From positions 1 to 64,000 of the forward strand of contig NZ_PGTO01000007.1 of NCBI RefSeq assembly GCF_003284725.1: DNA of 64,000 nt, in the 5' to 3' direction. This document shows, piece by piece, positions 1 to 64,000 of this stretch. The position numbers and the translations under genes were made by a program. Position 1 is the first letter of the stretch, and every line of letters begins with the position of its first letter. Under the pieces are notes generated by a model. That model did no database searches and was not told the DNA's origin. It saw only the letters and a program-made list of their open reading frames with translations. The DNA comes from Paramagnetospirillum kuznetsovii (GTDB taxonomy: Bacteria > Pseudomonadota > Alphaproteobacteria > Rhodospirillales > Magnetospirillaceae).

Positions 1-98
1 TGGCCAGCGGCCAGGTATGCCGCGCAAACAGGCCGGACACATGACTGCCCCAGACCGGTGGTGCCTGCTTCACATTTTCCTTGCAACGCAGGGGCCGT

Positions 99-184
99 CC
101 ACACATGAACACAGATCCCCGCTGCGCGGGACACAGATAAGAAGGTCTCTCACATCATCTGTGTCTATCTGTGTTCATCTGTGG
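99..184. repeat. Intergenic inverted repeat with CACAGATGAACACAGAT-like arms
   Basis: Arms at 99-116 and 167-184 are inverted copies matching at 17 of 18 positions, and further CTGTGT/ACACAG copies lie between them (for example 131-138 and 158-164). RNA from either strand could form a long stem. Nothing in bases 1-255 looks like a gene. From memory, similar ATCTGTGTTCATCTGTGG strings recur between genes in many unrelated bacterial genomes, so this is probably a dispersed non-coding repeat. The repeat structure is seen directly; the wide distribution is recollection. Confidence 0.6.
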
Positions 185-255
185 CTAAGATTCTTCTTTG
201 GAAGAGACATTAACTTGCAATCAGCCTAATGCCCTGAAGGTCGACGAAATACAAC

Positions 256-1266
256 CTAGGGCGCCAGGATCTGCCAGCCGAACCAGCGCCAGCGGCCTTC
301 CAGGGTGGTGACGGTGCAGTTGATGCGGCCGCGCCCGGCGGGGAAGGGCTTGTCCATGCGCACCTCGACGCGGGGGCCCAGGCGTTCCACCCGCAATTGC
401 CCGGCATGGGAGGCGAAGCAGGCCAGTCCCTCGATGCCGGGCACTTCCTCGGCCAGGGTGAAGCCGAAAGCGGGGGGATTGACCTTCAGCAGCGGATCGT
501 CGGGGCTGACATCCAGCGCGGGAAGCGGCAGCGAACGCACCGCGAGGCGGAAGCGGTCGGGCTCGCCATAGGCGGCGGTGGCGGCGAAGCGCGGCAGATA
601 GAAGAAATTGGCCTTGCCCCAGGCGGCGCCGGAATGCTGGCCGAAGGCGGCCACAAAGCCCGCCTCGCGCGCCACCCGCATGGATTCGGCGCTGGCCTCG
701 CCATAGGGCCAGACCAGGATGGAAGGAGCCGCGCCCAGTTCCTGCTCGAATCGCGCACGGGCACGGGCCAGATCGGCGGCGATGGCCTCGGCTCCGGCCT
801 TGGCCATGTGAAGGCGCCCGGCGCCCTGGCTGGCGATCACCACGCCGGAGGCGGCCAGTTCGCGAAGCTGCGCCCAGCTCATGATCTCGGAGCCGCCGCG
901 ATCCACCTCGTCGGTGGCGACGGCGACGGCCATGGGCAGGCCCGCCTTCTTCAGAATCGGCCAGGCGCGGGAATAGGTCGAGGCCGAGGCGTCGTCGACG
1001 GTGATGACCACCGCCTTGTCGGGCAGCGGCGTGGCGTTGCGCATGGCTCCGACCACATCAGCCAGCGACATCACCACATGGCCGCCGTTCTTCAGATCGG
1101 CGATCTGGGTCGACAACTGGCTGCTGGTGGTATTGAAGGCCGGGATGCGGTCGTCGTCGAAGCGATGATACAGCAGCACCACCGCCGAATCCGCCGCCTC
1201 GGCCGTCGCGGCCCAAGCGGCCGCCAGCCAGATCAGTGCAGCGCAAGCAACAGACCGTTTCCCCAT
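256..1266 (-). CDS. Secreted polysaccharide deacetylase-like protein, zinc site degenerate
   Basis: A 336-residue protein with a signal peptide (about residues 1-25, ending AEA-AD) and a NodB-type fold. The family removes N-acetyl groups from cell-wall or exopolysaccharide sugars with a metal held by one Asp and two His. The Asp motif is present as ITVDDAS (Asp91/92), and the later WPYGE motif (186-190) is intact. The usual SHxxxH metal motif reads SQGAGRLH (146-153): the first His is Gln147 and the second is Arg151. Catalysis is therefore doubtful, and a binding role is possible. The ATG at 1266 follows GAGGACCAGGGGG; an in-frame ATG 11 codons upstream is less likely because the hydrophobic signal starts after 1266. 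It is transcribed alone, divergent from the next gene. Confidence 0.85.
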
Positions 1267-1378
1267 TACCCCCTGGTCCTCAGGCACGATATTCCCCAAT
1301 TATCGGGAGAGCCCGATGATTGAGATGTTTGCCCCATCCTGGCGACAAGGTACAGGCAAAAGCGAGGAGAACCAGGTC

Positions 1379-1969
1379 ATGAGTTCAGTATTGGATCAAA
1401 CGGGAAGTGATCTTCTGTTCACCAAGGCGCGGACATTTTCGACCTTTCTCGACAAACCGGTGGATGAGGATCTGCTGCGCAAGGCCTGGGATCTGGCCCG
1501 CATGGGGCCAACCAGCGTCAATTGCCTGCCCGCCCGCATCGTCTTCGTGCGTTCGGCCGAGGCCAAGGCCCGCCTCAAGCCCGCCTTGGCGCCGGGCAAC
1601 GTGGACAAGACCATGGCGGCGCCGGTGACCGCCATCATCGGCCACGACATGGCGTTCTACGACCGGCTGCCGGACCTGTTCCCCCATGCGGACGCCCGCT
1701 CCTGGTTTGTCGGCAACGAGGCCTTGATCCAGGGCACCGCCTTTCGTAACGGCACCTTGCAGGGCGGCTATTTCCTGCTGGCGCTGCGCGCCGTCGGTCT
1801 CGATTGCGGCCCCATGAGCGGCTTCGACAACGCCAAGGTGGATGCGGACTTCTTCGCAGGCACCACCGTCAAGTCCAACTTCCTGATCAATATCGGCCAT
1901 GGCGATGCGGCGGGGCTGTATCCCCGTGGACCTCGGCTGGCGTTCGATGACGCCTGCCGGGTGCTGTAG
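1379..1969 (+). CDS. RutE/HadB-like nitroreductase family protein (malonic semialdehyde reductase-like)
   Basis: This 196-residue FMN-dependent nitroreductase-fold protein has the length of RutE, which reduces malonic semialdehyde to 3-hydroxypropionate in pyrimidine degradation. Family features include the N-terminal [17 protein letters not shown] segment, the [13 protein letters not shown] flavin-contact stretch near residues 41-53 and the C-terminal [10 protein letters not shown] strand. The ATG at 1379 is preceded by GCGAGGAG, which decides it over an upstream in-frame ATG at 1316. No other rut genes are nearby, so the physiological substrate is uncertain and another small aldehyde or quinone is possible. 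A GGGTTTC/GAAACCC hairpin at 2035-2051 follows the gene but lacks a T-run. Confidence 0.85.
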
Positions 1970-2073
1970 ACCCGACGAGCCGTGGGCGAGGAGTTGCGGG
2001 CAAGGCCCGGCGCCGCTCGTGCGGCGGAAGCCAAGGGTTTCGGAGAAACCCGCCCGGCGTTTGAGGGGCCGAA

Positions 2074-4485
2074 TCACAACCCCTTCAACACCGCGAAGGG
2101 CGAGTCGGGATCGACCGGCCTTTCCCGCCGCCGTCCCGGCTTGGCGCGGCGGGCGAGCCCGTCGCGCACGGCCTTGACGCGATCGGGGCCGAGCCCCAGC
2201 AGCGAGCCCATCAGCGGACTGGGCTCGGCTTCCCCCGCCCGTGCCCGGGCGCGAGCCTCGGCGGCGAAGCGTTCCAGGATATCGAGGCGCACCGCCACGC
2301 CCCGCACCACCCGATAGCCCACCGCTTCGTAGAAGCCCACGGGGCGCGGGGCATCGGCCGGGACGGCGGGCCTGGCGCCGGGCGGCGCCATGGGGGCCGC
2401 GCCATGGGCCACGCTCCACAGCAGGGCGCGCAGGACTTGGGCGGAGGGCTTGAGCAAAGCGGGCAGGAACAGGCTTTCGGTGCCGAAGCGGACCCCCAGG
2501 CGGGTCAGGGCGGCGCGGTCGGTCGGCGTCAGCGCGTTCACCTGGGCGGCGGCCTCGGCCAGGGGCAACGAGCCCAGCCCTTGGGCCAATTGATGGGCGA
2601 GGCCTCGGGCCGCCCCGGTCAGCGGCGCATCGCGCAGGGTGAGGAGCGGTCCCAGGTCACGGGCGATCAGGGCGGCGGCGGCTTCATGGAGGCGGCGGCG
2701 CAGGCCCTGGCGGGCGGGGGTGTCCAGCAACTCGCTGTCGGGAACGTCCACCTGCGGCCGCAGCAGGTCGGCCCCGGCGGCCAGCCGCGCCACCGGCTCG
2801 CCCCGCCACAGCAGACCGTCGGCGGTCAGGGCGAAGGCCTCGGCCCCGTCGTCCAGCACCTGGTCCAGGCGGCGCTGGATTTCCGCCTTGAGGGCGCGCG
2901 GCGCGGTGGCCTGCATGGTCTTGGCGGCACCCGAGCTTTCCGCCCGGTCGGGCTGGAAGATGAAGCCGCTCAGCCGTCCGATGCGGTGTCCCTCGACCAT
3001 GACGTCGCCGTCCCCGGCAAGGCTGGCCGCCATGTCCGAGCCGTCGCGCAGCCGCCGCGCCAGCATAGCGGTGCGCTTGTCGACGAAACGGTTGGTCAGG
3101 CGGTCGTGCAGGGCGTCGGACAGCCGGTCCTCGATGGCCCGCGCCGTCTCCTGCCAATGGCCGGGATCGGCCACCCAATCGGCGCGATGGGCCACATAGG
3201 TCCAGGTGCGGATATTGGCGATGCGCTGGACAATCGTGTCCAGCTCGCCGTCCACCCGGTCGATGCGGGCCAGGTTCTCGGCCAGCCAGTCGGTGGGCAG
3301 GCGACCCGGCGGCGCCGCAAGATGGCCGAAGATGCGTCCCAGCAGGCGGGTATGGGATTCGTCCATGATCTTGCGGAAATCGGGAATGCGGCAGACCTCC
3401 CACAGCAGCCGCACCCGGTCGGGATGGCTGGCGAGGCGGCGGATCTCCTCGTCCTCGGCCAGGGCGGCCAGGGCCAGTTGGTCGTCGGCCTCGCGGGCGC
3501 GGATCAGCCCGGCCTGGGGGGCGGGCTTGTCCAGGCTGGCCAGCAAGGCCCCCACCGAGGCGAAGCGCAGATCGGCATTGCGCCAGGACAGCGCCTTCAG
3601 GGGGGCGAAGCGATGGTTCTCCACCGCTTCCGCCACCTCGGGAGGAATGGTCCCGGCATCGGCGGTGGTGCCGAAGCTGCCGTCGTTCATATGGCGGCCG
3701 GCGCGCCCGGCGATCTGGGCCAGTTCCGCCGGTTCCAGCGGCCGGGGCGCGCGGCCGTCGAACTTGCGGAGCGCGGCGAAGGCCACATGGTCCACATCCA
3801 TGTTCAGCCCCATGCCGATGGCGTCGGTGGCGACGATGTAGTCCACCTCGCCCGCCTGATACATGCCCACCTGGGCGTTGCGGGTCCGAGGGCTGAGGGC
3901 GCCCAGCACCACGGCGGCGCCGCCACGGGATCGCCGGACCGTCTCGGCCATGGCATAGACCTCGGCCGCCGAGAAGGCCACCAGCACCGAACGGGGCGGC
4001 AACCGGGTCAGCTTGCGCGGCCCCACATGGGTCAGGCTGGAGAAGCGCGGCCGCGAGATGAACTCGATTCCGGGAACCAGCTTGCGCAGCAGCGGCTTGA
4101 TGGTCTCGGCGCCCAGCACCATGGTCTCCTGCTCGCCCCGGGCATGCAGCAGGCGGTCGGTGAAGATGTGGCCGCGCTCGGGGTCGGCGCACAGCTGAAT
4201 CTCGTCCACGGCCAGGAAGGCGACGCGGCGGTCCAGCGGCATGGATTCCACCGTGCAGACGAACCAGCGCGGATGGGCCGGGATGATCTTTTCCTCGCCG
4301 GTGATCAGCGCCACCGCATCGGCGCCTTTAAGGCGGGCGATGCGGTCGTAGTTCTCGCGCGCCAGCAGCCGCAGCGGAAAACCGATCATGCCCGAGGCAT
4401 GGCCGAGCATGCGTTCAAGCGCGAGATGGGTCTTGCCGGTATTGGTGGGGCCGAGGACGGCGATAAGGCGGCCGGATTGGGTCAT
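2074..4485 (-). CDS. SUV3-like superfamily II RNA helicase
   Basis: An 803-residue helicase of the SUV3/Ski2-like group found in alphaproteobacteria and mitochondria, where SUV3 unwinds RNA for the degradosome. Motif I is GPTNTGKT (12-19), motif II is DEIQ (94-97) and motif VI is QIAGRAGR (257-264). The ATDAIGMGLNMD stretch (219-230) corresponds to motif V. The C-terminal half is helical and rich in Ala and Arg, as in related bacterial proteins. It stands alone between rutE and the phosphatase gene: the S4-domain and ferredoxin genes that I recall next to this helicase in other alphaproteobacteria are not seen here. RNA helicase activity is inferred from the family. Confidence 0.9.
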   Translation of the reverse strand: MTQSGRLIAVLGPTNTGKTHLALERMLGHASGMIGFPLRLLARENYDRIARLKGADAVALITGEEKIIPAHPRWFVCTVESMPLDRRVAFLAVDEIQLCADPERGHIFTDRLLHARGEQETMVLGAETIKPLLRKLVPGIEFISRPRFSSLTHVGPRKLTRLPPRSVLVAFSAAEVYAMAETVRRSRGGAAVVLGALSPRTRNAQVGMYQAGEVDYIVATDAIGMGLNMDVDHVAFAALRKFDGRAPRPLEPAELAQIAGRAGRHMNDGSFGTTADAGTIPPEVAEAVENHRFAPLKALSWRNADLRFASVGALLASLDKPAPQAGLIRAREADDQLALAALAEDEEIRRLASHPDRVRLLWEVCRIPDFRKIMDESHTRLLGRIFGHLAAPPGRLPTDWLAENLARIDRVDGELDTIVQRIANIRTWTYVAHRADWVADPGHWQETARAIEDRLSDALHDRLTNRFVDKRTAMLARRLRDGSDMAASLAGDGDVMVEGHRIGRLSGFIFQPDRAESSGAAKTMQATAPRALKAEIQRRLDQVLDDGAEAFALTADGLLWRGEPVARLAAGADLLRPQVDVPDSELLDTPARQGLRRRLHEAAAALIARDLGPLLTLRDAPLTGAARGLAHQLAQGLGSLPLAEAAAQVNALTPTDRAALTRLGVRFGTESLFLPALLKPSAQVLRALLWSVAHGAAPMAPPGARPAVPADAPRPVGFYEAVGYRVVRGVAVRLDILERFAAEARARARAGEAEPSPLMGSLLGLGPDRVKAVRDGLARRAKPGRRRERPVDPDSPFAVLKGL

Positions 4486-4613
4486 GACGGCTCAACACTG
4501 GCCCGAGCACCGTGCCGATTGCAAGGGAATGAGGCGAGCCATCCGATTGCAAGTGACAGCGTCGCCGTGGTGTTTATCATGGACTCCCATTGGCGTGATT
4601 TGGGGATTTCGCG

Positions 4614-6254
4614 GTGGTGATTCGACCTTCCATGGAACGGCGCAGTGTCGGGGTGCTGCAAGGACTGTCGTTCAAGCAGGCGTTGGCCACGCTGGTGATC
4701 GCCCTCGGCTTGGGCGTGGTGGCCGGTGCCTGGGATCTGATGGCCGATTACCGCCGCATGCGCCAGGACGTCGCCGATGTCACCTCGGCCAATCTGGCGC
4801 TGGTGCGGGGCCTGGCGGTGGAAGCCGCCTATATGCTGAGCGCCGATCTGGCGGGCGAGGTGGCGGGCGGATTGATGCTCGACCCCATGGTGTCCGAGGT
4901 TCGGCTGGCCGATAATTTCGGCGATGTGCTGGGCAAGGCGGAGCGCCCCGCCGCCCAGACTCCGTTTCCCGGTCTGGCGACCCGGCTGTTCGGCGATGTC
5001 ACTGGCCACACCTTGCACCTGAAGACCCAGCAGAAGGGAACCAGCCTGGATGTGGGGCGGCTGGAACTCCGCCTTGATCCGGGCCGCCTGCTGGATCGCT
5101 ATCTGGAGCACATGGCCGCCAATGCCGCCGCCGGAGCGGCGCGCACCGTGCTTTTGTGCCTGCTGGTGGTGGCGGTGTTCTATGTCTTGATCACCAAGCC
5201 GCTGTTGAAGATCACCTCGGCCATCGCCAAGGTCGATCCCGAACGCCCAGGCGCCATGCTGATCGACCTGCCTTCGCGGCACGAGGGCGACGAGTTGGGG
5301 CTGCTGGTCTCCACCGTCAATGCATTGCTGGCCGAATCCCAGCGCGGTCTGGCCCAGCGCGATTCCGCCGAGGCGGAACTGGCGGCCCTTGCCCGCGATC
5401 TTGAACAGCGGGTGTTGGAGCGCACCGCCGAGCTGGAACGCGAGAAGGCGGTGGTGGAGCGCGCCAATGGCGAGTTGGAAAAAGCCAACCGCTTCATTTC
5501 CGACGGTATCCGCTATGCCAGCCGTATCCAGAACGCCCTGCTGCCCGATGCCGCCGCCCTGACCGATGCGGTCGATGAAATCGCGGTGGGCTGGCGGCCG
5601 TTCGACATCGTCGGCGGCGACTATTACTGGGCGGGGAAATTCGGCGACAAGGTGGTCATCGCGGTGATGGATTGCACCGGTCACGGCGTGCCCGGCGCCT
5701 TCATGACCGCCGTGGTGTCGTCCATCCTGGCGCGCATCCTGCACCATCACGGCCATAACGATCCGGCGGTGATCCTGGCCCTGCTCAACTTCCTGGTGAA
5801 GTCGGCGCTGCGCCAGGACCGCGCCGACGCGCCCGCCAATGACGGCCTCGACGCCGCCATCTGCGTGCTGGACGGCGCCACCCGCAGCCTCAGCTTCGCC
5901 GGGGCCAACCTGCCGCTGGTGATCTGGTCGGGCGGCGCCATCAAGCTGATCAAGGGCGACCGCTGCAGCCTGGGCTATCGCGATTCGCCATCGGACACGG
6001 TGTTCACCCGCCACGAGGTGAGCTACGCCCCCGGCGACACGTTCTATCTCTACACCGACGGTCTGGTGGATCAGATGGGCGGCCCCCATAAGCGGCTGTT
6101 CGGCCGCCGCCGCCTGCTGGACGCCCTGTCCGGCATGGCGCATCTGCCGCTGGAAGACCAGAAGCAGGCCCTGTTCACCGTCCTGGAAAAGTGGCGCGGC
6201 GACCAGCAATGGCGCGACGACACCACCTTCGTCGCCTTCCGCCCGAAGGCGTAG
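4614..6254 (+). CDS. Membrane PP2C/SpoIIE-type serine phosphatase with HAMP domain (SiaA/RsbU-like)
   Basis: A 546-residue sensor-phosphatase. The order is transmembrane helix 1 (about 23-41), a periplasmic region to about 175, transmembrane helix 2 (178-194), a HAMP segment (195-245), a coiled coil (250-295) and a PP2C/SpoIIE phosphatase domain (about 296-544). Metal-binding motifs are GGDYYW (334-339) and DCTGHGVPGAFM (353-364), with a closing DDTTF. Such proteins dephosphorylate anti-sigma-antagonist or SiaC-like partners in response to an envelope signal. No kinase, STAS partner or diguanylate cyclase lies beside it, so the output is unknown. The start is GTG at 4614; GTG 4617 and ATG 4632 are alternatives. 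Confidence 0.9.
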   Translation: MVIRPSMERRSVGVLQGLSFKQALATLVIALGLGVVAGAWDLMADYRRMRQDVADVTSANLALVRGLAVEAAYMLSADLAGEVAGGLMLDPMVSEVRLADNFGDVLGKAERPAAQTPFPGLATRLFGDVTGHTLHLKTQQKGTSLDVGRLELRLDPGRLLDRYLEHMAANAAAGAARTVLLCLLVVAVFYVLITKPLLKITSAIAKVDPERPGAMLIDLPSRHEGDELGLLVSTVNALLAESQRGLAQRDSAEAELAALARDLEQRVLERTAELEREKAVVERANGELEKANRFISDGIRYASRIQNALLPDAAALTDAVDEIAVGWRPFDIVGGDYYWAGKFGDKVVIAVMDCTGHGVPGAFMTAVVSSILARILHHHGHNDPAVILALLNFLVKSALRQDRADAPANDGLDAAICVLDGATRSLSFAGANLPLVIWSGGAIKLIKGDRCSLGYRDSPSDTVFTRHEVSYAPGDTFYLYTDGLVDQMGGPHKRLFGRRRLLDALSGMAHLPLEDQKQALFTVLEKWRGDQQWRDDTTFVAFRPKA

Positions 6255-6279
6255 TCTGCCGAGACGCGGTATTCGCTCC

Positions 6280-6388
6280 CCCGTCATTCCCGCGAAAGCG
6301 GGAATCCATGTATCGGCAGCTTGAAGTGACACGATTCACTGCCGAGCTTGACCCCAACATGGACCCCCGCTTTCGCGGGGGTGACGGG
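6280..6388. repeat. REPIN-type palindromic element (two inverted REP hairpins), copy 1
   Basis: Two 32-base arms, 6280-6311 and 6357-6388, are inverted copies of each other. Each arm contains its own hairpin: ATTCCCGC-GAAA-GCGGGAAT at 6286-6305 and ACCCCCGC-TTTC-GCGGGGGT at 6363-6382. The arms differ only at positions where both sides of the stem changed together, so pairing is kept. A second copy lies at 19019-19100. The element sits between convergent genes, the phosphatase and the lipoprotein gene, where it could also act in 3' end formation. Confidence 0.85.
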
Positions 6389-6408
6389 ATAAAGCTTAAT
6401 TGGATTCC

Positions 6409-6999
6409 CTACTGAATCACCCAGCGGCCGAGATAGTTGCGGATCAACTGGGTCATCTGCTCGTCGATATCCTTGGCCAGGCCTTCGCTGATATCGTAGA
6501 GGACACGGTCGCGCTGGTTGAGGGTGATGCCCTCGGCCACGGTGCGGGAACGGTTGGCGCGGGCCACCGTCTCGCCGATCACCATCTGGCGGGCGTCCAG
6601 GATCTGAACCGCCACGTCCAGGCTGGCATCGTAGCGGCTTTCCTGTTCGGTCTTGAAGCTGCCGGTGATGCCCTTGTCGATGGCCAGCGGCACCTCGACC
6701 ACGCGGGCATCGCGGATCACCACCCGGGCCAGCCCGGTCTTGCCCATGGGGCGCAAGCGGTCCTGGGCCCAGCGCTGGGCGGCGGTTTCCGGCGAGACCG
6801 GCATCAGATGCTCGATATTGGGGCTGCGGCCGGGGGCAACGTATTCCGACACGATTTCCAGTTGCCCCACGTCCAGATTGAACGGCCGCTGGCTGGTAAA
6901 GCTGATATCGGGCAGCTTTTGCATGGGCGGCTTGGTGTTCTGGCAAGCGGTGGCGGCGAGGGCGGCCATGACGACCACCAGAAGGCGGAGCTGCCTCAT
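6409..6999 (-). CDS. Conserved lipoprotein of unknown function
   Basis: A 196-residue predicted lipoprotein: the signal peptide ends in the lipobox LAATA-C, with Cys19 as the lipidated residue. The mature part is hydrophilic, with a probable mixed alpha/beta fold: VVIRDARVVEVPL and LDVAVQILDARQMVIGE look like beta strands, followed by an amphipathic C-terminal helix ending NYLGRWVIQ. I do not recognise a named family. It could be an outer-membrane accessory protein. It is a single gene, downstream of hslO on the same strand with a 77-base gap. Confidence 0.8.
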   Translation of the reverse strand: MRQLRLLVVVMAALAATACQNTKPPMQKLPDISFTSQRPFNLDVGQLEIVSEYVAPGRSPNIEHLMPVSPETAAQRWAQDRLRPMGKTGLARVVIRDARVVEVPLAIDKGITGSFKTEQESRYDASLDVAVQILDARQMVIGETVARANRSRTVAEGITLNQRDRVLYDISEGLAKDIDEQMTQLIRNYLGRWVIQ

Positions 7000-7076
7000 C
7001 GGCGAAAAATCCTTGGTTGGAGCGATGCTGCCCTCATATTGGCAGCTCGTTGCATGACGTCAAGTCGAGGAGGGGC

Positions 7077-8003
7077 TTATGCCTCCCTCAACTCTTCCAG
7101 TCCGATGGCGTGGTCGGTGCGGCAGAACTCGCAGGTGACGATGATGCGGCCCTGGTCGTCGGCCAGCGAGTCGAGATCGGACTCGGGCAGCGAGGTCAGG
7201 GTGGTCTTGACCCGCTCGCGCGAACAGCGGCAGCGGGCTTCCAGCGGCTTGGGGGCGAAGACCTGGAGCTGCTCGGCGTGGTAGAGCCGATACAAAACCT
7301 GTTCCGGCGGCAATTCGGGGTCGAGCAGTTCCGATGCCTTGATGCTGGATAGCATGATCTGGGCGCGGCGCCAGCCTTCCTCGGCATCCTCGGAGGTCAG
7401 GATGGGGGCATTGGCGGCATCGGCGGGCATGCGCTGGATCATCAGGGCCGAGGCCATCCAGCCCGCGCCATCGGCGGGCGGGCGGACCGCCACTTCGACG
7501 GCGGTATCGAGCTGTTCGGATTGCTTGAAATAGGTCCGGGCACAGTCTTCCAGGGTCTCGCCGCTCAGCTCGACGATGCCCTGATAGCGTTCGGTGTCCG
7601 GCCCCTGGTCCACGGTGAAGGCGAGATAGCCCTCGCCCAGCAGGCGGGGCACCGAGCCATGGTCGGCCAAGCGAATTCCCGCCAGCTTGTCGGCGTCGAA
7701 CCGGGCATGGGCGCGGATATGTCCGGCGCTGGTGACATCGGCCACAAGCAGGCTGACCGGCCCCTTGCCCTGGGCTTGCAGGGTGAAGATTCCGTCGAAT
7801 TTGAGCGATGCGGCCAGCACCACGGCCAGCGCCGTGGTTTCGGCCAGCAAGGCCCCCACCACCTGGGGATAGGCGTGCTGTTCGTCCAAGATGGTATCTA
7901 GCGCCGTGCCCAGGCGCACCATGCGGCCGCGCACCGCGCCAGCACCCACCGAGAACGACAGGACTTGATCGGTCAAGCCCGCCTTATCCGTCAAGATAAG
8001 CAC
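7077..8003 (-). CDS. hslO: Hsp33 redox-regulated molecular chaperone
   Basis: A cytoplasmic holdase that is switched on when its zinc-binding cysteines oxidise. The C-terminal redox switch is present as CRC-S, then about 30 residues, then CEFC, and the [28 protein letters not shown] stretch is typical of the N-terminal core. There is no ATG in a suitable place. I chose GTG at 8003, about 13 bases after AAGGG. A TTG at 7994 overlapping the argF stop as TTGA is the alternative. The gene is last in an argD-argF-hslO operon and overlaps argF in either case. Confidence 0.9.
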
Positions 8004-8889
8004 CAGGCCAGGATGCCCTTTTGGACATGCATGCGGTTTTCCGCCTCGTCCCACACCACCGACTGGGCGCCGTCCATCACCGAATCGGTGACTTCCTCGC
8101 CGCGATGGGCGGGCAGGCAATGCATGAACAGGGCATCGGCGGCGGCCTTGGCCATCAGGGCGTCGTTGACCTGATAGGGGCTCAGGATCTCGTGGCGGTT
8201 CTTGTCGCGGCAGCCCATGGAGACCCAGGTATCGGTCATCACCAGTTGAGCGCCCGTGGCGGCCTCGGCCGGGTCGGTGGTCAGCACCACCGTGGCGCCC
8301 TTGGCCTTCGCCCACTCCACCGCCGCCTTGGACGGCATCAGGGATTGCGGGCAGGCCAGCCGGATCTCGCAGCCGAAATGACCGGCGGCGTGCAGCCAAC
8401 TGGCGGCCACGTTGTTGCCGTCGCCGACCCAGGCGACCACCTTGCCCGCCAGCGGACCGCGATGTTCCTCGAAGGTCAGGATATCGGCCATGACCTGACA
8501 GGGATGGGATTCGTCGGTCAGCCCGTTGATCACCGGCACGCTGGCGTGTTCGGCCAGTTCGGTCAGTTTGGCCTGGGCGTCGGTGCGGATCATGATGGCA
8601 TCGACGAAGCGCGACAGAACGCGGGCGGTATCGGCGATGGTCTCGCCCCGACCCAACTGGGTGTCCCCGGCGGCCAGCATGATGACGTCGCCGCCCATCT
8701 GCTTCATGCCCGCCTCGAACGAGACGCGGGTGCGGGTGGACGGTTTCTCGAAGATCATGGCCAGCATCTTGCCGGTGACGGCGGCGCAATCGCCCTCGCC
8801 CCGCTTGAAGGCGGCGCCCAGATCGAGGATGTGGCGCAGCGTCGGCGTATCGAACCGGTTGAGGTCGAGAAAATGTTTGACGGAAGACC

Positions 8890-8893
<4 letters not shown>
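7991..8893 (-). CDS. argF: Ornithine carbamoyltransferase
   Basis: This 300-residue enzyme joins carbamoyl phosphate and ornithine to give citrulline in arginine synthesis. The carbamoyl-phosphate loop [13 protein letters not shown], the HPCQ motif (in [11 protein letters not shown]) and the ornithine-site [13 protein letters not shown] are all intact. The frame contains no ATG near the expected N-terminus ([11 protein letters not shown]). A TTG at 8893, overlapping the argD stop as TTGA and preceded by GCGAGG at normal spacing, is the best start and implies translational coupling to argD. It overlaps hslO downstream. Confidence 0.95.
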
Positions 8894-10062
<1,169 letters not shown>

Positions 10063-10150
10063 TTCCGCTCTCCCGAACGCCTGGGCTGCAATGCCGACCG
10101 CCTCGCTGGATAAGAGCGAAATGGACAGGCGCGCTCATGGAAAGCGGCGG

Positions 10151-10179
10151 AGTATCATTAAGAATCGCTACAATGTCAA
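10151..10179 (-). promoter_or_regulatory. Predicted sigma-70 promoter for argD-argF-hslO
   Basis: Read on the minus strand: -35 TTGACA (10179-10174, perfect consensus), a 17-base spacer and -10 GATACT (10156-10151, four of six). Transcription would start near 10144, giving a leader of about 80 bases before argD. The -35 box lies beside a short AACCGC-CCCA-GCGGTT hairpin (about 10179-10194). Confidence 0.65.
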
Positions 10180-10198
10180 CCGCTGGGGCGGTTACAGG

Positions 10199-11011
10199 TC
10201 AGCTCTTCAGCTTGTATCCGGTGGCCAGCATCCGCCATGTGACGGTCAGCAGCACCAGATTGGCCAACGCCACGATGACGATTCCGCCCTGGATCGAGCC
10301 GTCGCCGACGCCGATGAAACCGGCCCGGAATCCGTCGATCATGTAGAAGAACGGATTGGCCAGGGCGAAGGCGTGGAAGCCTTGGGGCAGCCGCTCGATG
10401 GAATAGAAGGTGCCCGACAGGAAGGACAAGGGCGTGACGATGAAATTGGTCACCGCCGCCATATGATCGAACTTGTCGGCCCAGATGCCGCCCATCATGC
10501 CCAGTAGCGACAGCATCAGCGAGCCCATCACCGCGTGATAGACGATCAGGCCCGGATTATGGACCGGCATGGGGACGAACAAGGCCATGCCCAAGGTCAC
10601 GGCGACGCCCACCGTAAGCCCGCGCGCCACGCCGCCCATGGCCACCGCCAGGGTCTGCTCGGCGCCCGTCAAGGGCGGCATCAGCATATCGACGATATTG
10701 CCCTGGACCTTGGCGATGATGATGGAGGACGAGGTATTGGCGAAGGCGTTCTGCACCATGGCCATCATGATCAGGCCGGGGCTGAGGAACTGCACGAAGG
10801 GCACGCCCTTGACGGTCGCCGCCACCGGCCCCAGCGCCAGGGCGAACACGGCGAGGAACAGCAAGGTGGTGACCACCGGGGCCAGGATGGTCTGGAAATA
10901 GACCTTGAGGAAGCGCCGGACCTCCTTCAGGAACAGGGTCCAGGCGCCCAGCCAGTTCACCGCCCCATAGGTCCGGGGCATGGGTGGCGCCGTGTTGAAT
11001 TGCTGACTCAT
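10199..11011 (-). CDS. ABC-2 type transporter permease
   Basis: A 270-residue integral membrane permease with about six helices. The signature region NPFFYMIDGFRAGFIGVGD (about 218-236) and the N-terminal GAWTLFLKEVRRFLKVYFQTILAPVV helix are typical of the ABC-2 family that exports drugs, polysaccharides or lipids. The ATG at 11011 is chosen over upstream in-frame starts because only 14 bases separate it from divergent recX, and the shorter form aligns with the family N-terminus. No ATPase partner is adjacent, so it must pair with an ATPase encoded elsewhere. Its substrate cannot be told. Confidence 0.9.
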   Translation of the reverse strand: MSQQFNTAPPMPRTYGAVNWLGAWTLFLKEVRRFLKVYFQTILAPVVTTLLFLAVFALALGPVAATVKGVPFVQFLSPGLIMMAMVQNAFANTSSSIIIAKVQGNIVDMLMPPLTGAEQTLAVAMGGVARGLTVGVAVTLGMALFVPMPVHNPGLIVYHAVMGSLMLSLLGMMGGIWADKFDHMAAVTNFIVTPLSFLSGTFYSIERLPQGFHAFALANPFFYMIDGFRAGFIGVGDGSIQGGIVIVALANLVLLTVTWRMLATGYKLKS

Positions 11012-11025
11012 GCTATATCTCTTCC

Positions 11026-11592
11026 ATGACCGATCGACCCCAACGGCGTCCGCCGCCAAAGATCACCGCATCCTATGTGGAGAATGCCTCGCTGCATTAT
11101 CTCGAACGCTTCGCGTCGTCCAGGGCCAACCTGCGCAGGGTGCTCATGCGCAAGGTGGAACGCTCGCTCGCCCATCACGGCGGCGAGGCCGCCGAGGCCG
11201 CCCAGGTGGTGGACGAGGTCATCGCCAAGCTGGCGCGGCTGGGCTATCTCGACGACCAGGCCTATGCCGAGACCAAGGCGCGGAGCCTGCACCGACGGGG
11301 CGGCTCGCTGCGCATCATCCGCGCCACCCTGGCCGCCAAGGGGGTGGAGGCCGAGGCGGCGGTCGCCGCCCTGACCAGCCTGCGGGACGCGCAAGCCGAT
11401 CCCGATCTGGCCGCCGCCATCGCCCTGGCCCGCCGCCGCCGGTTGGGGCCGTTTCGCAGGCCGGAACTGCGCGCCGATGCGCGCGCCAAGGATCTCGCCG
11501 CCCTGGGCCGCGCCGGTTTCGCCTGGGAAATCTGCCGCGCCGTGGTCGAGGCCGACAGCCCCGAGGCGCTGGAAGATCTCTGCGTGCGATAA
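11026..11592 (+). CDS. recX: RecX regulatory protein
   Basis: A 188-residue basic, helical protein of the RecX family, which limits RecA filament growth. The pattern of three-helix repeats is visible: ENASLHYLERFASSRANLRRVLMRKV, then VVDEVIAKLARLGYLDDQAYAETKARSLHRRGGSLRIIRATLAAKGV, then a C-terminal repeat with LGRAGFAWEICRAVV. The longer N-terminus rich in Pro and Arg fits alphaproteobacterial RecX. RecA is not in the window. It is divergent from the ABC permease with a very short shared region (11012-11025), so each promoter must lie inside or across the other gene. Confidence 0.88.
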   Translation: MTDRPQRRPPPKITASYVENASLHYLERFASSRANLRRVLMRKVERSLAHHGGEAAEAAQVVDEVIAKLARLGYLDDQAYAETKARSLHRRGGSLRIIRATLAAKGVEAEAAVAALTSLRDAQADPDLAAAIALARRRRLGPFRRPELRADARAKDLAALGRAGFAWEICRAVVEADSPEALEDLCVR

Positions 11593-11636
11593 CAAACTAT
11601 GCTATGATTTGACATTGCTGCGACGTGGAGTTCGTC

Positions 11637-11903
11637 ATGAATGTTTCCCTCACGCCTGATCTGGAAGCCTTCATTCACGACATGGTGAAATCCGGCGGCT
11701 ATGCCAGCGCCAGCGAGGTGGTGCGGGATGCATTGCGTCGCCTGGTCCATGACGATTCCTTGCGGCAGATGGAATTGAAGCGTCTGCGCGCCGAGATTCA
11801 AGTGGGGCTGGATCAGGCGGATCGTGGCGAGGTCGTGGATGGCGAGGATGCGATGACGGCGCTGATCGGCGGAATTGCAAACATGGGTCGCCAGAGTGGC
11901 TGA
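11637..11903 (+). CDS. parD: ParD-family antitoxin
   Basis: An 88-residue type II antitoxin. The N-terminal ribbon-helix-helix DNA-binding segment reads MNVSLTPDLEAFIHDMVKSGGYASASEVVRDALRRL, and the C-terminal half would wrap the toxin. The ATG at 11637 follows GTGGAG with good spacing; a GTG at 11625 is possible. It overlaps the parE start by 8 bases, typical of coupled toxin-antitoxin pairs. ParD alone or with ParE is expected to repress its own promoter in 11593-11636, where TATGCTATGATTTGACA is AT-rich. Confidence 0.9.
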   Translation: MNVSLTPDLEAFIHDMVKSGGYASASEVVRDALRRLVHDDSLRQMELKRLRAEIQVGLDQADRGEVVDGEDAMTALIGGIANMGRQSG

Positions 11904-12192
11904 CTCTTACGTTCTGACGCTTCGCGCCCGGAATGATCTGGCCGAAATCCGGGATTATATTTCCCAGCACGACCCCCGCGCCGCCCTCCACCTGCTGGAA
12001 AGTTTCAGAGAGTCCTTTCGCCGCCTGGGCGAATATCCGCGCATCGGTCGCGAACGCGACGATCTCGCCAGCCGTCCGGTTCGGACATGGCCGGTCGGCC
12101 AATATCTGATCGTCTATGAGGCAGGCTCGCCGACGGTGATCCTTCGCGTCGTTTCGGGCTATCGCAATCTGCCGGAATTACTTGGCGGCTGA
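11896..12192 (+). CDS. parE: ParE-family toxin
   Basis: A 98-residue toxin of the RelE/ParE superfamily. Typical elements are the N-terminal LTLRARNDLAEIRDYI helix region, the middle FRRLGEYPRIGRERDDL and the C-terminal strands YLIVYEAGSPTVILRVVSGYRN. ParE toxins usually inhibit DNA gyrase. The start is GTG at 11896 inside the last codons of parD; no suitable ATG exists in frame. Its 3' end overlaps the convergent mscS-type gene by 15 bases (12178-12192). Confidence 0.9.
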   Translation: MADSYVLTLRARNDLAEIRDYISQHDPRAALHLLESFRESFRRLGEYPRIGRERDDLASRPVRTWPVGQYLIVYEAGSPTVILRVVSGYRNLPELLGG

Positions 12193-13497
12193 GCCCGCCA
12201 TGCGCACCTGCATCTGCGGCAGCGGCATCGCGATGCCCTCGGCGTCGAACCGCGCCTTGATGCGGCGGTTGAATTCGCGGATCAGGGCGGCGCGGTCGCC
12301 CGGTGTGGTCCGGACCTGGGCTCGGATGACCATGGCGGAGGGGTCGAAGCGTTCCAGCCCCAGCACTTCCAGCGGCGCCGCCATGAAGCTCCCCCATTTG
12401 GCGTCGGCCTGCAATTCGGCGCCCAGCTCGGCCATGATGGCCAGGATCCGGTCCATGTCCTGGTCGTAGGCGACGCCGATGTCGATGACGGCGGTGTTGA
12501 AGCCCTTGGTGGCGTTGACCACGGTGGTCACCGCGCTGAACGGCACCGTGTGCAGACCGCCATTGCCGTCACGCAGGCGGATGGCGCGGATGGAGATGGC
12601 CTCCACCGTGCCGGAATGCTCGCCCAGCTTCACCGAATCGCCCACCGCGATGGTGTCCTCGAACAAGATGAACACGCCGGTGATGATGTCTTGCACCAGC
12701 TTCTGCGAGCCGAAGCCGATGGCGATGCCCAGAACTCCGGCACCGGCCAGCAGCGGCGCGATGTCGACCCCCAGTTCCGACAGCACGATCAGCACCACCA
12801 TGACCACCAGCAGCACGAAGACGGCATTGCGGGCCAGGGGCAGCAGGGTGCGGGCGCGGCCCGAGCGCTGCAGCGGATTGCCCTCGGCATCGGTGGCGGT
12901 CAGGTAGCGCTCGATGGCGCCGTGCAGCAGGTGCCAGGCCACCAGGGCCATGACCAGCACCACCGCCAGATGAACCAGGGTGGTCGCCACCTGGCGGCCG
13001 AGATCGGAATCCAGCAGGCTCATGGGATGGAAGCCCCACAGTTCCGCCAGGGCCAGCAGACCCGCCACGCCGATCAGGCCGCGCAGCACCCGATGCAGCA
13101 GCGGCAGATAGGTATTGGCGCGGCTCTCCGGGCGCCCCGACGCCAGGGCGCGGTCCACCACCCGGTGCAGCAGCTTGGCCGCCGCCACCGCCGCAGCGAT
13201 AATGGCCAGGGTCATCAGTTCGACCCGCAGATCGCCCGCCTTGTCCGACAGATGGGCCAGCAGGGTGACCTCGACCGTCGGCTTGGCGGCCTGCTGGGCG
13301 GCCAGCAGGGCCTTCAACTGGGCGACCAGCGCGTCGCGGGACTTGGCGTCCTCCAAGGTGGCGACAAGGCGGCCCAACTCGTCGGGGGCGGGCGGCGGCA
13401 CCGGCTCGGCCGCCATGGCGGGGGCGCAGAGCAGCACGGCCAAGATCAGGCTGGCGAGCACCCGCCGGAGCGGGCTATAGGTGGAAAGCAGGGTCAT
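12178..13497 (-). CDS. MscS-family mechanosensitive channel
   Basis: A 439-residue channel protein with a signal peptide (ends AMA-AE, about residue 29), several transmembrane helices and the conserved MscS pore helix LLAGAGVLGIAIGFGSQKLVQDIITGVFILFEDTIAVGD, followed by the beta domain and a C-terminal cytoplasmic domain. Such channels open under membrane tension and release solutes on osmotic downshock. The C-terminus extends to AGSAAK without an added domain. It is divergent from arsC and overlaps parE at the 3' end. Confidence 0.92.
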   Translation of the reverse strand: MTLLSTYSPLRRVLASLILAVLLCAPAMAAEPVPPPAPDELGRLVATLEDAKSRDALVAQLKALLAAQQAAKPTVEVTLLAHLSDKAGDLRVELMTLAIIAAAVAAAKLLHRVVDRALASGRPESRANTYLPLLHRVLRGLIGVAGLLALAELWGFHPMSLLDSDLGRQVATTLVHLAVVLVMALVAWHLLHGAIERYLTATDAEGNPLQRSGRARTLLPLARNAVFVLLVVMVVLIVLSELGVDIAPLLAGAGVLGIAIGFGSQKLVQDIITGVFILFEDTIAVGDSVKLGEHSGTVEAISIRAIRLRDGNGGLHTVPFSAVTTVVNATKGFNTAVIDIGVAYDQDMDRILAIMAELGAELQADAKWGSFMAAPLEVLGLERFDPSAMVIRAQVRTTPGDRAALIREFNRRIKARFDAEGIAMPLPQMQVRMAGSAAK

Positions 13498-13570
13498 GGC
13501 GCGCCCGAAACAGTGAATTCGTCGCGCCCACCATGGCCGCCGGATTCATGGAAATCAAGGGGCGCAAGCC

Positions 13571-13918
13571 ATGTCGGACGTCGTGACCATCTACCACAAT
13601 CCCCGCTGCGGCAAATCCCGCGACACCCTGAAGCTGATCGAGGACAAGGGAATCGCGCCCAAGGTGGTGGACTATCTGAAGACACCGCCATCGGTCGCCG
13701 AACTGACCCGCATCCTGACCCTGCTGGGCAAGCGCCCCGCCGAGATCACCCGCAAGAAGGAAGCCGCCGAGGCCGGCATCGACCCGACCAAGCTGGACGA
13801 CGCCGCCCTGATCCAGGCCCTGATCACCCACCCCATCGCCATCGAACGCCCCATCGTGGTCAAGGGCGACAAAGCCGCCCTGGGCCGCCCGCCGGAAAGC
13901 GTGCTGGCGATTCTGTGA
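13571..13918 (+). CDS. arsC: Arsenate reductase, glutaredoxin-coupled type (ArsC/Spx family)
   Basis: A 115-residue protein with the catalytic motif HNPRCGKSRDTL; Cys13 attacks arsenate and glutathione/glutaredoxin completes the reduction to arsenite. The later HPIAIERPIVV stretch has the Arg typical of arsenate binding, and the family length is right. AAGGGGCG precedes the ATG. It lies about 15 kb from the ars operon, which has two unrelated arsC genes. Its last 80 bases recur in broken form at 15348-15426. Confidence 0.92.
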   Translation: MSDVVTIYHNPRCGKSRDTLKLIEDKGIAPKVVDYLKTPPSVAELTRILTLLGKRPAEITRKKEAAEAGIDPTKLDDAALIQALITHPIAIERPIVVKGDKAALGRPPESVLAIL

Positions 13919-14009
13919 CGGGGGCTGATGTCTCGTGTCTACGACTTAGGGCTTGGGACGCGAGCGTAAGCTATAGTGCTGATCGCAGTCGTGGAGGCTA
14001 TATTACCTG

Positions 14010-15173
14010 TCAGCCTTGGCGCCGCATGAACTCGGCAAAAAGCGGTACGCTGAAATCCAGATAGCCGTGATCGGCACTGAAGACCATGCCTTTTGAGATG
14101 ATGCTCGCCCTCACCGGTCCCAAGGATTTTTGAGAGCGTCCCATTGACTTGGCAATATCCGCCATCGCATAGGGGCCATCCCCCAAGTGTGCCATTGCCT
14201 TGACAAAAAGAACCTCCGCCCTCGTCAGGCGGTCGATCCGCACTTTGAAGAACCCCTCATCCAGCCGCGCCAGCGTCTCAGCATAGGAATGGTCCACATT
14301 GGCAAAGGTGACTTCTGGTCCTTCGGAATTGTCCCATACGACGGAGGCCCACTCTTGAAGAAAGAATGGGTAGCCCTTTGTGCGCTCTATTATGGCCTGT
14401 AGTGCTTCCGGCGCAATAGTGGCCTCTTCCTCAATAATCGGCTTCTCAACGGCTTGTCCGGCGGAGACCGGGTCAAGGGCTCCAACGGCCGGATATTGAA
14501 ACAGCCGTTCTGCGTAGGATTTCGCCTCTCCCGCCAAGCGGGCAATTTGCGGGAGACCCGCGCCAATCATTAGGACAGGCAACCCATCTTGCGATATCCG
14601 GTGTAGTGCAACAATCAGTGCTGATAGATCGGCTGCGGATAGATATTGCACCTCATCGATTAGGAGTAGCCAGCCACGTCCCGCAGCTTGGGCGGCCTTC
14701 CCGATCAAGGTGAATAGATCCGGCAGATCGTACTGAAGATCTCCCGTTTCAGCCAGCCCAGGCTCAGGCTCCACGCCCACCTCTACGCCAGCCATCTCGA
14801 TCTTAAATATCGCGGCAAAGTTTCGCAGCCCATTGAGGCCACGTACTGCGAGGTGTCTCGCTGCTTCCACGCCAGACAGCGATCTCATGACTTTTCGCAT
14901 TTCTGGAAAAATGAGGCGGGCGAGGCTCTCCCCTTCCGGAGACTCGACTCGGGAGACAAGTAAGCCCTCTCGCTCGGCGTTTCGACCGATCTCGTTGAGC
15001 AGCACAGTCTTCCCAACGCCGCGCAGACCTAGCAGCATGATCGAGCGCGCATTTCTTCCCTTCACAGCTCTTCCACACGATATTCTTGCTGCTTCAAGGA
15101 TGGCGGAACGACCGGCGAGCTCAGGGGGGCGACTGCCCGCGCCAGGTGCAAATGGATTGCGATACGGGTCCAT
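14010..15173 (-). CDS. Solitary AAA/ORC-type ATP-binding protein
   Basis: A 387-residue P-loop ATPase. Walker A is GLRGVGKT (49-56) and Walker B is LLLIDEVQ (169-176). A C-terminal region from about 300 looks like a winged-helix domain. The N-terminus MDPYRNPFAPGAGSRPPELAGR is typical of a widespread family of lone ATPases related to AAA_16/ORC-CDC6 proteins, whose role is unknown to me. CGGAGG precedes the ATG closely. Base composition is visibly richer in A/T than in the neighbours. It is flanked by a complete arsC on one side and an arsC 3' fragment on the other, which suggests insertion or duplication around it. Confidence 0.88.
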   Translation of the reverse strand: MDPYRNPFAPGAGSRPPELAGRSAILEAARISCGRAVKGRNARSIMLLGLRGVGKTVLLNEIGRNAEREGLLVSRVESPEGESLARLIFPEMRKVMRSLSGVEAARHLAVRGLNGLRNFAAIFKIEMAGVEVGVEPEPGLAETGDLQYDLPDLFTLIGKAAQAAGRGWLLLIDEVQYLSAADLSALIVALHRISQDGLPVLMIGAGLPQIARLAGEAKSYAERLFQYPAVGALDPVSAGQAVEKPIIEEEATIAPEALQAIIERTKGYPFFLQEWASVVWDNSEGPEVTFANVDHSYAETLARLDEGFFKVRIDRLTRAEVLFVKAMAHLGDGPYAMADIAKSMGRSQKSLGPVRASIISKGMVFSADHGYLDFSVPLFAEFMRRQG

Positions 15174-15347
15174 CGGTCCTCCGCGGGTCTTTGCGATGTC
15201 TAGCTATTTATAGGAATGTCTACAATATAACGCTAGTCTTTTTTAGACGGCCTTAGCCTGATGTCATGACTCAGCTCCATAAGTGACCTGGTGGCCGGAG
15301 CTCAACGGCCATTAGATTCCGGTGACACAGTTTCTGGTGACAGTGCA

Positions 15348-15428
15348 CCCCATCGCCATCGAGCGCCCCACCGCGGCCCAGGGCGACAAGGCCGCCTGCC
15401 GGAAAGCGTGCTGGCAATTCTTTGACGG
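15348..15428 (+). pseudogene. Degenerate duplicate of the arsC 3' end
   Basis: This stretch repeats the last ~90 bases of the arsC at 13571-13918, from ACCCCATCGCCATCGA through GCCGGAAAGCGTGCTGGC to ATTCT-TGACG. It carries several substitutions and a 10-base deletion that shifts the frame. No upstream part of arsC is present and the catalytic Cys is missing, so it cannot be functional. The rest of 15174-15485 holds the promoter region of the ATPase gene (AT-rich, with TATAAA on the minus strand near 15213) and otherwise nothing I can identify. Confidence 0.8.
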
Positions 15429-15485
15429 AGCGCTGAAGGGGTGGGGTGCCACTTCCCGGCGGGGGTTTTGGTTTGGGATGCCCCC

Positions 15486-16511
15486 CTACTTGATCACCCC
15501 GGCGTCGAAGTAATAGGCCGAGGCGCCGCCGTGGAGCTGGATGCCCATGCGTTCGATCTCGCTGGCCGACAGGTGGATCAGCTTGCCGCGGGGATGGCCG
15601 TCGGTCAGCAGTTTCTGGGTGCTGGGATGCCACAGCGCCCGTGTCACGCCGTAGATCAGCTCGTCGGGCTGCGACGCGGCGGTCACCAGCACGACGCCCA
15701 CATCCAAGGTCTTCACCTCGGCGCCCACACCCTTATAGGTGTCGGCGGGAATGGTCGTGGCGGTGAAGAACGGGTTTTGGATGCGCAGCTTGTCGATTTC
15801 CGGACCGCTGACCGGGATCAGGACAAGATCGGAGCGCTGGGCCAGTTCGGCCAGGATGGGAACCGGATAGGCATCGACCACCAGCATGGCGTCCAAGGTT
15901 CCGGCGGCCATGGCGTCGGCGGCGGGGCCGGGCTTCATGGGCGACAGCTTCAACTGGCCCTCCGTCATGCCGAAGGCGCCCAGCAGCAGCTTGCCATGGA
16001 CCATCTCGGCGGAGTCCTTGTCGCCGAACGACACCCGTTTGCCCTTCAGGTCGCGGACCGAGGCGATCTTGGCGTCCTTGCGGGCGATCAGATGCAGGCT
16101 TTCGGGGTACAGCATGGCGATGGCACGCAGGTTTTGGACGGCGCCCTTGCCCTTATAGATGCCGGTGCCGTGATAGGCCCAATAGGCGATGTCGGCCTGG
16201 ACCAGGGCGGCATCCAGCCGCTTGGCGGCGATGGCCTCGATATTGGCGATGGAGCCGCCGGTGGACTTGGCCACCGCCACCATGCCCGGCACGCCGCACG
16301 ATCCCCCCTTGTCGCATTCGCGCGAACCGGGCGGATTGCTGATGGCGTTGGCAACCAGACCGCCGAAGGCGAAGCGGGTCTCGCCGGTCGGGCCGGTGCC
16401 GATCTGGAAGAAGCGGATCTCCTGGGCGACGGCAGTCGCGGCCAGCGCCAAACCGACCGCCATGGCGGCCATGGACCATGTGAAGCGCCGGTGGCGCGAG
16501 GTGAACGTCAC
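15486..16511 (-). CDS. TAXI-family TRAP transporter solute receptor
   Basis: A 341-residue periplasmic binding protein with a signal peptide (ends AVA-QE near residue 29). The mature start IRFFQIGTGPTGETRFAFGGLVANAIS is the classic TAXI opening, and the LRAIAMLYPESLHLIARKDAKIASVRDLKGKRVSFGD segment is family-typical. Such receptors bind dicarboxylates, amino acids or similar anions for a DctM-type permease. No TRAP permease is adjacent, so it is an orphan receptor or works with a distant partner. The start is GTG at 16511 after CAGGGAG; a reading frame continues 36 codons upstream without a comparable site. Confidence 0.9.
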   Translation of the reverse strand: MTFTSRHRRFTWSMAAMAVGLALAATAVAQEIRFFQIGTGPTGETRFAFGGLVANAISNPPGSRECDKGGSCGVPGMVAVAKSTGGSIANIEAIAAKRLDAALVQADIAYWAYHGTGIYKGKGAVQNLRAIAMLYPESLHLIARKDAKIASVRDLKGKRVSFGDKDSAEMVHGKLLLGAFGMTEGQLKLSPMKPGPAADAMAAGTLDAMLVVDAYPVPILAELAQRSDLVLIPVSGPEIDKLRIQNPFFTATTIPADTYKGVGAEVKTLDVGVVLVTAASQPDELIYGVTRALWHPSTQKLLTDGHPRGKLIHLSASEIERMGIQLHGGASAYYFDAGVIK

Positions 16512-16690
16512 GGTGAGACTCCCTGGTCTTCTTGATTGATGGTCAAAGCATAGACCATTTATATCAATAAATCCGCATATATGTAATCGAGCCATACCAT
16601 TTCGTGCGGGGTGGTTCACATCTTATTCATTGCGATCGGCCACAAAGCAGGCAGAATGTGCTCGTCACCGCAGGGGGTTTGCCGTCTTAA

Positions 16691-17722
16691 ATGGACGATG
16701 ATGGACTGAAACCGATCAATGACAGCGACATGGACTCCATGTTCGTTCTGCCGCTGTCGATTATCCCACTCCAGACGCCGGCCTTGCAGGCCGCCAAGCT
16801 GATCAAGAACGTGCGCCTGCGCAGCGCGGTGGAGATCTTCGCCGACGCGCAGACCGGATCCGGTCAAGTGGATGTGGAAGCCCTGCCCGCCATGTTCGGC
16901 TGGCCGGTGGATCAGGTTCATCCGGATCTCGGCATCCTGCGCCGCCTGGCGCTGTTGCCCAGCTACGACGTTTTTTCGCTGCGTGTCAGCCTGCGCGAGC
17001 ACGGCATTCCGGTGAATGATTACGCGGCGCTGAAGCTGTCGCCGGACAAGGCGGCGGAACTGACCCGCTACATGATCATGTTCACCCGCCCCCTGATGAA
17101 GATGATCTATTCCGGCGAGGACGTGCAGGTCGACACCTATGACGACCTCATGAAGTTGTTCCGCGATCCCGATATCAAGAAAGCCCGCCAGCGGCTGGAA
17201 ACCATGGCGGAAAGCCTCGGCATCGACATTTTCGACGTGCCGCGCTTCCTGGAGGATTACGGCGACACCTTCATGTCGCTCAGCTATTTCCGTCACTGCC
17301 TGGACCGGCTGGAGCCCTATTTCACCGCCTGCGTCCAGTCCATGACGCCCATCCGCAGCCACTTCCAGCTCAAGCAGAATCACAACCTCATGAAGTCCTG
17401 CGACATGATCGAGGAAGTGATCAACTCCATCAGCGCGTCCATTTCCGGCCGCCTCGAGGTGTTCGACAAGCGCACCCGCGAGATGTGGGAAAACATCACC
17501 CAGGAAGAGTTCCGCGCCGTCAAAAGCATGATCGAACGCTATCACGTCACCATCGGTTCGGCCTTGTGCGGCCTGACGGTGAAGATGAGCGCCTTCGCCA
17601 AGATGTTCCCCCGGCCCAATTCGGGCGGCCCCATCAAGCGGGCCGACTTCATGATGACCGAGATGATTCAGGGCATCGACCTGATCCGCGACGTGGACAA
17701 GCAGTTCTCGATCGGCGGATAA
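16691..17722 (+). CDS. Uncharacterised 343-residue protein
   Basis: A soluble, mostly alpha-helical protein without signal peptide or membrane helices. I recognise no named domain. An N-terminal segment (about 17-120) is followed by helices rich in charged residues, with a notable stretch HNLMKSCDMIEEVINSISASISGRLEVFDKRTREMWENI (about 232-270) that could form a coiled coil. Two genes on (18165-18995) lies a second uncharacterised helical protein on the same strand, and both may belong to one regulatory or structural system. ATG 16691 is preceded by AGGGGG about 13 bases upstream. Codon use is native. Confidence 0.8.
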   Translation: MDDDGLKPINDSDMDSMFVLPLSIIPLQTPALQAAKLIKNVRLRSAVEIFADAQTGSGQVDVEALPAMFGWPVDQVHPDLGILRRLALLPSYDVFSLRVSLREHGIPVNDYAALKLSPDKAAELTRYMIMFTRPLMKMIYSGEDVQVDTYDDLMKLFRDPDIKKARQRLETMAESLGIDIFDVPRFLEDYGDTFMSLSYFRHCLDRLEPYFTACVQSMTPIRSHFQLKQNHNLMKSCDMIEEVINSISASISGRLEVFDKRTREMWENITQEEFRAVKSMIERYHVTIGSALCGLTVKMSAFAKMFPRPNSGGPIKRADFMMTEMIQGIDLIRDVDKQFSIGG

Positions 17723-17752
17723 AGGTTTTAAGTTCGCCGTCGAGCGGCGGGC

Positions 17753-17770
17753 GGGCCACCTCCGTGGCCC
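17753..17770 (+). terminator. Possible Rho-independent terminator
   Basis: GGGCCAC-CTCC-GTGGCCC forms a 7-base-pair GC-rich stem with a 4-base loop and is followed by TTGCCTTTC. It lies 30 bases after the stop of the 343-residue protein gene. The T-tract is interrupted, so the call is modest. Confidence 0.4.
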
Positions 17771-17808
17771 TTGCCTTTCGCGTCACGCGGTCGCGACCGT
17801 ATAGCTGT

Positions 17809-18045
17809 CTACGCCAGAATATCCAAATAGGTGCCGCGCGGCGCGAAGCGGTCCAGGCTTTCCAGCGGCGTGTCGGGCGACAGCATGCGCCGCCCGCGCG
17901 GGCCGTTGGGGGTGGCCCCCTGGATTCCCGAAGGACCGACGGCGGTTCCCCGCGATGGGCGCCCGTCACGGCCGACCGCCTCGCGGATGCCGATGACGTT
18001 GCCGACCTGGCCGCTGGAGCTGATGCCACGCGAAGTATCGACCAT
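17809..18045 (-). CDS. Small uncharacterised protein (78 residues), probably disordered
   Basis: A short reading frame with strong G/C preference at third codon positions, unlike the AT-richer bases upstream of its ATG (18046-18110). The protein is rich in Gly, Arg, Pro and Ser, with a conserved-looking C-terminus LSPDTPLESLDRFAPRGTYLDILA. There is no signal peptide or membrane helix. The ribosome binding site is weak (GGGAAC 14 bases upstream), and a TATATT box lies at about 18074-18069 on the minus strand. It lies between two uncharacterised genes on the opposite strand. Function unknown; a longer form starting at 18162 is less likely. Confidence 0.55.
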   Translation of the reverse strand: MVDTSRGISSSGQVGNVIGIREAVGRDGRPSRGTAVGPSGIQGATPNGPRGRRMLSPDTPLESLDRFAPRGTYLDILA

Positions 18046-18164
18046 GTTCGAACTGTTCCCGATCTCAAATATAGGGTCGATGATACCATTCGCGGCCCTT
18101 GGACAAAAGCGGTTGCTTTTGCATTCTCCTTGCCCGCGACATTTTCTTGTGGCTGAATGCAACC

Positions 18165-18995
18165 ATGGCTACTAGATCTGCCGAGGCCGCGCCGCTCCCT
18201 CCGCCCCAGACATTGGATCTGGCGGCTCACTTCATGGAATGCGGCGCGCTCAACACCAATCTCAGCCTCGCCCCGGGCGAACGGCTGATCATCACCGACG
18301 ATCTGCTGGACGGCACCGTCGCCGATTTCGCGGCGGTTTCCATGGCGGCCATCGTCGCCCGCGACGGCCAGGTCGCCCGCGCCGCCATCATTCCGCTGTC
18401 GGTGGCCGCCAGCAAGGTCAAGCCCGGCGATCGCCAGAAATACGAACGCCTGTTCCAGTTGATCGAGGAAACCGCCTTCGACGAATCGGTGCGCGAATCG
18501 GCCGAGGCGCTGATCGCCGCCAATTTCCGCGATTCCCAGATCCGCGAACTGGCGGCCGAACTGGGCGGCACCATCGGTCCCGCCCGTGCGCGCTATCGCA
18601 CCTTTCTCGACGTCATCAAGCTGCTGATCGACAAGAAGATCTCGGAAGGCGGCTTCCTCGACGAATTCCTGGAATTCACCCGCGCCGTGGCGGGAAAGCT
18701 GGATTTCGGCATCTATTCCATGTGCGTGGATCGCATGTTCGTCTCAGAGAACATCCCCATCATGGTCAAGGCCTCGCTGCTGGGCGAGATCATCAAATAC
18801 CCGCCGCTGGTGCGCAAGGAGCTGGTCACCAACCTGCTGTCCTCGCCCAAGGCCCCGCGTGAGCTGGTCACCCATGCCCGCAATCAGTTGGCCGCCGAAA
18901 TGACCCGTGCCCAGATGACCGAGATCGTGCTGTTCACCATGCTGAAACAGTCCTGGCAGTGGCAGAAGCTGGCCCCCGGACGCCCCACCATTTGA
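18165..18995 (+). CDS. Uncharacterised helical protein (276 residues)
   Basis: A soluble protein made almost entirely of predicted helices. Repeating segments such as LLDGTVADFAAVSMAAIVARDG, ALIAANFRDSQIRELAAELGG and LLGEIIKYPPLVRKELVTNLLSSPKAPRELVTHARNQLA suggest a HEAT-like or DUF2336-like alpha solenoid, but I cannot assign it firmly. ATG 18165 was chosen because an upstream extension (from 18099) is poor in coding signal. A palindrome CAAAAGC-GGTT-GCTTTTG (18104-18121) lies about 45 bases upstream and may be regulatory. It probably belongs with the uncharacterised genes at 16691 and 17809. Confidence 0.8.
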   Translation: MATRSAEAAPLPPPQTLDLAAHFMECGALNTNLSLAPGERLIITDDLLDGTVADFAAVSMAAIVARDGQVARAAIIPLSVAASKVKPGDRQKYERLFQLIEETAFDESVRESAEALIAANFRDSQIRELAAELGGTIGPARARYRTFLDVIKLLIDKKISEGGFLDEFLEFTRAVAGKLDFGIYSMCVDRMFVSENIPIMVKASLLGEIIKYPPLVRKELVTNLLSSPKAPRELVTHARNQLAAEMTRAQMTEIVLFTMLKQSWQWQKLAPGRPTI

Positions 18996-19018
18996 TCATC
19001 GATGGATACTGTCTGTTT

Positions 19019-19100
19019 CGTCACCCCCGCGAAAGCGGGTGTCCATGTTCGGCCGATATGTAGCCTGGCAGCGTGGATTCCCGCTTTCGCGGGAATGACG
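19019..19100. repeat. REPIN-type palindromic element, copy 2
   Basis: Two inverted arms, about 19019-19048 and 19074-19100, carry the same REP core as the element at 6280-6388 (CCCGC-GAAA-GCGGG and its complement). The right arm has a perfect ATTCCCGC-TTTC-GCGGGAAT hairpin; the left arm has one stem mismatch. The T/C variants of the two arms are in the opposite order from copy 1, so this copy lies in the reverse orientation. It occupies most of the space between the 276-residue protein gene and the oxidoreductase gene. Confidence 0.85.
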
Positions 19101-19153
19101 ACGGGTATTTGAGGTCTGTTCCCTGTGCCGTGCGCCGCATCCGAGAGAATCCC

Positions 19154-20119
19154 ATGAAAGCCGTTATCTGTCCCGCCTTCGGCCAGCCTTTGGTGGTCGG
19201 AGACTTTCCGGCGCCAGCCCTGACCCCCGGCGGGGTTCGGGTCAAGGTCCATGCCGCCGGGGTCAACTTCGCCGACTCGCTGATCACCGGCGGCAAGTAC
19301 CAGGAAAAGATGGAACCGCCCTTCGTTCCGGGCATGGAACTGTCGGGAACGGTGGTGGAGGTGGCGGGCGGCGTGCGGTCGTGCAAGCCGGGCGACCGGG
19401 TGATGGCGACGGTGACCGGCGGCGCCTTCGCCGAGGAAGCGGTGATGGACTGGACCGATGTCCATGTGCTGCCCGACAGCCTGGACTTCATCACCGCCGC
19501 CGGGTTTCCCGTGGCCTACGGCACCTCCCATCTGGGTCTGCGCAAGGCGGGATTGAAGGCGGGCGAGACGCTGGTGGTGCACGGTGCCGCGGGCGGCGTC
19601 GGCCTGACCGCCGTCGAGGTGGGCAAGGCCTTGGGCGCCACCGTCATCGGCACCGCCGGGGGGGCGGACAAGGTCGCGGTGGCGGTCAAGCACGGCGCCG
19701 ATTTCGGCATCGACTACAAATCCGAGGATATCCGAGAGCGGGTTAAGGCACTGACCGACGGCCGGGGCGCCGACGTCATCTATGATCCGGTGGGCGGCGC
19801 GGTGTTCGACGCCAGTTTGCGCTCCATCGCCGCCGACGGCCGCATCCTGATCATTGGTTTCGCCAGCGGAACGGTTCCGCAGATTCCCGCCAACATCCTG
19901 CTGGTCAAGAATGTGACGGTGATCGGCTATTACTGGGGCGCCTATCGCAAGCTGGCGCCCGGCATGGTCCGCGAGTCCATGGCCGAGGCGCTGGAATGGT
20001 GGGCCGAAGGCAAGCTGCGCCCCCATGTGTCCAAGGTCATGGAGCTGTCCGAGGCGGTCACGGCCATCGAGATGCTCAAGCTCCGCGCCGCCACCGGAAA
20101 GATCGTGCTGACGGTGTGA
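19154..20119 (+). CDS. NADPH:quinone oxidoreductase family protein (MDR superfamily)
   Basis: A 321-residue medium-chain reductase without the catalytic zinc cysteines, as in quinone oxidoreductases (QOR, CryZ-like). The N-terminal GroES-like domain carries HAAGVNFADSLITGGKYQ and PGMELSGTVVEVAGGV. The Rossmann motif is VHGAAGGVGLTAVEVGKALGATVIGTAGG (about 141-169), and the lower NADP site includes YDPVGG. It probably reduces a quinone or enoyl-thioester substrate. ATG 19154 after GAGAG is preferred over the in-frame frame that reads through the REPIN. It converges on the malyl-CoA lyase gene. Confidence 0.92.
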   Translation: MKAVICPAFGQPLVVGDFPAPALTPGGVRVKVHAAGVNFADSLITGGKYQEKMEPPFVPGMELSGTVVEVAGGVRSCKPGDRVMATVTGGAFAEEAVMDWTDVHVLPDSLDFITAAGFPVAYGTSHLGLRKAGLKAGETLVVHGAAGGVGLTAVEVGKALGATVIGTAGGADKVAVAVKHGADFGIDYKSEDIRERVKALTDGRGADVIYDPVGGAVFDASLRSIAADGRILIIGFASGTVPQIPANILLVKNVTVIGYYWGAYRKLAPGMVRESMAEALEWWAEGKLRPHVSKVMELSEAVTAIEMLKLRAATGKIVLTV

Positions 20120-20124
20120 GACGG

Positions 20125-20160
20125 CGCCCGCGCTCCCCTTTGGAACCGGAGCGCGGGCGT
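20125..20160. terminator. Long GC-rich hairpin between convergent genes
   Basis: CGCCCGCGCTCC (20125-20136) and GGAGCGCGGGCG (20148-20159 approximately) form a perfect 12-base-pair stem with an 11-base loop. It lies 6 bases after the oxidoreductase stop and 12 bases after the malyl-CoA lyase stop on the other strand. There is no T-run on either side, so it may act as a barrier or need Rho. Confidence 0.5.
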
Positions 20161-20171
20161 CCCGCCCGCTC

Positions 20172-21221
20172 TTACCAGCCGTAAGCCTTGGCCATGTCCG
20201 GATCCTTGGCGGCGACCGCCTTGGCGAGATCGACGATGACCTTGGCCTGTTTCCAGGTGGCGTCGTCCTGCATCTTGCCGTCGATCATCACGGCGCCGGT
20301 CCCATCGGGCATGGCCTCCAGGATTTTCTTGGCGAACAGCACTTCGTTGATCTCGGGGCTGAACACCTTCTTGGCGATGTCGATCTGCTTGGGGTGCAGG
20401 CTCCAGCCACCGGCGCAGCCCAGCAGGAAGGCGTTGCGGAACTGGGCCTCGCAGGCGGCATCGTCGGAGAAATCGCCGAACGGGCCGTAGAAGGCCTTGA
20501 TTCCGGCCGACTGGCAGGCGTCCACCATCTTGGCCACGGTGTAGTGCCACAGATCCTGCTGGAACAAGGTGCGCCCCGCCTTGCCCTCGGCGGCATCTTC
20601 CAGCACGCCGTAGAAGGGATGGCCGCCGCCGACGCGGGTGGTCTTCATGCCGCGCGAGGCGGCGAGATCGGCCGGACCCAGGCTCATGCCGTGCATGCGC
20701 GGGCTGGCCTGGGCGATGGCGGCGATGTTCTCGACGCCGAGGGCGGTCTCCAGGATGGCGTGGATCAGGATGGGGCGCTTGACGCCGTGCTTGGCTTCCA
20801 ACTGGGCCAGCAACTGGTCCAGGTAATGGATGTCCCACGGGCCTTCCACCTTGGGCAGCATGACCACGTCCACCTTGTTGCCGGCCTCGGCCACGATGGT
20901 GGTGACGTCGTCCAGGAACCACGGCGAGTTCAGGCAATTGACACGGGTCCACAGACCGGTGTTGGGATTGTCCCAGGCCTTGGCCACCTCGACGAAACCG
21001 GCCCGCGCCGCTTCCTTGGCGTCGGCGGGAATGGCGTCCTCCAGATTGCCCAGCAGCACGTCGACGCCACGGCCCATCTCGGCCGCCTTGGCCCGCATCT
21101 TCTCCACATGGGGCGGGAAGAAGTGGATCATGCGCTCCAGGCGCACCGGCAGCTCGCGATAGGGGGAGGGCGCGCCGATGGCGAGCGGCTCGAAGAACTT
21201 CCGGGGCGGCTTGACGGTCAT
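20172..21221 (-). CDS. mcl1: L-malyl-CoA/beta-methylmalyl-CoA lyase
   Basis: A 349-residue HpcH/HpaI (citrate lyase beta-type) enzyme that cleaves malyl-CoA and methylmalyl-CoA to glyoxylate plus acetyl- or propionyl-CoA, as in the ethylmalonyl-CoA pathway of Rhodospirillales. Typical segments are the N-terminal [30 protein letters not shown], the metal-binding [10 protein letters not shown] (Glu and Asp), VMLPKVEG and [25 protein letters not shown] 21221 was chosen over 21260 because [10 protein letters not shown] aligns with the family. No other pathway genes are adjacent. A MarR regulator gene lies just upstream in the same direction and could control it. Confidence 0.92.
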
Positions 21222-21299
21222 GGACGCAATCCTCTTGCGGCAATAGTGATCGGGCCGCAATAATGCTGCGTCATTTTGCGCCGCACAAGGGAAAAGGGA

Positions 21300-21716
21300 T
21301 TAGGTCGTCGAGCCGATCTCGCCCGCCTCGGCGGCGGCGGCGACGATGATGTCGCCGAATTCCCGCAGGAAGACCGAGCCCTTGACGGTGCGCTGGATCA
21401 GCACCGAGCGGCGGTCCTGGTCATCCACCTTGCGCTTGACCAGGCCGAATTCGGTCAGGCGGTCCAGGGCGCGGGTGATGGCAGGCTTGGAGATGTTCAA
21501 GGTGGCGGCAAGGCCGCGCACCGTATGGGGCGGCGGCGTCAGATAGACGGTCAGCAGCAAGGCCATCTGTCGGGCCGACAAATCGGGAGCGTCGCGCCGC
21601 ACGCTCTCGGCGATGGCGCCTCGCCACAGATCAAGTGCCTGTACCGCCTTGAGTTGAATGCCCATCATCCGACCAATCGTTGCGACCACGAAATCTTTTA
21701 GCGGACCCCGGCCCAT
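21300..21716 (-). CDS. MarR-family transcriptional regulator
   Basis: A 138-residue winged-helix repressor: the recognition region reads HTVRGLAATLNISKPAITRALDRLTEFGLVKRKVDDQDRRSVLIQRT, with the beta wing DDQDRRS. The ligand is unknown. It lies 78 bases upstream of mcl1 in the same direction and may regulate that gene or itself. The start is uncertain: ATG 21716 is given, but two in-frame ATGs at 21668 and 21665 would remove 16-17 residues, and no clear ribosome binding site settles it. Confidence 0.88.
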   Translation of the reverse strand: MGRGPLKDFVVATIGRMMGIQLKAVQALDLWRGAIAESVRRDAPDLSARQMALLLTVYLTPPPHTVRGLAATLNISKPAITRALDRLTEFGLVKRKVDDQDRRSVLIQRTVKGSVFLREFGDIIVAAAAEAGEIGSTT

Positions 21717-21788
21717 CCGGCAATGGCCGTGATGGGATTTCGGAAAATTGTCATGGGAATTTTGGCGCCCGGCGCTTGAGGGACATCA

Positions 21789-23171
21789 TCAAGCAAAGCG
21801 CTCTTCGATCACCGCGAACAGGGCGCGCAGGCCTTGGGCTTCGCCACCTTCCGGTCGGCCGGGTCGGCCGCTGGGATTCCAGGCCAGCACGTCGAGATGG
21901 GCCCAGGCCAAGGCGGGATCGACGAAATCCTGTAAGAACAGCGCGGCGGTGATGGCTCCGGCATGGGGCGAGTCGTTGGCGTTGTTGATGTCGGCCACCT
22001 TGCTGTCCAGCATGCGGCGATACGGCTTGTAGAGCGGCAACCGCCACAGCGGGTCGGCCTCCGCCTCACCGGCCCGCAAGATGTCGGCGGCCAGCACCTC
22101 GTCGTCGGAGAACAGGGCGGGCAGGTCGGGCCCCAGCGCGCTGCGCGCCGCCCCGGTCAGGGTGGCGATGTCGATCAGCAAGGCGGGCTTGTCACGGCAG
22201 GCCTCGAACAAGGCGTCGCACAGGATCAGGCGACCCTCGGCGTCGGTATTGCCGATTTCCACCGAGGTTCCCTTGCGGGTGGCCAGCACGTCCAGCGGCC
22301 GCATGGCATCGCCCGACACGCAATTCTCCACCGCCGGAATCAGGACGCGCAGCCGCACGGGCAACCTGGCCTCCATGATCATGGAGGCCAGCCCCAGCAC
22401 ATGGGCGGCGCCGCCCATGTCCTTTTTCATCAGCTTCATATTGGAGGACGGCTTGAGGTCCAGGCCGCCGGTGTCGAAACAAACGCCCTTGCCCACCAGG
22501 GTGACCTTGGGCGCCTGTTCCGGCCCCCAGACAAGGTCGATCAGCCGGGGGCGGCGGTGGGCGGCGGCGGCGCGACCCACCGCATGGATGGCGGGGTAGT
22601 TTTCCGCCAGCAGGCCGTCGCCGACGATCACCCGGCAGGTGGCGCCGAATTGGGCGGCCAGCTTCTCGGCGGCGGCGGCCAGTTCGGCGGGGCCCATGTC
22701 CGAGGCGGGGGTGTTGATCAGATCACGCACCAGGGCGATGGCGTCGAAGGCCGCCTTCACCTTTGCGCGCTCGGCGCATTGGGGCCAGGCCAGATCGGGT
22801 AACGGCTTGGGGGATCGGCTTTTGTAACGGTCGAAGGAATATCCGGCCAGGGCCCAGCCCAGGGCGGCGCGATAGGCCAAGTCGGGCGACGGCTCGGGAT
22901 TGATGCGATAACGTCCCGGCGGCAGCTTGGCGGGCAATTGGGCGAAGGCCCAGAAGTCGTCGCCTTCGGGCAGGCCGAACAGAACGCGGCCGAAACGGCT
23001 TTCAGGGCCGGGGCATAGGCAGACCGCGCCCGGCTCGGCGGTAAATCCCAGGGATCGAATCCAGACCCGCTCCGACTCCGCCTGTCCGGCCAGCCAGTCC
23101 GCCAGTTCGGATTTGCGCAAGGTCACGATCTCGACGGTGTCGGTCTCAGCCTCGATCAGATGGTCCGGCAC
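21789..23171 (-). CDS. M17 leucyl aminopeptidase family protein
   Basis: A 460-residue cytosolic metallo-aminopeptidase that removes N-terminal residues from peptides. The catalytic domain has VGKGVCFDTGGLDLKPSSNMKLMKKDMGGAA (metal-binding Lys and Asp) and the family signature NTDAEGRLILCDAL, with the second-metal Asp and Glu. The N-terminal domain is shorter and more divergent than in PepA, as in PepB-like alphaproteobacterial forms. The start is GTG at 23171, placed right after GGAGGATTTTGC; the ATG at 23198 lies upstream of this site and is rejected. It is divergent from the GST gene. Confidence 0.92.
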   Translation of the reverse strand: MPDHLIEAETDTVEIVTLRKSELADWLAGQAESERVWIRSLGFTAEPGAVCLCPGPESRFGRVLFGLPEGDDFWAFAQLPAKLPPGRYRINPEPSPDLAYRAALGWALAGYSFDRYKSRSPKPLPDLAWPQCAERAKVKAAFDAIALVRDLINTPASDMGPAELAAAAEKLAAQFGATCRVIVGDGLLAENYPAIHAVGRAAAAHRRPRLIDLVWGPEQAPKVTLVGKGVCFDTGGLDLKPSSNMKLMKKDMGGAAHVLGLASMIMEARLPVRLRVLIPAVENCVSGDAMRPLDVLATRKGTSVEIGNTDAEGRLILCDALFEACRDKPALLIDIATLTGAARSALGPDLPALFSDDEVLAADILRAGEAEADPLWRLPLYKPYRRMLDSKVADINNANDSPHAGAITAALFLQDFVDPALAWAHLDVLAWNPSGRPGRPEGGEAQGLRALFAVIEERFA

Positions 23172-23242
23172 GCAAAATCCTCCTGTTCTTTCGCCCATTC
23201 CTTAGACAGTATTTTGTCCGGATCATCATCGGAGAGTCCAGC

Positions 23243-23860
23243 ATGACACTATCGCTCGTCATCGGCACCAAACGCTATTCGTCATGGTCCTTGCGGCCCT
23301 GGCTGGCATTGAAGGCCGCCGGTCTGGCCTTCGACGAGGTGGAGATCACGCTGCGTCAGCCCGATACCAAGGTGGAAATCCAGAAATACTCACCCTCGGG
23401 CAAAGTGCCGCTGCTGTTCGATGATGGCTTCAAGGTCTGGGATTCGTTGTCCATCTGCGAATATCTGGCGGAACGCTTTCCCGCCGCCAGGCTGTGGCCG
23501 GACCATGTCCAGGCCCGCGCCGTCGCCCGCTCGGTGTCCGCCGAGATGCATTCCGGCTTCATGCCGCTGCGCCGCGACTGCCCCATGGATGTGCTGACGG
23601 ACGCCCCCATGGCGGAGATCAACGACGAGGTGAGGGCGGATGTGGCCCGCATCGATGCGCTGTGGCGCGATTGCCGCGACCGTTTCGGGGGCGGCGGCGA
23701 CTTCCTGTTCGGCCGCTTCTCCATCGCCGACGCCATGTTCGCTCCGGTGGTCACCCGGATGCGGACCTATCATCTGCCGGTGGGCGAGGTGTCCCAGGCC
23801 TATTGCGAGTCCGTCATGGCCATGGCGGCGATGAAGGAATGGGTGGCGGCGGCGCGGTGA
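23243..23860 (+). CDS. Glutathione S-transferase family protein
   Basis: A 205-residue GST: N-terminal thioredoxin-like domain with TKRYSSWSLRPWLALKAAGLAFDEVEI, the cis-Pro region GKVPLL and the glutathione-binding DSLSICEYLAERFP, then an all-helical C-terminal domain with FSIADAMFAPVVTRM. The SSWS near residues 13-16 is the probable catalytic serine motif. The electrophile substrate is unknown. It converges on the HepT gene with a 6-base gap. Confidence 0.92.
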   Translation: MTLSLVIGTKRYSSWSLRPWLALKAAGLAFDEVEITLRQPDTKVEIQKYSPSGKVPLLFDDGFKVWDSLSICEYLAERFPAARLWPDHVQARAVARSVSAEMHSGFMPLRRDCPMDVLTDAPMAEINDEVRADVARIDALWRDCRDRFGGGGDFLFGRFSIADAMFAPVVTRMRTYHLPVGEVSQAYCESVMAMAAMKEWVAAAR

Positions 23861-23866
23861 TGTCGC

Positions 23867-24235
23867 TCAATCTTCGGGTAATGCCTTCAGGCGGGCGATT
23901 TCCGCCATGGCGGCGTGATAGAGCTGGGGGATATCGTTGACGATGCCATCCCAGATATCGGCGTCGTGAATTTGGTCGTACTGATGCCGGAGTGGATTGC
24001 CGATGCCGCGCGCGCCTTTCCAATTCACCTCGGGGTAAAGGGCATCAAGGGAGTGGCCGAGCTTGGTGGCCGCTTCGCTGATGCGCTGTAGGCATCGCTC
24101 GACGGCATCCTTGGTTTTTTGATCGGCCGCATAGGCGGCGAAATCCATATCGCCGATATAGCGCTGGATACGCTCGCAGTTATCCGCCACCTCGCCCAGG
24201 CGGTCGAGAGGACGGCTAGAAGGCATGGACTCCAT
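23867..24235 (-). CDS. hepT: HepT-like (DUF86) ribonuclease toxin
   Basis: A 122-residue HEPN-family protein. The RNase motif R-x6-H is present as RHQYDQIH (83-90) inside the family stretch GNPLRHQYDQI. HepT cleaves RNA (tRNA ends in studied cases) and is silenced by its MntA partner, which adds AMP groups to a tyrosine near the active site; Tyr86 is the candidate. ATG 24235 is given; ATG 24226 is close and also has a ribosome binding site. It overlaps the upstream mntA by about 20 bases, so the two are translated together. Confidence 0.85.
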   Translation of the reverse strand: MESMPSSRPLDRLGEVADNCERIQRYIGDMDFAAYAADQKTKDAVERCLQRISEAATKLGHSLDALYPEVNWKGARGIGNPLRHQYDQIHDADIWDGIVNDIPQLYHAAMAEIARLKALPED

Positions 24236-24512
24236 CCCTGGCGGCTTCCTCGGCGATACCGGGGCGCAGTCTGTCCCTGCGGGCAAGATCGACCGAGCGG
24301 CCGATCCACTCTTCCAGGGATTGTTGGATACCGCCAATGGCGAAGATGCCGCGCACGATGGCGGGATCGACTTCGATCATGATGTCGATGTCGCTGTCCG
24401 GCCTTTCGTCGCCGCGCGCCACCGATCCGAAAATCGCGGCATGAACCACTCCCATCCTGACAAGATCATCTCGCCGGGCACGAAGAATCCGAGTGACATC
24501 GTCGCGGATCAT
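24216..24512 (-). CDS. mntA: MntA-like minimal nucleotidyltransferase antitoxin
   Basis: A 98-residue protein with the nucleotidyltransferase motif FGSVARGDERPDSDIDIMIE: Gly29-Ser30 and the catalytic pair Asp41/Asp43. In the MntA-HepT system this protein transfers AMP from ATP to the HEPN toxin and neutralises it. AAGG precedes the ATG. It lies upstream of and overlaps hepT, the standard order. The pair sits between GST and recR, a position suggesting recent acquisition. Confidence 0.88.
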   Translation of the reverse strand: MIRDDVTRILRARRDDLVRMGVVHAAIFGSVARGDERPDSDIDIMIEVDPAIVRGIFAIGGIQQSLEEWIGRSVDLARRDRLRPGIAEEAARDGVHAF

Positions 24513-24572
24513 GCTGAAAGCCTTGTTCTGCCACTCATACGATGCGGCGTCTCGGTTCGAGCCGTCAAGCTT

Positions 24573-25166
24573 TCAAAACCGCCGCCGCGCCCTGAAGGCC
24601 GCGGTGATGGTGCCGTCGTCCAGGTGGTCCAGCTCGCCGCCCACCGGCACCCCATGGGCGAGGCCGGTGACCGAGACGTCGCAGTCGGCGAGGCGGTCGG
24701 CGATGTAATGGGCGGTGGTCTGGCCCTCCACCGTGGCGGGGGTGGCCAGGATGACCTCCTTGACCAGGGGATCGCGGGCGCGGGCCACCAGGGACGCGAT
24801 GCCGAGATCCTCGGGCGCCACGCCGTCCAGTGCCGACAGCAGCCCGCCGAGGACGGCGTAGCGGCCCTTGAAGCTGCCGGTGCGTTCCATGGCCCACAGT
24901 CCGGCCACATCCTCGACAACGCAGAGCTGGCTGGCGTCGCGGCGGTGGTCGGCGCAGATGGCGCAAGGCTCGATGGTGTCGAAATTGCCGCAAACGGCGC
25001 AAGTCTTGACCTTGGCGGCCGCCTCGGCCATGGCGGCGGCCAGTGGGATCAGCAGGGCTTCGCGCTTTTCCACCAGACGCAGGGCGGCACGCCGCGCCGA
25101 GCGCGGTCCCAGGCCCGGCAACCGCGAAAGAAGTTGAATGAGGCGCTCGATTTCGGGTCCGACCAT
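24573..25166 (-). CDS. recR: Recombination mediator protein RecR
   Basis: A 197-residue DNA repair protein that loads RecA at gaps with RecF/RecO. In order: the helix-hairpin-helix [24 protein letters not shown], the zinc finger [18 protein letters not shown] (four Cys), a Toprim domain with [12 protein letters not shown], and the Walker-like C-terminus [16 protein letters not shown] with [18 protein letters not shown]. It is the last gene of the dnaX-ybaB-recR cluster, with a 69-base gap after ybaB. Confidence 0.95.
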
Positions 25167-25235
25167 TTCGATTCCGCAAGAAAAACACCGATATGGGCAG
25201 GAATCCGTTCGCTCTCTAAAGCATAGAGCCTTGAT

Positions 25236-25559
25236 TCAGAACGGTAATTTAAAGCCTTCCGGCAGGCTGAGGCCGCCCGTCAGGTTGGCCATCTCCTCGG
25301 CCATCAGGGTCTCCGCCTTGCCCTTGGCGTCGTTGAAGGCGGCCAGCAGCAGGTCTTCCAGCACTTCCACGTCGTTGGGATCGACCAGCGATTTGTCGAT
25401 CTTGACCTTCTTCATCTCGAACTTGCCGTTCAGGGTGACTTGCAGCATTCCGGCTCCGGCCGAGCCGGTCACCTCGATTTCCTGCATCTTGGCCTGCATC
25501 TCGGCCATCTTGGCCTGCATCTGCGACGCCTGCTTCATGAGGTTGCCAAGGTTCTTCAT
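25236..25559 (-). CDS. ybaB: YbaB/EbfC family nucleoid-associated protein
   Basis: A 107-residue DNA-binding protein that acts as a dimer. The N-terminal helix [45 protein letters not shown] and the [18 protein letters not shown] helix are typical. Its start overlaps the dnaX stop as ATGA (25556-25559), so it is translationally coupled to dnaX. It is thought to help nucleoid organisation or RecR-linked repair. Confidence 0.95.
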
Positions 25560-27340
25560 AGGTCTTCTTCTCCTGGAAACATCTCCGGATCCGCCATGGG
25601 ATCGGGGTCGTCGGTCATGATATCGGGCGAGGGCTCGGGTTCGGCCTCGAGCTGGTGGACTTTTTCGATGGTGGCGCCGGGGAAGGCGGCCAGCACCGCC
25701 TTGACCAGCGGATGGTCGGCGGCGTCCTGGCGGCGGCGCATCTCGGCGCCCGCCTCCTGCTCGGCCAGGGTCGGCTGGGCGGGATCGGAGGAATTGACCG
25801 AGACGGTCCAGCGCCGCCCGGTCCATTCCGACAGCAGGCGCGCCACCTTGGGGGCGAGATCGGAGGCGGCGGCGCCGTGCTGTCGCCATTCGAGGCGGCC
25901 AGGTTCGAACGAGACCAGATTGACCTGATTGCGCAATTGCACGGCGATGACGCCTTCGCGCTTTTCGGCGAAGAGGGCGACCACCTCGGCGAAACCGGCG
26001 GGCATGGCAGGCAACTGGCTCGGCGCCGCCAGGGGTGCGGGCTGCATCTTCAACGCGGTGGCGCCGCCGTTTCCATTGCCGCCCAGATGTTGGCCCGAGA
26101 CGGCATCGGCGGGGGCTCCCACAAAGCCGCCACCGCCACCGCCAGGGCCGCGCGGAGCAGGCGGCGGCTGGGGATTGGCGCGGATCTGCTCGACCAGTTC
26201 CGCCGGGGTCGGCAGTTCGGCGGCATAGGCCAGCCGCACGATGGCCATTTCGGCGGCTTGCAGCGCGTTATGGGCGGAGCGGGTCTCGGCCAGGCCCTTC
26301 AGCAGCATTTGCCAGGCACGGGTCAGGGCGGCCAGAGACAAGGCATCGGCCATCTGGCGGCCCTTGACCCGCTCGGTTTCCGAGGCGGTGGCGGCCTCGG
26401 CGGCTTCCGGCGTGACCTTCAGGCGGGTCAGCCAGTGCACCAGTTCCAGCATGTCTTGCAGCACCACCGCCGGATCGGCACCGGCGGCGTATTGGTCGGT
26501 GATCTGGTCCAAGGCGGTGCCCACGTCACCCTTCATCACCGCGTCCAGCAGGTCGAAGACGCGGGCGCGGTCGGCCAGCCCCAGCATGTCGCGCACCTGG
26601 GATTCGGCGACCAGACCGGCGCCGTGGCTGATGGCCTGGTCCAGCAGCGACAACCCATCGCGCACCGAGCCATCGGCGGCCCGGGCGATCAGCTTGAGGG
26701 CGGCGGGCTCAATCTCGGCGCTTTCCTTGACGGCGATACCGGCGAAATGGGCGGACAGCACCTCCATCTCGACCCGGCGCAGGTCGAAACGCTGGCAGCG
26801 CGACAGCACGGTGACCGGGATCTTGCGGATCTCGGTGGTGGCGAAGACGAATTTCACATGCTCGGGCGGCTCTTCCAGGGTCTTCAACAGGGCATTGAAG
26901 GCTGCCGTGGACAGCATGTGCACTTCGTCGATGATGTAAATCTTGTAACGGGCCGAGGTGGGGCGATAGCGAACGCTGTCGATCAGCTCGCGGATGCCGT
27001 CGACGCCGGTGCGGCTGGCGGCGTCCATCTCCATCACATCGACGTGGCGGTCCTCGGCGATGGCGCGGCAATGTTCGCAGACACCGCAAGGTTCGATGGT
27101 GGGGCCGCCCTTGCCATCCATACCAACGCAATTCAAGGCGCGGGCGATGATGCGGGCCGTGGTGGTCTTGCCGACGCCGCGCACGCCGGTCAGCACGAAG
27201 GCGTGGGCGAGGCGGCCCGACTGGATGGCGTTGGACAGGGTGCGCACCATGGCTTCCTGCCCGATCAGGCCGGCGAAGTCGGTGGGCCGGTATTTGCGGG
27301 CCAGCACGCGGTAGGGGGCAGGGGCGGGGCTGTCGGTCAT
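25556..27340 (-). CDS. dnaX: DNA polymerase III subunit gamma/tau
   Basis: The 594-residue clamp-loader ATPase. Walker A is [10 protein letters not shown], the zinc module contains CVGMDGKGG...CGVCEHC, the Walker B/DExH box is [10 protein letters not shown], and the sensor-1 and SRC motif read [27 protein letters not shown]. The C-terminal tau part (from about 370) carries a Gly/Pro-rich linker and an alpha-binding region. No obvious slippery A-run for a gamma frameshift is visible. ATG 27340 ([19 protein letters not shown]) fits the family start; ATG 27370, 3 bases after the previous gene, is an alternative. Confidence 0.95.
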
Positions 27341-27372
27341 GGCGGCAGAATATAACGCGGCGTTCGCCATGG

Positions 27373-27816
27373 CTACCGCCCATAGACGGCGCGCACCCGC
27401 TCCTTGAATTTCTGCACCACCCGGCGTTCCACCTCGGGCAGCGACAGCCGCGCCAGGGATTGCAGCAGGCCGGATTTCAATTCCATGCGGTAATCGGCCT
27501 TGACCCGGCAACCCTGGGCGTCAAGGGGCTCGAACACCCAGGTCAGGCGGAAGGCGCGGAACGGTCCGTCGCGGGACGTGATTTCCAGGCGATGGGGGGC
27601 GTCGAATTCGGCCACCGAGTGGAAGCGGGCCTGCACCGGTCCGGCGCCGAACAGATTGTCCACCTCCAGCCGAGCCTGGTCGCGGCGGCGAATGCGGGTC
27701 AGTCGGCACCAGGGAATGAAACGGGGATAGGATTCCACGTCCACCGCCAAGGCGAACAGCCGCGCCGCGTCGTGGTGGGGAAAGTCAACCGCCCAGCCGC
27801 CGACCAGCGCCGACAT
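27373..27816 (-). CDS. COQ10/RatA-type START-domain protein
   Basis: A 147-residue polyketide cyclase/START-fold protein. The start of the mature fold, DFPHHDAARLFALAVDVESYPRFIPWCR, and the C-terminal helix VVQKFKERVRAVYGR match the coenzyme Q-binding COQ10 family, which carries ubiquinone or its precursors at the membrane. The bacterial relative RatA was reported as a ribosome-association toxin, but the alphaproteobacterial context favours the quinone role. It lies just upstream of dnaX in the same direction. Confidence 0.9.
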   Translation of the reverse strand: MSALVGGWAVDFPHHDAARLFALAVDVESYPRFIPWCRLTRIRRRDQARLEVDNLFGAGPVQARFHSVAEFDAPHRLEITSRDGPFRAFRLTWVFEPLDAQGCRVKADYRMELKSGLLQSLARLSLPEVERRVVQKFKERVRAVYGR

Positions 27817-27827
27817 GGGACTTGGCC

Positions 27828-28166
27828 CTAACGGGTCAGATTGCGGATATTGCGCACGAAGATATTGAGCAAGCCGCGAATGAAGGGGTCGGCCTTGGCC
27901 AGCTTATCGCGGAAGGTGTCGCGGGAAATGACGATGCACGACACGTCGGACAGCGCCTTGGCGCTGGCCATGCGGGGCTGATCATCCACCAGGGCCATTT
28001 CCCCGAACAACTCGCCCTTGCCGATGGTGGCGATGGTCATGCCGTGCTTGATGATCTCCACCTGACCGTCTTGAATCAGATAGGCGCGATCACCGGAATC
28101 GCCTTCATTAAAGATCTTCGCCCCAGCGTAAAAAACCTTCCGCTCGAGAATTCGATCATTACGCAT
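27828..28166 (-). CDS. Single-domain cyclic-nucleotide-binding protein
   Basis: A 112-residue protein consisting of one cNMP-binding beta-barrel: FYAGAKIFNEGDSGDRAYLIQDGQVEII, then GELFGEMALVDDQPRMASAKA, which is the phosphate-binding cassette with Glu and Arg at the cAMP contact positions. There is no helix-turn-helix, kinase or channel domain attached, so it is a stand-alone sensor acting by protein contact. The ATG at 28166 follows GGGGTGGC. It is 11 bases before the COQ10 gene and probably co-transcribed with it. Confidence 0.85.
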   Translation of the reverse strand: MRNDRILERKVFYAGAKIFNEGDSGDRAYLIQDGQVEIIKHGMTIATIGKGELFGEMALVDDQPRMASAKALSDVSCIVISRDTFRDKLAKADPFIRGLLNIFVRNIRNLTR

Positions 28167-28330
28167 GCCAGCCACCCCAGTCTCGCTTGCTATGACTTTA
28201 TTCGTGTTCTGTCTCCGAGTCACCCCCCAAGGCGAAGGAGACCATCGACAGAGCATAGTTGACCGTCTTAGAGTTGGGGCATGATCGCGGAAACACAAGC
28301 GCATGATTGCTTCGTCAAGGCGGTTCGGCC

Positions 28331-28813
28331 GTGAGCGCCGACGACCGGGCGCATTCCCTCGCCCGCCTGCGGGCGCTGATGGCCATGACCACCGTAAACG
28401 GCTGCACCGAGGAAGAAGAGCTGTCGGCGGCGCGCAAGGTGGCCAAGTTGATCGAGCAGTTGGACGGCCAACCCGGCCAAAGCGTCACCACCGACCCATC
28501 CTGGGCGGCGCGCGAGCGCGATAATCCCCAGTATCAGGCCCTGCTGGAAAAAACCACGCAGGAAGGTTTGCTGAAGGCGGCCTTGCAGGAACTGGCCCTG
28601 GGTCATATCAACACCGTCTCGCCCTTGCGACGCAATACCCGCGGCCAAGCGGTGGAGCATGTCTCCACCGTGGAACTGCTGCGCCCCTATTTCAATATGA
28701 TGCTGGGCAGCGCGGGCGCGTCGCGTCTGGCGCGCGGCATCGTCGACGACATTCTGGCGGAACTGATCTATGACGGGCTGCTGCCCGACGTCTTGGCCAT
28801 TCCCCGGGGATAG
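28331..28813 (+). CDS. DUF2786-like protein of unknown function
   Basis: A 160-residue soluble protein. The N-terminal helix pair LARLRALMAMTTVNGCTEEEELSAARKVAKLIEQL resembles the DUF2786 pattern of a helix ending in leucines followed by an EAExAxxKAxxLM-type helix. The C-terminal half (VEHVSTVELLRPYFNMMLGSAGASRLARGIVDDILAELIYDG) is helical and unassigned. The GTG at 28331 is the chosen start; a longer frame begins at 28307. It is divergent from the cNMP-binding gene, and the shared 164 bases must hold both promoters. Confidence 0.7.
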   Translation: MSADDRAHSLARLRALMAMTTVNGCTEEEELSAARKVAKLIEQLDGQPGQSVTTDPSWAARERDNPQYQALLEKTTQEGLLKAALQELALGHINTVSPLRRNTRGQAVEHVSTVELLRPYFNMMLGSAGASRLARGIVDDILAELIYDGLLPDVLAIPRG

Positions 28814-28905
28814 TCCTCCTTAACCAAGCCGCCTGTCCGTCCAAGCGGATGGGGCGCCTCTGGCCGCCAATTCCTCGCGATCCTTTCATTGGCCAATCCG
28901 TGCTG

Positions 28906-28949
28906 GCCGGATCAATTCACTTGATCCGGCATTGTCATGGAAGTATCAT
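28906..28949 (+). promoter_or_regulatory. ars operon promoter with palindromic ArsR operator
   Basis: A perfect 10-base inverted repeat GCCGGATCAA-TTCAC-TTGATCCGGC spans 28906-28930. Its right arm contains the -35 box TTGATC (28921-28926). A 17-base spacer leads to the -10 TATCAT (28944-28949). The ATCAA-N5-TTGAT core is of the kind bound by ArsR/SmtB repressors, and its place over the -35 box means a bound dimer would block RNA polymerase. arsR begins at 28985. Confidence 0.75.
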
Positions 28950-28984
28950 TTTCGTGTTCAGCGAATTGATGGCAGCATCCGCTC

Positions 28985-29410
28985 ATGATCGAGACCTTCG
29001 AGACCGTGGCCAAGGCCGTCGCCGATCCATCGCGCGTGCGTATTCTCAAGCTGTTGGAGGCGGGAGAGCTGTGCGTGTGCCAGATCACCACCATCCTCGG
29101 CCTGGCGACGCCCACCATCTCCAAGCATCTCGCCGCCTTGAAGGTGGCCGGGCTGCTGCAACAGCGTCGGGATGGCAAATGGGTCTATTACCGGCTGGCG
29201 GAACGGGCGTTCAACCTCTATGCGCCCTCGTTCCTGGCAATGGTGGCGGCCGCGCTGGCCGACGATCCCACCATCGTCGAGGATCGCCGTTTGCTGACCA
29301 TGGTCAACGAGGTTCCGGTCCAGGTGCTCTGTGATCAAGGCCGTGCCGCCTTGCCCGCGGGGGCCGCTTCCGCCAACCAAGGCATCAGCTGCTGTGGGGG
29401 ACCGATATGA
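28985..29410 (+). CDS. arsR: ArsR-family arsenic-responsive repressor
   Basis: A 141-residue winged-helix repressor. The metalloid-sensing motif ELCVCQ (Cys30, Cys32) lies just before the DNA-binding helices, with the recognition helix in TPTISKHLAALKVAGLL. A C-terminal CysCys pair (136-137, SCCGG) may add a third ligand. Arsenite binding releases the operator upstream and turns on the operon. Its stop overlaps the next gene start as ATGA. It is the first gene of arsR-arsC-arsC-acr3-arsD-arsA. Confidence 0.95.
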   Translation: MIETFETVAKAVADPSRVRILKLLEAGELCVCQITTILGLATPTISKHLAALKVAGLLQQRRDGKWVYYRLAERAFNLYAPSFLAMVAAALADDPTIVEDRRLLTMVNEVPVQVLCDQGRAALPAGAASANQGISCCGGPI

Positions 29411-29907
29411 GCGAGAAAATCTACAACGTCCTATTCCTGTGCACCGGCAATTCGGCGCGCAGCATCATGGCCGAATGCATCATGAATCGGGAAGGCAACG
29501 GCAAGTTCCGCGCCTTCAGCGCGGGCAGCCAGCCCAAGGGCGCCATCGATCCGACCGTATTCAATCTGCTGAAGAAGTTGAACTTCTCCACCGATAGCCT
29601 GCGCTCCAAGTCGTGGGAAGAGTTCGCGGGGCCGGGTGCTCCCGAATTGGATTTCGTCTTCACCGTCTGCGACAACGCGGCGGGAGAAGTTTGCCCGGTC
29701 TGGCCGGGCCAGCCCATGAGCGCCCATTGGGGTGTCCCCGACCCGGCCGGATTCGAGGGCAGCGCCGTCGAGAAGGCTGCCCTGACCGCCGAGGTGATGC
29801 GCATGCTCAACAACCGCATCAGCATTTTTTCCGCCCTGCCGATCCATTCGCTCGACCACCTCTCGCTGCAGAAGCATCTGGACGAAATCGGCAAGGCCCG
29901 AACCTGA
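29407..29907 (+). CDS. arsC: Arsenate reductase, low-molecular-weight phosphatase type, copy 1
   Basis: A 166-residue cytoplasmic enzyme reducing arsenate to arsenite. The P-loop is CTGNSARS (Cys12), and the redox pair Cys88 and Cys96 lies in VCDNAAGEVCPVWPG, as in thioredoxin-coupled ArsC. It is longer than copy 2 at its C-terminus (SLQKHLDEIGKART). It overlaps arsR by 4 bases. It is unrelated in fold to the glutaredoxin-type ArsC at 13571. Confidence 0.93.
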   Translation: MSEKIYNVLFLCTGNSARSIMAECIMNREGNGKFRAFSAGSQPKGAIDPTVFNLLKKLNFSTDSLRSKSWEEFAGPGAPELDFVFTVCDNAAGEVCPVWPGQPMSAHWGVPDPAGFEGSAVEKAALTAEVMRMLNNRISIFSALPIHSLDHLSLQKHLDEIGKART

Positions 29908-29929
29908 TCCCTATGACAAGGCGACGTCC

Positions 29930-30376
29930 ATGACCAATGTTCTGGTTCTTTGCACCGGCAATTCCGCCCGCTCCGTCCTGGGAGAAGCCCTGACCAACCA
30001 TCTGGGCGGCGGAAAATGGCGGGCGTTCAGCGCTGGCAGCAATCCCACCGGCAAGGTCAATCCGCTCTCGCTGGAGGTGCTGGCCGAGAAGGGATTGCCC
30101 ACCGAGGGTTACCGTTCCAAATCATGGGACGAATTCGCCCTGCCCGACGCGCCGAAGATGGATCTGGTGATTACCGTCTGCGACAACGCGGCGGGCGAGG
30201 TTTGTCCGATCTGGCCGGGACATCCGTCCAAAGTCCACATCGGCTTTCCCGACCCCGCCGCCGCCGAGGGCAGTCATGAGGAGCGGCTGGCCGCGTTTCG
30301 CAAGGTCTACGCCATGATCGAAGCCAAAATCGCCAAGCTGATCGAAGTCGGCGTCGAGCGGGCGGAAGAGGTCTGA
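29930..30376 (+). CDS. arsC: Arsenate reductase, low-molecular-weight phosphatase type, copy 2
   Basis: A 148-residue paralogue of the preceding gene with P-loop CTGNSARS (Cys8) and redox cysteines Cys84 and Cys92. The two copies share blocks (RAFSAGS, SKSW-EFA, ITVCDNAAGEVCP-WPG) but diverge elsewhere, so the duplication is old or the copies came from different sources. AAGGCG precedes the ATG. It ends one base before acr3. Confidence 0.93.
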   Translation: MTNVLVLCTGNSARSVLGEALTNHLGGGKWRAFSAGSNPTGKVNPLSLEVLAEKGLPTEGYRSKSWDEFALPDAPKMDLVITVCDNAAGEVCPIWPGHPSKVHIGFPDPAAAEGSHEERLAAFRKVYAMIEAKIAKLIEVGVERAEEV

Positions 30377-30377
30377 G

Positions 30378-31400
30378 ATGAATCGGTTCGAACGCTATCT
30401 GACCGTCTGGGTCGGCCTGTGCATCCTCGCCGGTGTCGCGCTGGGACACTTTCTGCCCGGCCCGTTCCAGGCCATCGGCCGCATGGAAATCGCCCAGGTC
30501 AATCTGCCGGTGGCGGTGCTGATCTGGCTGATGATCATCCCCATGCTGCTGAAGATCGACTTCGGCGCCCTGCATCAGGTAAGTGAGCATTGGAAGGGCA
30601 TCGGCGTGACGCTCTTCATCAATTGGGGCGTCAAGCCGTTCTCCATGGCGGCCCTCGGCTGGGTGTTCATCTCCACATTGTTCAAGCCCTACCTGCCCGC
30701 CGACCAGCTTGATTCCTATATCGCCGGGCTGATCTTGCTGGCCGCCGCACCTTGCACCGCCATGGTCTTCGTATGGTCCAACCTGACCAATGGCGAACCC
30801 CATTTCACCCTCAGCCAAGTGGCGCTCAACGATCTGATCATGGTGGTGGCCTTCGCCCCCATCGTCGGGCTGCTGCTGGGCCTGTCCTCCATCACCGTGC
30901 CCTGGGACACCCTGCTGCTGTCGGTGGTGCTCTACATCGTGGTGCCGGTGATCGTCGCGCAAGTCTGGCGCAAGGCCCTGTTGGCCCATGGTCCCCAGGC
31001 CCTGCCCAATCTGCTGGCCAAGATCGGCCCGCTGTCGCTGGTGGCGCTGCTGACCACCCTGGTGCTGCTGTTCGGCTTCCAGGGCGAGCAGATCATCAAT
31101 CAGCCCCTGGTCATCGCCATGCTGGCGGTGCCCATCACCATCCAGGTCTATTTCAATTCGGGGCTGGCCTATCTGTTGAACAAGAAGCTGGGCGTCGCCC
31201 ATTGCGTCGCCGGGCCATCGGCCCTGATCGGGGCGTCCAACTTCTTCGAACTGGCGGTGGCCGCCGCCATCTCCCTGTTCGGCTTTCAGTCGGGCGCCGC
31301 CCTGGCCACCGTGGTCGGTGTCTTGATCGAGGTGCCGGTGATGCTGTCCGTGGTCAAGATCGTCAATGCGTCCAAGACTTGGTACGAAGCCCGGACATAG
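30378..31400 (+). CDS. acr3: Arsenite efflux permease Acr3 (ACR3 family)
   Basis: A 340-residue inner-membrane protein with about ten transmembrane helices. The conserved Cys126 in LAAAPCTAMVFVWSNL and the Glu of GASNFFELAVAAAISLFG are the residues needed for arsenite transport in the ACR3 family. It is ACR3, not the unrelated ArsB. With an arsA downstream it probably forms or assists an ATP-driven efflux system, although Acr3 can also work on the proton gradient alone. Confidence 0.95.
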   Translation: MNRFERYLTVWVGLCILAGVALGHFLPGPFQAIGRMEIAQVNLPVAVLIWLMIIPMLLKIDFGALHQVSEHWKGIGVTLFINWGVKPFSMAALGWVFISTLFKPYLPADQLDSYIAGLILLAAAPCTAMVFVWSNLTNGEPHFTLSQVALNDLIMVVAFAPIVGLLLGLSSITVPWDTLLLSVVLYIVVPVIVAQVWRKALLAHGPQALPNLLAKIGPLSLVALLTTLVLLFGFQGEQIINQPLVIAMLAVPITIQVYFNSGLAYLLNKKLGVAHCVAGPSALIGASNFFELAVAAAISLFGFQSGAALATVVGVLIEVPVMLSVVKIVNASKTWYEART

Positions 31401-31410
31401 GAGAGCAATC

Positions 31411-31764
31411 ATGACCAAGCTAGAAATCTATGATCCCGCCATGTGCTGCTCGACCGGCGTTTGCGGTCCCGAGGTCGATCCCGTCCTGGTCACCTTCGCC
31501 GCCGATCTGAAATGGGTGGCCGAGCAGGGCGTCGCGGTCCACCGCTATAATCTCGGCCAGGAGCCCCAGGCCTTCGCCGCCAATCCGGCGGTGGTCAAGG
31601 AGATGGAGGCCGGTATGGACCGACTGCCCATCATCGCGGTGGACGGCCATATCGTATCGACCGGGGTGCATCTGTCCCGCGACCAACTGGCGGCCAAGCT
31701 GGGACTCGCGGCCGGTGGAAAGCCGACCGCTTCCTGCTGCTCGCCCAAATCCGGCTGCTGCTGA
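31411..31764 (+). CDS. arsD: Arsenite metallochaperone ArsD
   Basis: A 117-residue chaperone that hands arsenite to ArsA. The essential cysteines Cys12, Cys13 and Cys18 (CCSTGVC) are present, together with C-terminal pairs Cys109-Cys110 and Cys116-Cys117 (SCCSPKSGCC). ATG 31411 after GGAGAGC is the start. The stop TGA shares its last base with the arsA start codon. Confidence 0.95.
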   Translation: MTKLEIYDPAMCCSTGVCGPEVDPVLVTFAADLKWVAEQGVAVHRYNLGQEPQAFAANPAVVKEMEAGMDRLPIIAVDGHIVSTGVHLSRDQLAAKLGLAAGGKPTASCCSPKSGCC

Positions 31765-33500
31765 TGGACCACACCCGCACGCTGTTCTTCACCGGCAAGG
31801 GCGGTGTCGGCAAGACCTCGCTGTCCTGCGCCACCGGCCTTGCCTTGGCCGAGGCGGGCAAGCGGGTGCTGATCGTCAGCACCGATCCGGCCTCGAATCT
31901 CGACGAAGTGCTGGGGACGCCTCTTGGCCAGACGCCATGCGCCATCGCGGGGGCTCCGGGTCTGTTCGCCCTCAACATCGATCCGGAAGCCGCCGCCCAT
32001 GACTACAAGGAACGCATGGTCGCGCCTTATCGCGGCATCCTGCCCGCGGCGGCCATCGCCAGCATGGAAGAGCAGTTCTCCGGCGCCTGTACCGTCGAGA
32101 TCGCCGCCTTCGACGAATTCGCCAAGCTGCTGGGCGACCCGGCCGCCACTTTGGGTTTCGACCATGTCATCTTCGATACCGCGCCGACCGGCCATACCCT
32201 GCGGCTGTTGACCCTGCCCTCGGCCTGGACCGATTTCATCGCGTCTTCCACCGGCGGCGCTTCGTGCCTGGGTCCGCTGGCCGGGCTGGAAAAGCAAAAG
32301 GCGCTTTATGCCGCCACGGTGGCGCAATTGTCCGATCCGGCGACCACCACCATCGTGCTGGTCGCCCGCGCCGAAGTCTCGGCGCTGCGCGAGGCCGAGC
32401 GCACCCGTCATGAACTGCAAGACCTCGGCGTCCGTAATCTGCGGCTGGCCCTGAACGGCGTCTTCGCGGCGGGACAGACCGGGGATGACGTCGCGCTGGC
32501 CATGGAAGGCCGAGGGCGCGACGCCGTGGCGGAAATGCCCGCCGGGCTGTCCTTGCTGCCCCGCGATCAGTTTCCCTTCCTGCCCAGGGGCACCGTCGGC
32601 CTGGACTCGCTTCAGTCCCTGTTTCGCCCCGCTCCGGCTTTCGTGCCGAGCCCCGAGCCCTTCGCGCCGGGTCGCCTTCCCGCCGGTCTGGTCCCCCTGT
32701 TGGATGATCTGGAAGCCGCCGGTCACGGCGTGATCATGACCATGGGCAAGGGCGGCGTCGGCAAGACAACCATGGCCGCCGCCCTGGCCGTCGCCTTGGC
32801 GGCGCGAGGGCATAAGGTGGTGCTGTCCACCACCGATCCCGCCGCCCATCTGGCGGCCACCATGGCCGGTGAGGCTTCCAATCTGTGCGTTGCCCGCATC
32901 GACCCGGAAGCGGAAGTCGCGCGCTATCGCGACGAGGTTCTGGCCAAGGCGGGGGCCAGTCTGGACGAATCCGGCCGCGCCATGCTGGAAGAGGATCTGC
33001 GCTCGCCCTGCACCGAGGAGATCGCCGTCTTCCGCGCCTTCGCCCGCACGGTGGAGGGCGGCAAGGACGGCTTCGTGGTGCTTGACACCGCGCCCACGGG
33101 GCACACCATCTTGCTGCTGGACGCCGCCGAGGCCTATCACCGCGAAGTGCTGCGGACCCAGGCCGACATGCCCGATGCGGTGCGTAATCTGCTGCCCCGG
33201 CTGCGTGACCCCAGCTTTACCCGCATCCTGATCGTGACATTGGCCGAAGCCACCCCGGTGCATGAGGCCGAGCGCCTGGCCCAAGACCTGGGCCGGGCAG
33301 GCATCACGCCTTATGCCTGGGTGATCAATCAGAGCCTGCTGGCCAGCGGCACCGCCCATCCGCTGCTGGCCCAGCGCGGCCGCTATGAGATGGCGTTCAT
33401 CCGCAAGGTGTCCGATGAACTGGCGCCACGGACGGCCCTCGTGCCTTGGCAGGCGGACGTGCCGGTGGGAAAGACGGGATTGCTGCGGCTGGTACGGTAA
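31764..33500 (+). CDS. arsA: Arsenite-activated ATPase ArsA, two-domain
   Basis: A 578-residue pump ATPase with two homologous halves. Half 1 has Walker A GKGGVGKTS (11-19) and signature DTAPTGHTLRL (138-148). Half 2 has GKGGVGKTT (328-336) and DTAPTGHTILL (441-451). The three metalloid-binding cysteines known from the E. coli plasmid enzyme are all present: Cys109 (SGACTVEIAAFDEF), Cys168 (GGASCLGPL) and Cys416 (RSPCTEEIAVF). It is the last gene of the ars operon. Confidence 0.96.
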   Translation: MDHTRTLFFTGKGGVGKTSLSCATGLALAEAGKRVLIVSTDPASNLDEVLGTPLGQTPCAIAGAPGLFALNIDPEAAAHDYKERMVAPYRGILPAAAIASMEEQFSGACTVEIAAFDEFAKLLGDPAATLGFDHVIFDTAPTGHTLRLLTLPSAWTDFIASSTGGASCLGPLAGLEKQKALYAATVAQLSDPATTTIVLVARAEVSALREAERTRHELQDLGVRNLRLALNGVFAAGQTGDDVALAMEGRGRDAVAEMPAGLSLLPRDQFPFLPRGTVGLDSLQSLFRPAPAFVPSPEPFAPGRLPAGLVPLLDDLEAAGHGVIMTMGKGGVGKTTMAAALAVALAARGHKVVLSTTDPAAHLAATMAGEASNLCVARIDPEAEVARYRDEVLAKAGASLDESGRAMLEEDLRSPCTEEIAVFRAFARTVEGGKDGFVVLDTAPTGHTILLLDAAEAYHREVLRTQADMPDAVRNLLPRLRDPSFTRILIVTLAEATPVHEAERLAQDLGRAGITPYAWVINQSLLASGTAHPLLAQRGRYEMAFIRKVSDELAPRTALVPWQADVPVGKTGLLRLVR

Positions 33501-33560
33501 GGCCATCCATGCAGGAGGGGGGGATGCCTTTCAAGGCTGCGGAGCGGCTGACAAAGCAAA

Positions 33561-33600
33561 AACGGCTGGATGGTGGAACAACCCACCATCCAGCCGCTTA
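33561..33600. terminator. Bidirectional Rho-independent terminator
   Basis: A perfect 14-base-pair stem, CGGCTGGATGGTGG (33563-33576) and CCACCATCCAGCCG (33583-33596), with a 6-base loop AACAAC. On the minus strand it is followed by TTTTTGCTTTG, and on the plus strand by CTTATCTTTGCTT. It serves both the ars operon and the convergent lipoprotein gene. Confidence 0.85.
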
Positions 33601-33677
33601 TCTTTGCTTCTCCGGCGGTTGCCCGCCTTCCTCACGTCAGCGCCCTTGACGGCTTTCTTACCTTCACGACACCTGGT

Positions 33678-34772
33678 TCAGCGGACGAAAACCTGGACCT
33701 CGCCGGTGCTGGTGGAGGTGCTGGTGGTGGAATTGACCCTGACCCGGCTGGCCGGCAGGTTCATGTTGGTCAGCGAGCGCAGCACCGAATCCGCATTGCG
33801 CTTGGCGTTGGAGGCGGACAGGGCCTGCTGGCCGGGGGTCGATCCCACCGGCGAGACCGCGACAACGTCGAAGGTGGCGTTGGGGCGACGGTCCAGCGCG
33901 CTTTTGATGGCGGTGTAAAGCGCGGGCTCGTAATTCACGTTGGGGCGGTCGAAGCGGATGGTGACCAGCGGCATCTCGCCGCTCGCCAGGGGGCGCGCCG
34001 AGGCGCCGTCATAGCTGGCGTTGATGCGATTGCCCAGGCCACCGGCGAACAGGGCGCCGTTCTTGATGCCCAGCGCCAGGGTGTTGAGGTTCTGCTTTTC
34101 CGAGGCCACATACTGCTGCTGACGGATGGAATCGCTGGTCAGTTCGGACAGCAGGCGCTCGACCATCACCACGGTGCGGTTGGTTTCGTCTTCCAAGATG
34201 CGCAGCTGACGGTGATCCTCGTCCACCGCGCCCGACAGCGAGCGGGCGGCGCGGACGGATTCCAGCAGGAAGGCGGCCATGGTCGACGACGAGGTGACCT
34301 CGTTGGTCAGGCGGTTCATCTTCAGCACGTCGTCGGTGATGCGGTCCAGCTCGCCCTGGGCGGCGTTCCACTGCTGGGTCAGGATCGGGTTGCCCGGGGT
34401 GGTGCCCACCTGGAGGCGGGCATTGATGGCCGCCACGGTGCCGTGATAGCGCTGGGAATCCTGCACCGTCTCGTTGCGGATCTGCTGCAGCGACTGGTTC
34501 TGGCGGCCCAGCGTCGCCTGCAACGACTGAAGGTCGCCACGAAGCGCGGCGGCCTTTCCGCCGACAAAGGTGCCGGTGGGCGAGCCGGGCGTGACGGTCA
34601 CCGCCTCATAGCCGGACGAGCCCATGACGGGCGGCGCGTCGGGTGCGGCCTGTTCGGTCTGATTGGCGGCGACGGTTCCGGTTGCCGGGAACAGCGCGTC
34701 CTCTGCGAACGAGCATCCGCCCGCCAGGAGGGCCGCGCACAAGGCGGCGGCATGGGTCTTTTTCAGGGCCAT
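33678..34772 (-). CDS. Lipoprotein with coiled coil and OmpA-like C-terminal domain
   Basis: A 364-residue envelope protein. The lipobox LLAGG-C puts the lipid on Cys20. A long helical region (about 75-260), with heptads such as LQSLQATLGRQNQSLQQIRNETVQD and LRILEDETNRTVVMVERLLSELTSD, is a probable coiled coil. The C-terminal part (from about 275) resembles an OmpA-like peptidoglycan-binding domain: VTIRFDRPNVNYEPALYTAIKSALDRRPNATFDVVAVSP and ALSASNAKRNADSVLRSLTNMNLPASRVRV. It may link the outer membrane to the wall. ATG 34772 after AAAGGATC. Confidence 0.85.
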   Translation of the reverse strand: MALKKTHAAALCAALLAGGCSFAEDALFPATGTVAANQTEQAAPDAPPVMGSSGYEAVTVTPGSPTGTFVGGKAAALRGDLQSLQATLGRQNQSLQQIRNETVQDSQRYHGTVAAINARLQVGTTPGNPILTQQWNAAQGELDRITDDVLKMNRLTNEVTSSSTMAAFLLESVRAARSLSGAVDEDHRQLRILEDETNRTVVMVERLLSELTSDSIRQQQYVASEKQNLNTLALGIKNGALFAGGLGNRINASYDGASARPLASGEMPLVTIRFDRPNVNYEPALYTAIKSALDRRPNATFDVVAVSPVGSTPGQQALSASNAKRNADSVLRSLTNMNLPASRVRVNSTTSTSTSTGEVQVFVR

Positions 34773-34875
34773 GGGGATAGCTGATCCTTTGATTCGCCAA
34801 TTCCGACAAGTACCGACGGGCTTAAGACCATTTCTTGGATTGAAACTAGACTTGCCCCCGCAAACTTTGGGGCGG

Positions 34876-34904
34876 ATTTTACGCAATTGAACACCCGGCC
34901 ACAA
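34876..34904 (-). promoter_or_regulatory. Predicted promoter of the OmpA-like lipoprotein gene
   Basis: On the minus strand: -35 TTGTGG (34904-34899), a 17-base spacer and -10 TAAAAT (34881-34876). The leader to the ATG at 34772 would be about 97 bases. The spacing is ideal and the -10 has five consensus bases. Confidence 0.6.
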
Positions 34905-34983
34905 GTCCGCATTTCGATTGGTGGTACCTATTTGTCAAATGAGTCCATATGCTTTGGGTCCGTGAACCGGAAGATTTTCGCAC

Positions 34984-35012
34984 TTGCAGGGTCTGGGGTG
35001 TTTGTGTATGGT
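34984..35012 (+). promoter_or_regulatory. Predicted promoter of the tRNA-Arg gene
   Basis: -35 TTGCAG (34984-34989), a 17-base spacer and -10 TATGGT (35007-35012). The tRNA begins 43 bases after the -10 box. A GC-rich stretch (GTCCGCGTCCTCGC) follows the -10, like the discriminator of stable-RNA promoters. Confidence 0.65.
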
Positions 35013-35054
35013 CCGCGTCCTCGCTTGGGCGGCAACGTCCTGGCGGCGGATAAA

Positions 35055-35131
35055 GCGCCCGTAGCTCAATTGGATAGAGCACCAGACTACGAATCTGGGG
35101 GTTGGAAGTTCGAGTCTTTCCGGGCGCGCCA
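35055..35131 (+). tRNA. tRNA-Arg (anticodon ACG)
   Basis: A 77-base cloverleaf including the encoded CCA (35129-35131). The acceptor stem GCGCCCG/CGGGCGC is perfect. The D arm is GCTC/GAGC, the anticodon arm is CCAGA/TCTGG with loop CTACGAA (anticodon ACG, read with inosine at the wobble position), and the T arm contains TTCGAGT with stem GGAAG/CTTTC, including one G-U pair. It decodes CGU, CGC and CGA. It is a single gene with its own promoter and terminator. Confidence 0.97.
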
Positions 35132-35140
35132 TTCTTTCTC

Positions 35141-35175
35141 AAGAGTTACAGGTTCTCCTGTAGCTCTTTTATTTT
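35141..35175 (+). terminator. Rho-independent terminator of tRNA-Arg
   Basis: AAGAGTTACAGG (35141-35152) pairs with CCTGTAGCTCTT (35157-35168) in a 12-base-pair stem, with one G-T pair and loop TTCT, followed by TTATTTT (35169-35175). It lies 9 bases after the tRNA. Confidence 0.9.
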
Positions 35176-35277
35176 GCCTGAGGCCCCCATGCGGGCCCAG
35201 AGCCTCATAAAGGCTGGCGACTACGGCCTATTCCGATTAGGTTGACCCCACCGAGCCAGCAGCGATTCTGGGGCGCC

Positions 35278-36747
35278 ATGCTGTTCAATTCGCCACTCTT
35301 TCTGTTCGTCTTTCTGCCGATCTGCCTTGTCGGGTTCCGCCTGCTGGCGCGACTCAGTTGGTCGGGGGCGCTGGCCTTCCTGACCGTGGCCTCGGTGGTG
35401 TTCTATGCTTGGTGGGATCCCATCCATTCCTGGCCCATGGTCTTGTCCATCTGCGCCAACTACGCTTTCGGCCTGGCGCTGATCCGTCTGCGCGACGGAG
35501 GTTGGGGCGGGCCGGTCCTGATTTTGGGCGTGGGTCTCAATCTGGCGCTGCTGGGCTGGTTCAAATATGCCGGGTTCTTCGCCACGACCTTGAACCAACT
35601 GGCCGGGTTCGAGTTTGAGGTGGCGTCAAGTCTGATTCCCCTGGGCATCTCCTTCTTCACCTTCACCCAGATCGCCTATCTGGTGGATGTGCGCCGTCGG
35701 GAGGCGTCCGAGCCCGGGATGGTGAACTACGCCCTGTTCGTCACCTTCTTTCCCCATCTCATCGCCGGGCCGATCATCCATCACAAGGAGATGATGCCCC
35801 AGTTCGGGTCGCGTAAACGGGCCAGTTTCAACGAGGATCTCGCCGCCGGTTCCGCCATGTTCATCATCGGATTGGGCAAGAAGCTGCTGCTGGCCGATCC
35901 GGTGGTGAAATACGTCACCGGAGCCTTCACCACCTCGGCGCTGGGTGAGCCCTTGGGCATGATCGAGGCGTGGCAGGCGGCCCTGGCCTATACGGTCCAG
36001 ATCTATTTCGATTTCTCCGCCTATTCCGACATGGCCTTGGGATTGGCCCGGATGTTCGGGATCGATCTGCCGGTGAATTTCAATTCTCCATACAAGTCCC
36101 GCAATATCATCGAATTCTGGCGGCGCTGGCATATGACGCTGTCGCGGTTCCTGCGCGACTACCTCTATTTCTCCTTGGGCGGCAACCGCCGGGGGCCGTG
36201 GCGCCGCCAGATCAATTTGATGTTGGTGATGCTTATCGGCGGCTTGTGGCACGGCGCGGCTTGGACCTTCATCATCTGGGGCGGGCTGCATGGGATCTAT
36301 CTGGTGATCAATCATCTGTGGCGGGAATGGCGTGGCGAGGGCAAAGGCGGAGCGCTGGCCCAGACGGCGTCCTGGGCCCTGACCCTGCTGGCGGTGGTGG
36401 TGGCCTGGGTGTTCTTTCGGGCGCATAGCCTGGGCGCCGCGCTGGGGATGCTGGCCGGGATGGCCGGTTTGCACGGCTTAAGCTCTGGCTCCGGGGGCGT
36501 CGCCGCCACATCCTGGCAAGGCTTGGCGACGGTGGCGGGCCTGCTGGTGATCAGCCTGGTCGCGCCCAATTCGCAACAAATCATGCGCCTGTGCCACCCC
36601 GGCCTTGCCAAGGTGGCCGACCCGGAGCATTTCGGGCGGTTGGCGTGGCGGCCCACACCCCTTTGGGCGGTCGCTTTGGCGGTCCTGACGGTGATCTCGG
36701 TGTTCAGCCTGTGGTCGCCCACCGAATTCCTCTATTACCAGTTCTGA
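35278..36747 (+). CDS. MBOAT-family O-acyltransferase (AlgI/DltB-like)
   Basis: A 489-residue membrane protein with about eleven helices that moves acyl groups, usually acetyl, across the inner membrane onto an extracytoplasmic polymer. The family signature FNSPYKSRNIIEFWRRWHMTLSRFLRDYLYFSLGGNRRG is intact, with His285, as is the catalytic His325 in GGLWHGAAWTF. The start ATG 35278 (MLFNSPLFLFVFLPI) is the universal AlgI-like opening; a TTG at 35242 is rejected. The next gene encodes its probable SGNH-like partner. The polymer acetylated is unknown. Confidence 0.93.
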   Translation: MLFNSPLFLFVFLPICLVGFRLLARLSWSGALAFLTVASVVFYAWWDPIHSWPMVLSICANYAFGLALIRLRDGGWGGPVLILGVGLNLALLGWFKYAGFFATTLNQLAGFEFEVASSLIPLGISFFTFTQIAYLVDVRRREASEPGMVNYALFVTFFPHLIAGPIIHHKEMMPQFGSRKRASFNEDLAAGSAMFIIGLGKKLLLADPVVKYVTGAFTTSALGEPLGMIEAWQAALAYTVQIYFDFSAYSDMALGLARMFGIDLPVNFNSPYKSRNIIEFWRRWHMTLSRFLRDYLYFSLGGNRRGPWRRQINLMLVMLIGGLWHGAAWTFIIWGGLHGIYLVINHLWREWRGEGKGGALAQTASWALTLLAVVVAWVFFRAHSLGAALGMLAGMAGLHGLSSGSGGVAATSWQGLATVAGLLVISLVAPNSQQIMRLCHPGLAKVADPEHFGRLAWRPTPLWAVALAVLTVISVFSLWSPTEFLYYQF

Positions 36748-36750
36748 GCC

Positions 36751-37962
36751 ATGATGGACTCGTTGCGCTATCTCAAGACCTTCTTCCTCGCGAGCGCGGC
36801 CGGTTTGCTTTTGGCCGCGCTGTTCAATGTGGTGGTCGATCCCTATGCCAGCTTCCACTGGAGCGACATTCGCGGCTTCAACGACCAAAAGCATCTGAAG
36901 CGCGGCGGCGGCAGGGTCAACAAGGGGGGCATCCTCAGCCGCTATTCCTTTGATACGCTGATTTTCGGGACATCGCGGGCGGAATTGGGGCTCAACCCCA
37001 ATTCACCGGTCTTGGGTGGCGCCGCGGCTTTCAATGCCGCCCAGGTGAGCACCAACCTGGCGGAAATCCGCATCGAGGCGCTGTTCGCCGCCCAGCATCA
37101 GACGCCGTCAACCGTGATCATCGACCTGGATTTCCTGACCTTTACTCCCAAGGATGAACTGTCCTCGGCGGCGGATTTCCCCCAATCTCCCTTCGCCGGG
37201 CGCAGCCTGATCCCCATCTTGCTGGAGCGACTGGTCTCTTGGCCGTCGCTGGTGGATTGCGGCACTGTCATCCGCAATTCCAAGCGGCACAAGCGGGATC
37301 CCTTCACCAAATTCGGCTATTACGACCGTGACGCGGTGGAAAGCTCGGTCCGTCATCGCGAGGCCTTTACCGTGGTCATGACCACCTTCATGACCGGATC
37401 CAACGGCTATCGCGGCTTTGACTATCGCTCGGAACGGGTCGAACAATTGCGCACCGTGATCGAGCGCTTCCATGCCAAGGGCGCCAAGGTCGTGTTGTAC
37501 ATTTCGCCGCTGCATGCCCGCCATTTAGAGGCCATGTGGGAGTTGGGGCTGTTTCCCGCCTTCGAGCAGTGGAAGCGCGACCTGACCGGACTGGTTGCCC
37601 GGCTGAGAGACGAGAATCCCGGCGGCGCCGCCATCCAGCTTTGGGATTTCTTCGACTACAATTCCATCACCACGGAACCGGTCGGCGAGTCCATGCGGTG
37701 GTACTGGGAGTCCTCGCACTACACCAGCGCCACCGGCGAGTTGATCCTGGCGCGCATGCTGGGCGCAAGTGGCGGAAGCCCATCGGTGCCTGCGGACTTC
37801 GGCACGGAACTGACTCCGAACACCATCGAGAGCGTTCTGGCCAACGCCCGGACTCGGCATGGCGTCTACAGCCGCGATTTTCCGGAAGAACTCAGAGATG
37901 TCAGGCAATTGGCTGAGGCCACCGCGGGCCATTCTTCGAAACGGCCGACGTCAAACCCTTAG
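36751..37962 (+). CDS. Membrane-anchored SGNH-like partner of the MBOAT acyltransferase
   Basis: A 403-residue protein with one N-terminal membrane helix (about 8-27) and a periplasmic domain. The motif FDTLIFGTSRAELGL (68-82) resembles block I of SGNH/AlgX-like acetyltransferases, with Ser75 in place of the nucleophile. The C-terminal WESSHYTSATGE supplies the His of the catalytic set. Such proteins accept the acyl group from the MBOAT protein and place it on the glycan. The gene starts 3 bases after the MBOAT stop, so they form one unit. I infer the acyl-transfer role from position and motifs. Confidence 0.75.
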   Translation: MMDSLRYLKTFFLASAAGLLLAALFNVVVDPYASFHWSDIRGFNDQKHLKRGGGRVNKGGILSRYSFDTLIFGTSRAELGLNPNSPVLGGAAAFNAAQVSTNLAEIRIEALFAAQHQTPSTVIIDLDFLTFTPKDELSSAADFPQSPFAGRSLIPILLERLVSWPSLVDCGTVIRNSKRHKRDPFTKFGYYDRDAVESSVRHREAFTVVMTTFMTGSNGYRGFDYRSERVEQLRTVIERFHAKGAKVVLYISPLHARHLEAMWELGLFPAFEQWKRDLTGLVARLRDENPGGAAIQLWDFFDYNSITTEPVGESMRWYWESSHYTSATGELILARMLGASGGSPSVPADFGTELTPNTIESVLANARTRHGVYSRDFPEELRDVRQLAEATAGHSSKRPTSNP

Positions 37963-37995
37963 CAAGAGCCCCGTTTCAACGGCGTGGCGCCAGCG

Positions 37996-38868
37996 TCAGA
38001 TCAGCGGCACCGTCGGGTGCGGCGCGGCGAAGCCTGCGGGATAGTAAGGCCGCACGCTGTCGCAGAACAGGGCTTGATCGGCCTCCGTCAGGAACGAGGG
38101 GATGAACAGCCCGTCGAACCGGACCTCCTGGGCGGTGAAGGCGTCGGTGGCGGTCTTGCGGACCGCCCAGAAGCCGCCGCATGTGCCGACCGCATCGAAG
38201 GCCTCGCCCACCGCCAGGGTGACGCCGGGGTGGAAAAACTTTCCGGTCCTGGGATCTTCCACCAAGTCCCGATTGGCATTGGCCCGCGCCGTGGGAATAT
38301 CGACCTCCTCCATCAGAAGGTTGAGATCGTCGCCGCAGATGATGCCGCCGATGCGGGTCATGCGCTTGGCGTGGGCGATATCGATGGAAGCGTCATCGTA
38401 ATAATGACCGGCATCCACATAGACGATGTCGAACACATCCTCGCCCAGACCGGGCAGAGTATCCTCGGAGACGCCGCGAATATGGTCGATGGGGACGCCA
38501 TAGGCCTCGGACCCGGCCTTGGCGTTGTGAAGGTAGATGTTGTAGGCCACGTCATTCTTGGCCGCATTGGCGAAGAATTGATATTTGGCGGATTGCAGAT
38601 CCTCGGAACTGAGGATCGGATTCCACGAGTCAATGGAGAGGACCGACGATCCCGCGGCCGCCTGCGGCCCGCCGAAGCGCAAGATGGATTCGCTCCACAG
38701 AAGAGTCGAGGCGCCGAGCCATGAGCCGATCTCGGCGATGCGCAGCGAAGCGTTGCCGGACTTCAATGCGCCGTTGACGGTGGCCATGATGAAGGCGTGC
38801 TTGGGCAGGAAGTGTGTATGAGGCACAACGTCCGGGGGAAAGAGAAAGCGTTCGGAAATGCTTGTCAT
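37996..38868 (-). CDS. Class I SAM-dependent methyltransferase (Methyltransf_24 type)
   Basis: A 290-residue protein. Motif I is RIAEIGSWLGASTLLWSE, and DVFDIVYVDAGHYYDDASIDIAHAKRMTRIGGIICGDD is the acidic, metal-site-like region typical of Methyltransf_24 enzymes, found in glycan and small-molecule clusters. The substrate is unknown. It converges on the SGNH-like gene with a 33-base gap and is likely linked to surface-glycan modification. The ATG at 38868 follows AAGG. Confidence 0.82.
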   Translation of the reverse strand: MTSISERFLFPPDVVPHTHFLPKHAFIMATVNGALKSGNASLRIAEIGSWLGASTLLWSESILRFGGPQAAAGSSVLSIDSWNPILSSEDLQSAKYQFFANAAKNDVAYNIYLHNAKAGSEAYGVPIDHIRGVSEDTLPGLGEDVFDIVYVDAGHYYDDASIDIAHAKRMTRIGGIICGDDLNLLMEEVDIPTARANANRDLVEDPRTGKFFHPGVTLAVGEAFDAVGTCGGFWAVRKTATDAFTAQEVRFDGLFIPSFLTEADQALFCDSVRPYYPAGFAAPHPTVPLI

Positions 38869-38949
38869 GCGTCACCTTGGCACGCCAGGGGCTCGCGGTC
38901 CGATGGGACCGAGGCCCAACCATAGCATCGCGGAACGGCAAATCCGAGC

Positions 38950-39087
38950 CTAGGCCGCTATTTGGCGGCGCAACGACAATTCTTCCTGGGCGAGGGTCCA
39001 GATATAGGTGCCGTGGACCTTCTGGTCGGCGACGATCCGCCGCAACAGCGCCATGGGGATGTTGCGAATCCAGTCACGGAGCATCAT
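38950..39087 (-). CDS. Small basic protein (45 residues) with a strong ribosome binding site
   Basis: A short frame starting ATGATG at 39087, preceded by ATCGGAGGATTTC, a near-perfect Shine-Dalgarno at good spacing. The product (MMLRDWIRNIPMALLRRIVADQ...LSLRRQIAA) is basic with an amphipathic helix and no signal peptide; no family is recognised. The same frame stays open upstream to an ATG at 39321 that also has AGAGGAGG 8 bases before it, which would give 123 residues. The added part is rich in Arg, Pro, Trp and Cys and looks less like protein. The 45-residue form is preferred. Confidence 0.5.
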   Translation of the reverse strand: MMLRDWIRNIPMALLRRIVADQKVHGTYIWTLAQEELSLRRQIAA

Positions 39088-39464
39088 GAAATCCTCCGAT
39101 GTTGCAATGCACAAGAAGCAGCTTGGAGCAGAGATGGTTTCATAATGGTTAACAACGATTCCAAAGTGGCGTGGCTTCGGCGGCAGCGCATTTTCAATGC
39201 TGCACCGCAACATCATGGAACGATTCCATCCTTTCCTCCCATGCAAACTTGGTCTGCCGCCCATGCGGGTAGGGCGGTCGCACCACCCCGGATCGGACAT
39301 GATCTTGCCAAAATCGCGCATTTTCCCGGCCTCCTCTGTCGGATGGCTCGCCTCTCGGTATTGCATTTGGTACTGTTGGGGTAGGTGGATCGACGGGCGC
39401 GCCCTTCGGCCTGCCCAGAGACCACGAGCGGCATCAAGCCGTCGGCAGTTGGGAGCGTCCTCAT
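39088..39464. other. 377-base gap with no confident gene
   Basis: The bases between the small protein and the HDAC-family gene hold no convincing coding frame on the plus strand. On the minus strand the frame of the 45-residue protein stays open, with a second strong Shine-Dalgarno (AGAGGAGG, about 39329-39336) before an ATG at 39321. This is either a longer protein or a translated leader. AT-rich bases at 39125-39155 (TTTCATAATGGTTAACAAC) could hold promoters. Confidence 0.4.
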
Positions 39465-40403
39465 TTGTCATCCACCGTGATCTATAGCCATCATGTCTGC
39501 CTGGAACACGACACCGGCGAATTCCATCCCGAATGCGCCGACCGGCTGCGCGCCATCGGCCATATCTTCGACCGCGAGGAATTCATGTATGTGCCGCGGG
39601 AAGAGGCTCCCCGTGGCACCCTGGCGCAAATCCTGCGGGCGCATCCGCAAGACCATTACGACATGGTGATGGATTCCGTCCCCAGCGAAGGCTGTATCGA
39701 ACTCGACGGCGATACCATGCTGTCGCCCAAATCGGGCGAGGCCGCCTTGCGCTCGGTGGGCGCCGCCTGCGCCGCCGTGGACGAAGTGGCCACCGGGCGC
39801 AGCCGCAACGCCTTTTGCGCCACGCGGCCGCCCGGCCATCACGCCGAGCGCAACGCCGCCATGGGCTTTTGTCTGTTTTCCAATGCCGCCATCGCTGCCT
39901 TGCACGCTCGTGATGCTCACGGCTTCAAGCGGGTGGCGGTGATCGACTTCGACGTCCATCACGGCAACGGCACCCAGGATGTTCTGTGGAACGAGCCCGG
40001 CACCCTGTATGCCTCATCCCATCAGGAGGACGCGTTTCCCTATACCGGCAAGGCCGAGGAAACCGGGCCGGAGGGCGGTTGCGTGGTGGTCAATGTGCCG
40101 CTGCCCGCCGGAACGGCGTCGGAGGTGTTCCGCGCCGCCTATACCGATACCATCCTGCCCAGGCTCAATGATTTCAAACCCGACTTCATGATCATTTCCG
40201 CCGGATTCGATGCCCATGCCGCCGATCCCATGGCGCATCTGCGGCTGCAGGTGGCGGATTTCGAATGGCTGACCCGGCAATTGCTGGCCATTGCCCGAAC
40301 CCACGCCGAACGCCGGGTTGTCTCATTGCTGGAAGGCGGGTATGACACGCGCGCCCTCGCGGCTTGCGTCGCCGCCCATGTCCGCGTCCTGATGGAAGGT
40401 TGA
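39465..40403 (+). CDS. HDAC-family deacetylase (AcuC/acetylpolyamine amidohydrolase-like)
   Basis: A 312-residue arginase/deacetylase-fold enzyme. Hallmarks are CATRPPGHHAERNAAMGFCLFSNAAIAA (catalytic His pair), the zinc-ligand stretch VIDFDVHHGNGTQDVLW and IISAGFDAHAADPM. It removes acetyl groups from lysines or polyamines. The start is TTG at 39465 with GGGAG 9 bases upstream; no ATG is available before the conserved start VIYSHHVCLEHDTGEFHPECADRL. Three bases separate it from the bacteriohemerythrin gene. Confidence 0.93.
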   Translation: MSSTVIYSHHVCLEHDTGEFHPECADRLRAIGHIFDREEFMYVPREEAPRGTLAQILRAHPQDHYDMVMDSVPSEGCIELDGDTMLSPKSGEAALRSVGAACAAVDEVATGRSRNAFCATRPPGHHAERNAAMGFCLFSNAAIAALHARDAHGFKRVAVIDFDVHHGNGTQDVLWNEPGTLYASSHQEDAFPYTGKAEETGPEGGCVVVNVPLPAGTASEVFRAAYTDTILPRLNDFKPDFMIISAGFDAHAADPMAHLRLQVADFEWLTRQLLAIARTHAERRVVSLLEGGYDTRALAACVAAHVRVLMEG

Positions 40404-40406
40404 ACC

Positions 40407-40853
40407 ATGAATTTCGTTGAGTGGACCGCCGATATGTCGGTGGGCAGCGATACGTTGGATGGTCATCACCAGATGATCATCGATTGCCTGAACGCGCTGC
40501 ATCCCATGCTGGAGACCGACGCGCCGGAAGCCAAGGTTCTGGCCGTCATGGCCAAGCTGGAAGACTTCGTCCTGGTCCATTTCAGCGACGAAGAGCGGGA
40601 CATGAAGCAGGCGGGCTACCCCGACTGGCGCGCCCACAAGGAACTGCACGATCAGATGTATGACGTGGTGTTCTCGCTGAAATCGGATATCGAGCGCGGC
40701 GAGAAAGTGGATGCCCAACGTCTGTTCGAACTGATCCAGAACTGGCTGGTCACCCATATCCTGGGCGAGGACCGCAAATACGTCCCCTTCCTGACCAGCC
40801 ACACCGCCAAGCCGGTGGGCCAGTGGAAGCGCTCCAACGGCCGGGATGTCTGA
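40407..40853 (+). CDS. Bacteriohemerythrin
   Basis: A 148-residue oxygen-binding four-helix protein with a non-heme diiron site. The ligands are in place: His21 in DGHHQMI, His58 and Glu62 in HFSDEE, His77 and His81 in HKELH, His117 and Asp122 in HILGEDRKY. Microaerophilic alphaproteobacteria often hold many of these for oxygen storage or sensing. It is probably co-transcribed with the upstream deacetylase gene. Confidence 0.95.
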   Translation: MNFVEWTADMSVGSDTLDGHHQMIIDCLNALHPMLETDAPEAKVLAVMAKLEDFVLVHFSDEERDMKQAGYPDWRAHKELHDQMYDVVFSLKSDIERGEKVDAQRLFELIQNWLVTHILGEDRKYVPFLTSHTAKPVGQWKRSNGRDV

Positions 40854-40972
40854 TGGGTATGGGGAGCGCCGCATCGTCGACGACATCGACTATTGGCGCG
40901 ACGTCGCCCCCTGCGCGCCCCCCCGATTCCATCGCCAAGGCGACGGCGACTTGGTTCAAGTATCTGGGATAG
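40853..40972 (+). CDS. Possible 39-residue coupled small ORF
   Basis: An ATG sharing a base with the bacteriohemerythrin stop (TGATG) opens a 39-codon frame ending TAG. The product is rich in Ser, Thr, Ala and Pro and closes with TWFKYLG. No ribosome binding site is needed if it is coupled. It may be only a chance frame in the 153-base space before the glycosyltransferase gene. Confidence 0.25.
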   Translation: MGMGSAASSTTSTIGATSPPARPPDSIAKATATWFKYLG

Positions 40973-41006
40973 ATGACGGCGGAACCGGTTTGCGGTAGAC
41001 AGAGCC

Positions 41007-42263
41007 ATGCGCATCCTGTTCCTGACCGAGAATTTTCCGCCGGAAACCAATGCCGCCGCCACGCGGGTGTCGGAGCGCGCCCTGTATTGGATTCGCGCCG
41101 GCCATCAGGTGACGGTGCTGACCTGCGCCCCCAATTTCCCCGGCGGAAAGGTGTTCGACGGCTGGGAGAACCGCTGGCGTCAGATCGACGACGTGGGCGG
41201 CATCCGGGTGGTGCGGGTGAAGACCTATATCGCGCCTAACGAGGGCTTCGCCAAGCGTATCCTCGACTTCGTGTCCTTCATGATCACCGCCTTCGTGGCC
41301 GGGCTGTTGGAGCCGCGACCCGATGTGGTGGTTTCCACCAGTCCGCAGTTTTTCGCCGCCGTGGGCGGCTGGGCGCTGGCCGCGGCGCGGCGCGTCCCCT
41401 TCGTGTTCGAACTGGGCGATCTGTGGCCGCGTTCCATCACCGCCGTCGGCGCCATGAGGGACAGCGTCGTCATCCGTTGGCTGGAAAGGCTGGAACTGTT
41501 CCTGTACCGCCACTCCGCCGCCGTCATCGCCCTGACACGGGCCTTCAAGGACGACCTGATCCGGCGCGGCATCCCGGCGGAAAAGATCGCCGTGGTCATC
41601 AACGGCGTCGATCTACCGCGCTACGCACCGCGTCCCCGCGACGCCGAACTGGCGGCGCAATGGGGGCTGGGCGACAGCTTCGTCATCGGCTATGTGGGCA
41701 CCCATGGCATGGCCCACGGACTGATCAACGTGCTGGACGCAGCCTCGCTGCTGCATGATGCGCCGCGGGTGAAATTCCTGCTGGTGGGCGCCGGGGCGGA
41801 GCGCCAGATGCTGATGGACGAAGCCAAGCGGCGCGGCCTGTCCAATGTGGTGTTCGGCCCGCCGCAGCCCAAGGACATGATGCCCCGGGTGTGGTCGCTG
41901 TGCGACGTGGCGCTGGTGCATCTGAAGGATTCGCCCGCCTTCGCCGAGGTGATCCCGTCCAAGATCTTCGAGGCCATGGGCATGGGTCTGCCGCTGCTGC
42001 TGGTGGCCCCCAGGGGCGAGGCGTCCCATATCGTCGAGGCCGACGCGGCCGGTCTGTTCGTCGCCGCCGCCGATCCGAAAGGATTGGCCGAGGCGGCACG
42101 GCGGCTGGAATCCGACGCCGCGCTACGCTCGAGCCTTGCCGCCGCAAGCCTTGCCGCCGCGCCGCGCCACACCCGCGAGCGTCAGGCCGAGTTGTTCATC
42201 CAGGCGCTTGACCTCGTGGTCGCCGAAAAAGGCCCCGCCGAGGCCGGGATGATCGAAGGATGA
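41007..42263 (+). CDS. Glycosyltransferase family 4 (WbuB-like)
   Basis: A 418-residue cytoplasmic GT-B enzyme. The N-terminus ILFLTENFPPETNAAATRVSERALYWIRAGHQVTVLT is typical of WbuB-type transferases of N-acetylfucosamine or related sugars. FELGDLWPRSITAVGAM and the donor-site GYVGTHGMAHGL and HLKDSPAFAEVIPSKIFEAMGMGLPLLL (with the Glu of the EX7E pattern) are present. It opens the glycan locus and overlaps the O-antigen ligase start as ATGA. The sugar donor is unknown. Confidence 0.92.
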   Translation: MRILFLTENFPPETNAAATRVSERALYWIRAGHQVTVLTCAPNFPGGKVFDGWENRWRQIDDVGGIRVVRVKTYIAPNEGFAKRILDFVSFMITAFVAGLLEPRPDVVVSTSPQFFAAVGGWALAAARRVPFVFELGDLWPRSITAVGAMRDSVVIRWLERLELFLYRHSAAVIALTRAFKDDLIRRGIPAEKIAVVINGVDLPRYAPRPRDAELAAQWGLGDSFVIGYVGTHGMAHGLINVLDAASLLHDAPRVKFLLVGAGAERQMLMDEAKRRGLSNVVFGPPQPKDMMPRVWSLCDVALVHLKDSPAFAEVIPSKIFEAMGMGLPLLLVAPRGEASHIVEADAAGLFVAAADPKGLAEAARRLESDAALRSSLAAASLAAAPRHTRERQAELFIQALDLVVAEKGPAEAGMIEG

Positions 42264-43540
42264 GTGAAGAACGGACCTTCCTCGAACGCGCGCCGGAATA
42301 CACCTTCGCCCTGGCCGCCCTGGTGGCGCCGCCGCTGGCGGTATTGGTGCCGTTGGGCATGGCGGTCTACTTGCCGATTTTCGGGGGATTGTGCGCAATT
42401 CTATTTTGGCGTGGTGGCGACTTTGGCTTGCTCCCTATCGCACCGCTAATTCTGGTCGCAGCTTTGTGCGGTTGGGGGGCGATCAGCCTGCTCTGGGCGA
42501 TGGAGATTCAGAGTGGAGCCTTGGCGATCGTTCGGCTTGCCGCGCTGAGCATCGCAGGAAGCCTGTCGTTTGCTTTGGCCGGAACGATAAGACTTGAACG
42601 TTTTCGGTTTATAGTTCCGGCGTTTACGCTCGGAATATTCGTGGCAGCGGTTGTTCTGATCATTGAGGTCGAGACAGGAAATGGGCTGTCGCAGTTAATA
42701 TTTCATATCAAGGCTGGGCCGGGGCAGTTCCTTTCATCGACTCAAAAATCACTTTTAGGACGTGGGGGAACGGTTCTGGCGCTCCTTATTTGGCCATTCA
42801 TAGTGCTAGCATGGCGCGCTCGAAGTCATTGGGCCATCGGAGGTATCGGAATTGCAATGGTCGCCTTGCTGCTAAGCGATAGTTTGGCGGGGCGATTGGC
42901 TTTAGCTTTTGGTGGCGCAATGTTTTTGCTGGTGCGTATTTCACCGCGGATATGGCTGCGCGTCTTAAAAGCAGCAGTGGTCGTCTGCGTTCTGATTTTG
43001 CCAGGCGTCATCAGTCGAGCGCCGCAGCCTCCGGAGACATTCGATTCAATGCCCTGGCTGCCCTTGTCGGCTCATCATCGCTTATTGATATGGCATTTCG
43101 CGGCGGACCGGATCGCGGAACATCGGATGCTGGGTTGGGGAATGGATGCGTCGCGATCCATTCCCGGCGGGGATGAAACGGTAAACCTTATCGACTATTA
43201 CCCGGTAACCCATGGAACACGACGGGTCATCAACGGCAATCTGATGCCTCTCCATCCCCATAACGCCATCCTCCAATGCTGGTTGGAACTCGGGCTGGGA
43301 GGGGCGCTGATTTTGGCGGCCTTCCTATGGACCATGGTCGGTAACGTAGAAAAGTCTGCGGCCAGGGATCCATTGTCGGCGGCGGGCATTGCCGGGTGCA
43401 TTGTCGCGGCCCTGGTTGTCTCAGCGGTGTCCTATGGTGCTTGGCAAAGTTGGTGGGTGTCCACTCTTTGGGTGGTTGCCACCTTCTGCCGCCTTACCAT
43501 AAGCGAACCATTGCCGTCATCAGGCGAGCCTTCGATTTGA
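42260..43540 (+). CDS. O-antigen ligase/polymerase-like membrane protein
   Basis: A 426-residue protein with about ten to twelve membrane helices. The large periplasmic loop after about residue 250 carries LPLSAHHRLLIWHFAADRIAEHRMLGWGMDASRS, and HPHNAILQCWLELGLGGALI is the Wzy/WaaL family motif, with the catalytic His. It either joins O-antigen to lipid A-core or polymerises the glycan. The middle (42400-43000) is visibly richer in A/T than the flanks, a sign of foreign origin. Its 3' end overlaps the convergent radical SAM gene by 21 bases. Confidence 0.88.
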   Translation: MSEERTFLERAPEYTFALAALVAPPLAVLVPLGMAVYLPIFGGLCAILFWRGGDFGLLPIAPLILVAALCGWGAISLLWAMEIQSGALAIVRLAALSIAGSLSFALAGTIRLERFRFIVPAFTLGIFVAAVVLIIEVETGNGLSQLIFHIKAGPGQFLSSTQKSLLGRGGTVLALLIWPFIVLAWRARSHWAIGGIGIAMVALLLSDSLAGRLALAFGGAMFLLVRISPRIWLRVLKAAVVVCVLILPGVISRAPQPPETFDSMPWLPLSAHHRLLIWHFAADRIAEHRMLGWGMDASRSIPGGDETVNLIDYYPVTHGTRRVINGNLMPLHPHNAILQCWLELGLGGALILAAFLWTMVGNVEKSAARDPLSAAGIAGCIVAALVVSAVSYGAWQSWWVSTLWVVATFCRLTISEPLPSSGEPSI

Positions 43541-45007
43541 CTTGAGGATCTTGAAGGCACCTTTGGCCTTTGAGAGCAACTCGTAAATCGACCGTGTCTT
43601 GAAAGCACTGCGGGCGATGTATTTAGGCCGAAAATAAAAGCGACGATAGGCCCATTTCTGTAGCCCGATCAGCGTGTCCAAGTCCATGAACTCGGTCCAG
43701 TGATCAACCACGTAGCCCTTGTGCGGCTTAAGGGCGAACTGTTCCCAGCGGCCGGGTTCGATGATCTTCTTGGCCACAGCTTGATCGTACATTTCGGTAT
43801 TGGGATAAAGCTTCAACACCGAAACCTGCGCGTAGTCGGGGTCAAGACCGACCAGAAAGTCGATGTTAGCCTTAACATCTTCCGGTGTCCGTTCGTGCGG
43901 CAGACCGATGATATAGTCAGCCACTGTCAGGATGCCCAGGTCTCGGCACCATTTGAAGGCGTTGCTGACCTTGGTCGTATTGGTTCCCTTCTTCAGGGCC
44001 TTTAGTCCGTCGTCGGAACCGGTCTCGACGCCGAACGCAATCATGCGAAGGCCAGATTGCTTGGCGCGCTTTAGGGATTCGTAGGTTACCGTATTGACGC
44101 GACCACGAAAGTCCCACTCTATTTTAAGGCCTCTTCTGTCCAATTCATCACAGAACTCTACGATCTTTTTCGGCGTGATATTGAACAAGTCGTCATAGAA
44201 TCGAAATTCCTTGTATCCCATGGCCAAGCACTCTTCGATTTCATCAACGACGCTTTCGTGGGAGCGTTGGCGATAGCGCTTATAGGGGACATCGCAGAAG
44301 GTGCACAGATAGGGACAGCCACGCGACGACAGAATGGTCGCCAGATCAGAGGAAACGCCTAGAATGCTCTTGTAGCGCAGGTGACGGATCCACTTCCGAT
44401 CGACCAGGGGCAGATCGTCGACGTTTTCCACATAGGCGGGCGGCACCGATACGCGGGCAAGGAAGCGCTTGTCCCTGAATTGCTGATCACGCCAAGCGTT
44501 GATGGAGATTTTTGTATAGACGCCGAGAATGGTGGTGATGTCCTCACCTTTTTCGAGCGCGTTGACCAGCGCAGTGAACGCGTATTCACCTTCACCCACC
44601 ACAATAGAATCGAATTGCGGCAACTGAGCAGCTTCAAACGGGTAAGCGATGGCATGATGGCCGCCCAGGCAGATGTGGGCGTGCGGAACTATTTTTCTGA
44701 CCGTCTCAGCAACCATGCAGCAATCGACCATCGAGATGGTAAAGCTGGTGACGCCCACGATGTCGGGTTTGATCTCTTCGATTATGGCCGGGATTTTGGC
44801 CTGTCGGATGCCCTGCGCGATGCAGTCGATGAAGTGGAATTCGTGCCCGGTGGTGTTTTTCTCCAGATAGCTCAGAACGTAGAGCATGCCCAGTGGTGGA
44901 AATTCCCCAAAGTCGTCTGCCTCAAGGAAGGTGCCGTCTTCACTGTGGGAGTCAGGATTCTCGATGACCGCATTCTCATCGGGTGGGTTAATCATCAGAA
45001 TTTTCAT
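43520..45007 (-). CDS. B12-binding radical SAM protein 1
   Basis: A 495-residue protein. The N-terminal Rossmann-like domain (about 1-165) fits cobalamin binding (PDIVGVTSFTISMVDCCMVAETVRK, ICLGGHHAIAYPF, IVVGEGEYAF), although the DxHxxG motif is absent, as often in this class. The radical SAM cluster is CPYLCTFC (Cys231, Cys235, Cys238), followed by the TIM barrel with IAFGVETGSDDGLKALKKG. The C-terminus is helical. Class members methylate unactivated carbons or rearrange rings. ATG 45007 aligns with the family start MKILMINPP. It is a single gene between two glycan operons. Confidence 0.9.
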   Translation of the reverse strand: MKILMINPPDENAVIENPDSHSEDGTFLEADDFGEFPPLGMLYVLSYLEKNTTGHEFHFIDCIAQGIRQAKIPAIIEEIKPDIVGVTSFTISMVDCCMVAETVRKIVPHAHICLGGHHAIAYPFEAAQLPQFDSIVVGEGEYAFTALVNALEKGEDITTILGVYTKISINAWRDQQFRDKRFLARVSVPPAYVENVDDLPLVDRKWIRHLRYKSILGVSSDLATILSSRGCPYLCTFCDVPYKRYRQRSHESVVDEIEECLAMGYKEFRFYDDLFNITPKKIVEFCDELDRRGLKIEWDFRGRVNTVTYESLKRAKQSGLRMIAFGVETGSDDGLKALKKGTNTTKVSNAFKWCRDLGILTVADYIIGLPHERTPEDVKANIDFLVGLDPDYAQVSVLKLYPNTEMYDQAVAKKIIEPGRWEQFALKPHKGYVVDHWTEFMDLDTLIGLQKWAYRRFYFRPKYIARSAFKTRSIYELLSKAKGAFKILKSNRRLA

Positions 45008-45097
45008 GACAATGCCAGCGTCCTTATTTCCGAGCCACCCAGGGCTGCCGCAGTGTAGCACCGTGCGGCAGATGAAAAATCCATCTTTAAATTGCGG

Positions 45098-46825
45098 TTA
45101 ATCTTGGTCGGGCAGGCTTCCGTCTACAAGTTCCGAGTCGTGAATTTTCCGGGCTACGATGAGAACGATATCCCCGAAACTCACCGGAACCGCTAATTTT
45201 GTTGGCAGAACTTCTGCCAATGACGCGGCCAGGCCTTGCAGTGGGCGGGGTAATAAGGTGGCGGCTTTCAATGCAAGATAACTAAGAGTCGCATAATGGC
45301 GATAATCACCCATGTAGATGATTTCGAATCCGGCATTCGTCAGCCACCGCCGCAGCAATGGTCGCGTGAAGTAATACAGATGCATATCCATCAGCCACGG
45401 CCATCGGCCGCCCAGCAGGCGCGGAAACCAGTTTGCCGCATCCAAGGTGCAAAAACTGAGAGTTCCGCCTTGCCGTAAAAGACGGTTTGATTGCAAGAGC
45501 ATGTCGAAGGGATGGTCGAGATGTTCCATCACATCCCAGGACATCACCGCGTCATAAGGCGGCTGCAGCTCCTTTGAGACTGTGGCGAGGGAGCCCTGAT
45601 GAATGGGGATGTTCAGTGACGTTCTGGCGAAATTCGAAGCCCAGCGTGATGGTTCCACACCGGTGACTGACCAACCGCGCTTTATCGCCTCCGCCAAAAA
45701 TAGGCCGCAATAGGAGCCGACTTCAACCAGGGTTCCGGGTTTGCCGAGCCAAGGGGAGATCCGGTGGATCAAGCGTGCAAATGTGATTTGCCGGGCAAGA
45801 GCGTTTTCCATGTAGAGTTCGTCTTCGACATCCGCATAGATATCGGCAAGATTCTTCGGTTGCTGCTTCGCTGGCACCTGCATGAGGCCACACCGCAGGC
45901 AGAGGGCCACTTGGGGCTTGCTGCCATGGGCCATGCTGGAACACCGATAGGCGTCAGCCTTGCCGTTAATGGAGGCGTCGTCCTTCCGCGCATGGTATTC
46001 CATGAGGAATGGAGAACCGCAGCCCTGGCAATTATCCTCGATATTGGTTGCCGAGATTGATCCGCGTCCGGCAAGTCGCGACAAAGTGAGCCTTAAGAGT
46101 TTGGCCACGCCGCTGAAAATCTCGAATCGGGGAATTTTGGATGAGCCGAAATGGCGGTCGCGGAATTGAATCGGAACCTCGGCCATGCGAAAGCCGGCCC
46201 GGTGAAGTCGGTAGACCGTTTCCATGAAGTAAGAGTATCCGCCGCCCTTGAGCTTGGCACAGCGTCGGTCCCGCAGCATGTTGACCCGGAAAGCACGAAA
46301 CGACGTCGTAAATTCGTGGGTTGGAATGCCCAGGAACCGACGCGCCAGGGTGTTGGCCGACACGCTTAGGAAACGGCGATAACCATCATAGTCGCTGGAT
46401 CCTCCTGGGGCATACCGTGACCCGATCACAAAGTCCACATCCGCCAATTTCGCGAGAAGGGCGGGGATTTCCGCAGGGTCGTGGGACAGGTCCGCGTCCA
46501 TGGTCACGAGATGGTCGTATCCATTCTGGACCGCGTAGACCATCGCCAGTTGATGAGCGCTGCCGAGGCCCATTTTACAGGGACGGTGGACAACGCGCAG
46601 GCGGGGTTGGATGCTGGCCAATTCGTCGAGATGGCGTCCGGTGCCGTCAGGCGAATTGTCATCGACCACCAGGATTTCCAGATCGATCCCGGTTGCGAAG
46701 ATGCGCTCGATAAGAACGTCGATATTGCCCAATTCGTTATACGTGGCTGTAAACACCAAAACGCGCTTGGCAGCCTCTGGCCCACAATTTCCGGTCACCA
46801 TGGACTTTTGCTCCGAGGCCGTCAT
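45098..46825 (-). CDS. Fusion of a DPM1-like glycosyltransferase and a zinc-ribbon methyltransferase
   Basis: A 575-residue two-part enzyme. Residues 20-250 are a GT2 glycosyltransferase of the polyprenol-phosphate mannosyltransferase type: VFTATYNELGNIDVLI, VVDDNSPDGTG and DAD (110-112) with FGSSKIPRFEI. Residues 262-312 form a zinc ribbon (Cys266, Cys269, Cys309, Cys312). Residues 330-560 are a class I SAM methyltransferase (VEVGSYCGLF 367-376, MSWDVMEHLDHPFDML). The two activities usually occur in separate genes. It overlaps the upstream Gmd-like gene stop as ATGA. It would both transfer and methylate a sugar on a lipid carrier (inference). Confidence 0.88.
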   Translation of the reverse strand: MTASEQKSMVTGNCGPEAAKRVLVFTATYNELGNIDVLIERIFATGIDLEILVVDDNSPDGTGRHLDELASIQPRLRVVHRPCKMGLGSAHQLAMVYAVQNGYDHLVTMDADLSHDPAEIPALLAKLADVDFVIGSRYAPGGSSDYDGYRRFLSVSANTLARRFLGIPTHEFTTSFRAFRVNMLRDRRCAKLKGGGYSYFMETVYRLHRAGFRMAEVPIQFRDRHFGSSKIPRFEIFSGVAKLLRLTLSRLAGRGSISATNIEDNCQGCGSPFLMEYHARKDDASINGKADAYRCSSMAHGSKPQVALCLRCGLMQVPAKQQPKNLADIYADVEDELYMENALARQITFARLIHRISPWLGKPGTLVEVGSYCGLFLAEAIKRGWSVTGVEPSRWASNFARTSLNIPIHQGSLATVSKELQPPYDAVMSWDVMEHLDHPFDMLLQSNRLLRQGGTLSFCTLDAANWFPRLLGGRWPWLMDMHLYYFTRPLLRRWLTNAGFEIIYMGDYRHYATLSYLALKAATLLPRPLQGLAASLAEVLPTKLAVPVSFGDIVLIVARKIHDSELVDGSLPDQD

Positions 46826-47775
46826 CCCGGTTCTCCTGCTTTTTCACACTGGGTCAATCGATCAACGACGCCATCGACATCGGTTCGCGCTGTCCAGCCC
46901 AGACGATCCTGCGTTGCGCTAATGTCAGCGTAACTTCGGCGGACGATATTGGTCGGCGGCGCATCGTTCCGGTAATCAACATGGTCACGCCAATCAAGCC
47001 CCAAGACCGCGAATGCGCGCTCGACCAGATAGGCGAGTGGAGCGCTACGGCCGGTGGCGATGATAAAATCCTCGGCCTGCTCACGCCGAAGCATCAGATG
47101 CATGGCTTCAACAAAATCGGGAGCCCATCCCCAATCTCGGATCGGGCTTATGTCTCCGAGGCTTAGGCGCTCGTCACTTCCCCGGGCAATACGCGACGCG
47201 CTTGAAATAATTTTGCGCGTTACAAAGTCCGCCCCCCGCAAAGGTGATTCGTGACTGAACAAAATGCCGGTCGAGACATGCATGTCAAAGGCTTGGCGAT
47301 AGGTTCGCACCTGCCAGAAGGTGAATGCTTTCGCCGTGGCATAGGGACTGCGCGGATAAAACGGTGTGTCGCAATTGGCCGGCATCTGCGTGTCACCGAA
47401 GCACTCCGACGATCCGGCGAAAAAACAACGGATGCCTCGATTGGCGCGCAAAGCCTCCAAGATCGCCGAGGTCGCACCCGCATTGGCCGCGAAGGCGCCG
47501 GCGGGGTCTGCAAAGGAGCGAGCCACGGAGGTCAATCCCGACAAGGCATAGACTTCGTCCGGGCGTACCCGCTCCAACAATTGGGTGACGGCCATGGTAT
47601 CAGTAGGGTCGAGGCGAACCATCTCAACTTGGTCGCTCAGTCCCAATCTATCCAAATTGAGGAACGGCCTATCGTTGCGGGAGCTTCCCGTCACGTGGTA
47701 ACCCAGACCCAGAAGATGTCGCGCCAGATAAGATCCGTCTTGCCCGGAAATCCCAATAATCAATGCCTTAAGCAT
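46822..47775 (-). CDS. GDP-mannose 4,6-dehydratase-like SDR epimerase/dehydratase
   Basis: A 317-residue extended SDR. The NAD(P) loop is GISGQDGSYLARHLL, and the catalytic triad is represented by SSECFGD and YPRSPYATAKAF (Tyr and Lys in YxxxK). Blocks such as HESPLRGADFVTRKI and GDISPIRDWGWAPDFVEAM are shared with true Gmd across the divergent intergenic space, so it is a Gmd paralogue. The Ser-Glu-Cys-Phe in place of Ser-Glu-Leu-Tyr suggests changed chemistry or substrate. ATG 47775 (MLKALIIGISGQDG) is the start. Confidence 0.9.
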   Translation of the reverse strand: MLKALIIGISGQDGSYLARHLLGLGYHVTGSSRNDRPFLNLDRLGLSDQVEMVRLDPTDTMAVTQLLERVRPDEVYALSGLTSVARSFADPAGAFAANAGATSAILEALRANRGIRCFFAGSSECFGDTQMPANCDTPFYPRSPYATAKAFTFWQVRTYRQAFDMHVSTGILFSHESPLRGADFVTRKIISSASRIARGSDERLSLGDISPIRDWGWAPDFVEAMHLMLRREQAEDFIIATGRSAPLAYLVERAFAVLGLDWRDHVDYRNDAPPTNIVRRSYADISATQDRLGWTARTDVDGVVDRLTQCEKAGEPG

Positions 47776-47927
47776 GGACCCCGCCCATCGGACCAACGGC
47801 GCGCGACAATTCCGACCATGACCAGTATGGCGGCACCGACTTTCCCGCGATTTAGCATTTTTAACGTCGTTGCCACAACATGTTTCCCGTTCGGATGGAT
47901 CAGACGCACCCCGCAGATCAACAAGCC

Positions 47928-47956
47928 TTGACAGTCATTGGCCGGTAAACTACGAG
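47928..47956 (+). promoter_or_regulatory. Possible promoter of gmd
   Basis: -35 TTGACA (47928-47933, perfect), a 17-base spacer and a weak -10 TACGAG (47951-47956). gmd starts 36 bases further on. The 217-base region 47776-47992 separates two divergent operons and must also contain the promoter of the Gmd-like gene. Confidence 0.4.
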
Positions 47957-47992
47957 TGCCCCTTACGCAATGGCTTCGGGTAAATCCGCTGC

Positions 47993-49030
47993 ATGGCTCC
48001 GACAGCATTAATAACCGGCATCACCGGACAGGACGGCGCCTATTTGGCCGAGCTTCTGCTGTCCAAGGGCTACGTGGTCCACGGGGTCAAACGGCGTTCT
48101 TCTTCTTTCAACACTGGACGGATCGATCATCTCTATCGTGATCCCCACGATGGCGAAACGCGCCTGCGCATGCATTTCGGCGATCTCACCGACGCCACCA
48201 ACCTGATCCGGGTTGTTCAAGAAACTCAGCCAGACGAGATTTACAATCTTGCCGCCCAGAGCCACGTTCAGGTCAGCTTCGAGACGCCGGAATACACGGC
48301 CAATTCCGACGGGCTCGGCACGCTGCGCCTCCTGGAAGCGATTCGCATTCTCGGAATGACTGACCGCGTGCGTTTCTACCAGGCATCGACCTCGGAGCTC
48401 TACGGCAAGGTCGCAGAAACGCCGCAGCGAGAAACCACGCCGTTCTACCCGCGTTCACCCTATGGCGCCGCCAAACTGTATGCCTATTGGATCACGGTGA
48501 ATTATCGCGAGGCCTATGGCTTGCACGCCTCTAACGGCATCTTGTTCAATCATGAAAGCCCGATTCGGGGCGAGACTTTCGTGACGCGGAAGATTACCCG
48601 CGCGGTCGCCGCCATTCATACCGGCCGGCAAGACACGTTATATCTCGGCAATCTTGACGCGGTGCGCGACTGGGGTCATGCCAAGGATTATGTGGAGGGC
48701 ATGTGGCGCATGCTCCAACAGCCAGAACCTGACGACTATGTCCTTGCCACCGGCGAGGGCCATAGCGTGCGTGAATTCGTCGAGCGGGCTTTCGCCTGTG
48801 TGGGGCGAACGATCACGTGGAAAGGGACCGGCATTGATGAGGTTGGTATCGATACTCGATCCGGGGACGCTATCGTCCGCATTGACCCCCGGTATTTCCG
48901 GCCGACCGAGGTGGAGCTTCTGATCGGCGACGCATCAAAGGCGAAGCGTAACCTTGGCTGGTCCGCAACCACCACATTCGCCGCCTTAATCGAAGAGATG
49001 ATGGCGGCAGATATCAAGGCAATTGGCTAG
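47993..49030 (+). CDS. gmd: GDP-mannose 4,6-dehydratase
   Basis: A 345-residue enzyme that converts GDP-D-mannose to GDP-4-keto-6-deoxy-D-mannose, precursor of GDP-fucose, GDP-rhamnose, GDP-perosamine and similar sugars. Diagnostic stretches: [74 protein letters not shown] (Tyr, Lys) and [16 protein letters not shown]. No reductase, epimerase or aminotransferase completing one of these paths is certain nearby, apart from the Gmd-like paralogue. Confidence 0.96.
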
Positions 49031-49090
49031 GCTGCCGTCGAGGAGCCGCCGATCCGACGTCTCTTCAACTGGCTCATGGGAAGTCGCGAC

Positions 49091-50449
49091 ATGAAGGTGT
49101 GTTTCGTCGCTCCTTATGCATATACGCTCTTCAATTCCTCTCGGCATTTTCCATTTGGGGGGCTTGAGGTTCAGGCACATATTTTAGCGACTGGACTGGC
49201 TGCTCATCAGGGCTTTGACGTTAATTTTGTCGTATTCGACCATGGGCAGGCAGAGTCGGAAGAGATTGCCGGGGTGACCGTCACGAAATATCGCCCCACC
49301 AAATTTCGACCCGCGACGAATTTCCTTTGGCCTTCCATGCTTGGAAAGGGGATTGCGACCTCCACTGGCCGCGTGTTGTCTCTGCGTCGAAAGTGGGCGA
49401 CTCGACCAATCTATCACGCGATCATGGCGGTTCAGTCTGTTATTGACGCCAGCAGAGCGTTAAGGCTATCGCTGGGCACCTTGCTGGAGTGGCTGGCGTA
49501 TCCCCGCTTGTGGGAGGGCGGCTTGAGCGTCTATTACCAGCATCCGAACAGGGTGGAAACATATAGAAATATTAATGCTGATATTTACATCGGATTTGGC
49601 GCAAGCGAATTGATGGCGGAATTAGCTGCGTTCTGCAATTCTTCGAAAAAGAAGTTTATTCTATTTGGCGCAAGTGATTCTGACTTTGATGATTCATATG
49701 TCCCTCACTCTAATATAAGGAATTACTATGGATGCCGTGGGGGGCATTGCTATTTTAGCTTGGTCAGCGCGGATCATATCGTGGTGCAAAATGATCTGCA
49801 GGAGAAAGCGGCACGTGAGCATTTTGGCCAGCAAGCAACGATCATTCTAAATCCCATCGACCTTTCTCTTCAGCCAAATGCCGAACGGCCAAGAGCCGAG
49901 CGGGATGTCATATTCTGGATAGGCAAGGCCGACATTGTGAAGCAACCGTTACTGGTCTTCGAGATCGCCAAGGCTTGCCCAGACTTGCACTTCTTGATGG
50001 TTGTTAATCCAAACCGACCCGAGATAGAAGAAAAAATAGCGACACAACAACCCGGTAATGTAGAAATTCTGCAGAAAATTTCGCGCGCCGATGTTCCCGC
50101 CGCATTGGAGCGTAGCATTTTGTTACTGAACACATCCCTGTTCGAGGGCTTTTCGAATGCAATGTTGGAAGCATTCCGCGCAGGAACTCCGGTAGTTTCC
50201 CTGACTGCAGATCCAAACAACGTGATCGAGACCTGGGGATGCGGCCGCATTCTCAACGGCGACTTCGCGGGAATGGTCGCAGCCGTTCGTTCTCTGGTGG
50301 CCGACGAGCCGACGTGGAAAAGCGCCTCGGATGCCGCTCGCGCCTATGTGGCCCGACATCACGCGACCGATGTCATCGTGGATCAATTGATTGGCGTAAT
50401 TGGCCAAGTGCTGGAGGAAGCAGCCGGCCTTAGGCCGCTCCAAGCCTGA
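49091..50449 (+). CDS. Glycosyltransferase family 4, foreign composition
   Basis: A 452-residue GT-B enzyme. The N-terminus KVCFVAPYAYTLFNSSRHFPFGGLEVQAHILATGLAAHQGFDVNFVVFD and the donor half, with SRADVPAALERSILLLNTSLFEGFSNAMLEAFRAGTPVVSL, fit GT4 (EGF-N-LEA pattern). The stretch 49540-50110 is clearly AT-rich, and its codon use differs from neighbouring genes. ATG 49091 follows GGGAAG; ATG 49076 is an alternative. It is 60 bases downstream of gmd, probably co-transcribed. Its 3' end overlaps the convergent gene by 67 bases. Confidence 0.9.
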   Translation: MKVCFVAPYAYTLFNSSRHFPFGGLEVQAHILATGLAAHQGFDVNFVVFDHGQAESEEIAGVTVTKYRPTKFRPATNFLWPSMLGKGIATSTGRVLSLRRKWATRPIYHAIMAVQSVIDASRALRLSLGTLLEWLAYPRLWEGGLSVYYQHPNRVETYRNINADIYIGFGASELMAELAAFCNSSKKKFILFGASDSDFDDSYVPHSNIRNYYGCRGGHCYFSLVSADHIVVQNDLQEKAAREHFGQQATIILNPIDLSLQPNAERPRAERDVIFWIGKADIVKQPLLVFEIAKACPDLHFLMVVNPNRPEIEEKIATQQPGNVEILQKISRADVPAALERSILLLNTSLFEGFSNAMLEAFRAGTPVVSLTADPNNVIETWGCGRILNGDFAGMVAAVRSLVADEPTWKSASDAARAYVARHHATDVIVDQLIGVIGQVLEEAAGLRPLQA

Positions 50450-51645
50450 AGGTCGCCAGTTCGCTTGCCCTTACAGACTTCCCTGTAGATTGAGGCCAGT
50501 CGGCGCGTCAACTCATCATTGTCATGCAGCGCTCGGATGGCCGCCTCGGCCATTCGACGGAAGGCTTCCAACTGCCCTGGCTGGAGTAATAGCGCTTCGA
50601 TCATTGTTTCCAACTCGTCGAGTGACGAGAAAATCAATCCGGGAACAGGATAGGCCTGATCACGCAAATCCGGCCTGATATGGGTGATAGTGGGAACGCC
50701 ACAGCAGAGGGCTTCGATTTGGGCATTGGCGTAAAACCCCATCTTCATCTTTCCGATGGACAGGTCGGCATCCACCAATTCCTGCAGCACTTCGGAATAG
50801 GAAGCCCCCTTAATATGTCGAATCTCGATGGCATGGCCCTTGATGCGCAGTGCCTCCACCGCATCAGCGATCATGCGAGTTCCTTCGATCCCGGGATGGT
50901 TCGTGACATGAACGATTCGCAGGCAGCCATTCGTCGGCCATGTATCACGACGGCGTTTCGGGATGATGTCAGCAGGTGGTGAGAAAAAGGGAAAATGAAT
51001 TGCCTCAGGGACAAAGTCCAGCAAATCCGGTGTCGTCACCATTTCGAGATCAGCGTATTTCCGGCTGAGCCGTCGGCGCAACACGGACAGGGCGTTGCTG
51101 CAAAGATCACGACCATAGTCGCAGTCTTCGCAAATGTTCACGCTGGGATGCAATGCCATATTGCGCCGCCAGTCGCGGGCCTCGCATCCGGAGTAATAGA
51201 CGATGATCTTCCGACCCATGGATTTGAGAATAGGCCATTCCCATCCTGATCGGCTGATTCCCTGCATGAAATGGAATTGCACCAGTTCATAACGGCGCAT
51301 TACGCGCCAGAAAAACCAGAACTCGGTCAATGCCAAGGGCATCCATTTGCGCCAACGCTGGAAGTGGTAATCGCAGAGCGTCCAATCCCGACTGCCCCCC
51401 ACCGCCACATAATCCGCGGTGACGCCCTGGCGCCGGAGCAAAATCACGGTGTAATGGACGATGTGGAAGGGAAAACTCACATGCAGGACCGACCCGGCGT
51501 CGTATTTTTGACGCAGCGCCAAGGCAAGGAGTTTGTTCAACGGCCAAAGAATGACGGGAAGAGACATTTCCAGCGCCGCCCAAGCCGAGCGGGCTATCGA
51601 ACGCAATGCAGATCGCAAATGGTTGATAAGTTTTATCGCCACCAC
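50383..51645 (-). CDS. Glycosyltransferase-like protein (GT-B fold)
   Basis: A 420-residue protein. The C-terminal half has a GT4-like donor site: LRIVHVTNHPGIEGTRMIADAVEALRIKGHAIEI and SIGKMKMGFYANAQIEALCCGVPTITHIRPDLRD. The N-terminal half contains CEARDWRRNMALHPSVNICEDCDYGRDLC, with several cysteines that could bind a metal. The start is GTG at 51645, overlapping the upstream gene by 13 bases; ATG at codon 28 is possible. Its sugar and acceptor are unknown. The overlap of 67 bases with the convergent GT4 gene is unusual. Confidence 0.82.
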   Translation of the reverse strand: MVAIKLINHLRSALRSIARSAWAALEMSLPVILWPLNKLLALALRQKYDAGSVLHVSFPFHIVHYTVILLRRQGVTADYVAVGGSRDWTLCDYHFQRWRKWMPLALTEFWFFWRVMRRYELVQFHFMQGISRSGWEWPILKSMGRKIIVYYSGCEARDWRRNMALHPSVNICEDCDYGRDLCSNALSVLRRRLSRKYADLEMVTTPDLLDFVPEAIHFPFFSPPADIIPKRRRDTWPTNGCLRIVHVTNHPGIEGTRMIADAVEALRIKGHAIEIRHIKGASYSEVLQELVDADLSIGKMKMGFYANAQIEALCCGVPTITHIRPDLRDQAYPVPGLIFSSLDELETMIEALLLQPGQLEAFRRMAEAAIRALHDNDELTRRLASIYREVCKGKRTGDLQAWSGLRPAASSSTWPITPIN

Positions 51646-52679
51646 GTCTTAAGCATCGTCTTAAAGAAGAAAAGGCCGTAAAGAAAATTACCGCCCTTGC
51701 GACTAGTGCCATGTTCACGGCGGGCGATGTGGATGGGAACCTCTTGAATTCGGAGGCCTTTTTTTGCCGCCTCGATGATCACTTCAGATGCCTGGAACTG
51801 GTCTTCCCGCAAATTGAGCTTGGAGATGCTATTCATGCGGAACGCCTTGAAACCGCTTGAGCAATCGGTGATGTAGTGTCCCGACAGGACGCTAATGAGA
51901 TGAGACAGACTAAAGACACCCATGGACCGGGTCCAGCTAACGGCATCGGCACTTCCCTTAACCCGCGACCCAATGACGAGATCGGCCTGGCCGGTCAAGA
52001 TCGGCTCGACCAATCGGGCAATATCCGAAGGGCGATGCTGATTGTCGGCATCCATGGTCACCCCCACCTCGACTCCACATCTGGCGAGAACCTGATATCC
52101 AACTCTAAGGGCTGCGCCTTGTCCGCGTGGGACCGGGTTTCTTGCGGCGAGGACGCCAAGCTTGGTTGCCATCTCGGAGGTATCGTCCGTACTGCCATCG
52201 TCGATGACGAGGACACCCAGATCATGATCGCCAATCCGAGGCGGGATGTTTGGCAGGAGGATCTCAAGATTGCTGGCTTCATTTAGCGCGGGAATAATTA
52301 CCATGATCGGCTTTATTCGTTGCTGGATCATGTCGCCGTCGCCGAGCAAACGATCAGTCAAGCCGCTACAGATGATCCGATCCAGCAGATAGCGAAGTGA
52401 ATCGGTTCTAGATTTACTATAGAGCGCCAGTAAGGTTGCCAGGATGCTGGCGCAGATTGACAGCGCGAGAATTCGCCCAACACCGTACTCTCCCAGATTG
52501 AGAAGATTCGGCAGCCAATTGACCGAATCGGGCATGACCGAGACGATGACAAGGGCTAGGCCAACGAAGAAGACCAGCGTAAATACCGAACGGCTCCACC
52601 GAGATCCGCGATGATAATAAAAATTGGCAACGATGAGGACTGTGCCGAGCACCAAGCCAAAAAATCGGATCACACTCAT
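51633..52679 (-). CDS. DUF2304-GT2 fusion (membrane-anchored glycosyltransferase)
   Basis: A 348-residue protein in two parts. Residues 1-90 resemble DUF2304: three membrane helices, with the charged segment HRGSRWSRS and the PDSVNWLPNLLNLGEYG loop. From about 120 comes a GT2 domain: IMVIIPALNEASNLEILLPNIP, VIDDGSTDDTSE, MDADNQHRP (DxD) and SGFKAFRM. The two domains are often encoded as neighbours, so this is a natural fusion. It probably adds a sugar to polyprenyl phosphate. ATG 52679 is the start; the upstream part of the frame lacks coding character. Confidence 0.88.
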   Translation of the reverse strand: MSVIRFFGLVLGTVLIVANFYYHRGSRWSRSVFTLVFFVGLALVIVSVMPDSVNWLPNLLNLGEYGVGRILALSICASILATLLALYSKSRTDSLRYLLDRIICSGLTDRLLGDGDMIQQRIKPIMVIIPALNEASNLEILLPNIPPRIGDHDLGVLVIDDGSTDDTSEMATKLGVLAARNPVPRGQGAALRVGYQVLARCGVEVGVTMDADNQHRPSDIARLVEPILTGQADLVIGSRVKGSADAVSWTRSMGVFSLSHLISVLSGHYITDCSSGFKAFRMNSISKLNLREDQFQASEVIIEAAKKGLRIQEVPIHIARREHGTSRKGGNFLYGLFFFKTMLKTWWR

Positions 52680-52775
52680 TGAGTCGCCTCGATCACCCGA
52701 ACCATGTTTGCGATTTAGGACGCATTCTAGGCAAACGGCCATCACGAAGTCCATGATTGTATTGGGGTGAATATG

Positions 52776-52781
52776 TATAAT
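52776..52781 (+). promoter_or_regulatory. Possible -10 box for the epimerase operon
   Basis: A perfect TATAAT at 52776-52781, 63 bases before the epimerase ATG. The matching -35 is weak (ATGATT at 52753-52758 with 17 bases). The 164-base region 52680-52843 lies between divergent genes. Confidence 0.35.
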
Positions 52782-52843
52782 CCGACCGATCCGGTTTGCT
52801 TTAGCGGATCGGATTGGCGAGTCTCATATTTGGGTGATGGTCG

Positions 52844-53833
52844 ATGAAGTGGTTGATAACCGGCGGGGCAGGATTTTTGGGGAGAAACCTCTGCCGACGG
52901 CTGACGGATTCTGGTGGGCACACGATCAGGGTCGTTGACAACCTGTCGGTCGGTGGCGAAGAGCCCCTCAATCACGCGATGGGTGGGAAGGTGAGGATTT
53001 GCCCAAAGGACATGCCGGGGCCGATGATCGCAGGAGCCGCCCCTGAATTGATCGTGGCCGATATCGCCGAGGCGGAGGTGGCGGTCGCCGCTGCTGCCGG
53101 CGCAGACATCATCATTCATCTTGCCGCCAATACCGGTGTCCCACAGTCGGTCGCCCATCCCAGAGTGGACTGCATTACCAATGTGCTTGGAACCCTCAAC
53201 TACCTCGAGGCCTGTCGGGTGAGCAATGTGGGGCGATTTGTCTTCGCCTCGAGCGGCGCCCCCTTGGGGGAGTCCACACCGCCCATTCACGAAGAATCCG
53301 TCCCACATCCGATATCGCCATATGGAGCAAGTAAATTGGCGGGCGAGGGGTACTGTTCGGCATATTTCCACAGTTATGGTGTCGAGACGGTGGCGCTTCG
53401 GTTTGGGAATGTCTATGGGCCGGGTTCCGGTCATAAGACCAGCGTGGTCGCTAAATTTATTGGTCAGGCCCTGCGTGGAGAGGTGCTTGAGATCTATGGG
53501 GATGGCAACCAAACCCGCGATTTCATCCATGTTGACGATCTCGTGGATGGAATCCTTCGGGCAAGCAGCGTGCCTGGAATCGGAGGCGAGGTGTTTCAGA
53601 TCGCATCAGGGCGGGAAACCACGCTGCATGAACTGGTGGAACAATTGGCCGCCATCTTTGATGGCGCGGGATTGCCGCGCCCCGTGGTCAAAACATCCGA
53701 GCCGCGGCATGGGGATGTGACGCGCAATTTTTCCGACACCTCCAAGGCGAAACAGCGGCTTGACTGGACTCCTCGGGTTTCTTTGGCTGACGGTCTGCGA
53801 CAAACTCTGCGGAGTTTGGCCGACGTCGGGTGA
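52844..53833 (+). CDS. NAD-dependent nucleotide-sugar epimerase (UDP-glucose 4-epimerase-like)
   Basis: A 329-residue extended SDR. The NAD loop is ITGGAGFLGRNLCRRL; the Ser and YxxxK appear in FASSGAPLGE and SPYGASKLAGEGYCSAYF. RFGNVYGPGSGHKTSVVAKFI and GDGNQTRDFIHVDDLVDGI are typical of the UDP-Glc/GlcNAc 4-epimerase group in O-antigen clusters. The exact sugar is uncertain. It leads a two-gene unit with the GT-C-like protein. Confidence 0.9.
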   Translation: MKWLITGGAGFLGRNLCRRLTDSGGHTIRVVDNLSVGGEEPLNHAMGGKVRICPKDMPGPMIAGAAPELIVADIAEAEVAVAAAAGADIIIHLAANTGVPQSVAHPRVDCITNVLGTLNYLEACRVSNVGRFVFASSGAPLGESTPPIHEESVPHPISPYGASKLAGEGYCSAYFHSYGVETVALRFGNVYGPGSGHKTSVVAKFIGQALRGEVLEIYGDGNQTRDFIHVDDLVDGILRASSVPGIGGEVFQIASGRETTLHELVEQLAAIFDGAGLPRPVVKTSEPRHGDVTRNFSDTSKAKQRLDWTPRVSLADGLRQTLRSLADVG

Positions 53834-53919
53834 TCGGGGCCGCGTTCGTTAACTGTATTTGGCGGCGGGATTACGGTGGCCGCCCGTCGCACCAGAGCAA
53901 ATGACGTGGGTCCACGGGA

Positions 53920-56043
53920 ATGCCGATGTATCTCCGCCGCATAAGAGATGTCGCTGCCGCCTTTTCCGCGCCGAGCGTGCAGTGCTGGATCCAGGTCGCC
54001 TGTCTTGCCTTGATTCTGGTCGGTGGGCTGGCCCATTTGGCTCCCGATGCCAATGAGTCCTATCTGCTTGCGGCTAAGTTCGAATGGTATCGGCATGATG
54101 TTGATGGGCGACGGTCGATCGAATTACCCTGGTGGGTCCGCAGCTTCAAGACCGGAGAGCGGCTTTTGGTGCCGGTGGCGATGCCACCGGTCGTCCCCAA
54201 GGGCCAGTGGTTCGTCGATATTCTGGCCAATGAATCGGGATGTGAGAATGTCGGCCACGTCATTGTCGGCGAGGCCGTCCAGTCCTTGCGGAAGACGCCA
54301 TACGCGGCATGGCAACGTATTGAATTACCGCCGCCTCTGCCCGGGCCAGTCACCCTGGAATTGTCCTATCGCCCGGCCTGTCCCGACGGCCACCTTAGCG
54401 TATGGGGAGTCTTCGACGACCCGCCCAGCGCGGATCGCGCCTTAATGGAAAGCGGCGGGCGGCGGATGTTATTGGATCGGTTGCTGCCGGTGCCGTTTCG
54501 CAGTACACCGGTGCCCTTCGTCGGGCTCGTGGAACTTGATTTCATCGAGCACATGGACGACGTTGCCGGAAAAGTTCCGGCCGTCCGCTATGGTGTGCGG
54601 GCACAGGCGATAGGCCGCCATGAGATCAGCCTTTGGGCGATGTGGTTCGGAGCAGCCGGCTCGCTGGCGCATTTAGCCGCTTTGGCTGTTGGCTTCTGGC
54701 TACGGGAGCCTGCATGGGCGACGGCTCTATTCGGTGCTTTCGCTACCACGGTTGCCGTTCGCCTTGATGCCGTCGCCCGGGTCCGCGTTGATATCCGCTG
54801 GCGGGCGGGTATCGACGGACTACGGGAGGTCATTAGCCAGGACTTGCCACGGCCATCGCAAATTCTCAATGGAGATGGTATTTTTGCCGATGCGGCACAG
54901 TACTTTGCCCATGCCGTATCCATTTACGCCAACCAGGAAAATCTACTTTTTGACACCCCATACGGGCTGTCAATGATGAGTGCAGCGCTTTTTCCCTTAA
55001 CCGGAATTTCCCCGATCCCCGTCGTCATGCTCAACATCCTGATCCAGGCTGCCACCGGCCTGCTGATCTATTACCTTTGCTTCCGCATCAGCGGCCGCAA
55101 ATGGCTGTCGTTCCTGCCCCTGGTTTATTGGATGGTATTCGACCGGCCATTCAAATACGCCCTTATGTATCTGACCGAGGCCCCGGCAACGGCCTTATTG
55201 TTGGCAGGGCTGGCGATCATTCTGGCACGCCCCGGAGCTTCCCCGTCGGTTCCGACACGGTACGCCGAGCTGCCCTTCTTGCTGCTGGCGGGGGCGTTGC
55301 TGTCAATGGCCACATATACCCGCGACATCGTGGTGGTGCTGATCCCGGCGTGTGTCGTAATTACGGCGATTGTGTATGGGTGGAAGCCTCGGTCCTTGGG
55401 GTTTGCCGGATTGGTCTTGATGGGGGTGGTGATCTGGTGGCTGCCGCTACCGATGATATTTCCAGGAAAGACTTTTTCTCCCATGGGCTTTACGCCTGTC
55501 GCCTTGACCAGAATTGGCCAGGCCAGCACCCTGATGGTTGGCGAGGGCGGCGAGTCCACGGTGACCGGGCTGATCGGTAATGCCATGGTATCTTTCCTAA
55601 GACCCCTGGCCGACGATCCGTTGGGGGGACTCTATAGGATGATTGCCGGATTTTGGTGGCCGAATTGGGGCGGCGATACGGAGGCGGCGTTCCATCACGC
55701 CTCGCCGTTCATTCTGCCGATTTATAATCTGCTTGAATGGCCGCTTCTGATCGGGGCGTTTTTACTCATGTGGCATCGGGATGGTCTTGCCCTGATCCGA
55801 ATCCGCTGGTGGTGTCTTGTCGCCTTGCTGGCTTACGTCACCACGTTTCACATCGTTCTATGGTCAGCGGTACAGCCCCGTAACAAGGAGATCTATTACC
55901 CCGAGGTCATCATCCTCGCCTTCTTGGGGCTGACGGCCGCTGTCGAGTGGGTCAGGGGGTGGGGGGCAGTTTGGCGGCAACGAATCGCATCGGAGACACC
56001 GCCACCGGCGGCAGGTGGCGCAACATCTCGAACAGACCGGTGA
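53920..56043 (+). CDS. Large multi-pass membrane protein (GT-C glycosyltransferase-like)
   Basis: A 707-residue protein. One N-terminal membrane helix (about 22-41) is followed by a periplasmic domain (about 45-240, beta-rich, with GLVELDFIEHMDDVAGKVPAVRYGVRA) and then about ten helices. The second loop has an acidic, GT-C-like region (LNGDGIFADAAQYFAHAVSIYANQENLLFDTPYGLSM). It could transfer a sugar from a polyprenyl carrier in the periplasm. The ATG at 53920 is given; ATG 53926, better spaced from GGGA, is also likely. Its 3' end overlaps the convergent methyltransferase gene by 92 bases. Confidence 0.75.
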   Translation: MPMYLRRIRDVAAAFSAPSVQCWIQVACLALILVGGLAHLAPDANESYLLAAKFEWYRHDVDGRRSIELPWWVRSFKTGERLLVPVAMPPVVPKGQWFVDILANESGCENVGHVIVGEAVQSLRKTPYAAWQRIELPPPLPGPVTLELSYRPACPDGHLSVWGVFDDPPSADRALMESGGRRMLLDRLLPVPFRSTPVPFVGLVELDFIEHMDDVAGKVPAVRYGVRAQAIGRHEISLWAMWFGAAGSLAHLAALAVGFWLREPAWATALFGAFATTVAVRLDAVARVRVDIRWRAGIDGLREVISQDLPRPSQILNGDGIFADAAQYFAHAVSIYANQENLLFDTPYGLSMMSAALFPLTGISPIPVVMLNILIQAATGLLIYYLCFRISGRKWLSFLPLVYWMVFDRPFKYALMYLTEAPATALLLAGLAIILARPGASPSVPTRYAELPFLLLAGALLSMATYTRDIVVVLIPACVVITAIVYGWKPRSLGFAGLVLMGVVIWWLPLPMIFPGKTFSPMGFTPVALTRIGQASTLMVGEGGESTVTGLIGNAMVSFLRPLADDPLGGLYRMIAGFWWPNWGGDTEAAFHHASPFILPIYNLLEWPLLIGAFLLMWHRDGLALIRIRWWCLVALLAYVTTFHIVLWSAVQPRNKEIYYPEVIILAFLGLTAAVEWVRGWGAVWRQRIASETPPPAAGGATSRTDR

Positions 56044-56818
56044 GGCGAAGCATCCGAGATATGATTTTCAGTAGCGCTCCGTGATGGCGGGCCCCGAAGG
56101 TGGGATCCTCTTGAATGCGGACCAATTGAGCGTGCAGCAGTCCGGGAGCAAATCCCACCTGCAGGCCATTGCGCTTGCACAGCGCTCGCACCTGACCGGC
56201 ATCTATGAAGTTCAGGCATTGCCAAAGTTGGCTGTCACGTATTCGGCGTGGCAGGACGATCTCTGTCAATTTTGGCCAGCCGGGTATGAGTGGGATAGAG
56301 AAATGCGGCTCGTAGGGGAAGTTATAATTGACGCACATATGGACCATGACCCCGCCCGGCTTCAAAACTCCGCACATTGCGGCGAAGGCTTCATCCAGTT
56401 GCGGGACATGCTCCAGGACATTGTGGGAAAAGATCACGTCGAATAGGCCGTGGATAGCAGAGTCGAGCTCTTCGGCTCCGATCACCAGCAGCGTCAGGTC
56501 GTCGTGTCCAAGCGTGCGGATCAGCTCCTCGTGATAGACAGCGTATTCGTCAAATCCTGATAAGGCTGGCTCGATTGCCGTAATGTCATATCCGTTCGCC
56601 TTGAGAAAAATGCTGGCTAAGCCAGGGCCGGCGCCTATCTCCAGTAGGCGTTTTCCCACGAGGTCAATATCCGCCAGCAGCTCCAGCGTTACCGGAACCT
56701 GGCGCAGCTTCGATTCCAGAAGGGCGGCTACCTGAGCAATCGGTCGGTTCAAGCGTCTGGCGAGCCGTTCTTGCAGGTCATGGGCGCGGACAGCGCGGGC
56801 TAATTCGTCGAGTGTCAT
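55952..56818 (-). CDS. Class I SAM-dependent methyltransferase
   Basis: A 288-residue methyltransferase. Motif I is LLEIGAGPGLASIFLKANGYDITAIEP, and FDVIFSHNVLEHVPQLDEAFAAMCGVLKPGGVMVH covers motifs II-III. A helical N-terminal segment precedes it. The ATG at 56818 is preceded by GGGAGGCGTCGC and preferred over ATG 56836. The substrate is unknown. It is the last gene of a long minus-strand series (62750 down to 55952). Its 3' end lies inside the convergent membrane protein gene. Confidence 0.88.
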   Translation of the reverse strand: MTLDELARAVRAHDLQERLARRLNRPIAQVAALLESKLRQVPVTLELLADIDLVGKRLLEIGAGPGLASIFLKANGYDITAIEPALSGFDEYAVYHEELIRTLGHDDLTLLVIGAEELDSAIHGLFDVIFSHNVLEHVPQLDEAFAAMCGVLKPGGVMVHMCVNYNFPYEPHFSIPLIPGWPKLTEIVLPRRIRDSQLWQCLNFIDAGQVRALCKRNGLQVGFAPGLLHAQLVRIQEDPTFGARHHGALLKIISRMLRLTGLFEMLRHLPPVAVSPMRFVAAKLPPTP

Positions 56819-56857
56819 GCGACGCCTCCCGGACATGTCCTGCCGTCCGGTTCGCGC

Positions 56858-57553
56858 TTATCTGCCGGCATTGTCGCATCCGGTAGCTATGTAGGTGTGG
56901 CGAGACCTCATGGGGGTGAAGTTGCCGGCCGCCCGCATGGCATCAAGTCCATGACGGGTCAACAGATCGAGCATCTCCTCCGTCGAGTAGCGGTGAAATT
57001 TGAGATCGCCGCCGAAGCCGCGCACCAGACGGCGCATAATATTCGCCAGAGCGCGGAGGAAGTAGCCATAACGCCAGGCGTCGGACAGACGTTCAATGGC
57101 ATCCCTGAACCCCGAGGAGTGATCGGGCACATCCACGACCAATAGCCGTCCGCCCCGGGCCAAGCGTTGCCGCAGCAGCGTCAGAAGGCGGTACAACTCA
57201 TTGTCGTCTAGGTATTGGATGACGGCGCAGACCAAGATGGTATCGATTGTGACGCCGTCCCGGTCCCTAAGAAAGTCTTCGTCCACCACCTGGACATTGG
57301 GGGTTCGGGCGGCGCATTGCTCCGCCTTGGCGCGGTAGGCTGGGGACCGATCATAGAGAAAAACCTTAACCCCCGCCTCGACCAGCAGCGGCGCCAGATC
57401 GGAATCGCCACATCCGTAATCGAGCAGGGAAGATCCTGGTAAAACCCCGCCCTCTCCAATCAGGCAATCGCGCAAATACTCGACCCGCTCCCTTCGCATG
57501 AAAGGATTGGAGAAGTATTCCGGGGGCTGTGCCCAGAAAGTCTCCCAGTCCAT
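56858..57553 (-). CDS. Class I SAM-dependent methyltransferase
   Basis: A 231-residue methyltransferase with motif I LLDYGCGDSDLAPLLVEAGVKVFLYDRSP and the post-motifs IDTILVCAVIQYLDDNELYRLLTLLRQRLARGGRLLVVDVPD. The N-terminus MDWETFWAQPPEYFSNPFMRRERVEYLRD may bind the acceptor. The ATG at 57553 follows AGAGGT. It lies between the SQD1-like gene and another methyltransferase gene, both in the same direction. Confidence 0.87.
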   Translation of the reverse strand: MDWETFWAQPPEYFSNPFMRRERVEYLRDCLIGEGGVLPGSSLLDYGCGDSDLAPLLVEAGVKVFLYDRSPAYRAKAEQCAARTPNVQVVDEDFLRDRDGVTIDTILVCAVIQYLDDNELYRLLTLLRQRLARGGRLLVVDVPDHSSGFRDAIERLSDAWRYGYFLRALANIMRRLVRGFGGDLKFHRYSTEEMLDLLTRHGLDAMRAAGNFTPMRSRHTYIATGCDNAGR

Positions 57554-57643
57554 ATACTAACCTCTGATCAAAATACGCAGCCGGCCAGCGGCAACTAGCG
57601 GGAAGGGTAGTCGGTGCCACTATCTTCTGCAAGCATTCAGGAA

Positions 57644-58792
57644 TCAGGACCAGCGGACCCGGGGCATGATGCGGGCAGGAACGATGCGATCACGATAAGG
57701 CAGGATTTTCTCGAACATAGCCGCCACGACGTCATCGGTCAGCAGATGGGATCTTAGGCCGAGTTCTTTCAAGCCGCTGTGGCAGGGATTGTAGTAATGC
57801 TCCTCGGCTTCCTTGCGGGGATTGGCGATAGGGCGAATCTCCACCTTCAGACCCAAATCGTTCCCGACCCGATGGACGCGATCCGCCAGATCGTTGACCG
57901 AGAACTGCTCGGTGAATTGGTTGAATACCCGCAGTGTCCCCTTGGCCGCCGGTTTGATCATGGCTAGCTCGATACACTGCAAAGTGTCGCGGATGTTGAG
58001 ATAGCCTCGGACCTGGCCGCCTTTCCCGTATACCGTCAGCGGAACTCCCGCCACTGCCTGGACCAGAAACCGGTTTAGCACGGTGCCGAAGATGTCATCG
58101 TAGTGAAAATTCGGCAGCAAACGCTCGTCTGCTTCGGTCTCATCCGTGGCCAGGCCATAGACCGGCCCCTGCATCAGGTCGGTGACCCGCAGTCCGTGAA
58201 GACGGACATAGAACCACAGCAAGTCGGTGTCGAGGATCTTGGTGGTATGGTAAAGGCTGCCGGCTTGGCGCGGAAACAGGAATTTATCGCGACGGCCCTT
58301 GTGCTCAATGTCGATCCAGCCTTCCTCAATATCGATGTTAGGAGTGCCGTACTCGCCCATTGTGCCAAGCTTGATGATATGGCAGCCCGGAGCATGCTTT
58401 AGCACAGCCCAGATCACATTGAAGGTAACCCCGAGGTTGTTGAGCAGGGTTTCGCGCGCCTCGCCGAATCCCCGCATGGAATAAGGCCCGGAGGGTTGCT
58501 CGGCGAAATGGACAACTGCTTCGGGGTTGAAGTCCGAGAAAACGCCGCTGAGGAAGTCCATATCAGCGCAATCGCCGATTGCCGTGGCGATCGCATGGCC
58601 ACTGGCCGCACGGTAAATAGCCGCCCGCTCCGGCAGGCGCGGATTGTCCATCAGCGCATCCGATTCGGTCTCGTGCGCGATTCTCCGCCTCATGTAGTTG
58701 TCGATCGCCAGAACCTCGTGACCCTTGGCGGCAAGCGCCATGGACGTAGGCCAGCCGAGATAGCCGTCACCGCCTAAAATCAACACCCGCAT
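57644..58792 (-). CDS. UDP-sulfoquinovose synthase-like SDR enzyme (SQD1 family)
   Basis: A 382-residue extended SDR highly similar over its length to plant SQD1/bacterial SqdB, which make UDP-sulfoquinovose from UDP-glucose and sulfite. NAD loop ILGGDGYLGW (5-14), KLGTMGEYGTPNIDIEEGWI (141-160) with Thr144, Tyr181 and Lys185 in SLYHTTK, FNQFTEQFSVNDLA and EAEEHYYN are all shared. The QRSAPYSM of SQD1 reads QPSGPYSM here (99-106), so an Arg near the sulfite/substrate site is lost and the product may differ. TTGGAG precedes the ATG. The sqdX/sqdC lipid genes are not seen. Confidence 0.85.
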   Translation of the reverse strand: MRVLILGGDGYLGWPTSMALAAKGHEVLAIDNYMRRRIAHETESDALMDNPRLPERAAIYRAASGHAIATAIGDCADMDFLSGVFSDFNPEAVVHFAEQPSGPYSMRGFGEARETLLNNLGVTFNVIWAVLKHAPGCHIIKLGTMGEYGTPNIDIEEGWIDIEHKGRRDKFLFPRQAGSLYHTTKILDTDLLWFYVRLHGLRVTDLMQGPVYGLATDETEADERLLPNFHYDDIFGTVLNRFLVQAVAGVPLTVYGKGGQVRGYLNIRDTLQCIELAMIKPAAKGTLRVFNQFTEQFSVNDLADRVHRVGNDLGLKVEIRPIANPRKEAEEHYYNPCHSGLKELGLRSHLLTDDVVAAMFEKILPYRDRIVPARIMPRVRWS

Positions 58793-58809
58793 GGACGCTC
58801 CAAGCAGCA

Positions 58810-60234
58810 TTATTGGGAGGAAATTGTCACTCCAGTCCGGCCGAGGCCAAAACGTGAGAAGAATTTGAGGTATATCCCTTTCCGGGATGTCCAGCAAAAC
58901 TTTATGAAGTCGGCATAGCGGTGATTGGCGATAAACAGTTTCAGATAAGTTTGCACCCGTAGGAATTCGAGACGTTGGTGACTGATGCCATCATGCTTCA
59001 GTACGGATCCGAAGTACTTGTCGTATTTCTTGAAATCCGCATCCATCAGGTCGAGACCTTCACGATGGCCGGCAGCTAAATCATAGACCTCGGTACCAGG
59101 CCACGGCACCATCACACCGATATTCAACTCATCGGGGTTGATCTTGACGATGGTTTCCATGGTGTCGAGGATTTCGGCCTCGGTTTCACCGATATGGCCG
59201 TAGACGATAAAGGCATTGGTCTGAAGTTTGGCACGACGGGCGCCCCGGAAAGCATCCAAGATCATGTCCCGCGACGTCTTCTTGTTGGCGCGCTCCAGAA
59301 CCTTGTCGACAGTGCTTTCGACACCGAAGGACACCAGATAGCACCCCGCGGCCTTCATCAGGAGCAGAAGATCGTCATCGACCGCATTGACGCGTGTGGT
59401 GCAGGCCCAACGAGCCTTGGCGGCAATTCCCTCGTCGATCATGCGCCGCAGGACCGCCTCGGTGTGCTTGCGATTTATGGCGAAAGTGGCGTCAATCAGC
59501 CAGAAATCGCTGCATTTCTGGTCGAACACTACATATTTGAGTTCAGCGATAATGGCGTCGATGCTGCGGGTGGAAAAGTTAAAATTTGTAGCATTGAAAC
59601 AATACGAGCAGCGGAATGGGCAGCCGATGGCGGTGAACAACATATATGTTTTGGCCGGCCCCATCTCGGCAAATCGCGAGGGCCCTACCTCCGACCAGCG
59701 GCGATTGTCGCGGGGGCGCTCCGGCGTGCGAATGGGCATGCCTTCATTTCGGTAGGCAATCCCCTTGATGTCGGCGAGCGACGGGAAATTGCCGCCGCGG
59801 GTATAGTAATCATGGAGCTCCACGACGGTCTGAATGCCCTCGAACCGTGCCACGACGTCGATTTCGGCACAGTCGTTGAGTGTACGTTCCGGCATGGCGC
59901 TGGAATGGGCGCCGCCTATCACGATGGGAACACCGGGAAACCGCGTCCGAATCGCCCGAATGGTGGTCATGTCGTTTTCAATCAGAGTGGTGGCTGAATT
60001 GCTTACCCCGATATAGGCGATACTCTTTCCTGCGCTTTTTTCCGCGATCAGGGCCAAGGTATCGTTCAGGGAAAACGCATTCAGTTGGGCGTCTATGACC
60101 GCATAATCCAGCCCGTGCTGGTGGAGCACCGCAGCCAGCAAGCCAATGGCGGGGTTGGGGTAGGGGGCCGACGAGTAGTTGAAATGATAGCTGGTTTCGT
60201 TGTCAAGAAACGGCGGGTTGAGCAGAATTATCAT
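58810..60234 (-). CDS. B12-binding radical SAM protein 2
   Basis: A 474-residue protein. A cobalamin-binding-type N-terminal domain (1-150: LLNPPFLDNE, SSAPYPNPAIGLLAAVL, IVIGGAHSSAMP) is followed by the radical SAM motif CPFRCSYC (Cys205, Cys209, Cys212) and ACTTRVNAVDDDLLLLMKAAGCYLVSFGVES. VMVPWPGTEVYDLA lies in the C-terminal part, which resembles HpnJ-like carbon-modifying enzymes. It overlaps the upstream radical SAM gene by 4 bases and is its paralogue. The substrate is unknown. Confidence 0.9.
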   Translation of the reverse strand: MIILLNPPFLDNETSYHFNYSSAPYPNPAIGLLAAVLHQHGLDYAVIDAQLNAFSLNDTLALIAEKSAGKSIAYIGVSNSATTLIENDMTTIRAIRTRFPGVPIVIGGAHSSAMPERTLNDCAEIDVVARFEGIQTVVELHDYYTRGGNFPSLADIKGIAYRNEGMPIRTPERPRDNRRWSEVGPSRFAEMGPAKTYMLFTAIGCPFRCSYCFNATNFNFSTRSIDAIIAELKYVVFDQKCSDFWLIDATFAINRKHTEAVLRRMIDEGIAAKARWACTTRVNAVDDDLLLLMKAAGCYLVSFGVESTVDKVLERANKKTSRDMILDAFRGARRAKLQTNAFIVYGHIGETEAEILDTMETIVKINPDELNIGVMVPWPGTEVYDLAAGHREGLDLMDADFKKYDKYFGSVLKHDGISHQRLEFLRVQTYLKLFIANHRYADFIKFCWTSRKGIYLKFFSRFGLGRTGVTISSQ

Positions 60235-61727
60235 TGTGAGATCTCGTTCAGCCCTTCGGCGCGGACGAAATCCTTAGCGGCGCTCACTGGGCGGCGCTGG
60301 CTGAGGAAGATGTCCATATCGGTTTGTTTCAAATCCTTGCGCTGGGCGCCAAAGATGGAGGCGGTGAGAAACCGTCGAATGATCGCAGCCTTGGAGAAAG
60401 CTTCTTTTGCGAGAGCCCCGAATTTAGCCCAGCGCAGATAGAACAGGATATAATTGAACAGCCTCAATCGGGGCAGGAAATTGCCGTCGAAGTTGTCGAA
60501 TTTTACGCAAGATCCAAAATGCTTGTCAAAATTGCGCCAATCGGCAGCGACCAGCTTATAGCCGCGCTCGCCACGCCTCGCGTATTCATACACCTGGGTT
60601 CCAGGCCAGGGCACCATGATGCCGATCACGATCAGGTCGAACCGCATGCGCAGCGACAGCTTAACCGTTTCCCACACGGACTTTTTCGTTTCGCCCGGAT
60701 GGCCGAATATGAAACCGCCGAGGGTGTAGATGCCCAGCTTGCGGCAAAGGGCCAGCATCTTGTTGGCGCGATCAATATCAATGTTCTGCTTCGCGACAGC
60801 GGAGATTTCCGGATCGCCCGACTCGACGCCGAAAAAGATCGAGACGCAACCGGCCCGCTTCATGCGGGTTAGGAGTTCCTCGTCGGTAGTGCTGAACCGC
60901 GCAGTAGTTTTCCATGGCACTCGTTCGGCGATGTTGGCCGCTATCAATGCGTCGAGCACGGGATAGACCTTCTTCTTGTTCAATCCAAAGGTCGGATCGG
61001 AAAAGAAGATGTGATCCGGTCTGGTCAGGGACAAGATGGTTTCGATTTCCCGTGCCACGTTCTCGGGGCTCTTGTGGCGAACCTTGGTGCCCGTCAGCCG
61101 ATAGCAGAATTCGCAAGGAAATGGGCACCCGCGAGTAGTCTGCACATGGTACATCTCGCCAGGGGGGAACATTTCCCAGACGGGTGTGCCGATGTCGTCT
61201 AGGTCGTGGCACTCCAGCGCCTTGTCATACGGATTGACGACAGCCTTTCCCCCGGATGAGCGCCATGCAATGTTGGGGATGCTTGTAATGTCTTCCCCGG
61301 CCCTGAGGGTTTCGACGATCTTCACCATCACCTTCTCGCCCTCGGCGATCACGGCGATATCGAAATACGGGAATTCCTCCAGGGTCTTTGCCGGCATCAC
61401 GGTGGAATGAGGCCCACCGACCACCACCACGCAGTTGGGGAACTCCTGCTTGATCAGGCCGGCGAACTGGTTAGCGAAATAGATATCCGTGGTGAAAGCG
61501 CTCAGGCCAACAATGTCGGGGGCGCAGGCTCGCAGCCGCTCGAGCGACTGCTCGATGGTCAGATCTTCAAGTTTGGCGTCAAAAATATCGAAGGCTATAT
61601 TCGCCGCTCTCAAGGCGCCGCCGATGACGGCTATGGCCGGATTGGGAAAGGCGCCATACCACCGGTAGACCGTGTAATGATGTGTTTCACGGTCAAGCCA
61701 AGGGTATTCCATGAGCAGAACCTTCAT
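60231..61727 (-). CDS. B12-binding radical SAM protein 3
   Basis: A 498-residue protein with the same layout as its downstream neighbour: YGAFPNPAIAVIGGALR, a B12-type domain (DIVGLSAFTTDIYFANQFAG, VVVGGPHSTVMPAKTL), the cluster motif CPFPCEFC (Cys201, Cys205, Cys208), the FFGVESGDPEISAV strand and IMVPWPGTQVYEYA. The pair arose by tandem duplication and is co-translated (ATGA overlap at 60231-60234). Three bases separate it from the SPASM gene upstream. Confidence 0.9.
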   Translation of the reverse strand: MKVLLMEYPWLDRETHHYTVYRWYGAFPNPAIAVIGGALRAANIAFDIFDAKLEDLTIEQSLERLRACAPDIVGLSAFTTDIYFANQFAGLIKQEFPNCVVVVGGPHSTVMPAKTLEEFPYFDIAVIAEGEKVMVKIVETLRAGEDITSIPNIAWRSSGGKAVVNPYDKALECHDLDDIGTPVWEMFPPGEMYHVQTTRGCPFPCEFCYRLTGTKVRHKSPENVAREIETILSLTRPDHIFFSDPTFGLNKKKVYPVLDALIAANIAERVPWKTTARFSTTDEELLTRMKRAGCVSIFFGVESGDPEISAVAKQNIDIDRANKMLALCRKLGIYTLGGFIFGHPGETKKSVWETVKLSLRMRFDLIVIGIMVPWPGTQVYEYARRGERGYKLVAADWRNFDKHFGSCVKFDNFDGNFLPRLRLFNYILFYLRWAKFGALAKEAFSKAAIIRRFLTASIFGAQRKDLKQTDMDIFLSQRRPVSAAKDFVRAEGLNEISQ

Positions 61728-61730
61728 TCC

Positions 61731-62750
61731 CTACCCCTTCAATGGACACGCCGCGCAATGGGCGTTGGGATGGTCGATGCAGGATGATTGGTTGGTCACG
61801 ATGCGCCGGTTAAGGGCATAGTCCGCCCCGTGCCAGATAGATGCGAACCCTCCTGAAATATTTCCCATATGCTTGTCGCGGCGCCAGTCGTAATCGCAAC
61901 AGGGCACTGATTCGCCATCATACAAGATGACGGGCAAGGTCCAGAGCCACTTGCATTTGAACGGAAATCGGCCGGTCCTCGCGGGAGCTCGGTTCAGTGC
62001 CCCTAGTTTGTGGCCATCATGGGTCAAGCCTTCTCGATTGCGGGTGACGACGAAATTATCAACGCCGATTTCGCGGGCCAACCGCTCTGCCTCGACCAGT
62101 TGATGCCGATTGTGGTCGAAATCGATAAACTGCCAAGCGATGATCGGCGAGGCCGCCTCTCTTTGGCGCTTAGCGGCCACCAGCCGACGCAAGTTGTCGA
62201 GGACCAGGTCGATCTTGCCGCCAACTCGATAGGTTTCGTAGATCTCTTGTGTGATGCCGTCGAGCGAGATGGTCAAATAGGTTGGGCCTCTTTGAACAAT
62301 GTCCTCAATTTCGGCATCGGTGAACTTGAGGCTGAAATTACTGCTAACAATGGTGGCGATACGCTGTTCCCGGGCCAAGGCGCACATGTCAAGCAGCTCT
62401 TTGTTTAAGAACGGCTCGCCTTTGTGATAGAGGATCAAGGCCAGCAGGTGGCGGCCCATCTGATCGATGACGGTCTGGAAGGTTTCCAGCGTCATGTAGC
62501 GTTTGTTCCGGAACGCCTCTCCACGCGGATCCTCGCCATGAAGGCAGTAAGGGCACCGCAAATTGCACAAGTTGGCGGTTTCCAGTTTGGCAACCATGGG
62601 CATGGAACGGGGATGTTCACGGCCCAGAAGGTAGTCCACCGCCGCGACCGCACCATTCGCCAGGCGTGCCGGTGTGAGCGTGCCCATCAAAACGTCGCGG
62701 AAAATCCTGGCGCAGGAGCTGAATGTTCCTTCGTTGCGATAAACCCTCAC
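61731..62750 (-). CDS. SPASM-domain radical SAM protein
   Basis: A protein of about 340 residues. The cluster motif is CNLRCPYC in LETANLCNLRCPYCLHGE, followed by the AdoMet-binding ILYHKGEPFLNKELLDMC (GEP motif). C-terminal cysteines FKCKW, SVPCCDYDW and HCAAC fit a SPASM auxiliary iron-sulfur cluster. No B12 domain is present. Start unclear: GTG 62750 (8 bases after GCAGG) is given; TTG 62765 and ATG 62687 are alternatives. It opens the radical SAM series. Confidence 0.85.
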   Translation of the reverse strand: MRVYRNEGTFSSCARIFRDVLMGTLTPARLANGAVAAVDYLLGREHPRSMPMVAKLETANLCNLRCPYCLHGEDPRGEAFRNKRYMTLETFQTVIDQMGRHLLALILYHKGEPFLNKELLDMCALAREQRIATIVSSNFSLKFTDAEIEDIVQRGPTYLTISLDGITQEIYETYRVGGKIDLVLDNLRRLVAAKRQREAASPIIAWQFIDFDHNRHQLVEAERLAREIGVDNFVVTRNREGLTHDGHKLGALNRAPARTGRFPFKCKWLWTLPVILYDGESVPCCDYDWRRDKHMGNISGGFASIWHGADYALNRRIVTNQSSCIDHPNAHCAACPLKG

Positions 62751-62855
62751 AGGGATAGCCTGCAATCCATCACGAACCCTAACGCCTTATCCGTGGCCTC
62801 GCGCGCATCATTGGCACATCTGATAACCGAAAGAGAAGATATACCAAATATATTT

Positions 62856-64000
62856 TTATATCAACTGCTTCTGATTATTACCCGCAGCTGCCGCCCGACC
62901 GTCGAGGATACGGCGGTAAATTTCGACATAGCGGGCTTCGGTCACCGACGGTGCCCACAATTTTTTGGAAATTGCATAGGCTTGACGCCCCTGGGCCTCG
63001 CGGGTGGCATGGTCGTCCATCAGACACCGGATGGCGCGCCAATACGCATCTGGCGTATTCTCAACCAAGGTGACGATATCCTCTGTCAGTTCCGGGACCG
63101 GCCGTCCGATCCGGCGGTTGATGATGACCGGCAGCCCGGCCAGCAGTGCCTCGATCACCGACTTATTGAACTCCCAAGCCTCGGTGTGAACGACGAACAG
63201 GTCAAATTCAGCAAGCATGGCGCATAAAACGGCATTGGGCACCACCGGCTGGAAGTCGATGCGATCAACTATGTCTAATTCGACGGCCCTTGCTTTCAGC
63301 GACTGGTGCAGTGGGCCGTCACCAACCATGGTCAGCGTCACCTCGGGCAAATCGGCGACGGCACGCAGGATATTTTCAGCATTCTTCTCGTGGTACTGCC
63401 GTCCTACCGAAATGAGCCTGACCGGCGATCCCAGGGCATAATTATCCTTGTGGCGAAGAGTGGCGCCGTTCAGCACATTGTAACAAATCTCAAAATTGAA
63501 GCCGCCGAGGCGATCAAGATAAGGCAGGATCGAGCCATAGACCGGCACCACCAAATCAGCCTCAGCCAGACATCTCCTTTCCAGATCCTCCATTGCGACG
63601 TTTACCTGGACCTGCTCGGGATCGATGGAAATTCGGCGTCGGCATGGACTTTGGTCTAGGTTAGTGTGCAACGAGACCACATAGGGAATGCCAAGGGCCT
63701 GCTTGATCCGCCGGGCCGCAACGGTGTTGAAGTCGGTGCCGTGGCAGCGCACCACGGCGGGATTCAACCGTCGGGCCAGGGCGACAGCAGGTTCCGACCA
63801 AGCGTCGAACATACGCCATCGCTTGATTCCATTCGGCTCCAGGAGCGGCCTGTAATCCTCCGGAAGATTATGGATGGTCATGGCGGCGTCACCGACCATT
63901 GGCCGGACGGCATCCTCCTGGGGCCGGTCGGCGTTGGTCATCAGGATATGGACTTCGCCGAATAGATTGCCGGGATTGTAGTATCGCGGCTGCACTTCCC
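62856..64000 (-). CDS. Glycosyltransferase family 4 (5' end beyond the window)
   Basis: At least 381 residues of a GT-B enzyme. Donor-site blocks include LISVGRQYHEKNAENILRAVADLPEVTLTMVGDGPLHQSL, FQPVVPNAVLCAMLAEFDLFVVHTEAWEFNKSVIEALLAGLPVIIN (the NKSVIEALLAG pattern) and VRCHGTDFNTVAARRIKQALGIPYVVSLHTNLD. The frame is open to the window edge, and the first visible residues EVQPRYYNPGNLFGEVHIL match an internal family segment, so the start lies outside. It is 105 bases upstream of the SPASM gene on the same strand. Confidence 0.9.
   Translation of the reverse strand, partial: EVQPRYYNPGNLFGEVHILMTNADRPQEDAVRPMVGDAAMTIHNLPEDYRPLLEPNGIKRWRMFDAWSEPAVALARRLNPAVVRCHGTDFNTVAARRIKQALGIPYVVSLHTNLDQSPCRRRISIDPEQVQVNVAMEDLERRCLAEADLVVPVYGSILPYLDRLGGFNFEICYNVLNGATLRHKDNYALGSPVRLISVGRQYHEKNAENILRAVADLPEVTLTMVGDGPLHQSLKARAVELDIVDRIDFQPVVPNAVLCAMLAEFDLFVVHTEAWEFNKSVIEALLAGLPVIINRRIGRPVPELTEDIVTLVENTPDAYWRAIRCLMDDHATREAQGRQAYAISKKLWAPSVTEARYVEIYRRILDGRAAAAGNNQKQLI

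Follow-up and report, generated by a model that had tools for sequence, protein, structure and literature searches.

A CapD-like dehydratase is the conserved partner of a Pro101 SQD1-like enzyme and points to a candidate route to sulfonated sugars of bacterial surface glycans

The conserved partner of the SQD1-like enzyme encoded in the window (the whole 64,000-nucleotide stretch of DNA that was analysed) is a CapD-like dehydratase and not the radical enzymes whose genes adjoin it. Judged by its sequence, the SQD1-like enzyme is a member of a distinct subfamily that carries Pro in place of Arg101, and its linkage to the CapD-like gene points to an undescribed route to sulfonated sugars of bacterial surface polysaccharides. 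We estimate a probability of roughly 50% that the Pro101 SQD1-like enzyme and the CapD-like SDR, often together with an epimerase-like SDR, act in one sulfosugar pathway for a surface glycan. The genes concerned are as follows:

51633..52754, minus strand: GT2 glycosyltransferase, with a DUF2304 match slightly below its cut-off
52844..53833, plus strand: epimerase-like SDR, a recurrent partner of SQD1-family genes
55952..56836, minus strand: MT1, class I SAM methyltransferase (Methyltransf_23)
56858..57553, minus strand: MT2, class I SAM methyltransferase (Methyltransf_23)
57644..58792, minus strand: SQD1-like extended SDR of 382 aa (Epimerase domain, 68.9 bits; 1i24 match)
58810..60234, minus strand: rSAM_B, B12-binding radical SAM enzyme (B12-binding and Radical_SAM domains)
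60231..61727, minus strand: rSAM_A, B12-binding radical SAM enzyme (B12-binding and Radical_SAM domains)
61731..62765, minus strand: radical SAM/SPASM enzyme (Radical_SAM 52.0 bits, SPASM 36.8 bits, both over cut-off)
62856..64000 and on to C67:64097 past the window end, minus strand: GT4 glycosyltransferase, heading the run
C67:78905-79969, past the window end: CapD-like SDR (Polysacc_synt_2 domain)

The initial annotation had described six tightly packed minus-strand genes, which ORF coordinates and domain matches confirmed, but the length that it gave for the run was too short, since the GT4 gene, encoding a candidate sulfosugar transferase, adds one. Spacings from MT1 to the SPASM gene were 21 bp, 90 bp, 17 bp, a 4-bp overlap and 3 bp. 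A divergent ORF at C67:64174 lies ahead of the GT4 gene start, and the final 92 bp of MT1 overlap a convergent ORF (53920-56043). The families assigned earlier (SPASM, two B12-radical SAM, SQD1-like and two methyltransferases) agreed with Pfam and 1i24 matches: Methyltransf_23 scores of the two methyltransferases were 61.0 and 39.8 bits (over Pfam cut-offs), both domains of the two B12-radical SAM proteins exceeded their Pfam cut-offs (B12-binding, 50.3 and 67.1 bits), and Radical_SAM scores across the three radical SAM proteins were 74.0, 76.8 and 52.0 bits. Because its long ORFs are packed tightly and give strong domain matches, the run is not a product of chance. Its surroundings are a polysaccharide island of low GC3, and the genome is Magnetospirillum-like. 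Of the earlier interpretation, the surface-glycan setting and a sulfonated sugar as the probable product were also supported. The three SDR genes of this genome are scattered across ~27 kb of the one island, which also encodes an ABC-2/Wzt-like exporter. At the Magnetospirillum locus L074, a GT2 homologue (96 bits) comes after SQD1-like and SDR genes.

Translation of the SQD1-like gene starts at an ATG (58790-58792), with a longer TTG form beginning at 58897, and Arabidopsis SQD1 (1i24) matched the protein over its full length (query residues 36-416, E 1.7e-123). Against the NCBIfam model UDPsulfquin_syn (NF041015) it scored 440.8 bits, under the cut-off of 575; the Arg-type proteins L081, L082 and L084 also fell below it (335-353 bits), so the cut-off is strict and was dropped as a membership test. 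The catalytic positions of UDP-sulfoquinovose synthases, taken from the accessible text of PMC4388408, include Thr145, Met146, Tyr182 and Lys186 (SQD1 numbering), all present in the window protein. At the position of SQD1 Arg101, in contrast, the window protein and 88 of the 92 aligned rows (two of them duplicates) carry Pro, while Arg is found in SQD1, four R-type rows and four plasmid homologues. In the same portion of PMC4388408, Agl3 is inactive when Arg101 is changed to Ala, a residue that we equated with SQD1 Arg101 through SQD1 numbering, so the Pro enzymes are possibly not sulfosugar synthases; without sulfite, Agl3 is described there as yielding UDP-glucose-5,6-ene. Between the SQD1-like protein and the Pal structure 6bwl the match was weak (E 2.8e-4). 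Matches at E<=1e-60 occurred in 17 plasmid records, every one below 60% identity, and phage records held none at E<=1e-40.

Gene neighbourhoods were compared between 85 P-type loci, selected by similarity to the window protein and including several close kin, and 40 control loci, hand-picked from weak SDR matches and all of the window's order. The search for SQD1-like genes confirmed 576 candidates, of which the 80 top-scoring ones are covered here. The 85 exclude the window locus and the Arg-type loci L081-L084 (some counts use 90, that is, 85 and these five), and L130 and L134, duplicates of L076 and L074, were left out of locus counts while staying among the 92 rows. P-type loci had a mean length of 15.5 kb and control loci one of 19.3 kb, so that this bias runs against the enrichments claimed. 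Genes were called by a simple script, in which wrong-strand or overlong ORFs occur, and the seeds for CysN, sulfotransferase and flippase were named by eye.

At 280 bits or more, a CapD-like SDR was encoded within 20 kb of the SQD1-like gene in 73/85 P-type loci and within 200 bp in 64/85; among loci whose sequence extends 1.2 kb or more to each side the count was 66/71. Control loci showed 0/40 at this score and 5/40 at 150 bits or more (best 187), and Arg-type loci 0/4. Same-strand CapD-like/SQD1-like pairs overlapped by 1-26 bases in 25 cases, and the 73 linked loci span nine named phyla, with six loci lacking a phylum assignment. Among 99 related genomes, only G000, G077, G013 and G008 gave CapD-like matches of at least 369 bits (next best 212), and the same four held the SQD1-like matches of at least 550 bits. 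The two genes lie ~20 kb apart in the window genome. Of the 12 P-type loci without a CapD-like gene at 280 bits or more, five have sequence on both sides (L145, L162, L077, L078 and L079) and the other seven end early on one or both sides; in the tree, L145 and L162 cluster weakly (89/77) with the gene of the window, and L077-L080 diverge early. An apparent CapD-SQD1 fusion in L137 was rejected as an overlong ORF with the SQD1-like domain alone in that frame. The CapD-like partner itself scored 301.7 bits for Polysacc_synt_2 and, with 257.3 bits, lay below the NCBIfam PseB cut-off of 407.75, and was therefore not filed as PseB. Its DK acid-base pair is present in both the window-genome protein and the consensus (SDK...MGTSK), with Met at the catalytic Tyr position. 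Best solved-structure matches were 6bwc (CapD), which we take to be Pen, and 2gn4 (UDP-GlcNAc C6 dehydratase).

An epimerase-like SDR was found within 20 kb of the SQD1-like gene in 34/85 P-type loci. Of the 12 genomes in which an SQD1-family gene occurs, only 5, two of them Arg-type, had this SDR at E<=1e-50, and each of these five matches (own genome included) lay within 5 kb of the SQD1-family gene on the same contig. CysH-family genes, detected by a superfamily model that includes CysD (CysH and CysD verified by NCBIfam on five proteins), were near the SQD1-like gene in 19/85 P-type versus 1/40 control loci (Fisher p 0.0036). All 19 loci are also CapD-linked, and two of them (L104, L124) have the CysD type only; the two CysH-family genes of the window genome sit on a different contig from the SQD1-like gene. 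CysN-like genes occurred in 5/85 versus 0/40 loci. Glycosyltransferases were frequent neighbours as well (GT4-type, 40/85 P-type versus 10/40 control loci; GT2-type, 29/85 versus 5/40; either type, 59/85 P-type loci), and flippase-like genes, named by eye, were seen in 20/90 loci.

The adjoining radical enzymes behaved differently from the CapD-like partner. The initial annotation had joined the SQD1-like enzyme, radical SAM proteins and methyltransferases into one pathway, but when co-occurrence with the B12-radical SAM pair was surveyed, linkage was no commoner than in control loci: a B12-radical SAM gene lay within ~10 kb of the SQD1-like gene in 3/85 related versus 4/40 control loci, and the combination was discarded as a conserved unit. 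SPASM genes were similarly distributed (3/85 versus 3/40), and were present at 2/4 canonical Arg-type SqdB loci. Neither rSAM_A nor rSAM_B had a close counterpart in the 99 relatives, where the best-scoring other matches were 30-35% and 29-33% identical, respectively. In wider samples, with three or four candidates scored per genome, rSAM_A was matched at E<=1e-45 in 15/398 genomes of the phylum including its own (best-scoring other, 32%), and rSAM_B at E<=1e-36 in its own genome only (class sample, n=385). Nine plasmid records matched rSAM_A at E<=1e-30, each below 60% identity. Around SQD1-like genes, homologues of MT2 and of the window GT4 reached at best only 65 bits (L085) and 62 bits (L105).

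In the shared sulfosugar pathway that we favour, a UDP-hexose or UDP-N-acetylhexosamine and sulfite would be converted into a 6-sulfonated nucleotide sugar. Oxidation at C4 and loss of the 6-OH would probably come first, giving a 4-keto-5,6-ene to which sulfite adds at C6, and C4 reduction, optionally with C4 epimerisation, would follow before the sulfonated sugar enters a surface polysaccharide; the radical SAM and methyltransferase genes may provide local tailoring of the same glycan. A more specific version, rather unlikely as it stands, would make the CapD-like and Pro101 SQD1-like proteins a two-protein synthase from UDP-GlcNAc to UDP-6-sulfo-N-acetylquinovosamine, with the epimerase-like SDR leading to the sulfofucosamine form (or from UDP-Glc to UDP-sulfofucose). 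The CapD-like protein could also make another sugar in the repeat unit of the polysaccharide. Indeed, it is possible, though on the unlikely side, that the SQD1-like enzyme alone, like SQD1 and Agl3, makes UDP-sulfoquinovose and the CapD-like SDR a separate UDP-GlcNAc-derived 6-deoxy sugar of the same polysaccharide, as the retained catalytic positions, the full-length SQD1 match, the resemblance of the CapD-like protein to UDP-GlcNAc dehydratases and the CapD-less P-type loci would allow; however, genes for unrelated sugars are not expected within 200 bp of each other in most loci over nine phyla, and Arg101 is gone.

The loss of Arg101, together with the inactive Ala variant of Agl3, its 5,6-ene product in the absence of sulfite (both from the accessible part of PMC4388408) and the weak Pal match, would also suit a subfamily that has given up sulfite and, with its CapD-like partner, forms a keto or 5,6-ene sugar or rearranges one, in the manner of Pen/Pal. 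We regard this as unlikely, the sulfate-reduction genes of the CysH family, confined to CapD-linked loci and nearly absent from controls, speaking against it. A single dedicated pathway made up of the SQD1-like, radical SAM and methyltransferase genes, with radical chemistry modifying a sulfonated sugar, appears very improbable. These genes do share one tight run, and in L074 a partial B12-radical SAM gene lies 2 kb past the SQD1-like gene, although by score it resembles C67:90600-92198 (58 bits) more than rSAM_A (44 bits); but linkage does not exceed that of control loci, close orthologues of the pair were not found among the relatives and samples above, and B12-radical SAM homologues are held by 91/99 related genomes, most without a close SQD1-like gene.

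Sulfonated sugars have, to our knowledge, been described chiefly in the sulfolipid of photosynthesis and in a small number of archaeal N-glycans. With a gene pair kept over nine phyla, in some loci accompanied by sulfate-reduction genes, the surface glycans of bacteria would become candidates for the origin of sulfosugars in the environment, and the search target shifts from the radical SAM genes to the dehydratase usually adjoining the SQD1-like gene. Two or three purified proteins would then be enough to put the sulfosugar question to the test. Should the two-protein synthase prove true, sulfonated surface glycans would have a pathway of wide distribution, and sugars of the sulfofucose type a first candidate route. 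For sulfofucose itself, according to the introduction of a 2025 paper (PMC12421959, accessible part), the biosynthetic pathway had not been identified.

Like SQD1, SqdB and Agl3, the window protein combines full-length homology with a glycine-rich NAD motif and Thr145/Met146/Tyr182/Lys186; it differs in its Pro for Arg101, and P-type genes usually adjoin a CapD-like SDR, unlike those of Arg-type loci. The sqdBDC-type sulfolipid operon likewise combines a gene of the SQD1 family with an epimerase-like SDR, but the S. meliloti and Marinovum genes, presumably sqdB (annotated as epimerases only), have Arg101 and an adjoining glycosyltransferase-type gene. A sulfolipid synthase was not identified here, but the single search for one, with the S. 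meliloti glycosyltransferase beside sqdB as probe, matched 0/12 genomes, the four Arg-type ones included, so this search is uninformative on sulfolipid synthesis. While rSAM_A and rSAM_B carry both domains of AprD4-type radical SAM enzymes and have 6fd2 (apramycin biosynthetic oxidoreductase 4) as best solved match, they score far under every NCBIfam equivalog cut-off compared. Our literature comparison covered accessible portions of PMC4388408, PMC8987622, PMC13372026 and PMC12421959, and within a literature of limited reach into subscription journals neither the CapD and SQD1-like pair nor a pathway with such radical SAM genes was found described. Pen and Pal, the UDP-GlcNAc dehydratase pair of Bacillus thuringiensis, also join a CapD-family SDR to a second SDR, 6bwc being the best solved match of our CapD-like partner. 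The catalytic residue is Tyr in Pen and Met in PglF (accessible text of the review PMC8987622), and the partner has Met at this position. It further differs from Pen/Pal in its company, the second enzyme here being SQD1-like, with sulfate-reduction genes sometimes nearby.

ORF calling recovered the six minus-strand genes at 55952-62750 that the initial annotation had joined into one candidate pathway (an SQD1-like enzyme with radical SAM enzymes and methyltransferases), and their domains exceed the Pfam cut-offs. Because a GT4 gene heads the run and a divergent ORF starts beyond the window, the same-strand run comprises seven genes:

Starts beyond the window end, ends 62856, minus strand: GT4 gene, first of the run, interrupted by the window end
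61731-62765, minus strand: SPASM radical SAM gene, 3 bp from the first B12-radical SAM gene
60231-61727, minus strand: rSAM_A, B12-radical SAM gene
58810-60234, minus strand: rSAM_B, B12-radical SAM gene, overlapping rSAM_A by 4 bp
57644-58792, minus strand: SQD1-like gene, ATG at 58790-58792
Minus strand: methyltransferase genes MT1 and MT2
From 64174 of the same contig (C67), outside the window: divergent ORF

The source genome comprises 4.4 Mb in 69 contigs, with the window at C67:1-64000. GC3 of the seven run genes is 0.65-0.72, versus 0.81-0.88 in three genes from elsewhere in the window. The surrounding stretch, encoding glycosyltransferases, sugar-nucleotide SDRs, an ABC-2 membrane protein, an asparagine-synthase-type amidotransferase and an ATPase whose Wzt_C match lies under the cut-off, reads as a polysaccharide island. 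By eye, two divergent SDR genes at 46822-49030 resemble a pair encoding GDP-mannose dehydratase and GDP-sugar reductase. Five ORFs outside the window resemble asparagine-synthase-type amidotransferases by start sequence, with a domain check for the first only:

C67:67976-69814, amidotransferase-like ORF
C67:71684-73561, amidotransferase-like ORF
C67:102000-103861, amidotransferase-like ORF
C67:110798-112723, amidotransferase-like ORF
C67:115026-116939, amidotransferase-like ORF

The cluster is real, but the proposed unit is wrong. Conservation was assessed in 85 loci with Pro at the SQD1 Arg101 position (P-type), drawn from close SQD1-like relatives with up to 10 kb per side and from related genomes, and in 40 control loci hand-picked among weak nucleotide-sugar SDR matches. 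B12-radical SAM genes occurred in 3/85 P-type loci versus 4/40 control and 0/4 Arg-type SqdB loci, and SPASM genes in 3/85 versus 3/40 and 2/4 (L081, 1616-2755; L082, 4963-6033). Although B12-radical SAM homologues are present in 91 of the 99 related genomes, searches of the sampled genomes turned up none but distant relatives of the window pair. Since radical SAM genes are no commoner near P-type SQD1-like genes than in the control and the pair's relatives are distant, the six-gene unit fails its own test. The best solved-structure match of both rSAM_A and rSAM_B is the apramycin enzyme 6fd2, and both score far under the NCBIfam equivalog cut-offs shown; that they deoxygenate or C-methylate the island's glycan is at most a fair guess. 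Islands with several clustered B12 and SPASM genes, typed by motif and similarity, occur in two related genomes (G012, locus L203, 8321-15818; G005, locus L198, 3068-10469). Locus L157 carries, some 2.4 kb away from a P-type SQD1-like gene, a strong homologue (327 bits) of a further B12-radical SAM gene in the window (43520-45061).

Better supported than the six-gene unit is a conserved pair of CapD-like and SQD1-like genes in loci that look devoted to surface polysaccharides. A CapD-like SDR homologue of at least 280 bits lay within 20 kb in 73/85 P-type loci, within 3 kb in 71 and within 200 bp in 64 (66, 64 and 57, respectively, among the 71 loci whose sequence extends 1.2 kb or more in each direction), versus 5/40 control loci at 150 bits or more (top score 187). 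Twenty-five same-strand pairs overlap by 1-26 bases, and the 73 linked loci span nine named phyla, with six loci lacking a phylum assignment. The window genome carries its copy at C67:78905-79969. Among the 99 related genomes, CapD-like matches of at least 369 bits were confined to G000 (the source genome), G077, G013 and G008, all others reaching at most 212.1; these are the same four genomes with an SQD1-like match of at least 550 bits. Such a perfect match has a chance of about 7 in a million if the three others are drawn freely from 98, a figure that kinship renders less extreme. The CapD-like gene was absent from four further genomes whose SQD1-like match is P-type at about 450-465 bits, as it was from four in which that match is Arg-type.

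The SQD1 catalytic residues Thr, Met, Tyr and Lys are all retained in the aligned SQD1-like protein. Of the 92 rows in the alignment, 88, the window protein among them, carry Pro at the Arg101 position and four carry Arg; four plasmid-borne homologues also have Arg. According to PMC4388408, changing Arg101 of Agl3, which would be the aligned residue through SQD1 numbering, to Ala abolished activity. In the tree, midpoint-rooted for drawing only and with bootstraps short of fully settled, 86 P-type sequences fall on one side of a branch (support 97/91), beside plant SQD1. Early P-type loci L077-L080 had no CapD-like partner at the cut-off used (the L080 locus ends short), which suggests that Arg101 loss preceded the CapD link.

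The window SDR at 52844-53833 (plus strand) had homologues of at least 190 bits within 20 kb in 34/85 P-type loci, versus 1/40 control loci at a looser 150 bits. With up to 22 candidates scored per genome, five genomes had a match to it at E≤1e-50, each time on the same contig and within 5 kb of an SQD1-family gene; 7/12 genomes with an SQD1-family gene had none at that cut-off. With these 7 lacking it and two of the five bearers being Arg-type, the SDR accompanies some members of the SQD1 family, and those members are not confined to the P-type. Its motif, SSGAP...YGASK without a DE/DK pair, would suit an epimerase better than a dehydratase. The SDR also adjoins Arg101 SqdB-type genes in L295 (G020) and L296 (G050), and so may partner SQD1-family enzymes more broadly. 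A Magnetospirillum locus (L074) has the order CapD-like, SQD1-like, SDR, GT2, short ORF, B12-radical SAM.

Sulfur genes also occur in these neighbourhoods. CysH-family genes were found in 19/85 P-type loci, several of them close kin in the tree, versus 1/40 control and 0/4 Arg-type loci; all 19 share the SQD1-like strand and all 19 loci are CapD-linked. Two of four CysH-like proteins tested passed the PAPS-reductase cut-off, a fifth protein being CysD; L104 and L124 carry the CysD type only. CysN-like genes (5/85 versus 0/40) and sulfotransferase-like genes (10/85 versus 0/40) were found as well. Both CysH-family members of the window genome lie on a different contig from its SQD1-like gene. 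Close to the Arg101 SQD1-like gene of a Rhodococcus plasmid (L277) lie an annotated sulfate transporter, a glycosyltransferase and a protein with an alkyl sulfatase domain.

We infer a shared pathway in which the CapD-like enzyme, the SQD1-like enzyme and the SDR would yield a 6-sulfonated nucleotide sugar, with UDP-Glc or UDP-GlcNAc as candidate starting substrate and the CapD-like enzyme as candidate source of the ene intermediate. Among solved structures, the CapD-like protein best matches 6bwc (named CapD), which we take to be Pen, followed by the UDP-GlcNAc C6 dehydratase 2gn4. Its conserved motif, SSDKxxxxxxxMGTSK, places Met where the catalytic Tyr would stand. According to PMC8987622, this position is Met in PglF/WbpM and Tyr in Pen; the CapD-like partner shares the Met of PglF/WbpM and in this differs from Pen.
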